Part shown: piece after piece, positions 1-38,789 of the stretch
Layout of the letters: every line of letters starts with the position of its first letter
How positions within the stretch are numbered: position 1 is the stretch's first letter
From: a virus
DNA: 38,789 bases
Virus record (IMG/VR): IMGVR_UViG_3300025687_000014
Span: 1 to 38,789 of that record
Reading direction: 5' to 3' (one strand)
Notes under the pieces: model-generated
What the model was told of the DNA's origin: nothing
Seen by the model: the letters and a program-made list of their open reading frames with translations, nothing else
The model's database searches: none
Program-made: the position numbers and the translations under genes

Positions 1-127
1 GGCGCAATGCAGCGTGCTGAGACATTCTTCAATGAAACTCCACTAGGACAAGGGCTTCTTGGTGCTGGTCGATTCGGTCAGGAATTTACAGAGTCAGGAA
101 TGTTTGGTGCTGGCGGTATTGCAAGAC
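1..127. repeat. 127-bp terminal overlap, copy 1 (circular closure)
   Basis: Bases 1-127 are identical to bases 38663-38789, and the reading frame of the giant protein continues across the join. The contig is therefore closed on itself with a unit length of about 38,662 bp. An overlap of exactly 127 is a common maximum k-mer in short-read assemblers, so it is more likely an assembly overlap of a circular or circularly permuted genome than a real terminal repeat. Confidence 0.95.
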
Positions 128-3100
128 AGACAGGGCGATTGCTTCCAGAAGAATTTCTTGGGCGTGAGCCGATACTACTTACTCAACGTGAGACCGAGTT
201 TGACCGCATATTCCAAGAAGCTCGTAATTCTGGTATGGCTCTTGATGAGGCGTTTAGAACTGCACATGAGGCTCTTCCACAAAGACAAATCCCGATAGGG
301 CAGGAAGAAACCGGCAGAGAAGGTTTTGCTGGATTCATTCAGGCACTAGGTAATCAGTTGGCTGGGTTCAGAGGCGCAACCACTGGTGAACAACGTCCTT
401 TGTTTGAAGTTGGTGAGCGTGATCTTGCGCTTGCCGCTATTGACCCGCTAAACGTCGCCCCTGTTGTGGGTGATGTTGGACTTATAACTCGTCCTCTTAG
501 TGCTGCTCGCCGTGGTGCTGCTGAAGTCGTGGAAGGCACTTTGCGCCGTGGTGAACAAGCCGCTGAAGCAATCGGGCGCACCGGTGTTGGCAACGTGCTA
601 GACCCAGTGCCTGCTCGACAGGTTGTTGCCAGGGCTGCTAGGGCTGCTGATGATGTGCCGCCATCAATCAACAGGCGGGTAAACCCTGCGACTATCGACC
701 CTCGTGATGCTACGTTTGATGAAATCACCGAAGCGATAGAAATTGCCTCTGGTGATGAACGTCGCCGCTTGGTATCTATTCTTGGGTCAGATGAAGAAGC
801 CGCTAGGTTTGAACGTCTTGACCGAATGCAGGATTCAGTAGACGAGGCAAGGGCTGCGAGAGCGTCTGCTGAACTGGATGAAATGCTTACAGAAGAGCAA
901 GAGCGGTTGATCGGAGGGCATGTAAGCCAGCCAGAGGTAACCGAAGAGGCTCTTAAGGACCTTCAATCGTCTGCATCATTTGCATTTGAAGAAGATGCAG
1001 GGTTGCTTATAACGGTTCTGGCTAACCGTATGGGCAAACTTTCTCCTGAAAAGATTCAAAGGCTGCTTTCTCAGACACGGCAAGAAGCAATAAGAAACCC
1101 TGATGTAACCCATTTTGTTGCCGCTCGTGAAGCAACTACAGGGCTTCGCAATCTTGGGCTGAGCAACGACCAGATATTCGAAGGAGTTGTATCTAAATTA
1201 CGGGCAGACGGAATAGACGACGCCGACATTGATGTTCTCATTGGAGAGTTCATTGGCGGACGCACAGCACAAACACCACCAACCACAGCCATACAGCCAC
1301 CAGTTAGCGTGGCTAGGGCTGCTGCCGACGCTCCACCGCCAAGGGTGCCTGATGAAGTAACCCGTATCGCCGATGAACCAATCGAGGCGGTTCCACGAGA
1401 ACCTGTAGACCTGCCATCGGATGCGGCTGGAAGAATACCGCCACGGGTTCCGTCACCTGCTGATGACTTTGTGCGACCTTCTGGTGGTGACTTCCCGCCG
1501 CTGCAAGACTTGGAAACTCAGTTACAGGTTGCGTTCAACCCGAACGTCGCAAGACGTGTTGGTGAGGTAGCAAGTTCATTAATCGTTCCGAAGCCTCTGA
1601 CTGGATTCGACCCTTCACTAACTGCCACAACTCCAGGTCAGCGAGCGGCTATCGGATATGCCAATTTGCTTGAAGAGGGGAATCTCAAATCTGACCGTAT
1701 CTTCTCGTATGCCAATGAGATTGGTGATCGACAGTCTCTGTTTGGTTCCGACCTTGATCTTCAAACAGGATTGTTCCGACAGGGCGACTTCGCAGGACTG
1801 TCACTGAACGAAATCCGTGAACAAATGGCAAACCCTGCGTTCGCTCGCAAACTGAATCCAGAGCAAACTGAATACTTGAACAGGCTTGGTGAACTGGATG
1901 AGAAAGCGACTGAACTATACGAGCGGTCAGGAAAAGTAATTGGTCGCACAGAAGACGATGACATATTGTTCGGATCTCGCCGTGTCTTTGCCAAGATAGA
2001 CCCTGAGACTGGTGAGATTATTCGTGCAGAACCAGTCCCAACCGACCGACCTGTTGCGGGAAAAGTGTCATCTGAGCAAGCGCGCCGTGTAAGAACTGCT
2101 GAACAACTGCGAGAACAGGGCTTCGTTCTACTGCCATACGACGAGACTGTGCGCCTCAAGATCAGGCAGGCGTACCGTGTTGCGGCTGAAGCAGAGTTGG
2201 ATAAGTGGGTTCGTGCGAACTACGAGTTCAAGGAGGTTGTAGATGCTCGTACATTCAAGGAAGCGCAAACTCGTCTTTACAAGGGTCAACTACCAACGAC
2301 TACTGAAGGCGAACGCTTCGTCAACGATCTGTCGAAAGCATTGGACAATCTTCAAGCATCTGCGCCACAAGGCAAGACTCGCCTAGCAATAGACACTGTG
2401 AACCAAGTCGGGCGAACTGCTGCACTTTCTGGTGACGCATCAATATTTCTGATTCAGTTCTTGCTCGCTATGGGGAAAGACTTTTTGCCTGTGACCGCTC
2501 AAGCCGGTCTGCGGAATATTCGCCCTAAAGTTCCAGGGGCTTTGTTCGGGACAACTGCTAAGAACTTCGGCACTCAACTTGTTCGTGGATTTGTCTCTCC
2601 TGCACGAGCCAGAAGGTTCAACGCTGAGTTACTTCAGAACAACAGACAGCTTCTTGGTGACACACGTTCGCTGATTATGTTCGGAACTGAAGCCGCCCCT
2701 GAGATCACAGAGGGTGTGAGCAAGGTTCGCAATATTGCCGACTACTTGGAAGCCAAGGGCGGTATACGTGCTGCGGCTGGTAGAACCGTAAGAACTCTCG
2801 CTCGACCTCTTGACTCGTTCCAGCAAGCAACAGCCACAGCAATGAACGCTGCTGGTATCCACATGCTCAAGTCTCTAAAGCCGCTTACAAGAAACGCTGA
2901 CGGTTCAATCGACCCGCAGAGACTCCAAGATGTTGAGGATTTCATCAACAACTTCCGTGGCATCACGTCTTCCGCAAGGCTTGGTGTTTCCCCGAAGCGT
3001 CGCTGGCAAGAAGGTCTTGTTGCTCTTGCGGCACGATACAGGCGTGCAACTGCCGCTCTCTACACGTCTGCCGCACAAGGCGGTCTACGTGGTCAACTAG

Positions 3101-4407
3101 CACGAGATGCTATTGCGTCTGGTGTGCTTGGACTCAGTAGCGCGTGGATTGGGTACATGCTTATGAAGGGTCAGTCTGAAGGCTGGTCTCTGGAGCGTAC
3201 TCAGCGCGAGATTGCAGACACGTTCAACCCGAACAGTGGCAAGTTCATGGTTACTGAGATCGAAGGACAAATGGTTGGACCTGGTTCCAAGTTGATCTCT
3301 GACCTGAAATTCATAGCGCGGATTATGGGCAATCCAGCAGCGTTACTAGACGCTCACCCAGAGCGCAATCCGTTCATTCGCTGGGCAAGAAGCCAGTCTT
3401 CATTCGCTCTTGGCACTGCAACTGACATTCTTTCTGGTCGTGACGTTGTTGGAAATGTAACTAGACCTGGCGCACCAGCATTCGGCGGTGACGACCCCGA
3501 TGTATCTGACGGATTGATGGGTCTTGTACGTGAGATTTCCGGTCTAGGAATCATGTTGTGGTTCCAGTCTGCATTGTTCGAGGGCGGTTCTGCTAAACAG
3601 CGCACAATCCGTGCTGGTGCTGACTTCCTTGGTGCGCGTGCCTACGAGCAAGGTCGCTCACAGATTCTCGATGATGCCTCATGGCAGGCACTGAATAAGC
3701 CGTGGGACGACCTGAACCAGCTAGAGAAGTTCAACCTGCAAGAAAACCCTGAACTAAAACAGACTCTCCACGACCTTGATGAAGCACGCGCTGATTCAGG
3801 TGACAAGTTTGCTGACTACCGCATCAGGCGTTCCGGTTCGGAAGAGGCACAGCGACAGTTTCAGCAAGATGACCTTGATGCGTTCATTGTTGATTTGTAC
3901 TCTATGAAGAGCGCAAACGATACATGGAGAGTGGTGAGCAAACTGTCAGACCGAATATCGGACACTAAGGGCAACCTGTACGCTAACCTTGCTGGATTCA
4001 GAGAAGGCTCTGGCATCTCCAATTACGTTGGAGAAGAGCCAAAGAATGACTTCGACCGAATGTTGAACGAGTGGTATGACCTTATAGACGAGCATACCCA
4101 GAAAACGAAAATTGGCGAAAACGAATTCAAGGGCAGATTGATATTTGACACATGGGTTCCTGCCGCAGATAAGTTTATCGAGGGTCTTTCCCCAGAACTG
4201 CAACAGCAACTTGAAGAGTGGCGTGCGCGTAAAGAAGACATCGAAGGCGTAAAGGAACTATTAGAGTTGCGATCACCAATAGGCGTAAAGCCAGATGGCT
4301 CTCCACGGCACAGGACAAGCAAAGAAATGCTACCTGAAGTTACGAGAATACTTGATAAAATCGGAATCACAAACGAGTATGTTCAGGGACTAAGGGCGTC
4401 TCAATGA
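1..4407 (+). CDS. Giant putative DNA-ejection/internal virion protein, 3' part
   Basis: Main part of a 1552-residue protein whose start lies at 38411. Sequence alone gives no enzymatic motif I can defend. The N-terminal third is charged and helical. Around full-length residues 505-590 there is a Pro/Ala-rich linker. Beyond residue 1000 come long Ala/Arg-rich helices, a hydrophobic stretch near residue 1120 (window base about 3110), and a segment around bases 3360-3450 with Phe-Ile-Arg-Trp, Ser-Ser-Phe and Asp-Ile-Leu-Ser-Gly-Arg-Asp. That segment resembles the C-terminal part of large polyvalent phage proteins. Its place between portal and scaffold, its size, and the absence of a tape measure fit an internal protein injected with DNA in podoviruses, like T7 gp16 in role. 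The stop overlaps the next start (ATGA). Function is inferred from size and context. Confidence 0.6.
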   Translation, partial: GAMQRAETFFNETPLGQGLLGAGRFGQEFTESGMFGAGGIARQTGRLLPEEFLGREPILLTQRETEFDRIFQEARNSGMALDEAFRTAHEALPQRQIPIGQEETGREGFAGFIQALGNQLAGFRGATTGEQRPLFEVGERDLALAAIDPLNVAPVVGDVGLITRPLSAARRGAAEVVEGTLRRGEQAAEAIGRTGVGNVLDPVPARQVVARAARAADDVPPSINRRVNPATIDPRDATFDEITEAIEIASGDERRRLVSILGSDEEAARFERLDRMQDSVDEARAARASAELDEMLTEEQERLIGGHVSQPEVTEEALKDLQSSASFAFEEDAGLLITVLANRMGKLSPEKIQRLLSQTRQEAIRNPDVTHFVAAREATTGLRNLGLSNDQIFEGVVSKLRADGIDDADIDVLIGEFIGGRTAQTPPTTAIQPPVSVARAAADAPPPRVPDEVTRIADEPIEAVPREPVDLPSDAAGRIPPRVPSPADDFVRPSGGDFPPLQDLETQLQVAFNPNVARRVGEVASSLIVPKPLTGFDPSLTATTPGQRAAIGYANLLEEGNLKSDRIFSYANEIGDRQSLFGSDLDLQTGLFRQGDFAGLSLNEIREQMANPAFARKLNPEQTEYLNRLGELDEKATELYERSGKVIGRTEDDDILFGSRRVFAKIDPETGEIIRAEPVPTDRPVAGKVSSEQARRVRTAEQLREQGFVLLPYDETVRLKIRQAYRVAAEAELDKWVRANYEFKEVVDARTFKEAQTRLYKGQLPTTTEGERFVNDLSKALDNLQASAPQGKTRLAIDTVNQVGRTAALSGDASIFLIQFLLAMGKDFLPVTAQAGLRNIRPKVPGALFGTTAKNFGTQLVRGFVSPARARRFNAELLQNNRQLLGDTRSLIMFGTEAAPEITEGVSKVRNIADYLEAKGGIRAAAGRTVRTLARPLDSFQQATATAMNAAGIHMLKSLKPLTRNADGSIDPQRLQDVEDFINNFRGITSSARLGVSPKRRWQEGLVALAARYRRATAALYTSAAQGGLRGQLARDAIASGVLGLSSAWIGYMLMKGQSEGWSLERTQREIADTFNPNSGKFMVTEIEGQMVGPGSKLISDLKFIARIMGNPAALLDAHPERNPFIRWARSQSSFALGTATDILSGRDVVGNVTRPGAPAFGGDDPDVSDGLMGLVREISGLGIMLWFQSALFEGGSAKQRTIRAGADFLGARAYEQGRSQILDDASWQALNKPWDDLNQLEKFNLQENPELKQTLHDLDEARADSGDKFADYRIRRSGSEEAQRQFQQDDLDAFIVDLYSMKSANDTWRVVSKLSDRISDTKGNLYANLAGFREGSGISNYVGEEPKNDFDRMLNEWYDLIDEHTQKTKIGENEFKGRLIFDTWVPAADKFIEGLSPELQQQLEEWRARKEDIEGVKELLELRSPIGVKPDGSPRHRTSKEMLPEVTRILDKIGITNEYVQGLRASQ

Positions 4408-4598
4408 TTCAAGCAGAGGCAACTAAAGAAGTACGCCTGACCGGAAACAGGGTTCGATGTTCCAAGTGTCCACGCACGATTGGGATAATCCAAGACGGTC
4501 GCCTATTTGTGAAGTCAGGCGACGTAACTGTTGTTACCCCATCATGTTCTGTATTATGTAAATGCGGTTACTGGAACCATGTGGGGATAGAGCCGTAA
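4404..4598 (+). CDS. Small zinc-ribbon protein
   Basis: A 64-residue protein whose ATG overlaps the stop of the giant gene (ATGA), so it is probably translationally coupled. It contains two cysteine pairs, Cys-Ser-Lys-Cys near residue 19 and Cys-Lys-Cys near residue 52, the spacing of a single zinc ribbon. The layout recalls Com-like zinc proteins of Mu-type phages, but the similarity is too short to assign a role. Confidence 0.75.
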   Translation: MIQAEATKEVRLTGNRVRCSKCPRTIGIIQDGRLFVKSGDVTVVTPSCSVLCKCGYWNHVGIEP

Positions 4599-4621
4599 CG
4601 AAAACTGAATAGGTTTCGGGC

Positions 4622-4665
4622 AAGTCCCACTTTCTGTGCTCATTGGCACGGCGGGTGGGCTTTTT
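4622..4665 (+). terminator. Intrinsic terminator upstream of the scaffold/capsid genes
   Basis: The stem AAG(t)CCCAC at 4622-4630 pairs with GTGGGCTT at 4655-4662, an inner GTGC/GCAC pair extends it, and five T residues follow (4661-4665). The stem ends about 20 bases before the scaffold start. It could partly separate the DNA-packaging transcript from the capsid transcript. Confidence 0.65.
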
Positions 4666-4686
4666 CATTTAAAAGAGGACTAATAG

Positions 4687-5688
4687 ATGGTCACACCAAA
4701 TACCACGTCTTCTCAAGTTGAAGAAGCAACGTCTGACAATCTGGAACAAGCGTCTTTTGACGCTGGCGACGAACCACTCATTCCTGCCGAGTTCGATGAC
4801 AGGTACGAGTCAACGGAAGCCAGTACAGAAGAAGGGGCTGAAACTTCAGAGGACTCAGGGGTTGAGAACAACGAAGAGAACGGGGCGGTAGACAACACCG
4901 AAGAAACCACACCTAGTGCTGAAGAGAACGTAGAAACCGAATCTACTGAAGAGACTGGGCAGGTTGCGGAAGCAACAAAAGAGGCATCTGAAGAATCAGA
5001 AACCTCCAAGTCTCAGGAACGAACGTATTCGCAGTCTGAAGTTTCTAAGATCGAGTCTTCCAAAGACACACAGATCAGCGAACTTCAAAAGCGGTTGAAT
5101 GAGATGAGCCAGCAGGTTCAGCAAATCACTCAACAGCAGAATGACAATGTTCTCGAAGCTGAAGTACGTGGGTACGCACAGTCTCTGAAGGCTCAACTTG
5201 AGAATCAGGGCTATGACGCACAAACTGCTGAAGGCATGGCAAACCAGCAAGCCAACGCTGCGAAAGCGGCTTACTTGGCACAGCAGGAAGCCGAAAACCT
5301 CAGATTACAGTTGACTACTACTCAGCAACAGTCAGAAGAAACTGCTAGGCGTGCTTCGGTAGACCATCTAATGCAACAGCACGGGCTGACCTCCGACCAG
5401 CATCGAGATTTGCTGCTGGGGTATTCAGACCCGACTCTTGCTGTCCAGGCTGCTCAAACATTGGGTGAAGCCGAACAACTTAAAAAACAGACAATCGCAG
5501 CTAAACAGGCAGAGGTTCCTGCCGGTGGAGAAGCAAACTCCTTTGATGGAGGCACAGGCTCAAGTGGGTCAGAGACAGATTCCCAGTGGCTACAAAAGTA
5601 CAACGCTGGGATTTACGACTCCCCCGCTGATGACGCAAGAGCCATGAAACTTCTTGCCGCACGTGGATTCAAACTGCCGTATAGCTAG
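4687..5688 (+). CDS. Putative capsid scaffolding protein
   Basis: 333 residues, directly before the major capsid gene. The first 110 residues are very acidic (Glu/Asp/Ser/Thr). A Gln-rich coiled-coil region follows (roughly 125-225), with heptad-like runs such as LQKRLNEM. The C-terminus is short and more basic (AARGFKLPYS), the part that usually contacts coat protein in scaffolds. The ATG at 4687 has a good ribosome site (AGAGGA, 7 bases upstream). Composition, coiled coil and position are typical of scaffold proteins; no protease domain is visible. Confidence 0.75.
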   Translation: MVTPNTTSSQVEEATSDNLEQASFDAGDEPLIPAEFDDRYESTEASTEEGAETSEDSGVENNEENGAVDNTEETTPSAEENVETESTEETGQVAEATKEASEESETSKSQERTYSQSEVSKIESSKDTQISELQKRLNEMSQQVQQITQQQNDNVLEAEVRGYAQSLKAQLENQGYDAQTAEGMANQQANAAKAAYLAQQEAENLRLQLTTTQQQSEETARRASVDHLMQQHGLTSDQHRDLLLGYSDPTLAVQAAQTLGEAEQLKKQTIAAKQAEVPAGGEANSFDGGTGSSGSETDSQWLQKYNAGIYDSPADDARAMKLLAARGFKLPYS

Positions 5689-5699
5689 GAAACAAAACA

Positions 5700-6584
5700 A
5701 TGGCTAATGGCTACACAACCACAGACCAGATGGCAGTTAGTCTGCCTACGGTCGTCGCACAGGCTCGTGTTGTGCGAAAGTACGATGGTGTAATGCAGCA
5801 GTTGTCCGACCGAGTAAATCTTGGTCAGGGCGTTGGTAACAACTGGCGCGAGATTTCTCTTGCACAGTTGACCGCTGTAAACATCACTGAGAACACTGAG
5901 GAAGACAACCCTCAACAGTTGTCCGACAGCGTGTTCACTGTTACTCCTTCGGTTATTTCAGTCCACACGGTTATTACTGACCGAACGGCACGAAACATCT
6001 CGAAGAACGTTTTTGCCAAGACTGGTCAACTCGGTCAGCAGGCAATCGAAACTCAGAAAGACAAGGACGGTCTTGCCGTTCTTGACGGTGCAACCACCCA
6101 ACTTGGTTCCGCTGGTTCGGCACTCACCTCTGGTGTAATCGCTGCTGGTGCATACCGAGTACGAGGTAACACCACTGAGCCGTGGTCTGGAAAAGTAGCA
6201 TTTGTGCTTCACTCATTCCAGATGAAAGACCTCTACGACGAACTCGTAGCCGGTGTCGGTACTTACGCTGACGTAGACGGACTTACCGCAGAAGTGTTCA
6301 AGAACGCTTTCAACCTTCCAATCGCCAACGCCCAGGGATTCACGGATGACAACATCACGATTGACGCAGCCGACGACGCTAAAGGTGGCGTCTTCGCTTC
6401 TGGTGCTAACGGGGCTGTTGTACTGGTACAAGCGCGCGCACCTTGGGTAAAGATGGTTCGTAACGAGGGACTTGGTGGCGGTGCATCTGAGATGTTCCAC
6501 CGTGACGAGTACGCTTACGGCGAGCGATCTGCCGGTAACTGGATTTACGAAGTCATTTCTGACGCAACTGCGCCAACCTCGTAA
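5700..6584 (+). CDS. Major capsid protein
   Basis: 294 residues, immediately after the scaffold and before a putative decoration protein. The length and composition (Thr/Ala/Val-rich, no cysteine) fit a HK97-fold coat protein. Segments such as DRTARNISKN and VVLVQARAPWVKMVRNEG resemble the helical-spine and P-domain regions of coat proteins from related environmental phages. The ATG at 5700 follows AGGAAACAAAACA. No separate protease or head-fusion domain is seen. The assignment rests mainly on gene order and length. Confidence 0.75.
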   Translation: MANGYTTTDQMAVSLPTVVAQARVVRKYDGVMQQLSDRVNLGQGVGNNWREISLAQLTAVNITENTEEDNPQQLSDSVFTVTPSVISVHTVITDRTARNISKNVFAKTGQLGQQAIETQKDKDGLAVLDGATTQLGSAGSALTSGVIAAGAYRVRGNTTEPWSGKVAFVLHSFQMKDLYDELVAGVGTYADVDGLTAEVFKNAFNLPIANAQGFTDDNITIDAADDAKGGVFASGANGAVVLVQARAPWVKMVRNEGLGGGASEMFHRDEYAYGERSAGNWIYEVISDATAPTS

Positions 6585-6595
6585 GAGACTAACTG

Positions 6596-6793
6596 ATGAC
6601 TGTTCGTAAGACAGAAAAAGACGGTGTGCTTGTTGGTGTGGGTGACTCTGTGAAATACAAGAAGTCCTCACGCTCGCGAGCAGTCACCGCTTCAGTAATT
6701 GATGTTCAAGATGCCACGCTCGGCATACTCCACTTGGATGTGAAGGGCGATATCATCAAGAACGTAGGCAGAGACCAGTGGGTTTCTGCTTGA
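6596..6793 (+). CDS. Small head-associated protein (SH3-like barrel?)
   Basis: 65 residues between the capsid and decoration genes. It is basic at the N-terminus with alternating hydrophobic residues (VGVGDSVKY, ASVIDV, ILHLDV) that suggest a small beta barrel. Small barrel proteins next to coat genes are often head-completion or coat-stabilising factors. The role is inferred from position only. Confidence 0.6.
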   Translation: MTVRKTEKDGVLVGVGDSVKYKKSSRSRAVTASVIDVQDATLGILHLDVKGDIIKNVGRDQWVSA

Positions 6794-6825
6794 TCTAGGC
6801 TCATTCAGAGTAAAAGGAAAAACAA

Positions 6826-7566
6826 ATGCCTCAGAGTGGCGCAAATAGCAAGATTCGACTCTTCTACGATTTCTTCGGAGAAGACGCGATTGCAAACACA
6901 GCAGAACTCCGAAACCTCGGACCGTTTTGTGTTGGTGGACAGGGTTCCGCTGAAGTAGACGCTGGTGTTCCAACCATTGCTGGATTCCTGTCCGGTGCTG
7001 GTCGAATCACCACGACTAACGAAGACAACCACACTACGCTGGTTGGTACTCAGGCTGGATTCGATGTGGGACTCATGGGAACGATTGTTCTTGAGACCCG
7101 TGTTCAGTTGGAAAACTTGGACACCAAGGAAGTCTTCATTGGCTTCTCAGACATTGCTCCAGAGACTCTTAGCATCGAGACCGACATTCTCTCTGCTGCG
7201 ACAACGACCATTACTCCGGTCGCTTCTGACTACGTTGGTTTCTACCTATCGGCAGAACTGACTGACGACGAAGACTGGCACGCTGTATACAACGGCGGAA
7301 CCACGACTGGTGTGACCGACTCGACGACGGTTGACCTCGATGACGACGCAGTAGCCGGTGAATGGCAGATTCTCCGACTTGAACTCACAAATGATGGAAC
7401 CGCTCGCTGGTACATCGACGAAGAGTTGAAGAAGACCGTTACTGGTGCTGTGTCAACCACGACCAACCTCGCACTTTGCGTAGGTGTAGAAGCCAAGGGT
7501 GCAGCTATTGAGACCCTTGACGTTGACTACATCAGCGTGAAGGCAAACCGAGACTTCACGGTTTAG
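6826..7566 (+). CDS. Putative capsid decoration/surface protein (jelly-roll)
   Basis: 246 residues, almost all beta. The middle and C-terminal parts (residues about 85-240) have the look of a concanavalin/LamG-type jelly roll: IVLETRVQLEN, WHAVYNGGTTTG, EWQILRLELTNDGTARWYIDE and LDVDYISVK. Proteins of this fold directly downstream of coat genes commonly decorate the head or bind glycans. It is followed at once by a strong terminator, which suggests that capsid plus decoration form one highly expressed unit. Confidence 0.65.
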   Translation: MPQSGANSKIRLFYDFFGEDAIANTAELRNLGPFCVGGQGSAEVDAGVPTIAGFLSGAGRITTTNEDNHTTLVGTQAGFDVGLMGTIVLETRVQLENLDTKEVFIGFSDIAPETLSIETDILSAATTTITPVASDYVGFYLSAELTDDEDWHAVYNGGTTTGVTDSTTVDLDDDAVAGEWQILRLELTNDGTARWYIDEELKKTVTGAVSTTTNLALCVGVEAKGAAIETLDVDYISVKANRDFTV

Positions 7567-7575
7567 TTGATTGAT

Positions 7576-7609
7576 GCCTCGCCCCTTCTGGGGCGGGGCT
7601 AATCCTTTT
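7576..7609 (+). terminator. Strong intrinsic terminator after the capsid block
   Basis: A 10-base stem (GCCTCGCCCC at 7576-7585 with GGGGCGGGGC at 7590-7599, one mismatch) closes on a TTCT tetraloop. TAATCCTTTT follows. This is the clearest rho-independent terminator in the window. Confidence 0.9.
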
Positions 7610-7640
7610 CAGGTGCTGACCTTCAGCAAAGGAAACATAA

Positions 7641-8000
7641 ATGGCAGTAAGTTCAATACATAATGGCTGGCGATATGACCCAGCCAACTCACGACTAGAT
7701 TTCTACTACCGTGGCACACGCATGGGTCACGTATCAGCAACAGACCTTACGGCAGCAAACGGGTTTACTGTTACCTCTGGTGGTGCAACTATCACCGCAG
7801 GTGACGCAGCAATTACCGCAGGCAACGTAAGGCTTGGTGCTATCGAGACCTTTGCGACTACTGAGCCGACAAGCGCAGTAGTGATGAAGTCTGGAACTGC
7901 GCCCGCTGGTGCAATTACCACTTCAAACGGGATATTCTCGTCAGATACAGTTGTTCGCAAGATAATTGCGGCTGGAACTGTGAGCAACGTGGAGACTTAG
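7641..8000 (+). CDS. Putative small virion fibre/decoration protein
   Basis: 119 residues; the ATG at 7641 is preceded by AAAGGAAACATAA. After an N-terminal region with many aromatics (NGWRYDPANSRLDFYYRG) comes a short repetitive beta stretch (ATITAGDAAITAGNVRLG), typical of trimeric fibres or knob stems. I do not recognise a named family. Confidence 0.6.
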   Translation: MAVSSIHNGWRYDPANSRLDFYYRGTRMGHVSATDLTAANGFTVTSGGATITAGDAAITAGNVRLGAIETFATTEPTSAVVMKSGTAPAGAITTSNGIFSSDTVVRKIIAAGTVSNVET

Positions 8001-8041
8001 GAGTCTTGGCTTTAGAAAGACAAAAAGGAGATTTCCTTCCG

Positions 8042-8623
8042 ATGGCAGGTCAGGACATTCTTGGCTTGCTGTCGAAGGGAATTCCCGAAGAAGAGTGGAC
8101 TAACCAGGATGATCTCTGTGATTGCACATTTCAGCGCACAGGAGATTGGGCAAACCCGTATCTTGGCAGAACGCAACGTGTACGAATTTGTTGTTTGTTC
8201 GCTGAACTGTACGAACAGTACCCACACTTGATTCAAGAAATTCCTGCTTACTACGATGAAAACACTGGTGAGTGGGAATCAAAGCCTCGTGAGTGGGACG
8301 GCGAGACCGATATGCCTGAAGCCATCTGGCACAGGCAATTAGCCGTGAAGACTGGCATGCCGCTTGAGGACATTCGAGAAGTGTATGCAAATCAGTCTCC
8401 GCCAAAGGGAACTGTAAAAGAGAAGCCAATGGTTCAACAGCAGCAAGTAAACCCGTGGGAACTCTACGGAATGAAGTCACTGGAAGCAGAGCAGCTTCAA
8501 GATGGGCTAAACTCCGCAATAGATGTTATTCGAGCATTGAAAGAAGGTGATCTAAGTATCGACCGGATTAAGATAATGCCACAAGGATTTTCTGTATTAC
8601 CGGAAGGTGAGAAGGATGTCTAA
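8042..8623 (+). CDS. Hypothetical late protein
   Basis: 193 residues from ATG 8042, which has AAGGAG 11 bases upstream. A TTG at 8006 would add 12 residues, but its purine-rich site is only two bases away, so the ATG is preferred. The N-terminal half has Cys-Asp-Cys and Cys-Cys (near residues 26-50) and several Trp/Tyr; the C-terminus is helical. It lies between head and tail genes, so it may be a head-tail or chaperone factor. No family recognised. Confidence 0.6.
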   Translation: MAGQDILGLLSKGIPEEEWTNQDDLCDCTFQRTGDWANPYLGRTQRVRICCLFAELYEQYPHLIQEIPAYYDENTGEWESKPREWDGETDMPEAIWHRQLAVKTGMPLEDIREVYANQSPPKGTVKEKPMVQQQQVNPWELYGMKSLEAEQLQDGLNSAIDVIRALKEGDLSIDRIKIMPQGFSVLPEGEKDV

Positions 8624-8996
8624 GAAGATTTATCCTGTCACCATCTACATCTCGAACGACGAGCCATGTGCTCTGATGCGAGAGTTCTACCGAGGCAACA
8701 CACGCCTTAGGGAGTTCACGGTAGTCAGGAACGATGCCCTAGCCAAGTACACCGAAACTATCGGTACAAAGGCAGAATGGGGTACGACACCGTTGCTCAA
8801 CATCATGGGCGCAGACCCAGAGAACAACGAGATATATGAAACTGTAGGCTCTATGCGAGACATCGCAAATGAGCGACACTATCAGGGGTATTCCGAGGAC
8901 GCTTATGATGTCGAACCCGGCAAAAGCCCCCAAGAATGGGTAGACTCCTATCACGAAGAACGTGAACGTAGAGAGTCTCTAGTGAGGAACAACTAA
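8616..8996 (+). CDS. Hypothetical late protein
   Basis: 126 residues. ATG 8616 has a good site (GGAAGG...GAAGG) and overlaps the previous stop. It starts with a short beta strand pattern (YPVTIYIS) reminiscent of a thioredoxin-like fold, but no CxxC active site is present. The C-terminus is charged and helical. Its stop overlaps the next ATG (TAATG). Confidence 0.6.
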   Translation: MSKKIYPVTIYISNDEPCALMREFYRGNTRLREFTVVRNDALAKYTETIGTKAEWGTTPLLNIMGADPENNEIYETVGSMRDIANERHYQGYSEDAYDVEPGKSPQEWVDSYHEERERRESLVRNN

Positions 8997-9733
8997 TGAC
9001 TACCGCCAAAGACCTCGCAGACATGTCTAACGACCTCGAAGAGCAGTCAGTTGAAGAACTGATGTACGCTGCTGAAGAGGCTATCGTTGAAGACGACGCA
9101 CAGGAAGGCGATCTAGTAAACCGCCCATCTGCTGACAATCCTCTTGGAATGCGGGTGGACGAAGTGTTGAGTGCGGGTCACGTATGGGTGTACGACATCC
9201 GAAACGGCGACCGATCACGCATCAACCGAAACAACCTCCAAGTGCAACTGGGGAAACGTGACCCTGACACTGGGAAACGTGTATTTACCACTGACAAGAA
9301 CTACCCAGGAATGCCCGACCCTGTTGTTGGGCAGTACAAGTGCATCCTTCACAAAGACTCTCCAGACCGTGAGAAGTACGACCAGCAGGGATTCCCTGTT
9401 TGCAAGAAGTCCAACCTGATGTCACCGAGTGAGGTAGACAACCACGCACGTAACCGTCACCAGCAGGAATGGCGACAGATTCAGGAAGCACACGAGCGTG
9501 AGCGTGACGACCGACGAGAGCAGATCGAGCGATTGCAGCTTGAACGGCTACTCAATGAGACTGGCACGGCTCCACAGCCAGCCGCACAGCCCGTTCAAGA
9601 GGCTGTTAGCACCATAGAGTCACCTGAAGAGTTCCGAACGTGTCTTAAGTGCGACGACTGGACGAACGACAATCCGAAGTTGGCATCCCGCAGGATGTCC
9701 TTCTTCCACCACAACAAGAAGCACGAGGGCTAA
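8996..9733 (+). CDS. Two-zinc-finger late protein
   Basis: 245 residues. The N-terminus is acidic. Near residues 114-160 there is a zinc-binding arrangement with Cys (YKCILH, FPVCKK) followed by His-x3-His (HARNRH). A charged coiled-coil-like helix covers about 163-185. A second C2H2-like unit closes the protein (CLKC near 214, HHNKKH at the end). It sits immediately before the adaptor gene. Zinc-finger proteins in this position are unusual; the role could be structural or regulatory. Confidence 0.65.
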   Translation: MTTAKDLADMSNDLEEQSVEELMYAAEEAIVEDDAQEGDLVNRPSADNPLGMRVDEVLSAGHVWVYDIRNGDRSRINRNNLQVQLGKRDPDTGKRVFTTDKNYPGMPDPVVGQYKCILHKDSPDREKYDQQGFPVCKKSNLMSPSEVDNHARNRHQQEWRQIQEAHERERDDRREQIERLQLERLLNETGTAPQPAAQPVQEAVSTIESPEEFRTCLKCDDWTNDNPKLASRRMSFFHHNKKHEG

Positions 9734-11005
9734 ATGTCTGACGTTCTGATTGCACAATCCAGAACAGAACTGCGACAGAGCATTGGTTGGCAGTACGGCG
9801 GTCTTGAAACACACACCGCCACTGCCACTGGCTCGACTTCTACATTCGTAGACGCAGAACTGGATAATACTGACGATTACATCAATGGTCGGTACTGGTA
9901 CGGCACGTCAGGAACGAACAGTGGCTCACAACGGTTTGTGAATGACTACGTTGGCTCCACAACCACTGGTACTTTGAGGGGCGATGTTCTCGGTGCTACG
10001 GTTGCAGACGGTGACACCTACGAACTGTGGGACAGAGACATCAACCCCAGAAGAGTTCACGACGCAATCAACCGCGCCGTTCGCTCTATTCCCCGCAAGG
10101 CATCCCCGCCATTACGCGACATATCTCTCCACACATCAACTCACACGAACACTCTTGCCATCCCAACCAACACGGTTGGGCTTACTTCTGTTGAGGTAAG
10201 GCTGAACAACACACGTCGAACAATCGAGAACTGTGACAGTGTGTGGACTGAACTGGTAGACGGTGACGTAACAGCCACGGCAGACACCGAGATGAAGCGA
10301 CAGGGTTCTGCTTCCAACAAGTTCGTGCTTGCGGCAGGGATTGATGCAGGCGACATTATCGCCACCAACTCGATTGAATCTACAGACTTCTCCAAGTTCA
10401 CTCATGTCGAGTTCTTTATTTATTCAACGGTAGCAACATCAGCAGGCGACATACAACTTCTTCTAGATAACACTGCTCAGTGTGCATCTCCGTTGGAAAC
10501 CTTGAGTGTGCCAGCCCTTACAGCGGATACATGGACGTGGGTGCGAGTAGCACTGGACAACCCTGAATTAGACACAGCCATTATCTCTGTAGGGCTGAAG
10601 CACACCGTAGACATTGGTGCTGCAACGATCTATCTGGATGGAATCGAAACTACTGTTGACGGTTCCGAAGACTGGATTCCTATTCACCGCAACGGATGGA
10701 AGATCGACCGTGACGGGCGGCAGTTGATACTCAACTACAACTTGATGCCTTCTGGCGGCGACTACGCCCTGGTGAAACTGATTGGTGTGAAGAAGCCGAC
10801 CGAGTTGACCACAGACAGCACCCAATGTGACATCGAGCCTGAGTACATCGTTCACAAGGCAACGGCTATCTTGATGCGTGCCAGGGGCGACAGACGTGAC
10901 GCTAACCGTGACGCTGCGTTCTTAGAGGCAGACAGGTACGAGGCGTTGGCTCTGGACGCACTCAGTCGTCAACAGATTTCAGGAAGCGTTCGGTGGGTGG
11001 ACTAA
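9734..11005 (+). CDS. Putative head-tail adaptor with inserted carbohydrate-binding-like domain
   Basis: 423 residues. The two ends look like one helical adaptor: TELRQSIGW at the N-terminus, RVHDAINRAVRSIPRK near 105-122, and EYIVHKATAILMRARGDRR plus EADRYEALALDALSR at the C-terminus. Between them, roughly 170-310, lies a beta-sandwich segment (FTHVEFFIYST, IQLLLDNTAQC, TWTWVRVALDN, ATIYLDGIETT) of the type found in carbohydrate-binding modules. This helical-beta-helical layout is seen in podovirus neck/adaptor proteins. ATG 9734 follows a GAGGG site. Confidence 0.65.
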   Translation: MSDVLIAQSRTELRQSIGWQYGGLETHTATATGSTSTFVDAELDNTDDYINGRYWYGTSGTNSGSQRFVNDYVGSTTTGTLRGDVLGATVADGDTYELWDRDINPRRVHDAINRAVRSIPRKASPPLRDISLHTSTHTNTLAIPTNTVGLTSVEVRLNNTRRTIENCDSVWTELVDGDVTATADTEMKRQGSASNKFVLAAGIDAGDIIATNSIESTDFSKFTHVEFFIYSTVATSAGDIQLLLDNTAQCASPLETLSVPALTADTWTWVRVALDNPELDTAIISVGLKHTVDIGAATIYLDGIETTVDGSEDWIPIHRNGWKIDRDGRQLILNYNLMPSGGDYALVKLIGVKKPTELTTDSTQCDIEPEYIVHKATAILMRARGDRRDANRDAAFLEADRYEALALDALSRQQISGSVRWVD

Positions 11006-11193
11006 TGGCAGGAATACACACTTCATATTCAACTGAACTGCTGGCTACTAAAGCGTTACAGCAGTCATTGCTTGACGAAACAGAAGTAACTAACTTCGAG
11101 TTGGATAACATTCAGGATGGCACTGAGCGTGTTCAACAGCAACTTGGTCAGTTGACCGGAATAAACCTAGAGAAAAACGAAAGAGTTGAGTAA
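11005..11193 (+). CDS. Small helical late protein
   Basis: 62 residues from ATG 11005, which overlaps the adaptor stop (TAATG). It is mostly helical with coiled-coil potential (LATKALQQSLLDE, ERVQQQLGQL). Its stop overlaps the start of the next gene (TAATG). No family recognised. Confidence 0.65.
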   Translation: MAGIHTSYSTELLATKALQQSLLDETEVTNFELDNIQDGTERVQQQLGQLTGINLEKNERVE

Positions 11194-11789
11194 TGCCAGA
11201 TCAGATATTAGATGGTTCTGGACAATCTAATAGAGCCAGAGTTGACGGCAACCTAAGACTGAGGACGCAATCCATTCAGGAAAGCGAATCCGAACACGCC
11301 GCTGAAATTGGGAATGCTTATAACATCAACACTGGGATTATCAGCATTACTGGAGCGTCTGATTCGGCATTGCTCTATCTTAAAAACCTTGAAGATAGGG
11401 ACTACATTCTGGACGCGATTGCTCTCGGTGTTGGCACAGCGGCTGGAACCAGCGATATTGGCTATGTCACACTAATTGAAAATCCAACTGGCGGGGACTT
11501 GATTTCAGATGCAACCGCTGTATCTATAAATGCTAATCGGAATGCCGGTTCAGGAAACACGCTAAACGCCACTGTTTACAAGGGCAAGGACGGCGGCACG
11601 ATTACTGGCGGCACTGACGTAGGGTTGTTTGCCCAAGGCTCCAGCGGCAGATTGTATGCACCATTCCAGGTTGTTGTTCCTAAGAACCAGTCTATTGCTG
11701 TGAAATACGACCCGAATCTTTCCAGTGGTTCAGTCAATGTCTATGCAGAGTTTATCGGTCACCTAAAAGACAGCAATAGTAAGGACTAA
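11193..11789 (+). CDS. Putative virion surface protein, paralogue A
   Basis: 198 residues, all-beta, Gly/Thr/Asn-rich. It opens with QILDGSGQSNRARVDGNLRL, which matches the opening of the next gene (QILDGQGSGNVAGVTSEGLL), and both continue with a similar H/A-rich segment before NAYNI or AAYQV. The two are tandem diverged duplicates. Position between adaptor and nozzle suggests a tail or capsid surface role. Confidence 0.65.
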   Translation: MPDQILDGSGQSNRARVDGNLRLRTQSIQESESEHAAEIGNAYNINTGIISITGASDSALLYLKNLEDRDYILDAIALGVGTAAGTSDIGYVTLIENPTGGDLISDATAVSINANRNAGSGNTLNATVYKGKDGGTITGGTDVGLFAQGSSGRLYAPFQVVVPKNQSIAVKYDPNLSSGSVNVYAEFIGHLKDSNSKD

Positions 11790-11791
11790 CA

Positions 11792-12391
11792 ATGGGACTA
11801 CAAATTCTTGACGGTCAGGGTAGTGGCAACGTCGCAGGAGTTACCTCTGAAGGATTGCTGCGCGTACAGGCTCAGACAAACCCTCTTCAGTTCCACCACA
11901 GCCGAGAGCATGGTGCTGCGTACCAGGTGCAGGGTGACTTTGCATCGGTAAACAACTCGACCCATGCTGTCTTACATTTGAAGAACACGAGTTCAACCAA
12001 TGTGGTTGTTGTGACCTACATTCGTTGCCAGTTCCTTGACTACGCTGGTGGTACAGCACTCCCCAACGTTGCGACGTATTGGGACTTTGGACTCAATCGA
12101 ACGGTGTCCAGTGGCGGCACAGCGGTCACTCCGGTAAACATGAACGCTGCTTCGGGCAATGCTGCGTCGGTAACAGCCACGGACAACAACCCGACTATGG
12201 GCGGTACGTTCTTAGAGTTCGACAGGTACTATCCGTCGTCCGAGGCAGACCAACTTACTTACAACAAGGAAGGCGCGCTAATCCTCGGTCAGAACGACAC
12301 GTTTGAAATCAGGATTACTTCAGATCACACAAGCGGAGTAGCACAGGCGCGAGTTTCGTTTCTTGAGTACGACCCAACGTTGGAGGCTTAG
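11792..12391 (+). CDS. Putative virion surface protein, paralogue B
   Basis: 199 residues, beta-rich; diverged tandem duplicate of the preceding gene (shared QILDG opening, the REHGAAYQV region and the LHLKN strand). It ends with VSFLEYDPTLEA, comparable to VYAEFIGHLKD in paralogue A. Two bases separate the genes. Confidence 0.65.
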   Translation: MGLQILDGQGSGNVAGVTSEGLLRVQAQTNPLQFHHSREHGAAYQVQGDFASVNNSTHAVLHLKNTSSTNVVVVTYIRCQFLDYAGGTALPNVATYWDFGLNRTVSSGGTAVTPVNMNAASGNAASVTATDNNPTMGGTFLEFDRYYPSSEADQLTYNKEGALILGQNDTFEIRITSDHTSGVAQARVSFLEYDPTLEA

Positions 12392-12394
12392 ACG

Positions 12395-12838
12395 GTGGGA
12401 GGGCAATTTGTTCTACAAGGAACTGACCCAAATACCTCAACTACAAGCGAGGCTCTTGTCTCAAAGAATGGGGAGGTTATTGTTCGTGCCTACGGATTCT
12501 CTGAGCCTTCACTGAAAAGCCTGACAACGACCAGCCCTGCTAATTTATTTACCGCCAAAGCATCAGTGCAATTGGTTCTTACAGGGATTGTAATTTCAGC
12601 GAACAGAAGCATTGCCGTAGCAGGTGATGTGGTCGAAGTGTTTGAAGCCCCTGCTTCTGACAGTGCTACACAAGACAAGCTGCTGTTCTCGGTTGATATA
12701 GCGCGCCAGCAAATAGTTCCGGTCTTGGGCTTCCAGTCATTGATTACTCAGGGGAAATTCTTGAACGTAGACAGGGCAGATACGAACGGTGCAATCAGTG
12801 TAACGGCTTTCGGATATTACGTACCAAAGGTGGGATAA
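12395..12838 (+). CDS. Putative virion surface protein
   Basis: 147 residues, all-beta. Start is GTG 12395, supported by GGAGG eight bases upstream. It carries repeated short strands (VQLVLTGIVISANRS, VVEVFEAP, ISVTAFGYYVP). The stop overlaps the next ATG (TAATG). It may belong to the same broad class as the two preceding proteins, but I see no clear alignment. Confidence 0.6.
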   Translation: MGGQFVLQGTDPNTSTTSEALVSKNGEVIVRAYGFSEPSLKSLTTTSPANLFTAKASVQLVLTGIVISANRSIAVAGDVVEVFEAPASDSATQDKLLFSVDIARQQIVPVLGFQSLITQGKFLNVDRADTNGAISVTAFGYYVPKVG

Positions 12839-12975
12839 TGGCTACAGTTTTGACAGAGTGCGATCACTGTTCTTGCAATAAGTATCACTCTAAAAACAAC
12901 AACCCTGATTGCTGGTGTGGACATCTTGAAGAGTGCCACATTCCGGTAGAGGTTTCTGCTGATGGCACGAGTTGA
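12838..12975 (+). CDS. Small cysteine-rich zinc protein
   Basis: 45 residues. It contains Cys-Asp-His-Cys-Ser-Cys (residues 8-13), Cys-Trp-Cys-Gly-His (25-29) and Glu-Cys-His, enough ligands for one or two zinc ions. Its ATG overlaps the previous stop (TAATG), and its end overlaps the next gene by 14 bases. Coupling on both sides argues that it is real. Confidence 0.65.
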   Translation: MATVLTECDHCSCNKYHSKNNNPDCWCGHLEECHIPVEVSADGTS

Positions 12976-13279
12976 TATGGGTTCTGTCACAGTGTCGGCA
13001 ACCGGCACAGCGGTTCAGATAACTAGCAGTATCGCTTCTGGCTCCAAAGTACGCGCTGGCGACGTTGCTCTCTCAGTAGAAATCACTCCAAGGGCAACCA
13101 ACTCTGGCGCAGCCATGTACGTTGGTGGCTCAAACGTGTCCACAACTTACGGCAAACGTGTTGCTAAAGGTGACTCGTACACCGTGAACTGTGAGCCTGG
13201 CGGTGATAAATTCAACACACTCTATGTAGACGCTGACACGAACGGCGATATAGCCGACTGGACGGTGGTGTTCAGGTAA
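12962..13279 (+). CDS. Small beta-rich late protein
   Basis: 105 residues with alternating hydrophobic strands (GSVTVSATGTAVQIT, VALSVEITPRA, ADWTVVFR). It directly precedes the putative nozzle protein. It resembles small surface or head-tail proteins of environmental phages, but I cannot name the family. ATG 12962 is preceded by AGAGGT. Confidence 0.6.
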   Translation: MARVDMGSVTVSATGTAVQITSSIASGSKVRAGDVALSVEITPRATNSGAAMYVGGSNVSTTYGKRVAKGDSYTVNCEPGGDKFNTLYVDADTNGDIADWTVVFR

Positions 13280-15175
13280 ATGGCTAACGACCGAGCAATA
13301 GAACGCAATACCATCGTAATCGGGAATAAGACGTACTGGGCGCGTGGCAAAGTACGCCTGTTCGATGCGTCACAACAGCCGGGCAAGATCGTTATTGGCG
13401 AGTCATCTGCTGCTGACAACCCGCACGCTTCCGAGTGGAACATAGATGATTTACGTGGCGGCATCGGTGTAGAAATTGCCGACCCATCCAAAGACGCTGA
13501 TCGTGCGTGGTGGTCTACTGCTCAGTTGCGGTACAAGGGCAGAATCATTCTCCCAAGGCTCACCACTGAAACCAGTTCCAGCCCCAACGCTGAATGTTCT
13601 ACTCTTACGGGCTTCAAGAACGAAATGTATGGCACGTTCTCCACAGAAGTCCATGTCTACAACAACTCCACTGATACGTGGGGTTCATCTGTAAGAACGT
13701 TGCTCAACGCTGCAACAGACGCAAAGCAAGGACTTGTTGGCGGCACAGAAACACTGGCGGTTGCTACTGGCTTTGACGTTGACTACGCCACAAACTCGTC
13801 TACATGGGCTAGAAACACCACTGACATCAAGTACGTTGTCTTCTGGAAAGACTTGCTCTGGGGAATTTCCCAAGCCGGTCAGTTGTATTACACAGACGAT
13901 CTTTCGGCAGCGTGGTCATTGGATGCGTTGCTGCAACTGCCCGATGACTATGTGACTGGGCTTATCGTGGCGCGACGACCTGACGGCGAAGAAGCTATCT
14001 ACGCTGCAACGAAGGTTGGTCTGTTCATTCACGACGATGTAAACCAGCGATTCTTGCAGACTGACTTGCAGTTGCCGTTCCACCCAAACGCAGGACAAGG
14101 CGTTCGTGTGTGGCGTGGTGCTATTTACTTCCCTGCTGGCAACTCTGTTTACAAGATGCAGGCTGGTGGAGACACGACCATTGTTGTCCCTGTTGGTCCT
14201 GACCGTGACCACGGACTTCCATCTGACAAGCGTGGAGTCATTGTCAACCTGGAACCAACGCACAATGATCTGATTGCACTGTTAGATGCTTCACAGGCAT
14301 CCGGTGTGAGTGCCGTCAAAAGCCGTGTATCTCGTGGTGTCGGCAATCATCACGGTGTTACTACAAACTCTAAGACAGGATTCTCAGAGATTCTGGGATA
14401 CGACGAACGTGGTTGGGAAGCCAAGTGGCTCGGACAGTCTTCAGGGCGTTCTCTGACAGCCTCAGAAGTCTCCAGCGCATACAATTCGTACCGTCTGTGG
14501 TGGGCTGCTAACTCTAATGTGTACTACCAGTCGTTGCCGATTGACGTTGTAAACCCGCTCCAGGTTACCGGAGAGACTTACGACACGTCAGCCACTCTGG
14601 AAACCCCGTGGAATGACTTCAACATCCGTAACCAGACAAAGGTTGCGTTGGACGTTCTTGTTGAGACAGACAACCCGACCACAGACGAAACCGTTCAGGT
14701 CGAATATGCCACTGATTACAGCGAGTCGTACACCAGCCTCGGCACAATCACGACTACAGGAGAAACTAAGTACCGAATACCAGTCGGGCAAGACCCAATC
14801 GGAGAAGTATTCCGTGCATGGAAGTTCCGTGTAACGATGAACCGTGGCAACACGAACACGAATACGCCGCAGCTAATCAAGTTGACGCTGGTGTGGCGTT
14901 CAGTCGTTGCTCTTCTGTGGGGCGTTGCTGCTGACATTGACGTAAACGAGGATTCTCCAGACGGTCGAAACACCAAGCAACAGATTGCCGACCTGAAAGA
15001 ATCACTTGGTTCAGGCACGTTGATTGAGGTCACGTACCGCAACGACAACACCGAATCTCAGAACTACTACATGGACATGACCGACCTGCAATCATTGGAA
15101 GAAGCCGGTGGTGAAGCAGAAGTCGGTATATTCCGAACAAACTTCGTGGAGCCTAGACAAACGAGGGACAGGTAA
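13280..15175 (+). CDS. Putative tail nozzle/hub protein
   Basis: 631 residues. The first two thirds show repeating Trp/Tyr/Gly-containing strands (FWKDLLWGISQAGQLYYT, EAIYAATKVGLFIHDD, VWRGAIYFPAGNSVYKM) that look like blades of a beta-propeller, as in podovirus nozzle proteins. The C-terminal third has a beta-sandwich (KVALDVLVETDNP, VEYATDYSE, AWKFRVTM). It ends with LIEVTYRNDN...YYMDMTDLQSL, a pattern seen in distal tail proteins. Role inferred from fold pattern and gene order. Stop and next start overlap (TAATG). Confidence 0.6.
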   Translation: MANDRAIERNTIVIGNKTYWARGKVRLFDASQQPGKIVIGESSAADNPHASEWNIDDLRGGIGVEIADPSKDADRAWWSTAQLRYKGRIILPRLTTETSSSPNAECSTLTGFKNEMYGTFSTEVHVYNNSTDTWGSSVRTLLNAATDAKQGLVGGTETLAVATGFDVDYATNSSTWARNTTDIKYVVFWKDLLWGISQAGQLYYTDDLSAAWSLDALLQLPDDYVTGLIVARRPDGEEAIYAATKVGLFIHDDVNQRFLQTDLQLPFHPNAGQGVRVWRGAIYFPAGNSVYKMQAGGDTTIVVPVGPDRDHGLPSDKRGVIVNLEPTHNDLIALLDASQASGVSAVKSRVSRGVGNHHGVTTNSKTGFSEILGYDERGWEAKWLGQSSGRSLTASEVSSAYNSYRLWWAANSNVYYQSLPIDVVNPLQVTGETYDTSATLETPWNDFNIRNQTKVALDVLVETDNPTTDETVQVEYATDYSESYTSLGTITTTGETKYRIPVGQDPIGEVFRAWKFRVTMNRGNTNTNTPQLIKLTLVWRSVVALLWGVAADIDVNEDSPDGRNTKQQIADLKESLGSGTLIEVTYRNDNTESQNYYMDMTDLQSLEEAGGEAEVGIFRTNFVEPRQTRDR

Positions 15176-15621
15176 TGGTTCAGTCCTTCCGCCGTGAGCG
15201 ACCCGCACAAACTCGTACTGTCACAGGCAAGCCTGTTGAACAAGTACCCGAATGGTGGTTTGCTCGTGGTGGCTCCCAGCCCGAATACTGGGTGTACCGC
15301 GCCATCGTGCGTACTGGTCGGCTGGAAGAGAACGGCGACTTTATTTACCAGTCCAAGTTCTTTGGTGGGCGATTGACTCGTGGTGGTGCAGTCGTGGACT
15401 TCATTATCAAAAGCCCTCGTGTTGGCATCAACGTACAGTCCAAGTATTTCCATAACCGTACTACTGACCAGAGAGCGCATGACGCTCTTCAGCGTGCCTC
15501 ATTAGAAGCGAGTGGATTGCGTGTAGAATTCATTCAGGAAGAAGAGGCTATTAACTCACCAGATGAAGCTGTGCGTGAAGCACTTGCCGGAACAAGAGGC
15601 AAAGGACCAATAGGAATCTAA
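15175..15621 (+). CDS. PD-(D/E)XK nuclease-like protein in the tail module
   Basis: 148 residues. The core reads GGRLTRGGAVVDFII, then INVQSKYFH, followed by a helix with RAHDALQRASLEASG and a strand LRVEFIQEEEA. This matches the beta-beta-alpha-beta pattern of PD-(D/E)XK/VSR-like nucleases, with Asp near residue 76 and a Gln-x-Lys in place of Glu-x-Lys near 93. The substitution makes activity uncertain. Proteins of this kind occur in tail regions of some actinophages; the role is unknown. Confidence 0.6.
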   Translation: MVQSFRRERPAQTRTVTGKPVEQVPEWWFARGGSQPEYWVYRAIVRTGRLEENGDFIYQSKFFGGRLTRGGAVVDFIIKSPRVGINVQSKYFHNRTTDQRAHDALQRASLEASGLRVEFIQEEEAINSPDEAVREALAGTRGKGPIGI

Positions 15622-15622
15622 G

Positions 15623-17191
15623 ATGACAGTCGATCTTTCAGGTACGTTTTCAGATGACACTAATACCGCTATTCTCGGTGCAACCGTAGAACTTTTAGCG
15701 TCTGGGACAAGCACGCCTGTCTTGGCTACAGACACGACAGATGAAAACGGTGAGTGGGATTTCAATTACGCCACTCCTGGTCTTTACGACATAAGGCTTA
15801 CAAACGGCGCAGATGTTATCGCTATACGTGCTCGTGACAAGTTCCAAGTATCCAAGATTCAGTCTGTCAACTCGACTGCCAACCAGTACGCCGGTGAGTT
15901 CACACGCACAGAAGACGCTGCATCCGTAGAGGTTGCGCTGTTTGAAGGCAACCGTGCTACCCCTGCTGCTGGTGACGAGATATATACATCGTTCAAGTTG
16001 AGCGATTCTGCTGGCAACCAAGACGAGTTTGGGCGTATCACAGTTATCGCTACTGATGAAACCTCTACGACTGAAGATGGTGACATTGAGTTCGAGACAC
16101 TGGTTGCTGGTTCACTGGCAACTGCGCTGAAGATCGGTTCTGCTGGCATTTCTGGCTCTGTTGTCAAAGACGAAGATGACATGGTTTCCGACTCTGCCAC
16201 CCACGTTGCCACACAGCAATCCATCAAGGCATACGTGGACTCTTATCTCTCAAGCCTCCCGGATATGATCGTCGCAGAAGTCGGAACCGACGAACTTATA
16301 ATCCTTGACGCTGGTGTTGAGAAGCGCAAGGCGATCAATGAAATCTCGTTGTCCAGCTTCAACGATGATTTGGGCTATGCGTCCGGTGATATTACGGCTG
16401 TTACTGCTGGAACCGGACTTAGTGGTGGTGGAACGGCTGGCGCAGTAACTCTTGACATCGACTTTTCAGAATTCAGTGATGTCACTCCTGCCAGCGGCGA
16501 CAAGCTAGCAACCTTAGATTCAGACAATGCGACTGAGCAGCTTACAACAATAGACAGCCTGGCAACTTTGTTTGCTGGTACTGGACTTACTGCTACAAGT
16601 TCGGTGCTTGCTGTTGATGCTTCTCAGACTCAGATAACAGCAGTAGGAACTATTGGAACAGGAACGTGGCAGGGGACTGCGATAGACTCGACCTACATTG
16701 CTGATGCTTTTATCAAGAACGACGCTGATGATGCCTCAACAGGAACCATTACCGCTGCTGGCTTTACGGTTAGCGAAGACGGTAAGGTTGACTTCTCTAA
16801 CACCGCACCAGGTACGAGCGGTGATGCAACCGGCGTAATCTTCTCGTTTACTGCTGGGGCGACGTTGGCTGTTGGCGACGTAGTTTACTTGGGAACGGGT
16901 GGCAAGGTACTGTTAGCTGATGCTGACGCTGCTACATCTATGCCAGCACTTGGGATTTGCACCAGCACAGGCACAGACACAAACCCTGTTGACGTAATGG
17001 TTCAGGGGGTTATGAAACTTACAGGCTGGTCGTTTACTGCTGGCGACGACATATTCGTTAGCACGACTGCTGGTGACGTTACTGCTACTGCTCCGAGCGG
17101 AACTGGCGACACGGTGCAAAAGGTCGGCGTTGCTACGGCATCCGACGCCGTGTACTTCAACTTCAACACTACGGAGTTAGTTCTTGCCTGA
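15623..17191 (+). CDS. Tail fibre protein
   Basis: 522 residues. Residues 1-75 look like a CnaB/carboxypeptidase-regulatory beta sandwich (LGATVELL, DENGEWDFNYATPGLYDIRL), probably the virion anchor. Near 190-205 is HVATQQSIKAYVDS, a motif common in phage fibres. Then come Gly/Thr-rich trimeric-fibre repeats (TAGTGLSGGGT, AGTGLTATSS, VGTIGTGTWQGT) and a C-terminal beta domain (VGDVVYLGTGGKVLLADAD...VMVQGVM). It probably contributes to host recognition. Confidence 0.8.
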   Translation: MTVDLSGTFSDDTNTAILGATVELLASGTSTPVLATDTTDENGEWDFNYATPGLYDIRLTNGADVIAIRARDKFQVSKIQSVNSTANQYAGEFTRTEDAASVEVALFEGNRATPAAGDEIYTSFKLSDSAGNQDEFGRITVIATDETSTTEDGDIEFETLVAGSLATALKIGSAGISGSVVKDEDDMVSDSATHVATQQSIKAYVDSYLSSLPDMIVAEVGTDELIILDAGVEKRKAINEISLSSFNDDLGYASGDITAVTAGTGLSGGGTAGAVTLDIDFSEFSDVTPASGDKLATLDSDNATEQLTTIDSLATLFAGTGLTATSSVLAVDASQTQITAVGTIGTGTWQGTAIDSTYIADAFIKNDADDASTGTITAAGFTVSEDGKVDFSNTAPGTSGDATGVIFSFTAGATLAVGDVVYLGTGGKVLLADADAATSMPALGICTSTGTDTNPVDVMVQGVMKLTGWSFTAGDDIFVSTTAGDVTATAPSGTGDTVQKVGVATASDAVYFNFNTTELVLA

Positions 17192-17837
17192 TATTGCCAC
17201 AATCAACGGCATTGATATAACGACTCTTGCTAGTTTCGGTGGAGTCGCTTTTGCTGATGGTCAAACGCTAGACGGGCAGAATGTTGCCCTCATTACTGAG
17301 GCTCACACGTTCATCAGTTCGCAGACAGCGAGTGCTAGTGCTACGCTCGACTTCACTTCGGGCATTGACTCGACTTACGATGTGTATGAGTTCCATTTCA
17401 TCAACATGCACCCTGGGACTTCTTCAAACTTTTCGTTCCAAGTAAACGCAGCTGGTCAAACGGGATTCAACGAAGTAATCACAAGTTCAACTTACCGGGC
17501 GTACCACAATGAAGTGGACACTTCTGCCAGCCTCCAATACCGAACGGGCAGCGACCAAGCGCAAGGTACTGCATATCAGACACTTGCAGAAAGCGTCCCG
17601 ACGGATGCAGACCAGTCAGTGTCAGGGATTCTTAGACTATACGCACCGTCCGATACAACATACGTGAAGCATTTTACTGGTGTCGTTTTCGGGAACTTTT
17701 TCGGTGCTGCATCGGGGACGATATATGTTGGCGGTTACATCAATACAACCTCTGCAATAGATGAGGTTTCATTCAAATTCGCCAGCGGAAACATAGACGC
17801 TGGAGAAGTCCGAATGTACGGGGTGGCAACTTCCTAA
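17184..17837 (+). CDS. Virion surface protein, tandem family member 1
   Basis: 217 residues. TTG start at 17184 with GGAG seven bases upstream, overlapping the fibre stop. The first 45 residues are unique and fibre-like; the remaining part is the shared domain of the next two genes: SGIDSTYDVYEFHFINMHP, FSFQVNAAGQTGFNE, YVKHF and NIDAGEVRMYGV. This domain is recurrent in environmental phages, without known function. It probably forms tail-tip or fibre knobs. Confidence 0.7.
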   Translation: MPDIATINGIDITTLASFGGVAFADGQTLDGQNVALITEAHTFISSQTASASATLDFTSGIDSTYDVYEFHFINMHPGTSSNFSFQVNAAGQTGFNEVITSSTYRAYHNEVDTSASLQYRTGSDQAQGTAYQTLAESVPTDADQSVSGILRLYAPSDTTYVKHFTGVVFGNFFGAASGTIYVGGYINTTSAIDEVSFKFASGNIDAGEVRMYGVATS

Positions 17838-18373
17838 TGGCTAAGACACTTATCGCAACACAAACCGCCTCAGCATCTTCGACGCTATCGTTTACGTCAG
17901 GGATTGACTCAACTTACGATGTGTACGAGTTCCACTTTACGAACATGCATCCGGGGACTAACAACGTCCACTTTCAGTTCCAAGTCAATGCGTCGGGGCA
18001 AACGGGATTCAACGAAACGATTACCAGTACATCGTTCAGGGCTCTCCACAATGAAAGCGATACGGCTACTGGGCTAGAATACCGAACTGGCGCAGACCAA
18101 GCACAGGGAACTGCGTATCAATCCTTGTACGAAGATGCTGGGTCAGATAACGACCAATCCGGGGCAGGTGTTCTTACCTTGTACGCTCCATCCAGCACAA
18201 CCTACGTGAAGCACTTCGTAGCGAGGACTCAGTATTCGCAAGAGGGGAACTACTCAATGGAATACGGAACGGCTGGCTACATCAACACAACGTCAGCTAT
18301 TGATGAAATCAGCTTCAAGTTCAGCAGTGGAAATATCGACGCTGGCACAATCAAGATGTTTGGGGTGTCCTGA
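17837..18373 (+). CDS. Virion surface protein, tandem family member 2
   Basis: 178 residues; contains only the shared domain of the family (SGIDSTYDVYEFHFTNMHP, FQFQVNASGQTGFNE, TSAIDEISFKFSSGNIDAG). ATG overlaps the previous stop (TAATG). Variation is concentrated between the conserved strands, as expected for surface loops. Confidence 0.7.
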   Translation: MAKTLIATQTASASSTLSFTSGIDSTYDVYEFHFTNMHPGTNNVHFQFQVNASGQTGFNETITSTSFRALHNESDTATGLEYRTGADQAQGTAYQSLYEDAGSDNDQSGAGVLTLYAPSSTTYVKHFVARTQYSQEGNYSMEYGTAGYINTTSAIDEISFKFSSGNIDAGTIKMFGVS

Positions 18374-18909
18374 TGGCGTTGACTTACCTTTCATCTCAGA
18401 CAGCTTCCAGTAGTTCAAGCCTAAGTTTCACCAGCGGTATCGACAGCACGTATGACGCTTACGAGTTCCACTTTGTGAACATGCATCCGCAAACCGACAA
18501 TGTAAACTTCACGTTCCAAGTAAACGCTGTCGGGCAAAGTGGGTTCAACGAGGTCATCACCAGCGCATTTTTCAGGGCTTATCAATTAGAGTCGGGCGGT
18601 AGTGCAGGGGTCGATTACCGAACAAGTTTCGACCAAGCGCAGGGGACGGCTTACCAACCTATTTCGGAAGGGGTATACACGTACTCAGACTCGTCGGTTA
18701 GCGGTGTGCTAACGCTCTACGCACCGTCTGATACCACCTATGTGAAGCATTTCTTGTCAAGGCTGAACATGATGGGGGGATCGCCAGTGACAGTAGATAT
18801 GTTCTGCTCCGGTTACATAAACACGACCTCTGCCATTGACGAGATAGATTTCAAAATGTCCAGTGGAAACATAGATGCAGGAACAGTTCACATGTACGGA
18901 GTAAGCTAA
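18373..18909 (+). CDS. Virion surface protein, tandem family member 3
   Basis: 178 residues; third copy of the domain (SGIDSTYDAYEFHFVNMHP, FTFQVNAVGQSGFNE, TSAIDEIDFKMSSGNIDAG). Start overlaps the previous stop (TGATG), stop overlaps the next start (TAATG). Same length as copy 2. Confidence 0.7.
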   Translation: MALTYLSSQTASSSSSLSFTSGIDSTYDAYEFHFVNMHPQTDNVNFTFQVNAVGQSGFNEVITSAFFRAYQLESGGSAGVDYRTSFDQAQGTAYQPISEGVYTYSDSSVSGVLTLYAPSDTTYVKHFLSRLNMMGGSPVTVDMFCSGYINTTSAIDEIDFKMSSGNIDAGTVHMYGVS

Positions 18910-19232
18910 TGCCAACACTTCAAGAATGGAAAACTCAATTCGAGAATGACAACCCTACCCTCACCAAGATGGTGGATGGGGAGTCGATTACGCTCACGCC
19001 AGACGAGTACCAAAAGACCATCAACGAATGGGCGCAGAATTCCTTCAATCAGGAACAAGAAAGAAATGTGCGGGAGAACGGTGGAGTGTCTGCTAACTAC
19101 GCTGCGTACCGCAGGGAAGCCTACGGCTCCGTCAACGACCAGCTAGACATGCAGTACCATGACTCTGTAAACGGCACGACAACATGGCAAGACCACATCG
19201 CAGCGGTCAAAGCTAAGTATCCAAAGCCGTAA
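18909..19232 (+). CDS. Hypothetical helical late protein
   Basis: 107 residues, helical and polar: TLQEWKTQFENDNP at the start, YQKTINEWAQNSFNQEQE in the middle and WQDHIAAVKAKYP at the end. Small proteins of this style follow fibre genes in many marine and freshwater phages. Function unknown. Confidence 0.65.
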   Translation: MPTLQEWKTQFENDNPTLTKMVDGESITLTPDEYQKTINEWAQNSFNQEQERNVRENGGVSANYAAYRREAYGSVNDQLDMQYHDSVNGTTTWQDHIAAVKAKYPKP

Positions 19233-19243
19233 AGGAGAAAACA

Positions 19244-19351
19244 ATGCCTAAAGTTGGAAACAAAAAGTACCCATACACTAAGGCTGGCATGAAGGCAGCT
19301 TCTGCTGCTCGCAAGCGCAAGAAGACCAGCATGATGTCAAGGAAGAAGTAG
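19244..19351 (+). CDS. Small basic phage protein
   Basis: 35 residues, ATG 19244 with AAAGGAG seven bases upstream. It reads MPKVGNKKYPYTKAGMKAAS followed by a Lys/Arg tail. The opening Met-Pro-Lys-Val-Gly-x-Lys-Lys is characteristic of a tiny basic protein widespread in environmental podoviruses. It probably binds DNA or another acidic partner; function not known. Confidence 0.75.
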   Translation: MPKVGNKKYPYTKAGMKAASAARKRKKTSMMSRKK

Positions 19352-19636
19352 TTGGCTACTAAAGACTCAAGACTAAAACGTGCTGGTGTATCCGGTTACA
19401 ACAAACCTAAGCGCACACCTAGCCACCCTACTAAGTCGCATGTAGTTGTGGCGAAGTCTGGTGACAAAATAAAGACCATTCGCTTCGGACAGCAGGGCGT
19501 GTCCGGTGCAGGCAAGAACCCTACGACTGCGAAACAAAAGGCTAGGAAGAAGTCTTACTACGCCAGGCATAACGCACAAGACCCGAATCCAAGTAAACTA
19601 AGTGCTAGGTATTGGTCACACAAAGTAAAGTGGTGA
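19352..19636 (+). CDS. Basic phage protein of the RFG...ARYWS..VKW type
   Basis: 94 residues from TTG 19352, the codon right after the previous stop, with AGGA eight bases upstream. It is strongly basic. The region KTIRFGQQGVSGAGKN, then YARHN and SARYWSHKVKW at the end, is a conserved pattern of a small protein family found in phages and large DNA viruses. Function unknown; packaging or DNA binding is a guess. Confidence 0.7.
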   Translation: MATKDSRLKRAGVSGYNKPKRTPSHPTKSHVVVAKSGDKIKTIRFGQQGVSGAGKNPTTAKQKARKKSYYARHNAQDPNPSKLSARYWSHKVKW

Positions 19637-19639
19637 TAT

Positions 19640-19819
19640 ATGGAAGTACGTGTAAACGACAGTGATCGCAACCGCATCATTCAGCAGTTGTCAGCAGAGA
19701 ACGCTGAACTCAAAGTAATCAACGCAGCACTCAGTCGCACGATTACTGAGATGGAAATGGCGCAGGCTGCTGAAGCGGAAGCGGAAAAGAAGCCTCAGAA
19801 AACTAGGAAAGACAAGTAA
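19640..19819 (+). CDS. Small coiled-coil protein
   Basis: 59 residues. The centre is a coiled coil (IIQQLSAENAELKVINAALS), with an acidic then a basic tail. Similar short coiled-coil proteins lie next to the basic proteins in related environmental phages. Function unknown. Confidence 0.65.
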   Translation: MEVRVNDSDRNRIIQQLSAENAELKVINAALSRTITEMEMAQAAEAEAEKKPQKTRKDK

Positions 19820-19849
19820 GTAACAAGGGTGCTACTATAAGGGCATTCT

Positions 19850-19984
19850 ATGAAAGCACTATTTCGGAAAACGTGTGGCAGGTGTAATCACAGGTGGTTC
19901 CCTCGTACGACAAGGGAGCCGATAAGATGCCCTTCCTGCAAATCCCCGTACTGGAACAAGGAACGTCAGAGGAAATCTAAATGA
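19850..19984 (+). CDS. Rubredoxin-like zinc-ribbon protein
   Basis: 44 residues: Cys-Gly-Arg-Cys-x-His-x-Trp-x-Pro-Arg, then Cys-Pro-Ser-Cys-Lys-Ser-Pro-Tyr-Trp-Asn. This is a common stand-alone zinc ribbon of bacteria, archaea and phages. Its stop overlaps the next ATG (ATGA). A TATAAG sequence 15 bases upstream might be a -10 element, but no good -35 accompanies it. Confidence 0.75.
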   Translation: MKALFRKTCGRCNHRWFPRTTREPIRCPSCKSPYWNKERQRKSK

Positions 19985-20325
19985 CAGCCAATCCAGAGAC
20001 ACCAGAAACCAACAACCCTGAAGAGGAAGTTGTTGAGGCTGCTCCGAAGAAGCCTGTGCGTAAGCGCAAGCCAGCAGCAAAGAAGCCCACTGCTAAAAAG
20101 CCTGCTGAGAAACCCGCATCTCCAGAAGAGGTTGCCGCTCAATTCAAAAAAGGCATTGATGAGGCAAAGGAAAAGTTTGTTGATGCCACTGTTGAGCCAG
20201 CCAAGGAAGTAGTCAATACGTGGGCTGCTATCGCTGACTACGCCGCTGACTACGCAGTGAACGCCAAAGACGGTGTGCGTGGCTGGTGGGATGGCTTCAT
20301 CGGCAACAAGAAGAAGGACGAGTAA
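19981..20325 (+). CDS. Lys/Pro/Ala-rich protein with C-terminal amphipathic helices
   Basis: 114 residues. Residues 22-46 are a histone-H1-like run of Lys-Lys-Pro and Ala-Lys-Lys-Pro units; residues 47-105 are amphipathic helix (VAAQFKKGIDEAKEKF, WAAIADYAADYAVNAKDG) ending in GWWDGFIG. It could bind membrane surface or nucleic acid. It is the first gene of a chain of short overlapping genes that leads into the TatC gene. Confidence 0.65.
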   Translation: MTANPETPETNNPEEEVVEAAPKKPVRKRKPAAKKPTAKKPAEKPASPEEVAAQFKKGIDEAKEKFVDATVEPAKEVVNTWAAIADYAADYAVNAKDGVRGWWDGFIGNKKKDE

Positions 20326-20489
20326 TGCATCCTCTCGGCTGGCTGCTCAAGTATTTCTTGATGGCTCTTCTCGGTGCTGTTACTGCTGACAAGGCAATGA
20401 ACATGGTCTTTGAAATGGGGGAACCCTGGCGGGGGATTTTGTTTCGTGGCGGTGGGAACAGTGATCGGGACGATGGGGATGATGCGTAA
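20325..20489 (+). CDS. Small membrane protein
   Basis: 54 residues; ATG 20325 overlaps the previous stop (TAATG). One hydrophobic segment near residues 5-20 (GWLLKYFLMALLGAVTA), then MNMVFEMGEPWRGILF and a very acidic tail. Possibly one membrane helix plus a re-entrant part. Role unknown; member of the terminal membrane-protein module. Confidence 0.6.
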   Translation: MHPLGWLLKYFLMALLGAVTADKAMNMVFEMGEPWRGILFRGGGNSDRDDGDDA

Positions 20490-20586
20490 CACACTTATGT
20501 CTATTCGCGGATACCGCCGAAAAGTCTTCGGTCGGGTAAACAAGTTGGCTGCACTCAGCAGATTTAGCAGCCGAAAGGAATTGTAG
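20479..20586 (+). CDS. Small basic protein
   Basis: 35 residues (MMRNTLMSIRGYRRKV and onward), strongly basic, overlapping the end of the previous gene. A G-rich stretch (GGGACGATGGGG) precedes the start. Kept because it fills the space between two coupled genes exactly; the short length leaves doubt. Confidence 0.45.
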   Translation: MMRNTLMSIRGYRRKVFGRVNKLAALSRFSSRKEL

Positions 20587-20588
20587 AT

Positions 20589-20732
20589 ATGTTTGGAGAC
20601 CCGATGATTATGGTCGGTGCAGGAATCATGTTGGCAATTATTGCCATAGCGTTCCTGTTCAGACTGTATAAGCGGTTTGAGGCGAGAGCCGTAGCCAACG
20701 CAGAGAAAAAGTCTTCCAGCAAGACTGCGTAA
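20589..20732 (+). CDS. Single-span membrane protein, possible TatA-like partner
   Basis: 47 residues: MFGDPMIMVGAGIMLAIIAI, then AFLFRLYKRFEARAVANAEKK and a short polar tail. One short N-terminal membrane helix (about 6-24) is followed directly by an amphipathic basic helix, the overall plan of TatA, and the opening Met-Phe-Gly also occurs in actinobacterial TatA. However, the conserved Phe-Gly before the amphipathic helix is not present. It ends three bases before the TatC gene. The TatA reading depends largely on that adjacency. Confidence 0.45.
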   Translation: MFGDPMIMVGAGIMLAIIAIAFLFRLYKRFEARAVANAEKKSSSKTA

Positions 20733-20735
20733 CTT

Positions 20736-21599
20736 ATGTCAGCCTCGTGGTACGACCGAGGTTATAGTGTTGGACAAAGATGGCGGTGGACGCTTTTACT
20801 AGCGACTGCCGCTTTCTTTATTGGCGCACTTTCAACCTTCTACTGGCACAACGAAGTCTTCGGGTTTCTTCTCGCCCCCGCTGACAACAAGTTGTCTCCG
20901 TTCGATGGCAAGCCGATTGTCACTGCTCCGACTACTATGTTCGGGGCTACTCTTAGCCTTGCTGTACTTGGCGGGAAACTACTTGCGTTTCCGTTTATCT
21001 TCGTTGGTGCGCTCAGTCTTCTGAAACCGCTTGCCCCTCGTGACTGGTGGCGCAGGTTCGTGGCAATCAACGCTGTGGTAGCACTGTTCCTGTTCATCTT
21101 GGGTGACGTGTTCGTGTACTACGTGATGATGCCAGTCAGCATGAGGTTCTTACTGTCGTTCGGCACAGACATCGTTGAACCAGTCATTACCCTCAACGCC
21201 TACATGGAGTTGCTGTTCGCTCTGTTCAAGTGGATTGGAATTGTGTTTATGATTCCGCTGTTTATGAACGTGTTAGCAAGAATGGGGTGGCTGTCTTACG
21301 AGCGAGCCAGGGGGTTCTACAGGGTTGGGTTCTTGTTGACAGCGTTCTTCTCTGCATTGATCTCTCCAGGGTTAGACCCAACGCTGACCGTTATGGTTGC
21401 CGTGCCAATGTATGCACTGTACCTAGTAGGACTGGGTTCTGTGTGGGCGATAGACCCATCAGCAGGGAACTATCTGTGGGTAAAGACCTTTGACGGTTGG
21501 AGAGAGGCTGTCTGGAGCAAGTGGCTACGTTTCTGGAGACTGCCCGAACGCCTTGGCTACTGGTTGGCAGACAAGATTGCCAATGTATTCTCACGATGA
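20736..21599 (+). CDS. tatC: TatC-like twin-arginine translocase subunit
   Basis: 287 residues with about six membrane spans. TatC landmarks in order: IVTAPTTMFG (61-70), a hydrophobic helix with Pro86, the loop at 98-107, GDVFVYYVMMP (123-133), Tyr156, FMIPL (171-175), RARGFYRVG (190-198), ISPGLDPT (209-216, with the conserved Asp214) and VAVPMYALYL (221-230). Cellular TatC passes folded proteins carrying twin-arginine signals. Here residues needed for signal-peptide binding appear lost: Glu of the Phe-Glu-x-Pro motif is Met172, and the N-terminal His-Leu-x-Glu-Leu-Arg is missing. The C-terminus is about 40 residues longer than usual, with a Trp/Arg-rich tail. It may modify host export, anchor an envelope complex or serve lysis. 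Fold assignment is strong, activity open. Confidence 0.85.
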   Translation: MSASWYDRGYSVGQRWRWTLLLATAAFFIGALSTFYWHNEVFGFLLAPADNKLSPFDGKPIVTAPTTMFGATLSLAVLGGKLLAFPFIFVGALSLLKPLAPRDWWRRFVAINAVVALFLFILGDVFVYYVMMPVSMRFLLSFGTDIVEPVITLNAYMELLFALFKWIGIVFMIPLFMNVLARMGWLSYERARGFYRVGFLLTAFFSALISPGLDPTLTVMVAVPMYALYLVGLGSVWAIDPSAGNYLWVKTFDGWREAVWSKWLRFWRLPERLGYWLADKIANVFSR

Positions 21600-21691
21600 G
21601 ATTCCCACGCTGGCTGCTAGACCTGCTGTTACTGGCAGCCGTGTACGGCATTGCTGCGTACTGGGGAGTCTACGTCTGCGAGTGGTGCTGA
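21596..21691 (+). CDS. Tiny membrane protein
   Basis: 31 residues; ATG overlaps the TatC stop (ATGA). MRFPRWLLDLLLLAAVYGIA plus a short AYWGVYVCEWC end gives one membrane helix with a positive N-terminus. Coupling to tatC suggests a joint function. It could be a holin-like or Tat-accessory peptide; nothing distinguishes these. Confidence 0.55.
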   Translation: MRFPRWLLDLLLLAAVYGIAAYWGVYVCEWC

Positions 21692-21695
21692 AGCC

Positions 21696-21782
21696 ATGTG
21701 GCAACACGAACGCCTGATACTACGGCTACTGGCTGTGGTTTTTTTGGCGTATTTGCTGTGGTCATTTGGCGCAATCGACTAG
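21696..21782 (+). CDS. Tiny membrane protein
   Basis: 28 residues (MWQHERLILRLLAVVFLAYL and onward), one membrane helix. It begins four bases after the previous gene and is the last rightward gene. Its stop shares a CTAG with the stop of the convergent leftward gene at 21779-21874. Confidence 0.5.
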   Translation: MWQHERLILRLLAVVFLAYLLWSFGAID

Positions 21783-21874
21783 GTAACTGCCATGATTACC
21801 ATGATGACTGGTAGTGCCAACAGGATTGCCCCAGCTAACAGGGTCATCACGTAGGACTCTATCTTGCGGTTCAC
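21779..21874 (-). CDS. Tiny membrane protein, leftward
   Basis: 31 residues from GTG 21874, supported by a strong AGGAG seven bases upstream. After MNRKIESYV there is one continuous membrane helix (LLAGAILLALPVIMVIMAV). It lies beyond the terminator-like hairpin at 21899-21941, so it would depend on readthrough. Stop shared with the convergent gene through CTAG. Confidence 0.5.
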   Translation of the reverse strand: MNRKIESYVMTLLAGAILLALPVIMVIMAVT

Positions 21875-21892
21875 GTGGTTACTCCTGTCTAC

Positions 21893-21941
21893 AGAAAACC
21901 CCTCGGAGCGCGGATTGGAGATGACGCTGCTCAACGAGGGG
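21893..21941 (-). terminator. Terminator of the leftward early operon
   Basis: CCCCTCG (21899-21905) pairs with CGAGGGG (21935-21941), GAGC with GCTC and GCG with CGC, giving 14 pairs with two small bulges and a 12-base loop. Read leftward, the stem is followed by TTTTCTG. It lies 68 bases after the RusA gene, between converging transcripts. Confidence 0.75.
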
Positions 21942-22008
21942 CTTCCAAATACGTACGCCCCGTCCTACAAAGGCGCACACCAACAGAGTACCACGGCTTA
22001 CGTTTCCC

Positions 22009-22428
22009 CTACCAACTGATTGACACTTCGACCCTTTCAGAACCACGAGGGCATCGCCACTTTTGCATCGTTATCGTGTCCACCTGGTTGTCGTCAGTCC
22101 ACAAGCCAGCCTCAGAGAGAGCGTCCTCGGTGTGCGACAGTAGGTTCTTCAGGTCAGGCTTCTCCGTGTGGTCTCCGACGCTGCCAGCCTTGTATTTCGG
22201 GGTGTTCTTCTGCCACGGCAAGTAGAAGTTGTAGTCCGCCCGTACTGGTTTGCCAGCAGGAATCGGAAACTGGTCGTTGCCTGCTTCCAACATTGCAAAG
22301 AACGCAGCGTCTACGACCTTCTTCTTCCATTGCTTCACCGCTGGCACATTGAACATGCCTCGGCGGTTAGCCCGTATGCGTGGTCGCTGAGTTGCTGGCA
22401 CGCCCTCTATGGTGAACTCCAGTTTCAT
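22009..22428 (-). CDS. rusA: RusA-like Holliday junction resolvase
   Basis: 139 residues. The family pattern is clear: KPDLKNLLSHTEDALSEAGL (90-109) followed by WTDDNQV (110-116) near the C-terminus, and an N-terminal EGVPATQRPRIRA. RusA enzymes cleave four-way DNA junctions during recombination or before packaging. The usual KPDxDN motif here has Lys (94) at the second Asp position; Asp92, Asp102 and Asp112/113 are kept, so the metal site may differ. ATG overlaps the previous stop (ATGA). It is the last gene before the operon terminator. Confidence 0.9.
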   Translation of the reverse strand: MKLEFTIEGVPATQRPRIRANRRGMFNVPAVKQWKKKVVDAAFFAMLEAGNDQFPIPAGKPVRADYNFYLPWQKNTPKYKAGSVGDHTEKPDLKNLLSHTEDALSEAGLWTDDNQVDTITMQKWRCPRGSERVEVSISW

Positions 22429-22607
22429 CTAGTACCAATCTTTTTATTCGGTACACCCTTCCGTGTACGTTGCCGCACTCCCAAAGGGTAATGCCTCTTC
22501 GTATCCCCGTACTGGTTTACTGGGACTGCTACGTGGCACACAGGGCAGAAGCCACGCTCGATGAACGCTGGTGCTGCTGCCTCATGTGAGCCTTGGCACA
22601 GTCTCAT
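22425..22607 (-). CDS. Small zinc-binding basic protein
   Basis: 60 residues from ATG 22607, which overlaps the previous stop (TAATG). It has FCPVCHVAVPV (one CxxCH knuckle) and an Arg/Lys-rich C-terminus (GVRQRTRKGVPNKK). An upstream-extended frame exists but has poor composition; the coupled ATG is preferred. Possibly nucleic-acid binding. Confidence 0.65.
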   Translation of the reverse strand: MRLCQGSHEAAAPAFIERGFCPVCHVAVPVNQYGDTKRHYPLGVRQRTRKGVPNKKIGTR

Positions 22608-22981
22608 TACGCCTTCATCCTTTGCAGTAATCTGTACTCTTGCGAGTTCGGGTCTTGCCGCCGCTCTTCTACTTCTGCGAAGTGGCGTTCCAGCATGCTT
22701 TCTGAAATCTCGCCCTGTCGCTTGGCGTTCTGCGGTCGCTGCCCGACTCGTATCTCCTGGGCTGCTGAAGCGTGCAGGTATCTCATGGCTGTGTCGAACC
22801 TGTTGATACCTTGTTCCTTCACAGTATCCTCGAAGTCTTCCAGCCACTCGACCGGATACTCTGGAAACTTGTCTACCCACGTTTTCAGTTTCTCGAAGTC
22901 GTGGTTCACCAGCGAACCTTCAGCGTTCAGCTGTATGCCGACATTCTGGAAGCTGGCTAGGGTTGCTTGTGTGAGGTTCAT
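22607..22981 (-). CDS. Hypothetical protein coupled to the base-exchange enzyme
   Basis: 124 residues from ATG 22981, overlapping the stop of the TGT/DpdA-like gene (ATGA). Helical and charged (FEKLKTWVDKFPEYPVEWLEDF, ISESMLERHFAEVEERRQ). No family recognised. The translational coupling to the modification gene makes a related role possible. Confidence 0.6.
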   Translation of the reverse strand: MNLTQATLASFQNVGIQLNAEGSLVNHDFEKLKTWVDKFPEYPVEWLEDFEDTVKEQGINRFDTAMRYLHASAAQEIRVGQRPQNAKRQGEISESMLERHFAEVEERRQDPNSQEYRLLQRMKA

Positions 22982-23592
22982 AGTGCCAACCTTTCTTGCT
23001 GGCTCAATGTTTTCAACCATCCTTCTAGTTTTGGTAAAAGAATGTCAGGAGCGAACACCAAGTAAGTACCATCGGCTGAGTCGTACCCTGACACCGCAGC
23101 AGCTTTAAGTCTGCGCCAACTGTTTACTCGTCCCATGTGCGTCCACTTTCCTTTGTTCTCTGCCTCTACTGCTAACTCGTAGGCTGCTTCGCTGAGTTTC
23201 CATTCAGTCGTTCCACCAATGAACAAGCAATCGAACTCGTCCCACGGAATATCCATGTTCTCTAGTCCGTTCTGTGCAACCAGCGCAGCCCTGTAGCCCT
23301 CTGCACGCAATAGCGGAAACATCGGAAGAGACTTGTCCATTGTTGCTTCTGCATTGCCTACAACGTCTGGGGCTGTGGCAAACAGGCATCGCTTGGAATA
23401 ATCTGCTCGCTCACGCAACCACGCCAGGTATTCTTCTTGGTCGTACTTCTCAGGTTGATTGAAGCAACCCGTATCAGCAGCCCACAGCGTACCGTTGAAG
23501 TCCACCTTGTTACCGATCATAGGTGTAAGCATGTAACCCGTATTCGGGCGACACACCAACGCCTTATTGATTGCGCCAGATAGGTAAATCAT
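22978..23592 (-). CDS. dpdA: TGT/DpdA-like 7-deazaguanine insertase
   Basis: 204 residues. Motifs in order: ADTGCF (39-44, the Asp-Ser/Thr-Gly site), FATAPDVVGN (71-80), VAQNG (105-109), FIGGTTEWK (124-132), HMGRVNS (152-158) and DSADG (171-175). These match the short phage proteins annotated as queuine tRNA-ribosyltransferase and related to DpdA, which exchange guanine in DNA for a 7-deazaguanine. It is much shorter than bacterial Tgt (about 370) and lacks its C-terminal zinc site. It starts inside the transporter gene, with AGGA six bases before ATG 23592. The neighbouring transporter supports a base-salvage role. Confidence 0.85.
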   Translation of the reverse strand: MIYLSGAINKALVCRPNTGYMLTPMIGNKVDFNGTLWAADTGCFNQPEKYDQEEYLAWLRERADYSKRCLFATAPDVVGNAEATMDKSLPMFPLLRAEGYRAALVAQNGLENMDIPWDEFDCLFIGGTTEWKLSEAAYELAVEAENKGKWTHMGRVNSWRRLKAAAVSGYDSADGTYLVFAPDILLPKLEGWLKTLSQQERLAL

Positions 23593-24073
23593 TGCGGTTC
23601 CTGTAAATGTAGAGCGGGATAACGAACGTTAGCGTCATGTATGCCTTACCGACCAATTGACCTTCGATGAACGCAAGGCTACCGAACGCCATCCATAGGA
23701 AGATCACTGAGTCAACGGTCAACCCGCCGATATTGCTGACGGTGATTGCACCCAACCAGTTCCGTTTACGCAGTGGTGAGTAAATAGAGAAATCAACCAA
23801 CTCAGACACGGTAAATGCTGTTGCTGATGCGATTGCAAAAGTTGGCTCAATCCACCAACTCAGGAATCCACCGATAGCAATAGCGACAAGCACCCAATAA
23901 CGACCACCTGATTCATGCAGTAAGTCTCGTAACGTGAATCCTATTCCAGCAAAAAAAACACCAGCTGGTGCTGATAGTCCGAAACCCACCGACACAAACC
24001 CAAACTCTTTTAGTGCTGCGTTTGCCGCAAGAACTGTGCTTGCGAACGCTGCTGCTAGTAATACTCTTACCAC
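23564..24073 (-). CDS. yhhQ: Queuosine-precursor transporter, VUT/YhhQ family
   Basis: 169 residues, about five or six membrane spans. Family motifs: FTLRDLLHE (46-54), ATAFTVSELVDFSIYSPLRKRN (84-105) and SNIGGLTVDSVIF (113-125). YhhQ-type proteins import 7-deazaguanine precursors such as preQ0 and preQ1. GTG start at 24073 with GGAGG seven bases upstream, overlapping the end of the SSB-like gene. It is followed by the DpdA-like gene, so import and insertion are co-expressed. It is shorter than bacterial YhhQ (about 220), as usual in phages. Confidence 0.9.
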   Translation of the reverse strand: MVRVLLAAAFASTVLAANAALKEFGFVSVGFGLSAPAGVFFAGIGFTLRDLLHESGGRYWVLVAIAIGGFLSWWIEPTFAIASATAFTVSELVDFSIYSPLRKRNWLGAITVSNIGGLTVDSVIFLWMAFGSLAFIEGQLVGKAYMTLTFVIPLYIYRNRNDLPIWRNQ

Positions 24074-24789
24074 GGCACGTCCTCCGGTTCACCGTAACCA
24101 TCGTCACCAGATGGCTGCTGCCCACCAGCACCCTGCGCTTCCCATGTGGGCTGCTGTGCTGCGTTGTGTTCTGGTGTTGACTGGAACTCTGGCTGCTGTT
24201 CACTGAGATGCTGTGCGGCTTGCTGGTCGAGTTCCTCGGCAGGGTTGTCCCACTCGGTTTCCTCGACAGTAAACGGTGTCTTGCCAGCCTTCAGCAGAGC
24301 GTAGCCCTCGTGCCATTCAGTCCACATCTCGTCTAGTTGCTCGTCTGCCAGTGTGCCGCCTCGTGCGCCGTGTGCAGCCAGCATCGCAGTCAGCCCGTTC
24401 CATGCTTGCGCTTTGGCTATCCGCTGGTCAACAGAGAGCGTCGGCTGCTGCGGAGCAACGTACTCGTCACGAGGGTCGCCTTGTGGCTGCTCGTAACTGG
24501 GCTGCTGTGCAATCGGTTCGCCGTCAGCCTTCTCGATGCCTTCGATGTCCATGTAGAACTTCGACGGGTCGTTGACCTTGGGCTTCGTCTTCAAGAAGAA
24601 CTTTGCAACCGTGCCGATAGGCGGCTTGCGGTTGTGGTACGACTCAGGTAACTGCCAGAAGCCGTCAATTTCCGTGAACGCTATCTGGGTGTCGTTGTAC
24701 TTGCTGACTGCGGATACGGTCAGCACAGCACCCTCGTAACGGGTCTGCCCTTTGTACTGGCTCTTGATGTCCAAACCTGGGATATTCAT
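24067..24789 (-). CDS. SSB-like single-stranded DNA-binding protein
   Basis: 240 residues from ATG 24789, overlapping the previous stop (ATGA). Residues 1-100 look like an OB fold (YEGAVLTVSAVSKYNDTQIAF, PPIGTVAKFFLKTKPK, FYMDIEGIEKADG). A helical part with Trp residues follows (WNGLTAMLAAHGARG). The tail is long, Gln/Pro/Gly-rich and disordered, ending EPEDVPW. Acidic tips ending in a hydrophobic residue (usually DDDIPF) are the partner-binding signature of SSB. Phage single-strand binding protein is the best reading. Confidence 0.7.
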   Translation of the reverse strand: MNIPGLDIKSQYKGQTRYEGAVLTVSAVSKYNDTQIAFTEIDGFWQLPESYHNRKPPIGTVAKFFLKTKPKVNDPSKFYMDIEGIEKADGEPIAQQPSYEQPQGDPRDEYVAPQQPTLSVDQRIAKAQAWNGLTAMLAAHGARGGTLADEQLDEMWTEWHEGYALLKAGKTPFTVEETEWDNPAEELDQQAAQHLSEQQPEFQSTPEHNAAQQPTWEAQGAGGQQPSGDDGYGEPEDVPW

Positions 24790-24983
24790 TCTGTTTCCTC
24801 TGTCTTGCTGTCCAGTGACCGCAGCCACTCGCGTACTAACTGTTCGCCGTGACCGAATACGGTGATGTCTTTGGGGTTCAATGGGTCTGTAAGAGTGCCG
24901 TCACTAAACGTAATCACTACACCGTGTTCGTTTGCTATAAACCCTCGCAAATCTGCAACGTTCACCAAATATTTATCGTTCAT
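24786..24983 (-). CDS. Small hypothetical early protein
   Basis: 65 residues: an N-terminal beta part (YLVNVADLRGFIANEHGVVITF) followed by a helix and an acidic end. Its stop overlaps the SSB-like start (ATGA), so it is translated with it. No family recognised. Confidence 0.65.
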   Translation of the reverse strand: MNDKYLVNVADLRGFIANEHGVVITFSDGTLTDPLNPKDITVFGHGEQLVREWLRSLDSKTEETE

Positions 24984-24985
24984 AG

Positions 24986-25402
24986 TTACATCGCCCTCTC
25001 TTGCTTGATGGGTTCTACTTTGATCTCAGGCTTCTGCGGAATCAGTGTTGACTCCAGCTTCTCAGTAATCTCGTCGCCCATCTTCCACAGTTGCATTGCC
25101 TTGCGCCCGTCAACCTTGGCTTTCACCACTTTGACTTCCTCGTGTTCGGGTATCAGGCATTCCTCGATGATCTCTGGGTGAGTCTCACCGAATGCTGCAA
25201 GGAACTTGTTTGCGTCGTACTGCCGCTTCGTAGGAATCGTGCTGGTGAACTTAGTAGTTCGCAGTAACTCCTGATTGTTGTGCTGCATGTACGACCAAAT
25301 GATTGCGAGCATCGTGTCGCGCTCGTCGAACATGACCTTCAAGCCTTCAGTTATGTTGTGATAACGCTCGACTGCTTCTTCGATACTGATGTCGTTATTC
25401 AT
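24986..25402 (-). CDS. Hypothetical early protein
   Basis: 138 residues, helical and charged, with a basic C-terminus. First gene after promoter A; ATG 25402 is preceded by the start-associated sequence (GATTGGAGAA at 25408-25417). Context before an SSB-like gene suggests a recombination or replication role, for example a nuclease inhibitor or annealing helper, but no motif supports this. Confidence 0.65.
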   Translation of the reverse strand: MNNDISIEEAVERYHNITEGLKVMFDERDTMLAIIWSYMQHNNQELLRTTKFTSTIPTKRQYDANKFLAAFGETHPEIIEECLIPEHEEVKVVKAKVDGRKAMQLWKMGDEITEKLESTLIPQKPEIKVEPIKQERAM

Positions 25403-25433
25403 CCAGATTCTCCAATCTTGTTATCTGTTGCCC

Positions 25434-25462
25434 AGCATACAGTTATGCTTGCGGGGAGTCAA
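25434..25462 (-). promoter_or_regulatory. Leftward promoter A with palindromic operator
   Basis: Read leftward: TTGACT (25462-25457), 17 bases, TATGCT (25439-25434). The palindrome GCATA-CAGT-TATGC (25435-25448) covers the -10 and part of the spacer, an ideal place for repression. The first gene starts about 32 bases downstream of the -10. Confidence 0.8.
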
Positions 25463-25467
25463 TATAG

Positions 25468-25863
25468 TTAGTCGTGTGTGCATCGGCAGGTCTTGCATTC
25501 TGGGTAGTGGATGCCGTGTTGAAGGGTTGAGTGATCTACCCATCCGGTCATCACGTACCAGATTTTCTTTCCGTCCCTGGTTGGTCGTGGAATTACTGCG
25601 CCTGCATCACGTAGATCGGACACTACCGCTGAGAAGTTGAGCGGTCTGCCAATGGCTTCCCAGATGTCCGTTCTCTCGTGTGGTTGTCCGTCTTTCATGT
25701 AATTGAACAGGCGTACACGTTGCCCTTTCCATCGAGCAAAGTCTTCTGGCTCTGGAATCCACTGTCTCAGGTTGACTTGTTCTTTCCCGCAGACACAGCG
25801 AAGTGTGTTCTGGTAATCGACCTTCCACTGTTCGCGAAAGTCTTCGCACTTATGGTTACTCAT
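25468..25863 (-). CDS. Zinc-containing winged-helix-like protein
   Basis: 131 residues from ATG 25863, overlapping the previous stop (ATGA). Two cysteine pairs near the ends (CVCG near 23-26, CKTCRCTHD at the end) and a central region (RVRLFNYMKDGQPHERTDIWEAIG...FSAVVSDLRDAGAVI) that looks like a winged-helix DNA-binding unit. It might regulate transcription or bind DNA during replication. Function not established. Confidence 0.6.
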   Translation of the reverse strand: MSNHKCEDFREQWKVDYQNTLRCVCGKEQVNLRQWIPEPEDFARWKGQRVRLFNYMKDGQPHERTDIWEAIGRPLNFSAVVSDLRDAGAVIPRPTRDGKKIWYVMTGWVDHSTLQHGIHYPECKTCRCTHD

Positions 25864-26225
25864 CGTGCTTTCTCCATTGGCACTGTGATGTAGCGAGGTC
25901 TGCGCCCGCATTCACGGCAACGTATCGGGTCATCTCGGTCACCCTCGGTGTCTAGGTAAAGCGGGAACGGTCGAGAGCACTTAGGGCAAGCCTTCAGTCT
26001 GTCCCAGTCTTCCAGTTGCACCGTGTCCACTTGCGGGTCGTTAATCATTCGCTGAACCAAGTTCCTTTCCCTGAACGGGTCACGATGTAACGCTGACCTG
26101 CACATCCTGCACTCGAAATATTCAACTTGCTTTCCGCTCCGTAACGTGCGTGTGCGGGAGTAACTGTTCTCTGGTGTGCGTGGGTGTCCTCTACGACAGA
26201 GTGCCACTTGTTCCTGTGTTGTCAT
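25860..26225 (-). CDS. Double zinc-ribbon protein
   Basis: 121 residues. ATG 26225 is chosen because the start-associated sequence with GGAG lies six bases upstream. First unit: CRRGHPRTPENSY with CRMCR (a pattern common in actinophage zinc proteins). Second unit: CPKCSRPFPL with CRECGRR. It has no HNH triad. It overlaps the end of the HTH gene by 35 bases. Confidence 0.7.
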   Translation of the reverse strand: MTTQEQVALCRRGHPRTPENSYSRTRTLRSGKQVEYFECRMCRSALHRDPFRERNLVQRMINDPQVDTVQLEDWDRLKACPKCSRPFPLYLDTEGDRDDPIRCRECGRRPRYITVPMEKAR

Positions 26226-26448
26226 TAGATTCTCCAATCTTTTGTAGTTGCCTGTTCAGCTTCTTCTCGTACTTATCCAACTTCTCTGCTGCCATTAGTG
26301 ACGGCGTGCTGGCTATGTTGGCTTCGGGCGGTGCTAACCAGTTGTCTACGGTTGGCTTGGATACGCCGACTGCCTTGGCGAACTTTGCCCTGGATAGCCC
26401 TGCTTGCTTGAAGAGAGCGGTTACTGTTGCTCGGTTCCATTTAGTCAT
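26191..26448 (-). CDS. Xre/Cro-like helix-turn-helix regulator
   Basis: 85 residues. Residues 5-40 form a five-helix Xre-type HTH start: VTALFKQAGLSRAKFAKAVG followed by VSKPTVDNWLAP. The C-terminal half is a helical, charged part that could dimerise. A small cytoplasmic DNA-binding protein of this type is the natural candidate to bind the four palindromic operators of the early promoters. Direct evidence is lacking. Confidence 0.75.
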   Translation of the reverse strand: MTKWNRATVTALFKQAGLSRAKFAKAVGVSKPTVDNWLAPPEANIASTPSLMAAEKLDKYEKKLNRQLQKIGESNDNTGTSGTLS

Positions 26449-26565
26449 CTAGTTCTCTCTTTCTACGTCACGCAGGTATTCAGCATGGTCAACCATTCGT
26501 TCGATGCAGTCTTCACACCGGCACTCGTCTGCGCCAATGAGTTCTGCTTGGCATTCATAGGGCAT
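26449..26565 (-). CDS. Tiny cysteine-rich zinc protein
   Basis: 38 residues: ECQAELIGADECRCEDCIER supplies four cysteines for one zinc site, followed by a helix. Its start overlaps the previous stop (TGATG), and its stop is directly next to the HTH start (TAGATG). Confidence 0.6.
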   Translation of the reverse strand: MPYECQAELIGADECRCEDCIERMVDHAEYLRDVEREN

Positions 26566-26882
26566 CACTCACCCCCTGCTGTCGGCTGGAACTTGCCACG
26601 CTCTAACGTGTAGTCAGACCAGCCTTCGTGACCCATTACAGGCGTGTGGTGAATACCGCACTTTTGATTACCGGGATGATCGTCAAAGCAAGCCAACAAA
26701 GCAGCGGAACACATGCCCTCGATAATCTTGTCGAGTTCGTCGGCTGCGTACTTCAAGCCCTCGTCCGTGCCATTACGAAATACGTCTCCGTAAGTTTTGT
26801 ACTCGCCATTCCACTGGGCAGCCTCAGCACGCAGCCTGTCTCGCAGTTCTTCTAGTGGGCTAGTCATCTTGGTGTCGGTCAT
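26565..26882 (-). CDS. Hypothetical early protein
   Basis: 105 residues; helical first half (LEELRDRLRAEAAQWNGEY, GLKYAADELDKIIEGM) and a Cys/His-containing second half. ATG 26882 overlaps the previous stop (ATGA). No family recognised. Confidence 0.6.
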   Translation of the reverse strand: MTDTKMTSPLEELRDRLRAEAAQWNGEYKTYGDVFRNGTDEGLKYAADELDKIIEGMCSAALLACFDDHPGNQKCGIHHTPVMGHEGWSDYTLERGKFQPTAGGE

Positions 26883-27043
26883 TTGGTTTCTCGCTTACTT
26901 AGGCGGTAGTGCACAAACGCACCAGACATATGCCCAACAAAGAACCCAAAACTACTTGCGTTTGCGTGTTCTGAGCCAAAGATAGTTCCGCCAATAGCAC
27001 TACCGACGACAACGATTGCTAGCCAAATTAGAATGCCACCCAT
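26879..27043 (-). CDS. Small two-span membrane protein
   Basis: 54 residues: MGGILIWLAIVVVGSAIGGT, a short loop, then SSFGFFVGHMSGAFVHY and a basic tail. Both ends overlap neighbouring genes (TGATG and ATGA), which supports it as real. A holin-like role is possible in shape, but it lies in the early operon. Confidence 0.6.
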   Translation of the reverse strand: MGGILIWLAIVVVGSAIGGTIFGSEHANASSFGFFVGHMSGAFVHYRLSKRETK

Positions 27044-27276
27044 CACTCACGCTCCTGCAAAGTCTCAGCATCGACGTAAACGTAGTCCTCGTGTTCCGTC
27101 TTCGGGTCTTCAAACTTCAACTCTGCTTCGATCATGCCCTTGTAAAGCCCGCTACCCTTGGCGTACAGAGCGTTCACTGTTCCGCCTGGGTATTCGTCGT
27201 GGTCGTACTGTTTGCCGACCTCTACGGTCAACTCGTATGGTGTGCCACCGTCGTAGGTGACTGCTGTGATAGTCAT
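27043..27276 (-). CDS. Hypothetical acidic early protein
   Basis: 77 residues from ATG 27276, which follows two GGAG sites and a variant start-associated sequence (27284-27293). It is a beta-type, acidic protein (ITAVTYDGGTPYELTVEVG, IEAELKFEDPKTEHEDYVYV). First gene after promoter B. No family recognised. Confidence 0.65.
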   Translation of the reverse strand: MTITAVTYDGGTPYELTVEVGKQYDHDEYPGGTVNALYAKGSGLYKGMIEAELKFEDPKTEHEDYVYVDAETLQERE

Positions 27277-27303
27277 TCTCCAGTCCTCCAATCTGTTTTC
27301 ACT

Positions 27304-27333
27304 AGGGTATGCATAACAGTATGCGGTTGTCAA
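27304..27333 (-). promoter_or_regulatory. Leftward promoter B with palindromic operator
   Basis: Read leftward: TTGACA (27333-27328), 18 bases, TACCCT (27309-27304). The palindrome GCATA-ACAG-TATGC lies in the spacer (27311-27324). It drives the genes from 27276 leftward. Confidence 0.65.
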
Positions 27334-27353
27334 CCCTTAGTTGTCACGTTCAG

Positions 27354-27382
27354 TTGCGTTCCCTCGTGGTTGTCTGTATATT
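27354..27382 (+). promoter_or_regulatory. Rightward promoter into the gene-free region
   Basis: TTGCGT (27354-27359), 17 bases, TATATT (27377-27382). It points opposite to all neighbouring genes, and no protein start follows within 600 bases, which suggests a non-coding transcript beginning near 27389. Confidence 0.6.
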
Positions 27383-27388
27383 TTTAGG

Positions 27389-27500
27389 GTCGAATGAGTA
27401 GAGTTGATGCGTAAATATTTTGTAGCCCCTCTCAGATGTGGACAAAATGCGCACCAGCTATTTGTTCGACACCACAACTGACGAGGGGTTATTTATTTAA
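27389..27500 (+). ncRNA. Candidate small RNA ending in a long hairpin
   Basis: Predicted from promoter 27354-27382 to the U-rich end after the hairpin. Hairpin arms: AGCCCCTC (27424-27431) with GAGGGGTT (27483-27490), TCAG/CTGA, TGTGG/CCACA and ACAAA/TTTGT, about 22 pairs, a six-base bulge (27466-27471) and a 14-base loop. TTATTTATTTAA follows, so the structure can also end transcription. Expected length is about 110 nt. No known RNA family recognised. Confidence 0.45.
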
Positions 27501-27875
27501 CCCAGCCAACTCGTCTTCATAGGCACACATGGTGGTTCCACAACCTGTCGCAACACCAGATCAAAGGTCGGGCGTACACAGGCAAGTGGCTAAGTTCTGA
27601 TAAAAGCCACCACCAAAGCCTGCGGGCGTGTCACCAGTATTGAGAGAGTCTAGGAGATCAACCGGACGTTGGCAGAGAGTCCCTAGAACCGCGCCTCTGC
27701 GGTATACAAATCGTGGCGACCCTTTTCTTTTTCTTTCTTTTGCTGGTTTTCTTTCTGTTTTCTTTTCAGAAGTGGAGAGAAGCGACCCACCTTAAGAAGT
27801 ATCTGGAACGAAGTGGATAGATACATGCCAGTAAACTGAGTCAACTAGAGAACGGAGTAACCCGTTAACCAGTAA

Positions 27876-27913
27876 GCCCCCGCAGCGGTAAACGAGTACC
27901 GGACTACGGGGGC
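27876..27913 (-). terminator. Hairpin after the methyltransferase operon
   Basis: GCCCCCG (27876-27882) pairs with CGGGGGC (27907-27913), with an inner CGGT/ACCG pair. It lies 23 bases downstream of the leftward methyltransferase gene. It lacks a T-run, so termination is likely but not certain. Confidence 0.55.
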
Positions 27914-27936
27914 AACGGTTGGAGAACTGTGTGTGG

Positions 27937-28473
27937 TTACGTGAGGCTCATAGTTTGCTGGAGTTTGCGCTCGACGGTAACGATGGTGTCGTTGTGTCCA
28001 CCACCATGAAATACCAGTAACACTTCGATCATTTCAAAGCCTCGCTCTTTACCGAACCCTGCGCTGTTCCACCCACAACAGATCACAATTCCATTCGGCT
28101 TGATCTTCGGATGTGCCAACGTCTTGACCCTTCGATACAGTCTCCCACTCTGGGTTTCTTCCATACCGACCTTGCGACCGACATTGCTATAGACCTCTGA
28201 GATTTGGCGTGGTGAATACGGCGGGTCGAATATGAACCCGTCCAGTTCACCGTCTACTAGCGACGCTGTAAAGTCCTCTGCGTCTATGTGTGAAGTAGTC
28301 GGGGCTTCTGGGTTTAGATCGTTTGTATACGTCGCTGGACTGTTCCAGCCAGAAAACGGGTCTGCCCATATTTCACCTTTTTTCACGTACCGATTCACCA
28401 GTTCTTCAATTGGCTTTATCGTAAACGTGTGCTTACTGGGCATTGCAAACACTCTGGAAAATTGGATGCTCAC
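27937..28473 (-). CDS. DPPY-type DNA adenine methyltransferase-like protein
   Basis: 178 residues. It carries IWADPFSGWNSP (35-46, a motif I-like S-adenosylmethionine site), DPPYSP (83-88, the catalytic motif IV of N6-adenine and related amino-methyltransferases) and a C-terminal beta part (GIVICCGWNS, EVLLVFHGGGHNDTIVTVERK). It has no separate target-recognition domain, as in many small phage enzymes. Start is GTG 28473, overlapping the previous stop (TAGTG). It may protect DNA together with the 7-deazaguanine route. Confidence 0.75.
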   Translation of the reverse strand: MSIQFSRVFAMPSKHTFTIKPIEELVNRYVKKGEIWADPFSGWNSPATYTNDLNPEAPTTSHIDAEDFTASLVDGELDGFIFDPPYSPRQISEVYSNVGRKVGMEETQSGRLYRRVKTLAHPKIKPNGIVICCGWNSAGFGKERGFEMIEVLLVFHGGGHNDTIVTVERKLQQTMSLT

Positions 28474-28667
28474 TACTTCAACCCATCCAGAAACTTGCGT
28501 GCCTTAGTTACGACCGCTTCGTTGTCTAGTTCCAGTGTGCCAGCGTCGTAGTCGTCCACCAGTTGCTTGATTACTTCGGTTGCTTCGGCGAGCGTCCCAA
28601 GAATCTCAAATATGTTCACACCTTGCATTTCCAAAATCGTTTCTGCTAACTGTCTTGGTTGCGTCAT
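28473..28667 (-). CDS. Small helical early protein
   Basis: 64 residues, helical and acidic (QLAETILEMQGVNIFEILGT, ATEVIKQLVDDYDAGTL). ATG 28667 follows GGGAGAAGACTAA. Coupled to the methyltransferase. No family recognised. Confidence 0.65.
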   Translation of the reverse strand: MTQPRQLAETILEMQGVNIFEILGTLAEATEVIKQLVDDYDAGTLELDNEAVVTKARKFLDGLK

Positions 28668-28711
28668 TTAGTCTTCTCCCCTAGCACTTCTTGAGTGCTG
28701 GTGTAGTTTGC

Positions 28712-28885
28712 TTAGTTATCTTGTTCTCCCGTGTGTACGTGTTCTGTGCCTGCTGTGCAATCACATGTTGCTGATCTTTCCATGCGGTCTAGGGCTGCTG
28801 TGAGTCTGTCTGCTGCATCGTAGTCGCCAAGTGACCGAAACTCGTCTACTAGGTCACGCAGCGGTTGCAGGTTGGGGTTAGTCAT
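28712..28885 (-). CDS. Small helical early protein
   Basis: 57 residues: MTNPNLQPLRDLVDEFRSLG, then YDAADRLTAALDRMERSATC and a polar tail with CDC. Start overlaps the previous stop (ATGA). No family recognised. Confidence 0.6.
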   Translation of the reverse strand: MTNPNLQPLRDLVDEFRSLGDYDAADRLTAALDRMERSATCDCTAGTEHVHTGEQDN

Positions 28886-29073
28886 CCGTTTCGTTCTCCG
28901 TGTTTACAGCTGCCGAATTCGTAGCCGTCTGTTATGTGTTCTCCGCACGTAGCGCAGTCCGCTGGCAGTTTCCAGCCGGTGTATACGTGGTTGTAGTTCG
29001 GCGCGTGTCTACCGCAATACGTGGCGTACGTTGGTCTGCCCTGGTTGTCTGTGGTTACTTCGACGTAGAGCAT
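28882..29073 (-). CDS. Small zinc-binding protein
   Basis: 63 residues with CGRH near 20, CATCGEH near 40 and CKHG near 56: ligands for one or two zinc ions. Its ATG follows the upstream stop directly (TAGATG). Confidence 0.65.
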   Translation of the reverse strand: MLYVEVTTDNQGRPTYATYCGRHAPNYNHVYTGWKLPADCATCGEHITDGYEFGSCKHGERNG

Positions 29074-29241
29074 CTAATATTTCACGCTGTAATTACGCTT
29101 AGCTGCTGCACGCCAGTGATTAAGTCGCTGGCAGTCGTTGCAAATGTCGTTAATTGGCTTGGGCTTGCGCCAGAACTGCCACCACCGGATATTTGCGTTC
29201 CATTGGCGACGGTCTAATCGTATCCAGTAGCAATCGTGCAT
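29074..29241 (-). CDS. Small Trp/Arg-rich protein
   Basis: 55 residues from ATG 29241, preceded by AGGGGGA nine bases upstream. A longer form from ATG 29301 is possible but has no ribosome site. Contains WNANIRWWQFWRKPKP and a CNDC pair. No family recognised. Confidence 0.5.
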   Translation of the reverse strand: MHDCYWIRLDRRQWNANIRWWQFWRKPKPINDICNDCQRLNHWRAAAKRNYSVKY

Positions 29242-29309
29242 GATCGTGTTCCCCCTAGGTGGTGATACTTGTAGCAGCGGAGCATTCCACAGGTACGGCA
29301 TTTAGTCAT
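29214..29309 (-). CDS. Possible tiny zinc-ribbon peptide
   Basis: 31 residues (MTKCRTCGMLRCYKYHHLGG and onward), with CRTCG plus two further Cys and paired His. It begins with the same Met-Thr as many genes of this block and overlaps the next gene. The ribosome site (AAGAG) is weak, so it may not be translated. Confidence 0.35.
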   Translation of the reverse strand: MTKCRTCGMLRCYKYHHLGGTRSCTIATGYD

Positions 29310-29314
29310 CTTGG

Positions 29315-29512
29315 TTAACTCTTGAAGTTTCCACCGTTAGCGACTACGTGTGCCACGGTTTGCCATGCGTACTCATAGTGTTCGCCGGTTTCGATGTTTC
29401 GGACAATCGGGAAATCCATCTTTGCACCTGCGATTTGTGCCGGTTGCCCATTGAGCGTGACTGGCGTGTTAACCAGATCGTATCGTTCATCTTCTTTGAT
29501 AATGCGTTGCAT
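29315..29512 (-). CDS. Small early protein
   Basis: 65 residues, beta-type (LVNTPVTLNGQPAQIAGAKM, FPIVRNIETGEHYEYAW). The start-associated sequence (variant ATTGGAGAA, 29521-29530) precedes ATG 29512 by ten bases. It resembles small phage proteins of unknown function. Confidence 0.65.
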   Translation of the reverse strand: MQRIIKEDERYDLVNTPVTLNGQPAQIAGAKMDFPIVRNIETGEHYEYAWQTVAHVVANGGNFKS

Positions 29513-29533
29513 AACTTAGGTTCTCCAATTTCT

Positions 29534-29707
29534 CTAACTCTCGATACGGTCGATTGCGTCCTTGATGCGGTTGAGTGCGCCAGTGGTCACAATGTCATTC
29601 GGGTTTATGAAACCTCTTGCAATAGCAAAGTCAATCTGCCCGACGATCTGCTTAGACGCAGTTATCAGCGCATCGACTGCTAACTCTTGTTCGGTGTACT
29701 TAGTCAA
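29534..29707 (-). CDS. Small helical early protein (TTG start)
   Basis: 57 residues: MTKYTEQELAVDALITASKQ, then IVGQIDFAIARGFINPNDIV and a helix. TTG 29707 is supported by the start-associated sequence (29714-29723), whose GGAG lies eight bases upstream. No family recognised. Confidence 0.65.
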   Translation of the reverse strand: MTKYTEQELAVDALITASKQIVGQIDFAIARGFINPNDIVTTGALNRIKDAIDRIES

Positions 29708-29795
29708 CTTAGGTTCTCCAATCCAGTTATCAGGCTATCTAAAACGCCTGCATATGCGCCCCAGGTTCCTAGTCTGGAACGCATAAACGGGTGAG

Positions 29796-30092
29796 TTAGA
29801 ACGATTGCACTATAAAAGCGGTTCCGTCGATGTCGATAACGGTTGTTGACTGTGCCACGTCGTCGATTGATTTGTACTCGTCGCCGTAGTCCTGTTGGAA
29901 TTCTTCAATGCTTTCGTACTCTGAGAAATCAACACAGATAGCGATAACGTCGAGTTCGATTTCTTCGCCAAGAGCATTTTCCAGTTCGATTTGATCGGCG
30001 TAGAGTGCTTTTAGCCCATCATATGAGAAGTTATCAGGTCGAATCTGTCGGAAAGCGTCGATAAAGTCGGATTCGTAAACTGTCTGTTTCAT
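29796..30092 (-). CDS. Conserved acidic phage protein
   Basis: 98 residues from ATG 30092, with the start-associated sequence at 30100-30109. Very acidic: YDGLKALYADQIELENALGE, IELDVIAICVDFSEYESIEE and TTVIDIDGTAFIVQSF. This pattern belongs to a small protein common in many unrelated phages, of unknown function. The charge suggests DNA mimicry, but that is a guess. Confidence 0.75.
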   Translation of the reverse strand: MKQTVYESDFIDAFRQIRPDNFSYDGLKALYADQIELENALGEEIELDVIAICVDFSEYESIEEFQQDYGDEYKSIDDVAQSTTVIDIDGTAFIVQSF

Positions 30093-30158
30093 TTTGGGAT
30101 TCTCCAATCCGTTTAGTGGTTATCCACAGACTGCCAGTTCTCCTAGGTTGGCAGTTTC

Positions 30159-30170
30159 GCCGTATACGGC
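30159..30170. promoter_or_regulatory. 12-bp perfect palindrome, possible protein site
   Basis: GCCGTATACGGC lies between two leftward genes; beside it is a CTGCCA/TGGCAG hairpin (30131-30154). No gene fits in this 70-base gap. Either element could be a binding site or a weak terminator. Confidence 0.35.
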
Positions 30171-30182
30171 TCGTCAGTGTGG

Positions 30183-30371
30183 CTATGAAATCGAAACGAT
30201 TGTGATGTTATCGGTTAGATCGGTTCGTTCGACCTTTTCTTTTCGAGGTGTTACGTGCCTGAACTGGTCGCACCAAATGCAAATCTTGATTGTGCTGGTA
30301 GGGCGTGGTTTGTGAAACTCGTGCCGTGGGGCTTTGGGGCAGTTGTTGTAGCTAGCGTAAGGCGTAGTCAT
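30183..30371 (-). CDS. Small Cys/His-containing early protein
   Basis: 62 residues; start-associated sequence at 30380-30389 before ATG 30371. Has CPKAPRHEFH and CIWC, a possible zinc site, and a polar C-terminus. No family recognised. Confidence 0.65.
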   Translation of the reverse strand: MTTPYASYNNCPKAPRHEFHKPRPTSTIKICIWCDQFRHVTPRKEKVERTDLTDNITIVSIS

Positions 30372-30409
30372 GTTTTCAGTTCTCCAATCGTCACTTAGTA
30401 GGCTAGTTG

Positions 30410-30586
30410 TTATCCAGCGTGTATCCAGTTGCCAACGGCGTTTCCGTTGCTGTCTCGAATGATTCCAACGTATTCGCCATTGGTCACACTGTCGGCAATA
30501 CGTGCCAGAACTTCTCTAATCTCGTTCGGGTTGTCCTCAAACGCTGCGTTATCTGTCTCGATTGAGATATTAAGTGTTGTAGTCAC
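30410..30586 (-). CDS. Conserved small phage protein (GTG start)
   Basis: 58 residues: MTTTLNISIETDNAAFEDNP, EIREVLARIADSVTNGEYVG and IIRDSNGNAVGNW. The pattern of a strand with acidic Ala-Phe, then a helix with Leu-Ala, then a Gly-rich hairpin with Asp-x-Asn-Gly-Asn is recurrent in phages. GTG 30586 is set by the variant start-associated sequence (30593-30602). First gene after promoter C. Confidence 0.7.
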   Translation of the reverse strand: MTTTLNISIETDNAAFEDNPNEIREVLARIADSVTNGEYVGIIRDSNGNAVGNWIHAG

Positions 30587-30613
30587 TTTAGGAACTCCAA
30601 TCCGTTGTGTAGG

Positions 30614-30645
30614 TACATGATTGCATAGTGTTATGTAGGTGTCAA
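30614..30645 (-). promoter_or_regulatory. Leftward promoter C with palindromic operator
   Basis: Read leftward: TTGACA (30645-30640) with the operator ACATA-ACAC-TATGC (30636-30623; one mismatch to the palindrome) in the spacer. The -10 is weak (AATCAT at 17 bases). It is back to back with the rightward promoter at 30653. Confidence 0.6.
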
Positions 30646-30652
30646 GAGATAT

Positions 30653-30681
30653 TTGAGGTTTGTTGTTGAATTGGGTACGAT
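30653..30681 (+). promoter_or_regulatory. Rightward promoter for terS
   Basis: TTGAGG (30653-30658), 17 bases, TACGAT (30676-30681). It leaves a leader of about 200 bases before terS. A second candidate, TTGTTA-17-TAACCT, lies at 30805-30833. Confidence 0.5.
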
Positions 30682-30890
30682 GGTACTCAGCGGTTTAGCG
30701 TGTACCAGCAAACATGTATGGCGAGTCTGGAAGTAGCTGCTCTAGGCGATTCGACCCAATAGGGAATTGAATCTTGCGCCGGTAAACAGAAGAAACTTTC
30801 TCTTTTGTTAAGTTTTCTCTTTGAAGTTAACCTCCAGTAGCATCCGAAGTGAACTTGTGAACGCATGGAGGCACTAGGTAAACTGTCCTC

Positions 30891-31364
30891 ATGACTACCG
30901 AAACAAAGCTAACTGATAGACAACAGATGTTCGCGAAAGAGTACGCATACTCAGGTAACGGTACTCAGTCAGCAAAGAATGCAGGGTACTCAGTTAACGG
31001 TGCTCACGTTACTGCTAGCCAACTACTAACTATTCCTAAGGTTAAACAAGAGATAGCACGTATCAGAGAACTGGAAGACTCTAAGAGAACCGTTGACCAG
31101 AACTTCGTAATCCAGAGACTTATACACTTCGCGACCAACGCAGAAGTCGAGTCCAACGCAGTACGCGCAACCGAACTATTAGGTAAACATCTCCGTATGT
31201 TCGTTGACGTATCTGAGTCCACAGTTCACCACGACACACAGCCGTTACAGCCGTTCACACTAGCCGAACTACTGGCACTGCGTGAACAGGCTCTCTCTGT
31301 GGACGCGAACACCCAAGACGGAGAGTTCAAGGTTCTCCCTGAGAGTAAACCGGCAGAAGATTAG
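30891..31364 (+). CDS. terS: Terminase small subunit
   Basis: 157 residues. The N-terminal half matches the Terminase_2 small subunit: LTDRQQMFAKEYAYSGNGTQ, SAKNAGYSVNGAHVTASQLL and IPKVKQEIARIRELE, an HTH DNA-binding unit that recognises the packaging site. A helical oligomerisation part follows (NAVRATELLGKHLRMFVD), and a C-terminal tail. It is alone in its direction: its neighbours on both sides run leftward, and terL is 2.3 kb away. Confidence 0.88.
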   Translation: MTTETKLTDRQQMFAKEYAYSGNGTQSAKNAGYSVNGAHVTASQLLTIPKVKQEIARIRELEDSKRTVDQNFVIQRLIHFATNAEVESNAVRATELLGKHLRMFVDVSESTVHHDTQPLQPFTLAELLALREQALSVDANTQDGEFKVLPESKPAED

Positions 31365-31429
31365 TTCTCCGGTTCTCCCTGTTTCCCACTGTTTCCCAAG
31401 ACGTAGCGGTTAGAGAAGTTTTCAGACGC

Positions 31430-31458
31430 GAAAACGCCCACACTGGAAAGCATGGGCG
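31430..31458 (-). terminator. Leftward terminator between converging units
   Basis: CGCCCA (31435-31440) pairs with TGGGCG (31453-31458) around a 12-base loop. Read leftward it is followed by TTTTCG. It ends the three-gene operon from promoter D and sits just after terS. Confidence 0.6.
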
Positions 31459-31482
31459 CATCGGTTGGATTCGGTTGTTGGG

Positions 31483-31701
31483 CTAGGTTTGGATGTTGGC
31501 GAAGTCTCCGCGAAGTTCCTTGATTCGGTTTCGCATTTCGACCACCTTATTTTCAACTTCCAGGATGTCCGAGATATTGAGCGCACCAATGATGTGTGCA
31601 TTCTGTTCAAGGTCTAACAGCTGCCTAATCTCGTATGCGAGCGCATCTGCATTCATCATGAGCGTTCCGGTGTAGTCTCGGACTGTGGGGTGTACTGTCA
31701 T
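31483..31701 (-). CDS. Small helical early protein
   Basis: 72 residues from ATG 31701, with a start-associated sequence (31708-31717). Coiled-coil potential (NADALAYEIRQLLDLEQNAH, ILEVENKVVEMRNRIKELRG). Last gene of the mini-operon. No family recognised. Confidence 0.65.
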   Translation of the reverse strand: MTVHPTVRDYTGTLMMNADALAYEIRQLLDLEQNAHIIGALNISDILEVENKVVEMRNRIKELRGDFANIQT

Positions 31702-31730
31702 CTCAATTGCTCCAATCAATCGGCTGTTAA

Positions 31731-31943
31731 CTACTGTGGAATGTATGCCAGTTCGGCTTGGCAGTCGGTGCATGGCAGGTCGGCAGGTTCGCCAGTGATT
31801 ACGCTGCGTGTCAGGTCTCTAAGTTCCGCTCTGTGAGTCCAACACAGCACATCTTCAACACTGTTTCCATTGCTGGACTCCCACGATGTCCAGCGTAACT
31901 CTGTACCTGTACGGTCAATGCGTTTTTGGATGTAGTCCTTCAT
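31731..31943 (-). CDS. Small zinc-binding early protein
   Basis: 70 residues; start-associated sequence at 31952-31961. The arrangement CWTHRAEL...CTDCQAEL provides a zinc site. Basic N-terminus. No family recognised. Confidence 0.65.
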   Translation of the reverse strand: MKDYIQKRIDRTGTELRWTSWESSNGNSVEDVLCWTHRAELRDLTRSVITGEPADLPCTDCQAELAYIPQ

Positions 31944-31968
31944 ATCAGTTGTTCTCCAATCGTTCTAG

Positions 31969-32160
31969 TTAGTGTGACGCTGCGAAAGTGTCGTATTTTT
32001 GCATTAGCCCGAAGTGGTCATGGCACTCATCGGAGCAAAACGCTTTCCCGTTGTCAACTTGGAAAACTCCATCGTTGATGTCAGGGTAAGCGAAGTCAAT
32101 CCATCGCTTGCACTCTGCACACTGTCGGTAGTCGGTATCGTCGTACTGCTGGTAAGTCAT
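31969..32160 (-). CDS. Small zinc-ribbon early protein
   Basis: 63 residues from ATG 32160, with the start-associated sequence at 32167-32176. CAECKRW near 15 and CSDECHDH near 42 form a MYND/TRASH-like zinc unit. First gene after promoter D. Confidence 0.7.
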   Translation of the reverse strand: MTYQQYDDTDYRQCAECKRWIDFAYPDINDGVFQVDNGKAFCSDECHDHFGLMQKYDTFAASH

Positions 32161-32191
32161 TTCAATTTCTCCAATCAACTTGTGTTCATCT

Positions 32192-32220
32192 ATCGTTGCA
32201 TACCGTTATGCATCTGTCAA
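32192..32220 (-). promoter_or_regulatory. Leftward promoter D with palindromic operator
   Basis: Read leftward: TTGACA (32220-32215) with the operator GCATA-ACGG-TATGC (32211-32198) in the 17-base spacer. The -10 (AACGAT, or ACGATA one base further) is weak. It drives the mini-operon 32160-31483. Confidence 0.6.
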
Positions 32221-32667
32221 CAGGTAAACGGTACGAGTTGGCTCGGATTGCGTGTGGTTGCCGTGAGGTTGGCTGGCAACCTGGCTAGCTGGTCACTGGA
32301 AGACATGGGAACGGCAGAGGACACGGCACACTGAGGACTAGGGAGACATGATGACGATGGATGGCTGTGTGTGTGTGCTGGTGGTGGTGGTGGTGTGTGT
32401 GTGTTGGTGGGCGGGTATGTCTTGGCGGATGTTGGTTGTGATGTTGTTGTTAGCCCGTAAAAATTCCGCACCTAATTTTGAGACCTCTAGTTTTCCGCTG
32501 CCTGCCCGCTGTCTGCTAGAGTTCTGTGTGACCGTCTGAGGCGTTTGTGTGTTCTCCGTGGGCATTGTCCGTGCCTGGTTCCCCAGTTTGCTGCGCCTTG
32601 GGCGGTCTCTTTGTTTGCGGGACGTGCTAATGTGAGTTCACGGGACATGAAAGAGTGGGGATTATTT
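32221..32667. other. Gap with GT-rich tract, near the terminase genes
   Basis: No confident gene in 450 bases. Bases about 32367-32460 are almost only G and T on the plus strand, including runs of (GT)n and (GGT)n. A GGTTG/CAACC hairpin lies at 32267-32281, and an extended -10 candidate (TGCTAATGT) near 32627 precedes the gene at 32668. It may be a packaging or origin site. Confidence 0.5.
32348..32539 (+). CDS. Doubtful membrane-like reading frame in the GT-rich tract
   Basis: 63 residues; the translation begins with a Cys/Val/Trp run that follows from the GT repeat itself. An AGGGAG site is near the double ATG. It could be a small membrane protein, but the composition is what a GT repeat gives in any frame. 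Confidence 0.2.
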   Translation: MMTMDGCVCVLVVVVVCVCWWAGMSWRMLVVMLLLARKNSAPNFETSSFPLPARCLLEFCVTV

Positions 32668-32928
32668 ATGTTGGACAGGTTTGAGTTAGAGCGTTGGGTT
32701 AAAGACATTGATGACCGATTGCGTCGTTTAGAAGACTCGCCTGATCGTTCTGAGAACCGCTGTTTTGAGCCTTTTATGTCTAATGGTGTGTTCACTCCAT
32801 GCAACAACACCCTTGGCTGGCACAACCGTCCTGATGTTTACCACCCATTTAACGAGTCTTTGAGTGATGCTGTTTCTGCGTGGGGCGAACTTATGGGGCA
32901 GGAAAAGCCCACTGATGCCGTAGAATAA
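32668..32928 (+). CDS. Hypothetical first late protein
   Basis: 86 residues from ATG 32668, with GTGGGG seven bases upstream; ATG 32647 would add seven residues but has no site. N-terminal helix (RFELERWVKDIDDRLRRLED) and a polar part with two Cys. First gene of the terL operon. No family recognised. Confidence 0.55.
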   Translation: MLDRFELERWVKDIDDRLRRLEDSPDRSENRCFEPFMSNGVFTPCNNTLGWHNRPDVYHPFNESLSDAVSAWGELMGQEKPTDAVE

Positions 32929-32935
32929 CCCCGTT

Positions 32936-33088
32936 ATGTCTACTCAGATACCAATATGTGTTGCGTGTGAGAAGAAGCGGTACGACTTGTACCAGATAGA
33001 TGCTTTGCAAGACGAGTGGTTGTGTGAGGACTGTCTGGATGCGACTGTGTTGACTCACATGATGTTGACTGATGGAGAGCAAGAGTGA
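32936..33088 (+). CDS. Small zinc-ribbon protein
   Basis: 50 residues with CVAC (8-11) and CEDC (30-33), a simple four-cysteine zinc ribbon. Its stop overlaps the next start (GTGA). Confidence 0.65.
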   Translation: MSTQIPICVACEKKRYDLYQIDALQDEWLCEDCLDATVLTHMMLTDGEQE

Positions 33089-33228
33089 CTGATTTCTCTG
33101 TTTCCTCTGTGGACACGTTTCAGATGCCACGGTCTACGAGATTCCCGCAGTGTTCCGAGCAGCCGTGTATTTACCATGTTTACAAGAACGGACGTTGCAA
33201 AAAACATCAAGAGAACAACGATGGATGA
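33085..33228 (+). CDS. Small Cys/His-containing protein
   Basis: 47 residues from GTG 33085. Three Cys and two His in QCSEQPCIYH and RCKKH suggest one zinc site. Both ends overlap neighbours. Confidence 0.55.
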   Translation: MTDFSVSSVDTFQMPRSTRFPQCSEQPCIYHVYKNGRCKKHQENNDG

Positions 33229-33424
33229 ACTCCAGAAGATCATCGACACGGGAGTTCTTGAAGTAAAAGATGGGGATTACTACACAATTACACTTCAATT
33301 CGATGAAGAAGAATGGGAGCAGGTTTCGGAGTTATACAAAATATTTCCAGCGGAACCTACTTCAGATTGGATGAAGGACTTAATTCTTGGTAAACGCCGT
33401 ATCTACAAGCATCCAGAACCATGA
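33221..33424 (+). CDS. Small acidic protein
   Basis: 67 residues from ATG 33221, overlapping the previous stop. MDELQKIIDTGVLEVKDGDY, then YTITLQFDEEEWEQVSELYK: a small alpha/beta protein. Stop overlaps the next start (ATGA). Confidence 0.6.
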   Translation: MDELQKIIDTGVLEVKDGDYYTITLQFDEEEWEQVSELYKIFPAEPTSDWMKDLILGKRRIYKHPEP

Positions 33425-33654
33425 AAATTACCCTTCTTAAATACTGTGATGTGATCGTCGAAGATCATTACGGTGTTGGCTTTCACAAATACGGACCGGC
33501 AACATCTTGTTTACTCCGTTCTCTTATGTCCATGAAGAACAGTGATTACAACTTAGTGAATCTCGACCGTAAACGATGGGATGAGGCTAGCACCGAACAA
33601 GAAGATGGCTCAATGCTTTTGAGTTGCGGGTGTAAGTATCAGGAAACCGCGTAG
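33421..33654 (+). CDS. Small hypothetical protein before terL
   Basis: 77 residues; ATGA overlap with the preceding gene. Mixed alpha/beta with CGCKYQ at the end. No family recognised. Confidence 0.6.
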   Translation: MKITLLKYCDVIVEDHYGVGFHKYGPATSCLLRSLMSMKNSDYNLVNLDRKRWDEASTEQEDGSMLLSCGCKYQETA

Positions 33655-33666
33655 TAAACTCTGAGA

Positions 33667-35184
33667 ATGGCGACTGAGACACCGACTTATACAGTACGTG
33701 ACCTAGAGCGAGAGATCGTTTCTAGGTCTTTTGTTCATTTTCTGGAACACGTAAAACTGCTCGACCCGCCTACTGCCACATCTCAGGGCGGAATTATCCA
33801 ACTGAAACTGTGGAAGCACATCAAAGAAGCCGCTGTTTTACTGGCTGGCTCCGATACTGAAGACCCGAAGAGACTCATCTCTGTACTCAAAAGCCGCCAG
33901 ATTGGGTGGTCGTGGATTCTGGCTGCGTATGCCACGTGGAAAGCCCAGTACCACGAAGGCGCAAACGTACTTATCTTCTCGCAAGGACAACTTGAATCCA
34001 GCGTGTTCCTTGGCAAGTGCAAGACCATCATGGAAAACTTGCCTCCGCATTTGCAAACTGGCACTGGTCGGTCGAACGACACCACAGTTACGTTCCCGTC
34101 CATGAAATCCAAGATTACCGCACTGCCGTCAACTGAGAATGCGGGTCGTGGTGAGACTGCAACGCTTGTAATTCAAGACGAAGCGGACTTTCACGAGAAC
34201 CTGGAACTGAACTACGCAGCCATCAAGCCAACAATTGACCGTGGCGCACAACTGATTCAGGTCTCAACGATCAACAAAAAGACCGCTGGCTCTCTATTTA
34301 AAGAGATTTACCGTAATTCCGAGACAAACGGCTTCCACAAAGTGTTTCACGGCTGGCGCAGTGTCCCAGACAGAGACGACGAGTGGCACGCACGGGTGAA
34401 GAAAGAGGCTCCAACCTCTGAGGGCATGACTCCTGAACTCTACATGGAGCAGGAACACCCAGAGACTGAAGAAGAAGCATTACGTCCAACACGGGCAATG
34501 GCTGCATTCGACACAGATGCACTTGAATCTATGCAGAATGACGCTAAAGACCCTGTTGAAACGAGAAATGGGGTGGTCAATATCTACCAGAAGCCTGCTG
34601 TCGGGAAGCGGTATGCGGCTGGAACGGACACTTCCCACGGAACAGGAAACGACTATGCAACTACCGCTATCATTGATGTTGAAACTGGTTACGTGGTTGC
34701 CGATGTTGATTCTCAAACGCTTGCTCCAGAGCATCTTGCCCAGGAATCCGTTCGGCTCCTTGAAGACTACGGCAATCCGATCTGGGCTATCGAAGATAAC
34801 GACTGGGGTCAACTCACAATCGACAAAGCGAGAGACCTCAAATACCCAAGACTCTACGAAAGGCGTAATCCCAACGGTCAACCTTCAGGAAGGGTTGGTT
34901 GGCATACGGATTCCCGCTCTCGCCCGCTTCTCTGGGGTGAGCTTATCGAAGCTGTTCGAGAAAGATTGATTACAATTCCCTCTAAAAACGGGCTTTCACA
35001 GTTCTCAACCGTCATCAGAAACCCTGATAAGGACGGTCGCATCGAAGCAATGGTCGGCACACATGATGACTACCCTATGGCAGTTGGGTTAGCATGGCAG
35101 ATGCGGAAAGAGGCATATCATCAAGATTCCAAGATCAAAGTTATCTCTCGGAAAGAAAGACTTCGCAGGCTAGGCAAACTCTAA
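33667..35184 (+). CDS. terL: Terminase large subunit
   Basis: 505 residues. ATPase domain: Walker A variant KSRQIGWS (75-82), Walker B LVIQDEAD (167-174) with catalytic Glu172, coupling motif QVST (198-201). RNase-H-like nuclease: GTDTSHG (319-325, Asp321), WAIEDND (373-379, Glu376) and THDDYPMAVGLA (465-476, Asp467/468). The Walker A lacks Gly-Lys but has the upstream Lys typical of this terminase class. The enzyme pumps and cuts DNA at the portal. Start ATG 33667; the portal begins at the base after its stop. Confidence 0.97.
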   Translation: MATETPTYTVRDLEREIVSRSFVHFLEHVKLLDPPTATSQGGIIQLKLWKHIKEAAVLLAGSDTEDPKRLISVLKSRQIGWSWILAAYATWKAQYHEGANVLIFSQGQLESSVFLGKCKTIMENLPPHLQTGTGRSNDTTVTFPSMKSKITALPSTENAGRGETATLVIQDEADFHENLELNYAAIKPTIDRGAQLIQVSTINKKTAGSLFKEIYRNSETNGFHKVFHGWRSVPDRDDEWHARVKKEAPTSEGMTPELYMEQEHPETEEEALRPTRAMAAFDTDALESMQNDAKDPVETRNGVVNIYQKPAVGKRYAAGTDTSHGTGNDYATTAIIDVETGYVVADVDSQTLAPEHLAQESVRLLEDYGNPIWAIEDNDWGQLTIDKARDLKYPRLYERRNPNGQPSGRVGWHTDSRSRPLLWGELIEAVRERLITIPSKNGLSQFSTVIRNPDKDGRIEAMVGTHDDYPMAVGLAWQMRKEAYHQDSKIKVISRKERLRRLGKL

Positions 35185-37173
35185 ATGGCAGCATTAAAGC
35201 GAGATGAAGCGAAAATCCAGCGAATTCTTGAGCGGGTAGACCGCAAAGAACAAGTATTCCTGAAACGTACTGAAATCATGGACGATGAGTACGCATGGGG
35301 CTGGCGAAACGAACGTTTCAAGCCAAGTGCCGTAGAAGGAATTCGCCAAGAAGATGCTGTCACAACGAACTATCCGAAGATTCTCGCACGAAAAGTCTCC
35401 AATCTCGTAGGTTTTGCCGACCGAATTATTCGCGTTGAAGACGATGCCGACAACGAGAACTTCAGAGACCAGAACAACGCAACTGAACGCCTCGCAATCG
35501 GAATGCTGGCAAACGCAGATGAACGCCTAGAAAACTCAGGCATGGCATCCACCGTTCAGGGCATGAATGCGTGGTTTGGAACTGTCCGTGGCGCGTGGAT
35601 TGCTACTCGTGCCGTGCTTATTAAGGACGAAAACGGCAACACCATAGAAGATATTGTCCCGATTGACCCTCGAAACATCGTGTTTGAGAAGGGGCGAGGC
35701 GAACCACTGTGGGCAGCTATTGTCACACAGCGTTCCAAGCAAGACATCCGTGACGAATATCCTAAATTTAAGTTTGATTCCGAAGACCCAGTACGAAACA
35801 CCGACGACGATAACGATGAAAACGTGCGCGTCGTGGACTACTACTGGAAAGGAACGCAAAAAGACGGCTCAAAACTCAATGGCAAGTACCTGAACGCTGT
35901 CATCATTGACAACCAGTTTGCAAAGCAGCCAACTGACACCCATGCAGAAAAGTTCCCAGTTGTCATTCGGTTGATCGGGAACAATCCTGGAGTGATGAAC
36001 TACACGCTCAATGACGACATCCAAGGTGTTCGTGATATTCCCGGCATCGAAGACGTTGGTGACAGCGTGTTTGCCGCTCTCAAGCACACCAAGCCGCAAG
36101 TAGACCGCCTTGCCTCGTACCGTATGGCACTCACAGCCAAGCGGGTTCAGGGAACGATGAAGGTCTTTTCTCGTGACGGAACGAAAGAGTTTGACCAAGA
36201 CCCGTTCGAGTCCGGTGGCGAGTTGAATCTGTCAACTGATAACAACGAGAACGTAGAACTACTCCCAGTTGCACAACTAACGGCAGACACCGCTGCACTG
36301 GAAGCGGAACTTAGACTCGATGAATCCAACGCCGGTCTCTCAGAAGCAGGACTCGGAAGACTTGGAGTGCCTGTATCCGGTGCTGCACTGGACATCATTA
36401 CGCAGTCAGACGCAGAAGTTGCCGCTCCGTACATCAAGGCAGTCGAATCACTGCTACTTGGTGTTCTGGAAAACCTGATTTCTCAATACGAAACAGGCAA
36501 GTACAAGACGATTCAGGTACGTGGTAAAACTCACACAGATATTCCATTCAATCGACCTATTTCCCCAGATGACATCAAGGGGCATAACCGCATCTCAGTT
36601 CAACTGGTTCAGGTTCAGCCACACGATGACGTTGCACTCTGGCAGGCAGCACAACTTGCGTCTACCCCAGATGCTCAAGGCATGGCACTTGTCTCCAAGC
36701 AATACGCCGCAACAAAGATTGCTCGTGTTCAGGACTACGACCAAGAGAAAACCCGCATGTTTGCAGCGCAGGCACGAATGTCCAGCCCTGCTGCAATGTG
36801 GCTGACTCAACTGGAAGCAGCGCACAGAACCGGCAACGAAGAAGTCGTGGCGTTTGTAGAATCAGAACTGCAACGTGCGCTGGAGCAGCAGTACATGGAA
36901 GACCAAGCGCGAAAATTTGCGTTTATGCAGGCAATAGGACAAAACCCGTTGCAGGCAGCAGCAGACGGTATGGGTGGTGCGCCTAACGGAGCGTCACCTA
37001 ACGGTGTCTCTTCTCAAGTAGACCCGACATCTGCTACAGTAGGGTTAGATTCAGCGGTGTTTCCGCAAGCAGGAAGACCTGGCGTAAGCCGTGAGCCGTC
37101 ACGAGATGCAGGCTTCAACACGATAGCACCAAGGAATACAGCAGAAGCAGCAGGCTTAGAGCCGAACGTATAG
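35185..37173 (+). CDS. Portal protein
   Basis: 662 residues, directly after terL. N-terminal helical region (VDRKEQVFLKRTEIMDDEYA), a core with IVPIDPRNIVFEKGRGEP and WAAIVTQRSKQDIRDEYP, a long stem/crown helix region (TAALEAELRLDESNAGLSEAG) and the segment GRLGVPVSGAALDIITQS. The C-terminal 100 residues are Gln/Ala-rich barrel-like helices followed by a disordered Gly/Pro/Asn tail. Length and layout fit podovirus-type portals. The dodecameric ring is the DNA channel for packaging and ejection. Confidence 0.88.
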   Translation: MAALKRDEAKIQRILERVDRKEQVFLKRTEIMDDEYAWGWRNERFKPSAVEGIRQEDAVTTNYPKILARKVSNLVGFADRIIRVEDDADNENFRDQNNATERLAIGMLANADERLENSGMASTVQGMNAWFGTVRGAWIATRAVLIKDENGNTIEDIVPIDPRNIVFEKGRGEPLWAAIVTQRSKQDIRDEYPKFKFDSEDPVRNTDDDNDENVRVVDYYWKGTQKDGSKLNGKYLNAVIIDNQFAKQPTDTHAEKFPVVIRLIGNNPGVMNYTLNDDIQGVRDIPGIEDVGDSVFAALKHTKPQVDRLASYRMALTAKRVQGTMKVFSRDGTKEFDQDPFESGGELNLSTDNNENVELLPVAQLTADTAALEAELRLDESNAGLSEAGLGRLGVPVSGAALDIITQSDAEVAAPYIKAVESLLLGVLENLISQYETGKYKTIQVRGKTHTDIPFNRPISPDDIKGHNRISVQLVQVQPHDDVALWQAAQLASTPDAQGMALVSKQYAATKIARVQDYDQEKTRMFAAQARMSSPAAMWLTQLEAAHRTGNEEVVAFVESELQRALEQQYMEDQARKFAFMQAIGQNPLQAAADGMGGAPNGASPNGVSSQVDPTSATVGLDSAVFPQAGRPGVSREPSRDAGFNTIAPRNTAEAAGLEPNV

Positions 37174-37183
37174 AGATTTAACG

Positions 37184-38056
37184 ATGCAGATATTTTCATT
37201 CTTACACCCTGAACTCGGCATTGTTTTTATAAAGGCTAATTCGCGAGAGGAAGCCCAGAGAGCGGGACAGGCTGCTCTTGGTTCAAACCTTACTTTTAGA
37301 CAATCTGGCAGAACCATCGAAGATGCGAGACAGGCAACTGGTGCAAGGCTTTACGGTGTTAGAAATGATGGCGCGCTAATAACTAGCGGAACTGCTGGTG
37401 TAACGAACGGTCAAGACAACCCAAACATGGTTGACTTCTTTACAAACCTGTCGTCTGCTAAATCTTCTCTTAATGCTGTTCCACCTCGAAATACGTTAGA
37501 ACCTCCTACGTTCCCAATAGAGGAAGACATCGAACGATTTGAGTTTGGTCCTGCGTTTGAGCGAGCGTTGCGTCAGGGCGGCGTGAACATTGGTGCTGGC
37601 GGCGGTCTTCTTGGCGCACAAACACGAGCAGCACAACAGCCACTATTCTCACGATTCTTCGGCACAGAGGCATTACGATCTGGCGGAGACCCAGTTGACC
37701 CGACGATTGCAGAGCCTTCTTTTCAGAACTTCATCGCCCAGAACCTACAGGGCGGTTCACTACTTGGTCGTCAGGGAGCGCAGCAGGCTCGTGACTTGCT
37801 GACACAGGCGCAGGGTTTCAGGCAGTTTGGCGAAGAGCAACTTCCGACTTTACTTGCTGGTAGCTTCTTAAACCCTGCAACAACTGAGCAAGGGCTAAAT
37901 CTTGCCAACATTGCCCGTGAAGCTGCGCGCACAAGGTTTGGCTCACTGTCACGATTCCTGCCATCAGCATATGATTTATCACAGTCGTATTTGTCTCAAG
38001 AACGCCCCACTAGAGGCACGTTCGCAGACTTTTTGAATGAGAGAATCTTCGGGTAA
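37184..38056 (+). CDS. Putative ejection or head protein
   Basis: 290 residues. Residues 1-60 form a small domain (IVFIKANSREEAQRAGQAAL). The rest is Phe/Arg/Gln-rich with Gly segments (GGVNIGAGGGLLGAQTRAAQ) and ends SYLSQERPTRGTFADFLNER. The ending resembles that of the next gene (ISQGQEPITFTDFLNND). Placed between portal and the giant protein, it may be one of a set injected with the DNA. Confidence 0.55.
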   Translation: MQIFSFLHPELGIVFIKANSREEAQRAGQAALGSNLTFRQSGRTIEDARQATGARLYGVRNDGALITSGTAGVTNGQDNPNMVDFFTNLSSAKSSLNAVPPRNTLEPPTFPIEEDIERFEFGPAFERALRQGGVNIGAGGGLLGAQTRAAQQPLFSRFFGTEALRSGGDPVDPTIAEPSFQNFIAQNLQGGSLLGRQGAQQARDLLTQAQGFRQFGEEQLPTLLAGSFLNPATTEQGLNLANIAREAARTRFGSLSRFLPSAYDLSQSYLSQERPTRGTFADFLNERIFG

Positions 38057-38395
38057 ATGACTACGCCTATAGACATATTCGATGTTCTTTCGGATACCAG
38101 AGAAGGACGGCAGATAGGCTTCCAGACGATTCTGGACAGTCTTTCACGCCAACAGCGTTCTCCCGTCACCCAGTTCAACCGCCCGTTCGTAAGTAACTTG
38201 TTCCCGTCAATCGAGAACGAGTTCTTTGGCGCACTGGGAAACCGGATTTCTCAGGGACAGGAACCGATTACGTTTACTGATTTCCTGAACAACGACTTCA
38301 ATTTGCAACGCCGAATCAGGCGCACGCCGTCACAGCAAATTGGCTCAAGCATTTCACGGCTTACATCACCAGCCAGATTCCTTTTTTCGCAGTAG
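38057..38395 (+). CDS. Small putative ejection or head protein
   Basis: 112 residues, basic, Phe/Arg/Gln-rich; shares with the preceding protein the pattern Ser-Gln-x-x-Pro-x-x-Phe-x-Asp-Phe-Leu-Asn. Possibly derived from it by partial duplication. Starts right after the previous stop (TAAATG). Confidence 0.5.
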   Translation: MTTPIDIFDVLSDTREGRQIGFQTILDSLSRQQRSPVTQFNRPFVSNLFPSIENEFFGALGNRISQGQEPITFTDFLNNDFNLQRRIRRTPSQQIGSSISRLTSPARFLFSQ

Positions 38396-38410
38396 TCAGG
38401 GAGGTACATA

Positions 38411-38789
38411 TTGGTCTTCCCTTTTGGTGTTGGCGACCCCAGAGATGACATTGACCGAGTTGCCCGTGAACTAACCGGCAACCAGTTTCGCCTGAAACGT
38501 GACGACCCAGACGCAGGGCAGAAGTTCCTCGATTTCGTGGCGCAGTCTGAGCAGGACTTTGCACAGATTCAGCAGTCACCTGTTCCAACTGGTGTTCAGG
38601 CGACACCCGCTGCTGCACAGCCAACGGCATCCCCTGTCGATCTTCAACCGCCTCGTGATAAAGGCGCAATGCAGCGTGCTGAGACATTCTTCAATGAAAC
38701 TCCACTAGGACAAGGGCTTCTTGGTGCTGGTCGATTCGGTCAGGAATTTACAGAGTCAGGAATGTTTGGTGCTGGCGGTATTGCAAGAC
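38411..38789 (+). CDS. Giant putative DNA-ejection protein, 5' part (continues at base 1)
   Basis: This is the true start of the 1552-residue protein that continues at base 1. Translation begins at TTG 38411, preceded by a strong Shine-Dalgarno (AGGGAGG, about six bases upstream). The first ATG seen at base 7 of the window is internal: the 86 codons before it are open and read MVFPFGVGDPRDD and onward. The N-terminal region is rich in Gln, Pro and Ala and looks flexible. The gene follows the 112-residue gene by 15 bases, in the same operon as terL and portal. Confidence 0.85.
   Translation, partial: MVFPFGVGDPRDDIDRVARELTGNQFRLKRDDPDAGQKFLDFVAQSEQDFAQIQQSPVPTGVQATPAAAQPTASPVDLQPPRDKGAMQRAETFFNETPLGQGLLGAGRFGQEFTESGMFGAGGIAR
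38663..38789. repeat. 127-bp terminal overlap, copy 2 (circular closure)
   Basis: Exact copy of bases 1-127; it lies inside the 5' part of the giant protein gene. See copy 1 for interpretation. Confidence 0.95.

Follow-up and report, generated by a model that had tools for sequence, protein, structure and literature searches.

The usual view of TatC is that of a receptor for twin-arginine signals, and the occurrence of its gene in a bacteriophage raises the question of what such a protein does there. The gene lies in viral DNA of 38,789 nucleotides (IMG/VR virus record IMGVR_UViG_3300025687_000014), hereafter called the window, by which the whole stretch is meant. An earlier note, made from the sequence alone, had described it as an unexpected TatC homologue with a decayed recognition site. 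The first and last 127 bases of the window are identical, which closes the sequence into a circle, and this exact terminal repeat together with the terminase subunits (Table 1) identifies the window as a complete phage genome. Searches for tRNAs and Rfam families in the window returned none. At 22978-23592 and 23564-24073 (-), a PHROG 15826 protein, whose function is unassigned, overlaps a VUT-family transporter gene (PF02592), a pair that we presume may point to modified-base metabolism.

Table 1. Positions of the TatC cassette and of marker features in the window.
Feature	Position	Strand	Evidence or remark
Terminal repeat, left copy	1-127		127/127 match to 38663-38789
g1, 114 aa; charged low-complexity N-terminal half, C-terminal helix-like region	19981-20325	+	Conserved cassette position
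g2 frame A, N-terminal and hydrophobic (54 aa if unshifted)	20325-20489	+	ORF, codon-phase test
Putative +1 shift site CCC-T in g2	20424-20427	+	Variable codon position switches from frame A to frame B
g2 frame B, basic C-terminal part	20428-20586	+	Codon-phase test; joined to frame A by the putative +1 shift
g3, 47 aa; one span, N-terminal acidic residue, basic tail	20589-20732	+	A counterpart immediately precedes tatC in each scorable locus
Phage TatC, 287 aa, ATG start	20736-21599	+	PF00902, AlphaFold model, residue table, dN/dS
One-span mini-protein, 31 aa	21596-21691	+	ATG overlaps tatC stop (ATGA); near-identical in L003
One-span mini-ORF, 28 aa, possible last cassette gene	21696-21782	+	RBS and hydropathy scan
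RusA	22009-22428	-	
Small terminase subunit	30891-31364		
Large terminase subunit	33667-35184		
Terminal repeat, right copy	38663-38789		127/127 match to 1-127

By sequence family and by fold, the ORF is a true TatC. It matches Pfam PF00902 with an E-value of 3e-33 and 115.8 bits, above the curated cut-off of 25.1, has a TatC as its best PDB sequence match (E=1.9e-15), and contains the motifs GDVFVYYVMMP, ISPGLDPT and VAVPMYALYL in which the earlier note had recognized the TatC signature. Its score of 97.5 bits against TIGR00945, the NCBI TatC equivalog, falls under the cut-off of 132.7, as is expected of a divergent family member. A match to PHROG 36238, a family with no function assigned, was also obtained (E=1.3e-12). 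An AlphaFold model was built from a 69-row alignment, with the small upstream gene g3 fused in front of TatC and its stop codon read as Gln; pLDDT values were ~90 over most of the TatC part and lower in the g3 part of this fused chain. Foldseek searches with the TatC model returned, below E=0.001, TatC entries only (E 8e-9), and VIA-align gave a Z-score of 20.3 with 4b4a and 4hts (rmsd 3.5-3.8 over 222-225 residues), the first unrelated entry reaching 5.8. TatC is the best structural match by a wide margin, and not another six-span family, as the earlier note had allowed for.

The viral database search proposed in the earlier note proved productive. With the window included, 13 phage TatC loci were found in 12 contigs, the 12 loci beyond the window being either full (L002 in G005, L003 and L105 both in G001, L106 in G013, L107 in G071, L108 in G072, L109 in G073, L248 in G465 and L250 in G466) or cut by contig ends (L110 in G074, L111 in G075 and L251 in G467). 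A scan of viral contigs revealed copies 80% and 63% identical to that of the window, and the others were reached via terminase, other phage TatCs and g2 searches. In the records searched via the terminase set plus L003, TatC was present in 3/50, most of these records being short fragments, and the final two viral contig scans yielded no additional TatC contig. Contig G001 (64.6 kb) holds two very different TatC cassettes, at about 18.9 kb and 60.3 kb, and may be chimeric. Three other entries filed as phage, CAKLQH020000005.1, AFYI01000004.1 and AGRM01000003.1, either have tatC among ordinary bacterial genes or are contigs from bacterial whole genomes, and look like host DNA.

The closest cellular relatives found for these proteins belong to a single phylum. 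When genomes were scanned with four phage TatCs, using two peptide patterns that bias the search towards kin, the best 80 loci all belonged to Chloroflexota, mostly Dehalococcoidia and SAR202. In an 83-row tree, the ten full-length phage TatCs formed one clade (SH-aLRT 100) nested within the Chloroflexota rows, and a Baikal Dehalococcoidia TatC (host L112) grouped beside this clade with a support of 95. This tree has five outgroups only and long branches, and some host-like "phage" records served in it as outgroups only. On the simplest reading of these sequence relationships, phage tatC would have been captured once, long ago, from a host of the Dehalococcoidia/SAR202 type; given the few outgroups and the long branches, this falls short of proof. 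The 3' end of the gene has probably undergone recombination, as the end of tatC and the mini-ORF behind it are near-identical in the window (about 21520-21691) and L003 (about 10960-11135), whereas the whole genes are about 63% identical.

One might suspect contamination, a chimera or a host gene in transit, as other TatC matches obtained from the phage database resemble host DNA (Acinetobacter, Salmonella), and the earlier note had linked close identity to a host tatC with this reading. The window TatC is 21-32% identical to the host rows, within an overall range of about 21-44% for phage against host TatC. The genome is complete with its terminal repeat, the same cassette recurs in contigs from other samples, and the phage proteins form a clade of their own that has diverged strongly from hosts; on these grounds we dismiss this reading, to which next to no probability attaches.

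Phage and host proteins differ in the residues expected of a signal receptor. In E. coli, cryo-EM (2026) places H12, E15, F94, Y100 and E103 of TatC around the signal peptide, and Glu8 of TatB docks on a TatC polar cluster formed by M205, T208 and Q215 (PMC13323110); the substitutions E103G/K and F94S abolish or cripple activity, and F94L and E15G leave at least some of it (PMC3712464). Eleven scorable phage copies were compared in E. coli numbering with 68 Chloroflexota host rows, in which F94 is invariant and H12, E15 and E103 are invariant bar one unreadable letter each. All 11 phage copies have lost H12, E15 (Arg in 10, Trp in 1) and F94 (Leu in 10, Asp in 1), and E103 is lost in 9/11; position 100 is uninformative, Tyr being missing in hosts too. 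P48, P85, G121, Y126, P131 and D211 are kept in every phage copy that reaches them. Because single F94L and E15G changes keep some activity in E. coli, the loss of signal reading is argued from the combination of residues. On this comparison, phage TatC is not expected to recognize the usual twin-arginine signals, as the earlier note had proposed.

That note had rested its case on two features of the window protein, which do not carry the same weight. The alignment confirmed the absence of the N-terminal His-Leu-x-Glu-Leu-Arg. Residue 172 is indeed Met, where the E. coli counterpart is Glu170, but position 170 is Met, Met and Leu in the window sub-clade and Glu or Gln in the other phage copies, and Gln also occurs in 17/68 host relatives. 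Being specific to the sub-clade, Met172 is not key evidence, and of the two features the missing N-terminal motif tells more. The T208/Q215 pair is kept in phage copies outside the window sub-clade and L105; within the window sub-clade the polar cluster is changed (T208S, Q215T) and E170 is lost too, so that partner binding is uncertain there. In place of the HLxELR of hosts, the sequence ahead of TM1 in L106, L107, L108, L109, L248 and L251 reads GRR(V/I)R or ARR(V/I)R, which loosely resembles a twin-arginine signal; the window clade has QR or ER in place of RR. Relative to E. coli and Aquifex TatC, the phage proteins carry a C-terminal extension.

None of this amounts to decay. Compared with its nearest relative, L002, the window TatC has a dN of 0.071 and a dS of 1.08 (dN/dS about 0.07), and L106 and L107 give a dN/dS of 0.10. 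With ratios of about 0.07-0.10 and the core residues kept, phage TatC is a case of selected re-use, and a decayed pseudogene is ruled out. Contrary to the "decayed" of the earlier note, the gene evolves under strong purifying selection and has diversified within phages as one clade.

Nor does the gene stand alone, since tatC belongs to a conserved cassette. The order g1, g2, g3, tatC was found in every locus uncut upstream by a contig end, with L248 carrying an additional HNH-endonuclease-like ORF (6225-6797) that separates g2 from g3. A mini-ORF similar to the 31-aa one follows the second TatC gene in G001 (L105). Family HMMs, which include sequences that they find, detected g1-g3 beside TatC only, and none in three long TatC-less relatives (G046, G022 and G041). 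An independent test of this linkage was provided by a scan with g2 only, which reached three new contigs, all with TatC downstream (3/3). When clades were left out, a fused window-clade g2 HMM matched the unsplit g2 of G013 and G071 (E about 0.0015) and the g3 of L105 was recovered at 1e-5; no g3 or g1 match linked the window clade to the remaining copies, so the equivalence of g1 and g3 across clades rests on position and layout. Other membrane and processing genes occur nearby in some phages: a VTT/DedA-family membrane gene adjoins the cassette in L002 (6232-6681, -), L107 (6962-7507, -) and L086 (666-1229) and is absent there in the window, and an ORF near the cassette of L003 (12496-13035, -) has weak similarity, below cut-off, to signal peptidase/S24 peptidase. 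Around the cassette, E. coli-type promoters showed no excess over shuffles.

The layout of the g3 family, with an acidic or polar residue near the N-terminus, one span and usually a basic tail, is like that of TatA and TatB. PF02416 (TatA/B/E) had a match at E<=10 in 0/12 phage records, g3 included, and TatA/TatB genes are present in 20/20 host genomes. Profile comparison of g3 with host TatA by hhalign gave a probability of 11% or 1%, with no significant kinship, and g3 has no TatA FG hinge motif. As neither PF02416 nor the profile comparison returned anything significant, g3 was rejected as a TatA homologue.

In the window (20325-20586), L002 (4385-4646) and L003 (about 9596-9860), g2 is split over two frames, whereas most other copies are unsplit and read in one frame. 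The pattern of variable sites among these three phages changes frame at the sequence CCC-T (window and L002) or CCC-G (L003). Before CCC, variable sites fall on frame-A third positions (24/33, against 12 and 6); after it, frame-B third positions predominate both in the overlap (9/19, against 5 and 4) and downstream of it (19/32, against 8 and 7). No start codon in frame B is common to the window, L002 and L003. These data fit a +1 shift in the g2 of the window clade, located at CCC or close to it. Fold z-scores of +0.7, +0.1, -1.1 and -1.2 gave no significant signal of RNA structure at the shift site. The g2 of L250 (6001-6272) is also split, at T-TTT-TTC, a point that lies similarly far along the protein; it would need a -1 shift and, seen in one contig only, could be an assembly error. 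A g2 model built from relatives was of low confidence (pLDDT 57).

The host of these phages is probably a wall-less marine member of the Chloroflexota, of the Dehalococcoidia/SAR202 type, as suggested by the kinship of TatC and by a terminase match. A terminase 50% identical to that of the window was found in 1/393 host-class genomes, on one MAG contig that could be mis-binned. PF00905 (PBP transpeptidase) is missing from 20/20 host relatives, and 10 control bacteria score for it; PF04101 scored above cut-off, weakly, in 2/20 of these relatives. SAR202 bacteria have been reported to possess S-layers and no peptidoglycan (PMC11994032), and most Dehalococcoidia orders to have lost peptidoglycan synthesis in a single event (PMC10284905). 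In the window, the cassette closes the late operon, between tail/fibre genes and small basic proteins on one side and a convergent RusA on the other, which suggests late expression. Most membrane proteins encoded on the late strand, as detected by a simple hydropathy scan, come from the cassette. A late-operon slot is no proof of lysis, and in TatC-less relatives this slot contains no recognized lysis gene; the slot protein of G041 was considered as a known holin and set aside, having no Pfam match. Holin families gave no match above cut-off with the cassette proteins, two sub-threshold matches (E=0.046 and 0.18) being at chance level, and no endolysin was recognized among the window proteins searched, which are part of the set.

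From these observations, phage TatC has probably been turned to another membrane job, for example virus exit. We rank cell exit ahead of a dedicated phage translocase, and the latter ahead of inhibition of the host Tat system. The reading placed first is held tentatively, with a likelihood short of even: a membrane module derived from Tat that would act independently of a signal and serve cell exit, in which we infer the binding of g2 and g3 to TatC, the working without a signal and the outcome itself. After a single capture, the phage would have uncoupled tatC from twin-arginine signals, retaining the scaffold and, in the majority of lineages, the TatA/TatB-holding surface. TatC would then nucleate the assembly of g1, g2, g3 and, in some phages, the mini-protein, with no need for a cargo signal, g2 being made by ribosomal frameshifting at least in the window clade. 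Such an assembly could open or weaken the cytoplasmic membrane and act as a holin-like Tat complex in a host with no peptidoglycan to digest. This proposal draws on the TatC fold, the Chloroflexota kinship, the lost signal site with its core kept, the purifying selection, the conserved cassette and its late position, the concentration of late membrane proteins in it, and hosts without transpeptidase; it is weakened by a g3 with no detectable TatA homology, by the lack of a holin family match and by the absence of a recognized endolysin. More doubtful is its fully specified version, in which signal-blind TatC, frameshift-controlled g2 and a TatA-like g3 would permeabilize peptidoglycan-free Chloroflexota and permit exit without a cell-wall enzyme.

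A phage-specific Tat translocase, in which TatC, g3 (as TatA) and g2 (as TatB) would export one or a few phage proteins bearing a different signal, is unlikely on present evidence yet comes next. Its cargo could be an S-layer-breaking or receptor-masking protein. The succession of a small one-span gene and tatC reproduces the layout of a tatA/B-tatC operon, the transport-required core residues P48 and D211 are kept, and the replacement of E15 by Arg in nearly all copies looks like directed change and not drift. An Arg-rich entrance replacing an acidic one would go well with a signal that is itself acidic, and several phages have such a region at the N-terminus of g1; this half of g1 is acidic in L086, L107, L109, L248, L250 and L251, but not in the window clade, L108 or L105. 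F94 and E103, which matter for function in E. coli, are lost as well, and neither g3 nor g2 is a TatA/TatB homologue by profile. No exported cargo was recognized: the earlier note had envisaged a phage-specific substrate, and the twin-arginine scan found no convincing one among the genes on the coding strands of the window. Less probable still is a signal-blind subunit that would join host TatC/TatA/TatB and poison export, stopping host functions or excluding other phages. It would account for a TatC scaffold and, in most lineages, a TatA/B-binding polar cluster that outlasted the signal site, and for the six copies with RR[VI]R and then a hydrophobic helix at the TM1 entrance, a pattern replaced by QR or ER in the window clade. 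A poison subunit needs no fixed partnership with g1-g3, the distance between phage and host proteins is such that mixed complexes may not form, and a place in the late operon would come late for a takeover. The least probable of these functional readings, with little in its favour, makes TatC, g2 and g3 a scaffold that organizes virion assembly or DNA entry at the membrane, with neither export nor lysis. The cassette does directly follow the tail/fibre genes and small basic proteins, but relatives without TatC exist, and to our knowledge a six-span membrane protein is not required by any partner in the capsid or tail.

A TatC scaffold that remains under strong selection without its receptor, and with new small partners, raises the question of what a signal-free Tat complex can do. 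Should the cell-exit reading hold, it could provide a first entry point to the release of phages from SAR202 and its relatives, abundant ocean cells without peptidoglycan. In the open-access papers searched, we came across neither a lysis system for these bacteria nor an account of the receptor loss, the cassette or the g2 frameshift.

TatC in a phage is already annotated and is not new in itself. Circular marine viruses with genomes of 35-40 kb have been given a PF00902 annotation, one of two being linked to Porticoccus (PMC10564846, Fig. 6); compared by description, and from annotation only, these are likewise small circular marine phage genomes with TatC. The PHROG 36238 family is matched by the window TatC more weakly than Pfam TatC. 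With the E. coli and Aquifex proteins (PF00902), the phage copies share the six-span fold, the sequence family and the conserved core residues from P48 to D211; in contrast to them, they are without H12, E15, F94 and usually E103, and the window sub-clade is also without E170 and the T208/Q215 cluster. The closest cellular relatives found are the TatCs of Dehalococcoidia and SAR202, among which the phage clade nests; unlike the phage copies, all 68 host rows retain the receptor residues wherever these can be read, and these hosts have TatA/TatB. Phage holin/antiholin cassettes differ from the present one, which includes a Tat protein and in which neither a holin family match above cut-off nor an endolysin was recognized, yet the two are alike in consisting of small membrane proteins that end the late operon, with g2 possibly made in two forms by recoding.

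Follow-up and report, generated by a model that had tools for sequence, protein, structure and literature searches.

The canonical DpdA enzymes of phages such as 9g, CAjan, and Rosebush belong to the TGT superfamily, and their genes adjoin genes for 7-deazaguanine supply, namely those coding for FolE, QueD, QueE, and QueC (PMC6884629). Evasion of restriction has been tested in phages CAjan, Rosebush, 9g, and HVTV-1 (PMC6884629). For Streptococcus phage Dp-1, it was confirmed by LC-MS/MS that the DNA carries dPreQ1 (PMC6884629). For phages which have DpdA only, a precursor of host or exogenous origin was suggested (Hutinet et al. 2019, PMC6884629), and phage MED16 illustrates that a lone DpdA can accompany modified DNA (PMC8306585). 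The transporter YhhQ is encoded by some phages but is not correlated with any phage group (Hutinet et al. 2019, PMC6884629).

In the phage genome described here, the gene for a TGT superfamily enzyme likewise adjoins a gene for putative 7-deazaguanine supply, but an importer takes the place of synthesis, and the enzyme, with a family size of about 200 aa compared to about 300 aa for canonical DpdA, is set apart from the latter by its HMM score.

The phage genome and its yhhQ operon

The window, i.e., the whole stretch of DNA that was analyzed, is a virus record of 38,789 bases and corresponds to a closed phage genome, about 38.7 kb in size. Closure is indicated by an exact direct terminal repeat of 127 bp (positions 1-127 and 38663-38789). 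A repeat of this length is also compatible with a k-mer overlap left by the assembler.

A compact operon on the minus strand comprises, in order of transcription, genes coding for proteins of 253 aa (24067-24828), 169 aa (yhhQ-like; 23564-24073), 204 aa (22978-23592), and 137 aa (22607-23020). Farther on, also on the minus strand, is the gene for a RusA-like Holliday-junction resolvase (22009-22428; Pfam RusA, E = 2.7e-17). The first two genes overlap by 7 nt, the second and third by 29 nt, and the third and fourth by 43 nt. The yhhQ-like gene starts with GTG, preceded by GGAGGA, and the gene for the 204-aa protein starts with ATG; both ORFs are intact. No match in Pfam or PHROG was obtained for the 253-aa protein, and the Pfam match of the 137-aa protein is weak and sub-threshold. 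The first-pass annotation had placed a YhhQ-type transporter gene at this site, overlapping a gene for a TGT/DpdA-like base-exchange enzyme, and both its coordinates and its gene readings proved correct. Its statement that preQ0 biosynthesis genes are missing holds for the entire genome: neither QueC (TIGR00364) nor canonical DpdA was found in the closed window, and FolE, QueD, QueE, and QueC are not among the 25 Pfam families listed for its 65 ORFs.

The 169-aa protein matches the Pfam family Vut_1 (PF02592) with 34.7 bits, which is above the gathering score of 27.2. In NCBIfam, the top-scoring model is TIGR00697 ("queuosine precursor transporter"), with a match that is partial and below the cut-off (28.8 bits vs. 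50.95). All 36 aligned relatives of the transporter match Vut_1, while TIGR00697 is matched by 34 and the preQ0/preQ1 transporter model by 19 of them. Family membership suggests that the YhhQ-type protein carries a 7-deazaguanine precursor, with preQ0, preQ1, and queuine not separable at the sequence level.

Elsewhere in the genome, a gene on the plus strand (20736-21599) codes for TatC (Sec-independent translocase, 287 aa, E = 3e-33); similar genes occur in very few phage records. Searches for the host of the phage via its terminase and TatC yielded distant matches only. A 178-aa protein (27937-28473, minus strand) matches phrog_11619, which is annotated as DNA methyltransferase, and is possibly encoded by a further gene for DNA protection in this early region.

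A compact relative of phage DpdA

The 204-aa protein has no match in Pfam or NCBIfam; its only match is to phrog_15826, a family of unknown function (E = 1.5e-62). Relatives identified by tblastn in phages of Arthrobacter and Mycobacterium are annotated as "DpdA-like tRNA-guanine transglycosylase". We refer to this family as cDpdA, a name coined here with "c" for compact. When a 62-member cDpdA profile was compared by hhalign with 14 canonical phage DpdAs, a probability of 96.7% was obtained (E = 3.5e-10, 157 columns), compared to 12% (E = 2.3e-3) for bacterial Tgt and to at most 0.8% for each of nt-1 DpdA2, YhhQ, FolE, QueE, and QueC. Five column-shuffled versions of the profile, used as a control, reached at most 0.5%. 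The similarity to four short DpdAs, including that of Cellulophaga phage phiSM, is weaker than that to canonical phage DpdA (82.6%, E = 1e-5). Single-sequence and profile searches of cDpdA against solved structures returned chance-level matches only.

Several motifs are collinear with DpdA: D40 (DSG-type), P75-D76, Q107 together with G109, G126-G127, H152, G154-N157, and D174. Conserved within cDpdA are D40, D76, Q107, G126-G127, H152, and D174, the last of which is invariant. D174 aligns with the FDC region of Tgt, the Asp of which is the Tgt nucleophile.

We rejected an identity as tRNA-specific Tgt, the grouping that the first-pass annotation had held to speak against its own proposal, because the protein does not match the Pfam family TGT (PF01702) and its profile sides with DpdA rather than with Tgt. 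Membership in canonical DpdA (DpdA1) was rejected as well, since the window protein scores 10 bits with the canonical DpdA HMM, compared to 106-354 bits for family members, and so was membership in DpdA2 (nt-1; profile similarity 0.3%, with DpdA2 represented by one sequence). Judged by profiles and motifs, cDpdA is a separate compact family and a distant but clear relative of phage DpdA. The earlier label "DpdA-like" is thus appropriate at the superfamily level but not in the sense of DpdA proper.

A tRNA substrate has to be weighed at this point: the pair might import a queuosine precursor and insert it, by means of a minimal transglycosylase, into the tRNA of a host devoid of Tgt, thereby aiding phage translation. 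The enzyme does belong to the TGT superfamily, a phage-borne copy could matter in the several hosts that lack Tgt, and the same role has been proposed for phages with preQ0 genes but without DpdA (PMC6884629). However, the profile relatives are the DNA-acting phage DpdAs and not Tgt, the short (204 aa) protein is devoid of a Tgt-like CxCxxC zinc motif, and the operon is of a recombination/replication type near RusA, with DNA polymerase genes adjoining cDpdA in phages R29Z and phiG7. We consider an action on tRNA distinctly unlikely and infer from DpdA kinship, short length, the missing cysteine motif, and gene location that DNA is the favored substrate.

Import and synthesis beside cDpdA

A single-sequence search for cDpdA in viral contigs returned no matches. 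A search with an eight-row alignment identified 474 viral stretches with cDpdA, and 78 loci were found in bacterial and archaeal genomes; two further scans enlarged the sample. A non-redundant set of 112 clusters was obtained by clustering cDpdA at 90% identity and by requiring a flank of at least 1.5 kb on each side. YhhQ was scored as a neighbor when located within 4 kb, and Que genes when two or more of QueC/QueD/QueE/FolE were present. Under these definitions, YhhQ is present in 53 clusters, Que genes in 13, both in one, and neither in 45 (Fisher test against joint occurrence of YhhQ and Que, p = 0.001).

In every viral locus with YhhQ, the gene is on the same strand as cDpdA, mostly overlapping it. 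It is found upstream of cDpdA in 77 and downstream in 25 viral loci (near-copies included), and the occurrence of both gene orders indicates that the linkage arose more than once. The pairing is not due to chance, given that YhhQ accompanies cDpdA in 53 of 112 loci while a transporter query matched just 52 of 50,697 phage records, several of which also carry canonical DpdA. In a clustering of neighbors, which is dominated by near-identical Burkholderiaceae genomes, no other family among the matches listed recurs across viral loci to the extent that YhhQ does.

Whole records were then compared for 25 loci of the YhhQ type (window included) and 11 of the Que type; because these were chosen by their local neighbors, the informative part is what is absent elsewhere in the record. 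None of the 25 YhhQ-type records contains QueC, whereas each of the 11 Que-type records does, ten with a score that exceeds the curated cut-off; a whole-record search for Vut_1 in the 11 Que-type records found none. The import-or-make rule thus holds for cDpdA loci. A universal rule by which YhhQ occurs only where synthesis is absent was rejected, since 033B and Seuratvirus have both, together with canonical DpdA. Neither the 25 YhhQ-type records nor nine of the 11 Que-type records (contigs of 118, 65, 57, 42, and 40 kb among the nine) contain canonical DpdA, which leaves cDpdA as the sole known candidate inserter in these nine. In a tree of 143 cDpdAs, built by a quick method and with many weak branches, the Que label undergoes 10 changes for 11 rows, at least six of which are forced by well-supported branches. 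This indicates that importer and biosynthesis genes were repeatedly exchanged beside the same enzyme.

In the simplest interpretation, the neighboring gene supplies a 7-deazaguanine base, which cDpdA would use, most likely by inserting it. The base would most likely be preQ0, because Que-type records have QueC, usually without canonical DpdA. The import-and-insert route proposed in the first-pass annotation is thus well supported by comparison: YhhQ adjoins the enzyme in many lineages and was repeatedly swapped with QueC/D/E, most of the swapped genomes are devoid of canonical DpdA, and several hosts lack both preQ0 synthesis and Tgt.

Six genomes (Sonali, R29Z, phiG7, and loci L022, L230, and L265) carry cDpdA together with canonical DpdA, which would fit a role of cDpdA as an accessory of 7-deazaguanine metabolism (base removal or exchange at other sites, or action on free nucleosides), with YhhQ topping up the precursor. 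Also in line with such a role, deletion of dpdA abolished modification in CAjan, which is a Seuratvirus like phiG7 (PMC6884629), and the compact gene of phiG7 is broken into two frames. Yet all 25 YhhQ-type and nine of the 11 Que-type records are devoid of another DpdA, so that there would be nothing to assist unless the host provided a DpdA, and we regard this role as improbable. The split gene of Escherichia phage phiG7 (L009:7932-8524) consists of two overlapping frames between the genes for a polymerase beta-subunit and DNA polymerase, with an intact canonical DpdA beside it; SHIN8 likewise matches in two pieces.

Vut_1 was not found elsewhere in the 14 partnerless cDpdA records that were searched, and a search of partnerless loci for another importer, QueT, gave no matches. 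At such loci, cDpdA either uses a host precursor or has another activity. Several groups of loci stand out by their neighborhoods. In one viral cDpdA clade (L281-L326), a QueC-like gene is found nearby without QueD or QueE and perhaps codes for a repurposed QueC-fold protein. A PAPS-reductase-like gene is located near cDpdA in several unrelated phages (L004:4649-5566, L008:9427-10470, L027, and L084). A well-supported actinobacterial clade (L102-L119; Nocardia, Nonomuraea, Sphaerisporangium, and Actinomadura) has neither YhhQ nor Que neighbors; Tgt and QueC are both absent from the two Nonomuraea genomes searched. A distant clade that is common in Burkholderiaceae (L129-L161; Caballeronia, Paraburkholderia, and Burkholderia) has a conserved neighborhood without YhhQ.

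Eight bacterial genomes with the YhhQ-cDpdA pair were analyzed, of which seven lack Tgt and five lack a QueC above the cut-off. In host genomes devoid of Tgt and QueC, the phage would have to import the base. In the genome of a Cellulomonas sp. (L095), a weak TGT-family match was found on contig 2 (near 306-310 kb), with a QueC gene about 2.5 kb away; the two possibly represent a second 7-deazaguanine DNA cluster in this genome.

In Fishburnevirus mycobacteriophages, e.g., GreaseLightnin and Ksquared, yhhQ is located immediately ahead of cDpdA, and a RusA gene is near the pair, as in the window. At the same site, between the RusA and methylase genes, phages Arib1 and Techage have a yhhQ shortened to 110 aa and have lost cDpdA. 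The recorded host of all four phages is M. smegmatis, and Q-pathway genes were reported to be absent from the genus of this host (PMC6884629). As phages with and without the pair share a host, the hypothesis is directly testable.

The loss of the pair in Arib1 and Techage could be taken to mean that the window genome carries it as a neutral or non-functional passenger, with host surroundings that offer no precursor. Several hosts do have no known source of preQ0, and phage Orion has a DpdA yet no modification (PMC6884629). On the other hand, the motifs are conserved over divergent lineages, both gene orders recur, and the neighbor was swapped at least six times for functionally equivalent genes, all of which points to selection on function. 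We thus consider a passenger role very improbable.

Proposed route and comparison with known systems

We consider it likely that the yhhQ-cDpdA pair is a self-contained module by which an imported 7-deazaguanine is placed in phage DNA, conferring restriction resistance. The free base that the YhhQ-type protein would bring into infected cells is most likely preQ0, though it may be preQ1 or queuine. cDpdA would then use an Asp nucleophile to detach guanine from phage DNA at the glycosidic bond and rebuild this bond with the imported base, and the modified DNA would resist host restriction enzymes. Transport specificity, DNA as the substrate, base identity, and benefit are the inferred parts of this reading; restriction evasion, in particular, is carried over by analogy from the phages in which it was tested.

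If this is true, the importer form ties the DNA chemistry of a phage to a scavenged micronutrient, and the resistance of the phage to restriction would differ between environments. This suggests that modification of phage DNA can hinge on an environmental nutrient, and resistance to restriction with it. The results bear on the role of DpdA-like genes in phages without preQ0 genes, a point that the work of 2019 did not settle, and they predict a rule that can be tested: import or make, rarely both. With cDpdA, there is a small enzyme that may place 7-deazaguanines in DNA. We further propose, though giving it slightly less than an even chance, that cDpdA is an undescribed family of minimal DNA-guanine transglycosylases which is widespread among viruses infecting Actinomycetota and many uncultured hosts and which accepts any supplier, be it importer or biosynthesis. 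No description of the compact family or of the alternation between import and synthesis was found in the literature covered, which did not extend to Cui et al. 2023. That work is said to report more 7-deazaguanine derivatives and more DpdA subfamilies (DpdA3 and DpdA4).

The principle of import and insertion has precedents in phage Dp-1 and in the proposal of Hutinet et al. 2019 (PMC6884629). In Dp-1 (L191), as in the window, an importer gene directly precedes the transglycosylase gene, but the importer is QueT instead of YhhQ, the enzyme is a canonical DpdA, and the phage has its own preQ0 synthesis. In Fusobacterium phage phiFN37, the transglycosylase gene is also close to that of a queuosine precursor transporter; here, too, the enzyme is a canonical DpdA, in this case with a ParB-like neighbor, and no report of a modification was found for phiFN37. 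A ParB-like gene repeatedly adjoins canonical DpdA (L003, L192, L193, L196, L197, and L199) and perhaps codes for a partner in DNA targeting or nicking.

Seuratvirus and EC151 (PMC8310023) resemble the window in having a phage-borne preQ0 transporter inside a 7-deazaguanine cluster; however, their transporter supplements full synthesis and a canonical DpdA and does not replace these. The DpdA-only phages Orion and 7-11 (PMC6884629) and MED16 (PMC8306585) share with the window a transglycosylase without preQ0 genes but, unlike the window, have no linked transporter described, and the DpdA of 7-11 scores as canonical DpdA. DpdA2 of Vibrio phage nt-1 is, like cDpdA, a member of the TGT superfamily that is overlooked by a canonical DpdA query, but it has 464 aa and is not similar to cDpdA at the profile level. 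With canonical phage DpdA, by contrast, cDpdA is kin at the profile level, the alignment showing the DSG-type, D-(V/I)-(V/I)-G, GG, His, and Asp motifs to be common to both.

Follow-up and report, generated by a model that had tools for sequence, protein, structure and literature searches.

A palindromic operator common to four leftward promoters in an uncultured phage, and its candidate HTH repressor

Four promoters on the minus strand of the IMG/VR virus record IMGVR_UViG_3300025687_000014 carry one and the same 14-bp palindrome, and there is strong evidence that it represents a shared operator. We consider it probable that the four palindromes are the operators of a single dimeric, phage-encoded helix-turn-helix (HTH) repressor, most likely the XRE-type protein encoded at 26191-26448, which would shut down the leftward units. 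The window analysed comprises the whole record of 38,789 nt. Contig L007 spans the record ends, joining 32822-38789 to 1-6519 with 127 bases in common; the genome is thus circularly permuted or terminally redundant, and the phage genome is probably complete. The packaging genes and a tail-fibre-like gene are located on the plus strand, and the minus strand between 22009 and 32160 carries small ORFs, a RusA-like resolvase, a DNA methyltransferase and a Vut_1-type transporter (Table 1). Judging from this gene content, with the resolvase, the methyltransferase and the small ORFs lying opposite the structural genes, the leftward units are presumably early.

Table 1. Promoters, operators, leftward units and other genes referred to in the text (-, minus strand; +, plus strand).
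Feature	Coordinates	Strand	Description
Promoter A	32192..32220	-	TTGACA-gat-GCATAACGGTATGC-AACGAT; operator 32198-32211 (exact); spacer 17; extended -10 TATGC
Promoter B	30617..30645	-	TTGACA-cct-ACATAACACTATGC-AATCAT; operator 30623-30636 (one mismatch); spacer 17
Promoter C	27304..27333	-	TTGACA-acc-GCATACTGTTATGC-ATACCCT; operator 27311-27324 (exact)
Promoter D	25434..25462	-	TTGACT-ccccgcaa-GCATAACTGTATGC-T; operator 25435-25448 (exact)
Unit A	31483..32160	-	Behind promoter A; ORFs 31969-32160, 31731-31943, 31483-31701, no family match
Unit B	27937..30586	-	About 10 small ORFs and DNA methyltransferase 27937-28473 (phrog_11619)
Unit C	25468..27276	-	Small ORFs behind promoter C, HTH gene among them
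Unit D	22009..25402	-	24986-25402, 24786-24983, 24067-24789, 23564-24073 (Vut_1), 22978-23556, 22607-22981, 22425-22607, RusA-like resolvase 22009-22428
HTH protein	26191..26448	-	85 aa, proposed repressor; Pfam HTH_3 8e-5; PHROG transcriptional regulators; inside unit C
TerS	30891-31364	+	Packaging gene
TerL	33667-35184	+	Packaging gene

The palindrome GCATA-N4-TATGC occurs in three exact copies in the 38,789-base record, compared to 0.015 expected under a dinucleotide model, and the site at promoter B differs from it by one mismatch. All four sites of the original prediction were thereby recovered, and scanning the whole genome yielded no further match with zero or one mismatch. Allowing up to two mismatches gave 9 matches compared to 10.7 expected, which is chance level, and the operator set therefore consists of exactly these four. 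The prediction had further described the arms as kept and the central four bases as variable. The arms are indeed kept, but the part that is invariant in all sites is the core CATA-N4-TATG (4 copies, 0.22 expected in 38.8 kb), and the centre varies only in part; on the minus strand, its bases start with AC in three of the four sites.

On the leftward strand, every copy of the core directly follows TTGAC[AT], and a start codon lies 33-38 nt further downstream. The proposed pairing of each palindrome with TTGAC[AT] was clearly borne out, with four joint occurrences observed and 0.0018 expected. Recurrence of the palindrome alone was dropped as proof, since in approximately one third of shuffled sequences some family of palindromes with 5-bp arms reaches three copies. 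Recurrence is a weak test; co-occurrence with TTGAC[AT] provides the strong one. Among 300 shuffled sequences, no palindrome family close to TTGAC[AT] grew beyond one member in 262 cases and two members in 38. Equal frequency within genes had been named as an observation that would speak against an operator; no copy was detected inside a confident gene, all 4/4 being located at promoters and none elsewhere in the record.

Promoters A, B and C are built alike, in the register TTGACA-N3-palindrome, in which the 14-mer ends a spacer of 17-18 bp and adjoins the -10. Promoter D is arranged as TTGACT-N8-palindrome. Here the palindrome is moved by 5 bp relative to the -35, and its right arm together with the next T forms the -10 (TATGCT, spacer 17), so that the operator overlaps the -10. 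This shift argues that operator and promoter are distinct elements. In all four cases, the -10 and the start codon are approximately 28-32 nt apart (starts at 32160, 30586, 27276 and 25402), supporting the -10 assignments including the register of D. The -35 boxes are near-perfect TTGACA and the -10 hexamers of this record are weak, that of promoter C being either ATACCC at spacer 17 or TACCCT at spacer 18.

In promoters of the MerR type, the regulator site is likewise located in the spacer. Together with the weak -10 hexamers, this might point to a positive regulator that turns on the leftward units, for example an activator binding the spacer as MerR does, or an alternative initiation factor. 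We regard this as improbable, because spacers of 17-18 bp correspond to the sigma-70 optimum, whereas MerR proteins correct spacers of 19-20 bp, and because the -35 boxes are near-perfect and the site at D covers the -10 itself. Moreover, the relative G001 described below has good -10 hexamers (CATAAT) and yet carries a site in the same slot.

TATGC preceding a -10 fits the extended -10 motif TRTGn, and conservation of the right arm alone would therefore prove little. The motif could accordingly be read as nothing more than the promoter consensus in this group of phages, with TATGn as an extended -10 and a left arm arisen by chance or inherited by promoter duplication, and the occurrence of the string TTGACA-N3-GCATA-N4-TATGC-TATAAT in many IMG/VR contigs might be taken in its favour. 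GCATA at spacer positions 4-8 was found, however, in none of 127 distinct viral TTGACA-N12-TATGCTAT promoters among the matches listed, a sample of viral promoters rather than a census, whose spacers are simply A-rich. The left arm is thus an added feature and not a promoter element. The different register of D, the lack of mutual resemblance between the 5′ flanks of promoters A-C, and the symmetric change of both arms at all three promoters of G001 likewise argue against a mere consensus, which we find hardly credible.

Unrelated IMG/VR contigs contain at least 89 matches to TTGACA-N3-GCATA-N4-TATGC and at least 30 to the corresponding N4 form, mostly followed by a TATAAT-like -10. In the sequence examined these contigs carry one site each, except for L124 with two promoter sites and L202 with a second palindrome lacking TTGAC, and no homologue of the HTH protein was detected in it. 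These contigs were set aside as convergent or chance occurrences rather than relatives.

Among near relatives, L008 is 99.98% identical over 25899-35262 and has kept promoters A, B and C. In L004, the operator and the -10 of promoter A are kept with one base inserted (N4 for N3), and the first gene of unit A is missing though promoter A is present. In the relatives G001-G008 the exact palindrome is absent, with one-mismatch matches at chance level only. For G001, a contig of L009/L086 whose TerL is 89% identical, this absence was at first taken as a refutation, a view that was reversed once the homologous promoters were aligned. The intergenic alignment demonstrated that promoters B and C are homologous in both phages, with the flanking bases kept and the 14-mer changed; a third promoter of G001 is located at position A. 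The three leftward promoters of G001 read TTGATA-tctt-GCGTACGTGTACGC-CATAAT, TTGACG-cctg-GCGTACATGTACTC-CATAAT and TTGACA-gcca-ACGTACAGGTACAC-GAAAAT, each 14-mer directly preceding the -10. The new palindrome, CGTAC-N2-GTAC, occurs exactly three times in 20 kb (approximately 0.05-0.1 expected), always in the homologous promoter slot.

Compared with the record, the change in G001 is symmetric: position 3 is altered from A to G and position 12 from T to C, and C6/G9 are fixed, while C2, T4, A5, T10, A11 and C14 are kept. In IMG/VR, the complete promoter pattern seen in G001 (TTGAC, NANAAT) was found in G001 only, at both fitting sites. G001 is without promoter D, the homologous gene beginning within a few bases of the upstream gene. 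A set of spacer palindromes comparable to that of the record was not found in the TerL relatives G002-G006 and G008. Lack of conservation in related phages, which the original prediction had regarded as counter-evidence, therefore applies to the exact letters, absent in G001, but not to the element, which is symmetrically changed along with the HTH protein. Taken together, the chance controls, the retention in L008 and L004 and, most of all, the symmetric replacement in the G001 slot strongly support the palindromes being a shared operator.

The 85-aa HTH protein matches HTH_3 weakly (23.0 bits at a Pfam gathering cut-off of 23). Its syntenic homologue in G001, encoded at 9422-9742 of L086, is 51% identical over 71 aa, and the predicted recognition helix reads SKPTVDNWL in the record and SKNAVDKWL in G001; three residues are changed (P32->N, T33->A and N36->K), and S30, K31, V34, D35, W37 and L38 are kept. 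Operator and recognition helix have thus changed in the same pair of phages, as predicted for a cognate repressor-operator pair. Across IMG/VR, phage records and genome contigs, homologues were found in the record phage, in G001 and marginally in L085 (21 residues, E 1e-4) only, and as the covariation therefore comes from one phage pair it is suggestive and not proof. The nearest solved sequences to the HTH profile were the antitoxins HigA and GraA, both weak matches (E 0.027-0.2). Mapping of base contacts from HigA/GraA (PMC6987408, PMC6393540) was rejected as too indirect beyond the placement of the changed residues in the predicted recognition helix. The single regulator suggested by the original prediction, and the HTH protein as that regulator, are both made more likely by the covariation.

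Alternatively, the palindromes could be operators of a host transcription factor or of another phage protein, in which case the regulon would sense the state of the host or a different phage signal. The binder is assigned indirectly, and the lack of family matches for most of the small early ORFs leaves room for another small DNA-binding protein; the record phage and G001 could also have different hosts. Nevertheless, we consider this unlikely, since operator letters that differ at homologous promoters of two related phages are not expected with one fixed host factor, and since the HTH proteins encoded at syntenic positions in the two phages are not alike in their recognition helices.

If the HTH protein is the repressor, host RNA polymerase would first read the four leftward promoters, and the repressor would be made from within unit C. 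Its dimer would then bind the 14-bp palindrome. As the operator lies in the spacer next to the -10 in A, B and C, and over the -10 in D, bound repressor would exclude polymerase. All leftward units would be turned down, including the repressor's own unit C by autoregulation via the promoter at 27320, so that the early regulon would be under negative feedback of the Cro or Aca kind. The sequence elements and the covariation are observed; which protein represses, and that control is negative, is what we infer, and binding, repression and timing are proposed by comparison with Aca and Cro-type systems.

Using no more than sequence, these findings define the probable early regulon in a group of uncultured phages. 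They also provide a candidate repressor and its operator together with a naturally occurring variant in specificity, a symmetric half-site change accompanied by three recognition-helix changes in two phages. By their position, the operators single out the small leftward ORFs as jointly regulated genes that may serve host takeover or counter-defence. It is possible, albeit doubtful, that the leftward units are accessory anti-host genes swapped behind fixed repressor-controlled promoters, the repressor-operator pair drifting fast from one close relative to another (from CATA to CGTAC in the half-sites), so that every lineage would have an early regulon of its own. If this were true, operator scanning could list unknown host-takeover genes in the group.

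In lambdoid phages (lambda, 434, P22), CI and Cro are XRE-fold dimers that bind palindromic operators over early promoters. The present system resembles them in the placement of palindromic operators over early promoters and in a phage HTH protein encoded within the regulon, but has one site per promoter rather than tandem sites, with no divergent cI/cro switch found and no integrase among the proteins scanned (a subset of the ORFs, the majority without a family match). In Cluster A mycobacteriophages, one repressor serves many sites, and motif and repressor differ together between relatives (PMC6550527), so that repressor-site covariation between related phages is already known. Cluster A stoperators are asymmetric and dispersed over the genome (PMC9283540), whereas the record has four symmetric sites at promoters only. 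The antitoxins HigA and GraA autoregulate, each by binding to palindromic sequence within its own promoter (PMC6987408, PMC6393540); here, no toxin partner was identified.

In acr-aca operons, the autorepressors Aca1 and Aca2 bind to inverted repeats that overlap the -10 and -35 and repress by blocking polymerase (PMC8434428). As with Aca1, Aca2 and Aca3, a small HTH protein is found with an inverted repeat at the promoter of its own unit (PMC8434428). Homology to Aca was insignificant among chains of solved structures (Aca3, E 0.72 at best) and, in contrast to acr-aca operons, the site recurs at four promoters serving several units, no anti-CRISPR gene is known in the vicinity and the neighbouring small ORFs are without family match. 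By analogy, the system would work in the manner of an early autorepressor of the Aca or Cro type, extended to a multi-promoter regulon, an ordinary kind of phage control that is unusually well supported for a case built on sequence only.

Aligned with the related phage G001, the blocks of non-coding DNA that precede promoters C and B in the window reach 82-85% identity in their best-matching parts, whereas the coding DNA around them is mostly 73-78% identical. On the plus strand of these blocks, predicted hairpins common to both phages are followed by a pyrimidine-rich tract, and a few compensatory changes were detected within the hairpins. Rfam and tRNA searches of the blocks yielded no matches. 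The blocks possibly represent plus-strand non-coding RNAs or terminators.

Features of the window outside the leftward promoters
Feature	Position	Location and strand	Evidence
Non-coding blocks preceding promoters C and B	27416-27513, 27634-27766, 30718-30822		Identity to G001
TatC	20736-21599		Pfam TatC, E 3e-33
Vut_1 family protein	23564-24073	Leftward regulon, minus	Pfam, E 2.8e-8

An extended Shine-Dalgarno leader, GATTGGAGA, is common to many leftward genes (22009-32180, minus strand) and is present in G001 too. The latter genome also carries a long tandem repeat with units of the CAGTCAGC/CAGTCAGCCAAC type (contig L086, 15890-16110), in the stretch that separates promoter A from the TerL region.

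The window encodes TatC, a Sec-independent translocase subunit that is unusual for a phage genome; near relatives were sought in genome contigs and none was found. The Vut_1 protein is possibly a queuosine-precursor transporter. The window ends (1-127 and 38663-38789) are bridged by contig L007, with an overlap of 127 bases, and the genome is thus probably complete and either circular or terminally redundant.

A search of L124 (IMGVR_UViG_3300031760_001346) for a homologue of the HTH protein, the proposed repressor, was negative. Nevertheless, this unrelated phage contains two promoters (positions 4241 and 5811) of the form TTGAC[AT]-N3-GCATA-N4-TATGC-TATCAT, in which palindrome and slot are the same as in the window. 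We treat this shared operator layout as putative convergent use, or chance.

Follow-up and report, generated by a model that had tools for sequence, protein, structure and literature searches.

The gene-free gap of the IMG/VR virus record IMGVR_UViG_3300025687_000014 very probably harbours a genuine structured RNA, as judged from comparison with a related genome. The record was analysed over its whole length of 38,789 nucleotides (38.8 kb), which we refer to as the window. For the nature of the RNA we make a more tentative proposal, which as a whole comes close to an even chance without reaching it: a non-coding plus-strand RNA in which one helix system (P1/P1.1) would rearrange into another (P2). 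This RNA would extend from about 27389 to about 27766 (+), with about 380 nt in the window and about 270 nt in the relative L008, and its transcription would diverge from that of the leftward early genes. The two interlocking helix systems would make up the first 105 nt; comparison shows that the two genomes keep both predicted systems, with compensatory changes in P1/P1.1 and in part of P2. Because their sequences change fast, structured RNAs of uncultivated phages seldom come to notice; where one arm is rewritten and the pairing nevertheless persists, as here, very few genomes give strong evidence for RNA function.

The gap of about 660 bases is bounded by two leftward genes, one with its start at 27276 and the next with its stop at 27937, and the RNA candidate is found at its left end in rightward orientation. 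Among the listed ORFs, none of at least 50 aa overlaps 27388-27627. The genome encodes the large and the small terminase, RusA and TatC. Every match of the large terminase to a named phage is below 60% identity, the collections searched contain no close named relative of the phage group, and a BLAST search against named phages and plasmids revealed no counterpart of the RNA locus. The gene for the TatC protein translocase (20736-21599, +; PF00902, E 3e-33) is 80% identical to the copy of a relative (L095, 4795-5655); as an indicator of the host it gave distant matches only in the genome collection. The features of the gap are, in window coordinates:

27306-27333 (-): leftward divergent promoter TTGACA-18-TACCCT; the spacer contains the palindrome GCATA-N4-TATGC
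27354-27382 (+): promoter-like sequence, TTGCGT (27354-27359) and TATATT (27377-27382) with a spacer of 17
27389-27401 (+): P1 5' arm GUCGAAUGAGUAG, at the likely transcript start, pairs with 27458-27470
27408-27413 (+): P1.1 5' arm UGCGUA, pairs with 27448-27453
27423-27441 (+): P2 5' arm UAGCCCCUC-UCAG-a-UGUGG, pairs with 27472-27491
27448-27453 (+): P1.1 3' arm UGCGCA, pairs with 27408-27413
27458-27470 (+): P1 3' arm CUAUUUGUUCGAC, within the P2 hairpin loop; swapped arms fail to pair
27472-27491 (+): P2 3' arm CCACA-a-CUGA-c-GAGGGGUUA, pairs with 27423-27441; with exchanges in L008
27489-27500 (+): tail UUAUUUAUUUAA, identical in L008, overlaps the P2 foot
27514-27633 (+): stretch of about 120 bases lacking in L008, between the conserved blocks; fold z only -1.6
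27634-27722 (+): second conserved domain with hairpin ACCGC/GCGGU (AGCGC/GCGCU in L008)
27719-27767 (+): pyrimidine-rich tract, conserved in L008, probable 3' end of the RNA

L008 (from IMGVR_3300025141_000906), with about 78% DNA identity in the terminase region, is the only independent relative that was found; IMGVR_3300010296_000532 carries an identical copy of the RNA locus. Over 25378-30718, the DNA that is common to the window and L008 at 1e-10 or better is confined to 27416-27513 (82%) and 27634-27766 (85%), and the genes that flank the gap give no DNA alignment to L008 at 1e-10. The non-coding stretch is thus better conserved than the adjoining genes, which points to a function. Pattern scans of viral contigs returned only L008 and the identical copy, a search by protein neighbours gave no further relative with the RNA, and a covariance model of P2 detected L008 alone among 50 related virus records. 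Pattern matches in L096 and L097 were dismissed as chance, the remainder of the element being absent, and a weak BLAST match in G009 is a T/C-rich stretch near a gene start and not the RNA. A search for the second domain as an exact pattern was negative in the collection of genome contigs. The comparison with Rfam that the first-pass annotation had proposed was made with Rfam 15: no family matches the window at the gathering score, and relaxation to E <=5 gave only two matches, both far below threshold.

That annotation had described a hairpin of about 22 pairs with a six-base bulge within 35 bases of a predicted start, followed by a U-rich tail. Such a hairpin, P2, is indeed present at 27422-27492. 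It starts 33 bases past the likely start near 27389, has 26 pairs in its minimum-energy fold (weak apex included) and carries the six-base bulge UCGACA; the tail that follows is A/U-rich and unchanged in L008. Folding against shuffled controls gave a z of -6.4 with none of 200 shuffles as stable, and a z of -4.8 in L008. The whole interval 27354-27500 has a fold z of -3.96; its optimal fold was rejected because it uses 27361-27373, which is located 5' of the predicted start and lacks complementarity in L008. When all 1936 90-base segments on a fixed grid of both strands are ranked, 27401-27490 (+) occupies rank 18, and comparable fold energies occur elsewhere in the genome, many of them within coding regions. 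The computed fold energy by itself is suggestive only as evidence for P2, and since it is not unique in the genome, comparative evidence was sought. In L008, P2 shows a two-sided change from A-U to G-C and the one-sided changes U-A to U.G and G.U to A-U. The estimated terminator score of P2 is just below threshold (-4.0 in the window, -4.4 in L008). For comparison, a terminator-like hairpin 3' of leftward genes (CCCCTCG...CGAGGGG-TTTTC, 21897-21945, -) scores +3.3 with the same formula; its outer stem has the same sequence as that of P2.

The 5' arms of P1 and P1.1 cannot be aligned between the two genomes, yet each is complementary to its own 3' arm. In L008, P1 is formed by 3406-3416 (GUGCUAAUCAA) and 3478-3488, and P1.1 (CUGCUCUG/CAGGGCAG) is found at the corresponding place. 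Covariation in related phages, which had been named earlier as a check, is therefore present, in one independent relative only. The duplex energy of P1 and P1.1 together is -28.9 kcal/mol in the window and -28.6 kcal/mol in L008. Dinucleotide shuffles of the 5' segment are as good in 2 of 5000 (window) and 4 of 5000 cases (L008), and P1 without P1.1 is equalled in 3 of 5000 and, more weakly, in 96 of 5000, respectively; the arms were picked after inspection of the sequences, and these counts are optimistic rather than clean probabilities. The swapped-arm control is more telling than the shuffle counts: when arms are exchanged between the genomes, the energies weaken to -12.8 and -6.7, which is within the range of the shuffles.

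From 5' to 3', the arms follow each other as P1a, P1.1a, P2a, P1.1b, P1b and P2b. Because of this order P1/P1.1 and P2 interleave, the loop of P1/P1.1 containing the P2 5' arm and the loop of P2 containing the P1 3' arm. Interleaved helices as in an H-type pseudoknot are thus seen, with P1 rewritten in concert and with one two-sided change in P2, as far as two sequences can tell. The predicted pairings are compatible with an RNA that is either knotted or two-state and belongs to no known family. By a geometric estimate, P1 and P2 can coexist while P1.1 cannot be added to them, and alternative folds are therefore suggested. When increasingly long prefixes are folded, P1/P1.1 is predicted until about 95 nt; thereafter, the folds differ by at most about 4 kcal/mol, and once P2 is complete its fold is favoured in the window and the P1 fold in L008. 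In a descriptor scan for P2 with a P1-like partner over both strands, the site came first in the window (-57.4, followed by -49.4), whereas in L008 a low-complexity repeat was ahead of it and it came second.

The promoter-like sequence TTGCGT-17-TATATT, described earlier as directed into the gene-free gap, is present, and a similar sequence, TTGCTT-17-TACATT (3372-3400), occurs in L008. As a pattern it is weak, because it agrees with 8 of the 12 positions of the sigma-70 consensus, because equally good sites occur about twice per kb on the plus strand, and because a promoter scan with a threshold of 9/12 did not list it. The L008 counterpart matches at 7 of 12 positions. A sigma-70 promoter is an assumption here. 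In both genomes the P1 5' arm begins 6-7 bases past the promoter-like sequence, and the likely start (5-8 bases past TATATT, near 27389) coincides with the foot of P1. The promoter-like sequence is kept in L008 (TTGCTT-17-TACATT) with an unchanged distance to P1, and this supports its reading as a putative promoter. The leftward divergent promoter belongs to a wider pattern: palindromes GCATA-N4-TATGC, or near versions of it, flank leftward TTGAC sequences at 25436, 27312, 30624 and 32199, and L008 has a different palindrome, GTAC-N2-GTAC, in three corresponding positions (3330, 7561, 9120). The exchange suggests a repressor which may have altered its specificity.

We place the RNA on the plus strand because of the wobble pairs in P1, P1.1 and P2, which are G.U on this strand and A.C on the other. 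At least 5 pairs are G.U on the plus strand, and the duplex energy is better there in both genomes. A conserved reading frame through the hairpin, which would speak for a protein instead, was not found: stops occur in each of the six frames, in 27384-27516 as well as in its L008 counterpart. Neither is there a codon-phase bias, the substitutions being spread evenly across codon positions and the indels not occurring in threes. In the second domain a single frame is open in both genomes; most changes there alter the amino acid (our own count), and no start with a ribosome-binding site was seen for it. A small hydrophobic ORF with a GTG start at the pyrimidine-rich tract was rejected, as no ribosome-binding site was seen for it and its charged tail is not kept in L008. 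Conserved 9-mers have, apart from the locus itself, no complementary target that is common to corresponding genes of both phages; one of them, GGGGTTATT, matches both genomes, but at non-corresponding places. The previously suggested role as a regulator thus gains no support in the form of antisense action on phage genes, and none was found for a replication primer.

The first-pass annotation had proposed a discrete RNA of about 110 nt. A structured plus-strand RNA is borne out by the comparison, but its end near 27500 is unproven because conserved sequence continues to 27766. In L008 only about 30 bases separate the two conserved blocks, and 37 bases lie between the end of the tract and the stop of the leftward gene that follows. 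The pyrimidine-rich tract is the sole one of its kind found on either strand of the window. A single RNA that spans both blocks would be the simplest reading. A shorter RNA that ends just past P2 is possible, with an invariant tail and a slightly negative terminator score. The fold energy of the second domain is unremarkable (z 0.14 and -1.35), and it has one clear covarying pair. A long-range helix predicted for this domain in L008 is not claimed, as substitutions in the window break the pairing.

According to our proposal, the nascent RNA would first fold as P1/P1.1. When the P2 3' arm emerges, P2 would form and displace P1.1; the outcome would be a pseudoknot of P1 and P2 or just the P2 hairpin. 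Which fold is adopted may be set by a protein or by the speed of transcription, and could determine if polymerase stops at about 27500, near the A/U-rich tail, or continues across the second domain as far as the pyrimidine-rich tract. The termination step is weakened by P2 being below the terminator threshold in both genomes. The RNA would act by its shape, binding a protein or polymerase, and not as an antisense RNA to phage genes. It is conceivable, though we consider it doubtful, that this represents a new class of phage regulatory RNA: a 5' co-transcriptional two-state switch with both states under selection, which sets transcript length or polymerase behaviour at a divergent early control region. 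If true, the two-state reading would reveal an RNA-based control point in the early region of this phage group.

Several other explanations have to be weighed. It is rather unlikely that P1 and P2 form a stable pseudoknot which does not switch; the RNA would then be discrete, with about 110 nt, and would bind a protein of the phage or of the host, with the second domain as a separate element. P1 and P2 use different bases and could coexist if P1.1 stays open, and the U-rich tail is invariant; however, compensatory change keeps P1.1 too, the second domain follows after about 30 bases in L008, with little space for a separate promoter, and the terminator score of P2 is below threshold. We consider it improbable that the block acts as DNA, be it a replication origin, a packaging site or a regulator site. 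Its inverted repeats and regularly spaced T-runs as well as the adjoining divergent leftward promoter with its palindrome would suit such a role, which is disfavoured because of the wobble pairs; in addition, duplex energy is better on the plus strand in both genomes, and the helices are kept despite sequence change, which DNA-binding proteins do not usually need.

Antisense action in trans on host mRNAs is very improbable. Several small RNAs of phages do pair in antisense fashion (OOP, sar, c4; PMC12197685) and conserved single-stranded stretches are available, but the search of the phage genomes gave no target conserved in both, and an antisense RNA would not need the strongly kept pairing in long helices. 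The least probable case is a 5' leader of a long rightward transcript that passes the leftward genes by put-type antitermination and reaches the terminase genes at 30891. The structure is at the extreme 5' end beside the promoter, the distance to the first late genes of this strand is 3.5 kb, and a second conserved element (30718-30822) directly precedes the small terminase gene. Against such a leader stand about 3 kb of intervening opposite-strand genes and an anatomy unlike the two hairpins of put (PMC9378689). Moreover, the pyrimidine-rich tract resembles an end.

The put RNA of phage HK022 makes polymerase ignore terminators. Our candidate resembles putL and putR in being a folded RNA 3' of an early phage promoter that would act on transcription if the proposal holds. 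However, put RNA has about 70 nt and two stem-loops and is bound to polymerase (PMC9378689), whereas the candidate has interlocking P1/P2 helices and more than 100 nt; it does not show the put anatomy. OOP RNA of phage lambda (77 nt, antisense to cII; PMC12197685) is likewise a small phage RNA that is transcribed from a separate promoter within the early regulatory region and opposite to neighbouring early genes, but our RNA has a long and interlocked fold, and the search for a phage target of it was negative. The c4 RNA (Rfam RF01695), a structured and regulatory phage RNA as the candidate would be, acts by antisense pairing to ant mRNA (PMC12197685), and the candidate does not match it in Rfam even at the relaxed threshold. 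The STAXI motif is also a pseudoknotted RNA in mobile-element surroundings (the pseudoknot being one of two readings here) but consists of two or three copies of a pseudoknot (PMC2864571), whereas the candidate is single, larger and has no Rfam match. These four are the nearest known RNAs, and they differ in anatomy or mode of action.

Further elements were noticed in the surroundings. A stable hairpin at 27840-27930 (GCCCCCGCAG/CTACGGGGGC) has a low energy on either strand; no counterpart was seen in L008, where the gap ends sooner. A G/T-rich low-complexity stretch is found at matching locations (window 32220-32640, L008 9150-9780). Its repeats differ between the genomes apart from a short similar piece around TTAG..CCCG, and it may perhaps be an origin or a packaging site. 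The conserved element directly 5' of the small terminase gene (L008 7687-7797) is predicted to fold into a three-way junction in both genomes, with z values of -1.9 and 0.1 that are not unusual, and carries a pyrimidine-rich tail like that of the main RNA.
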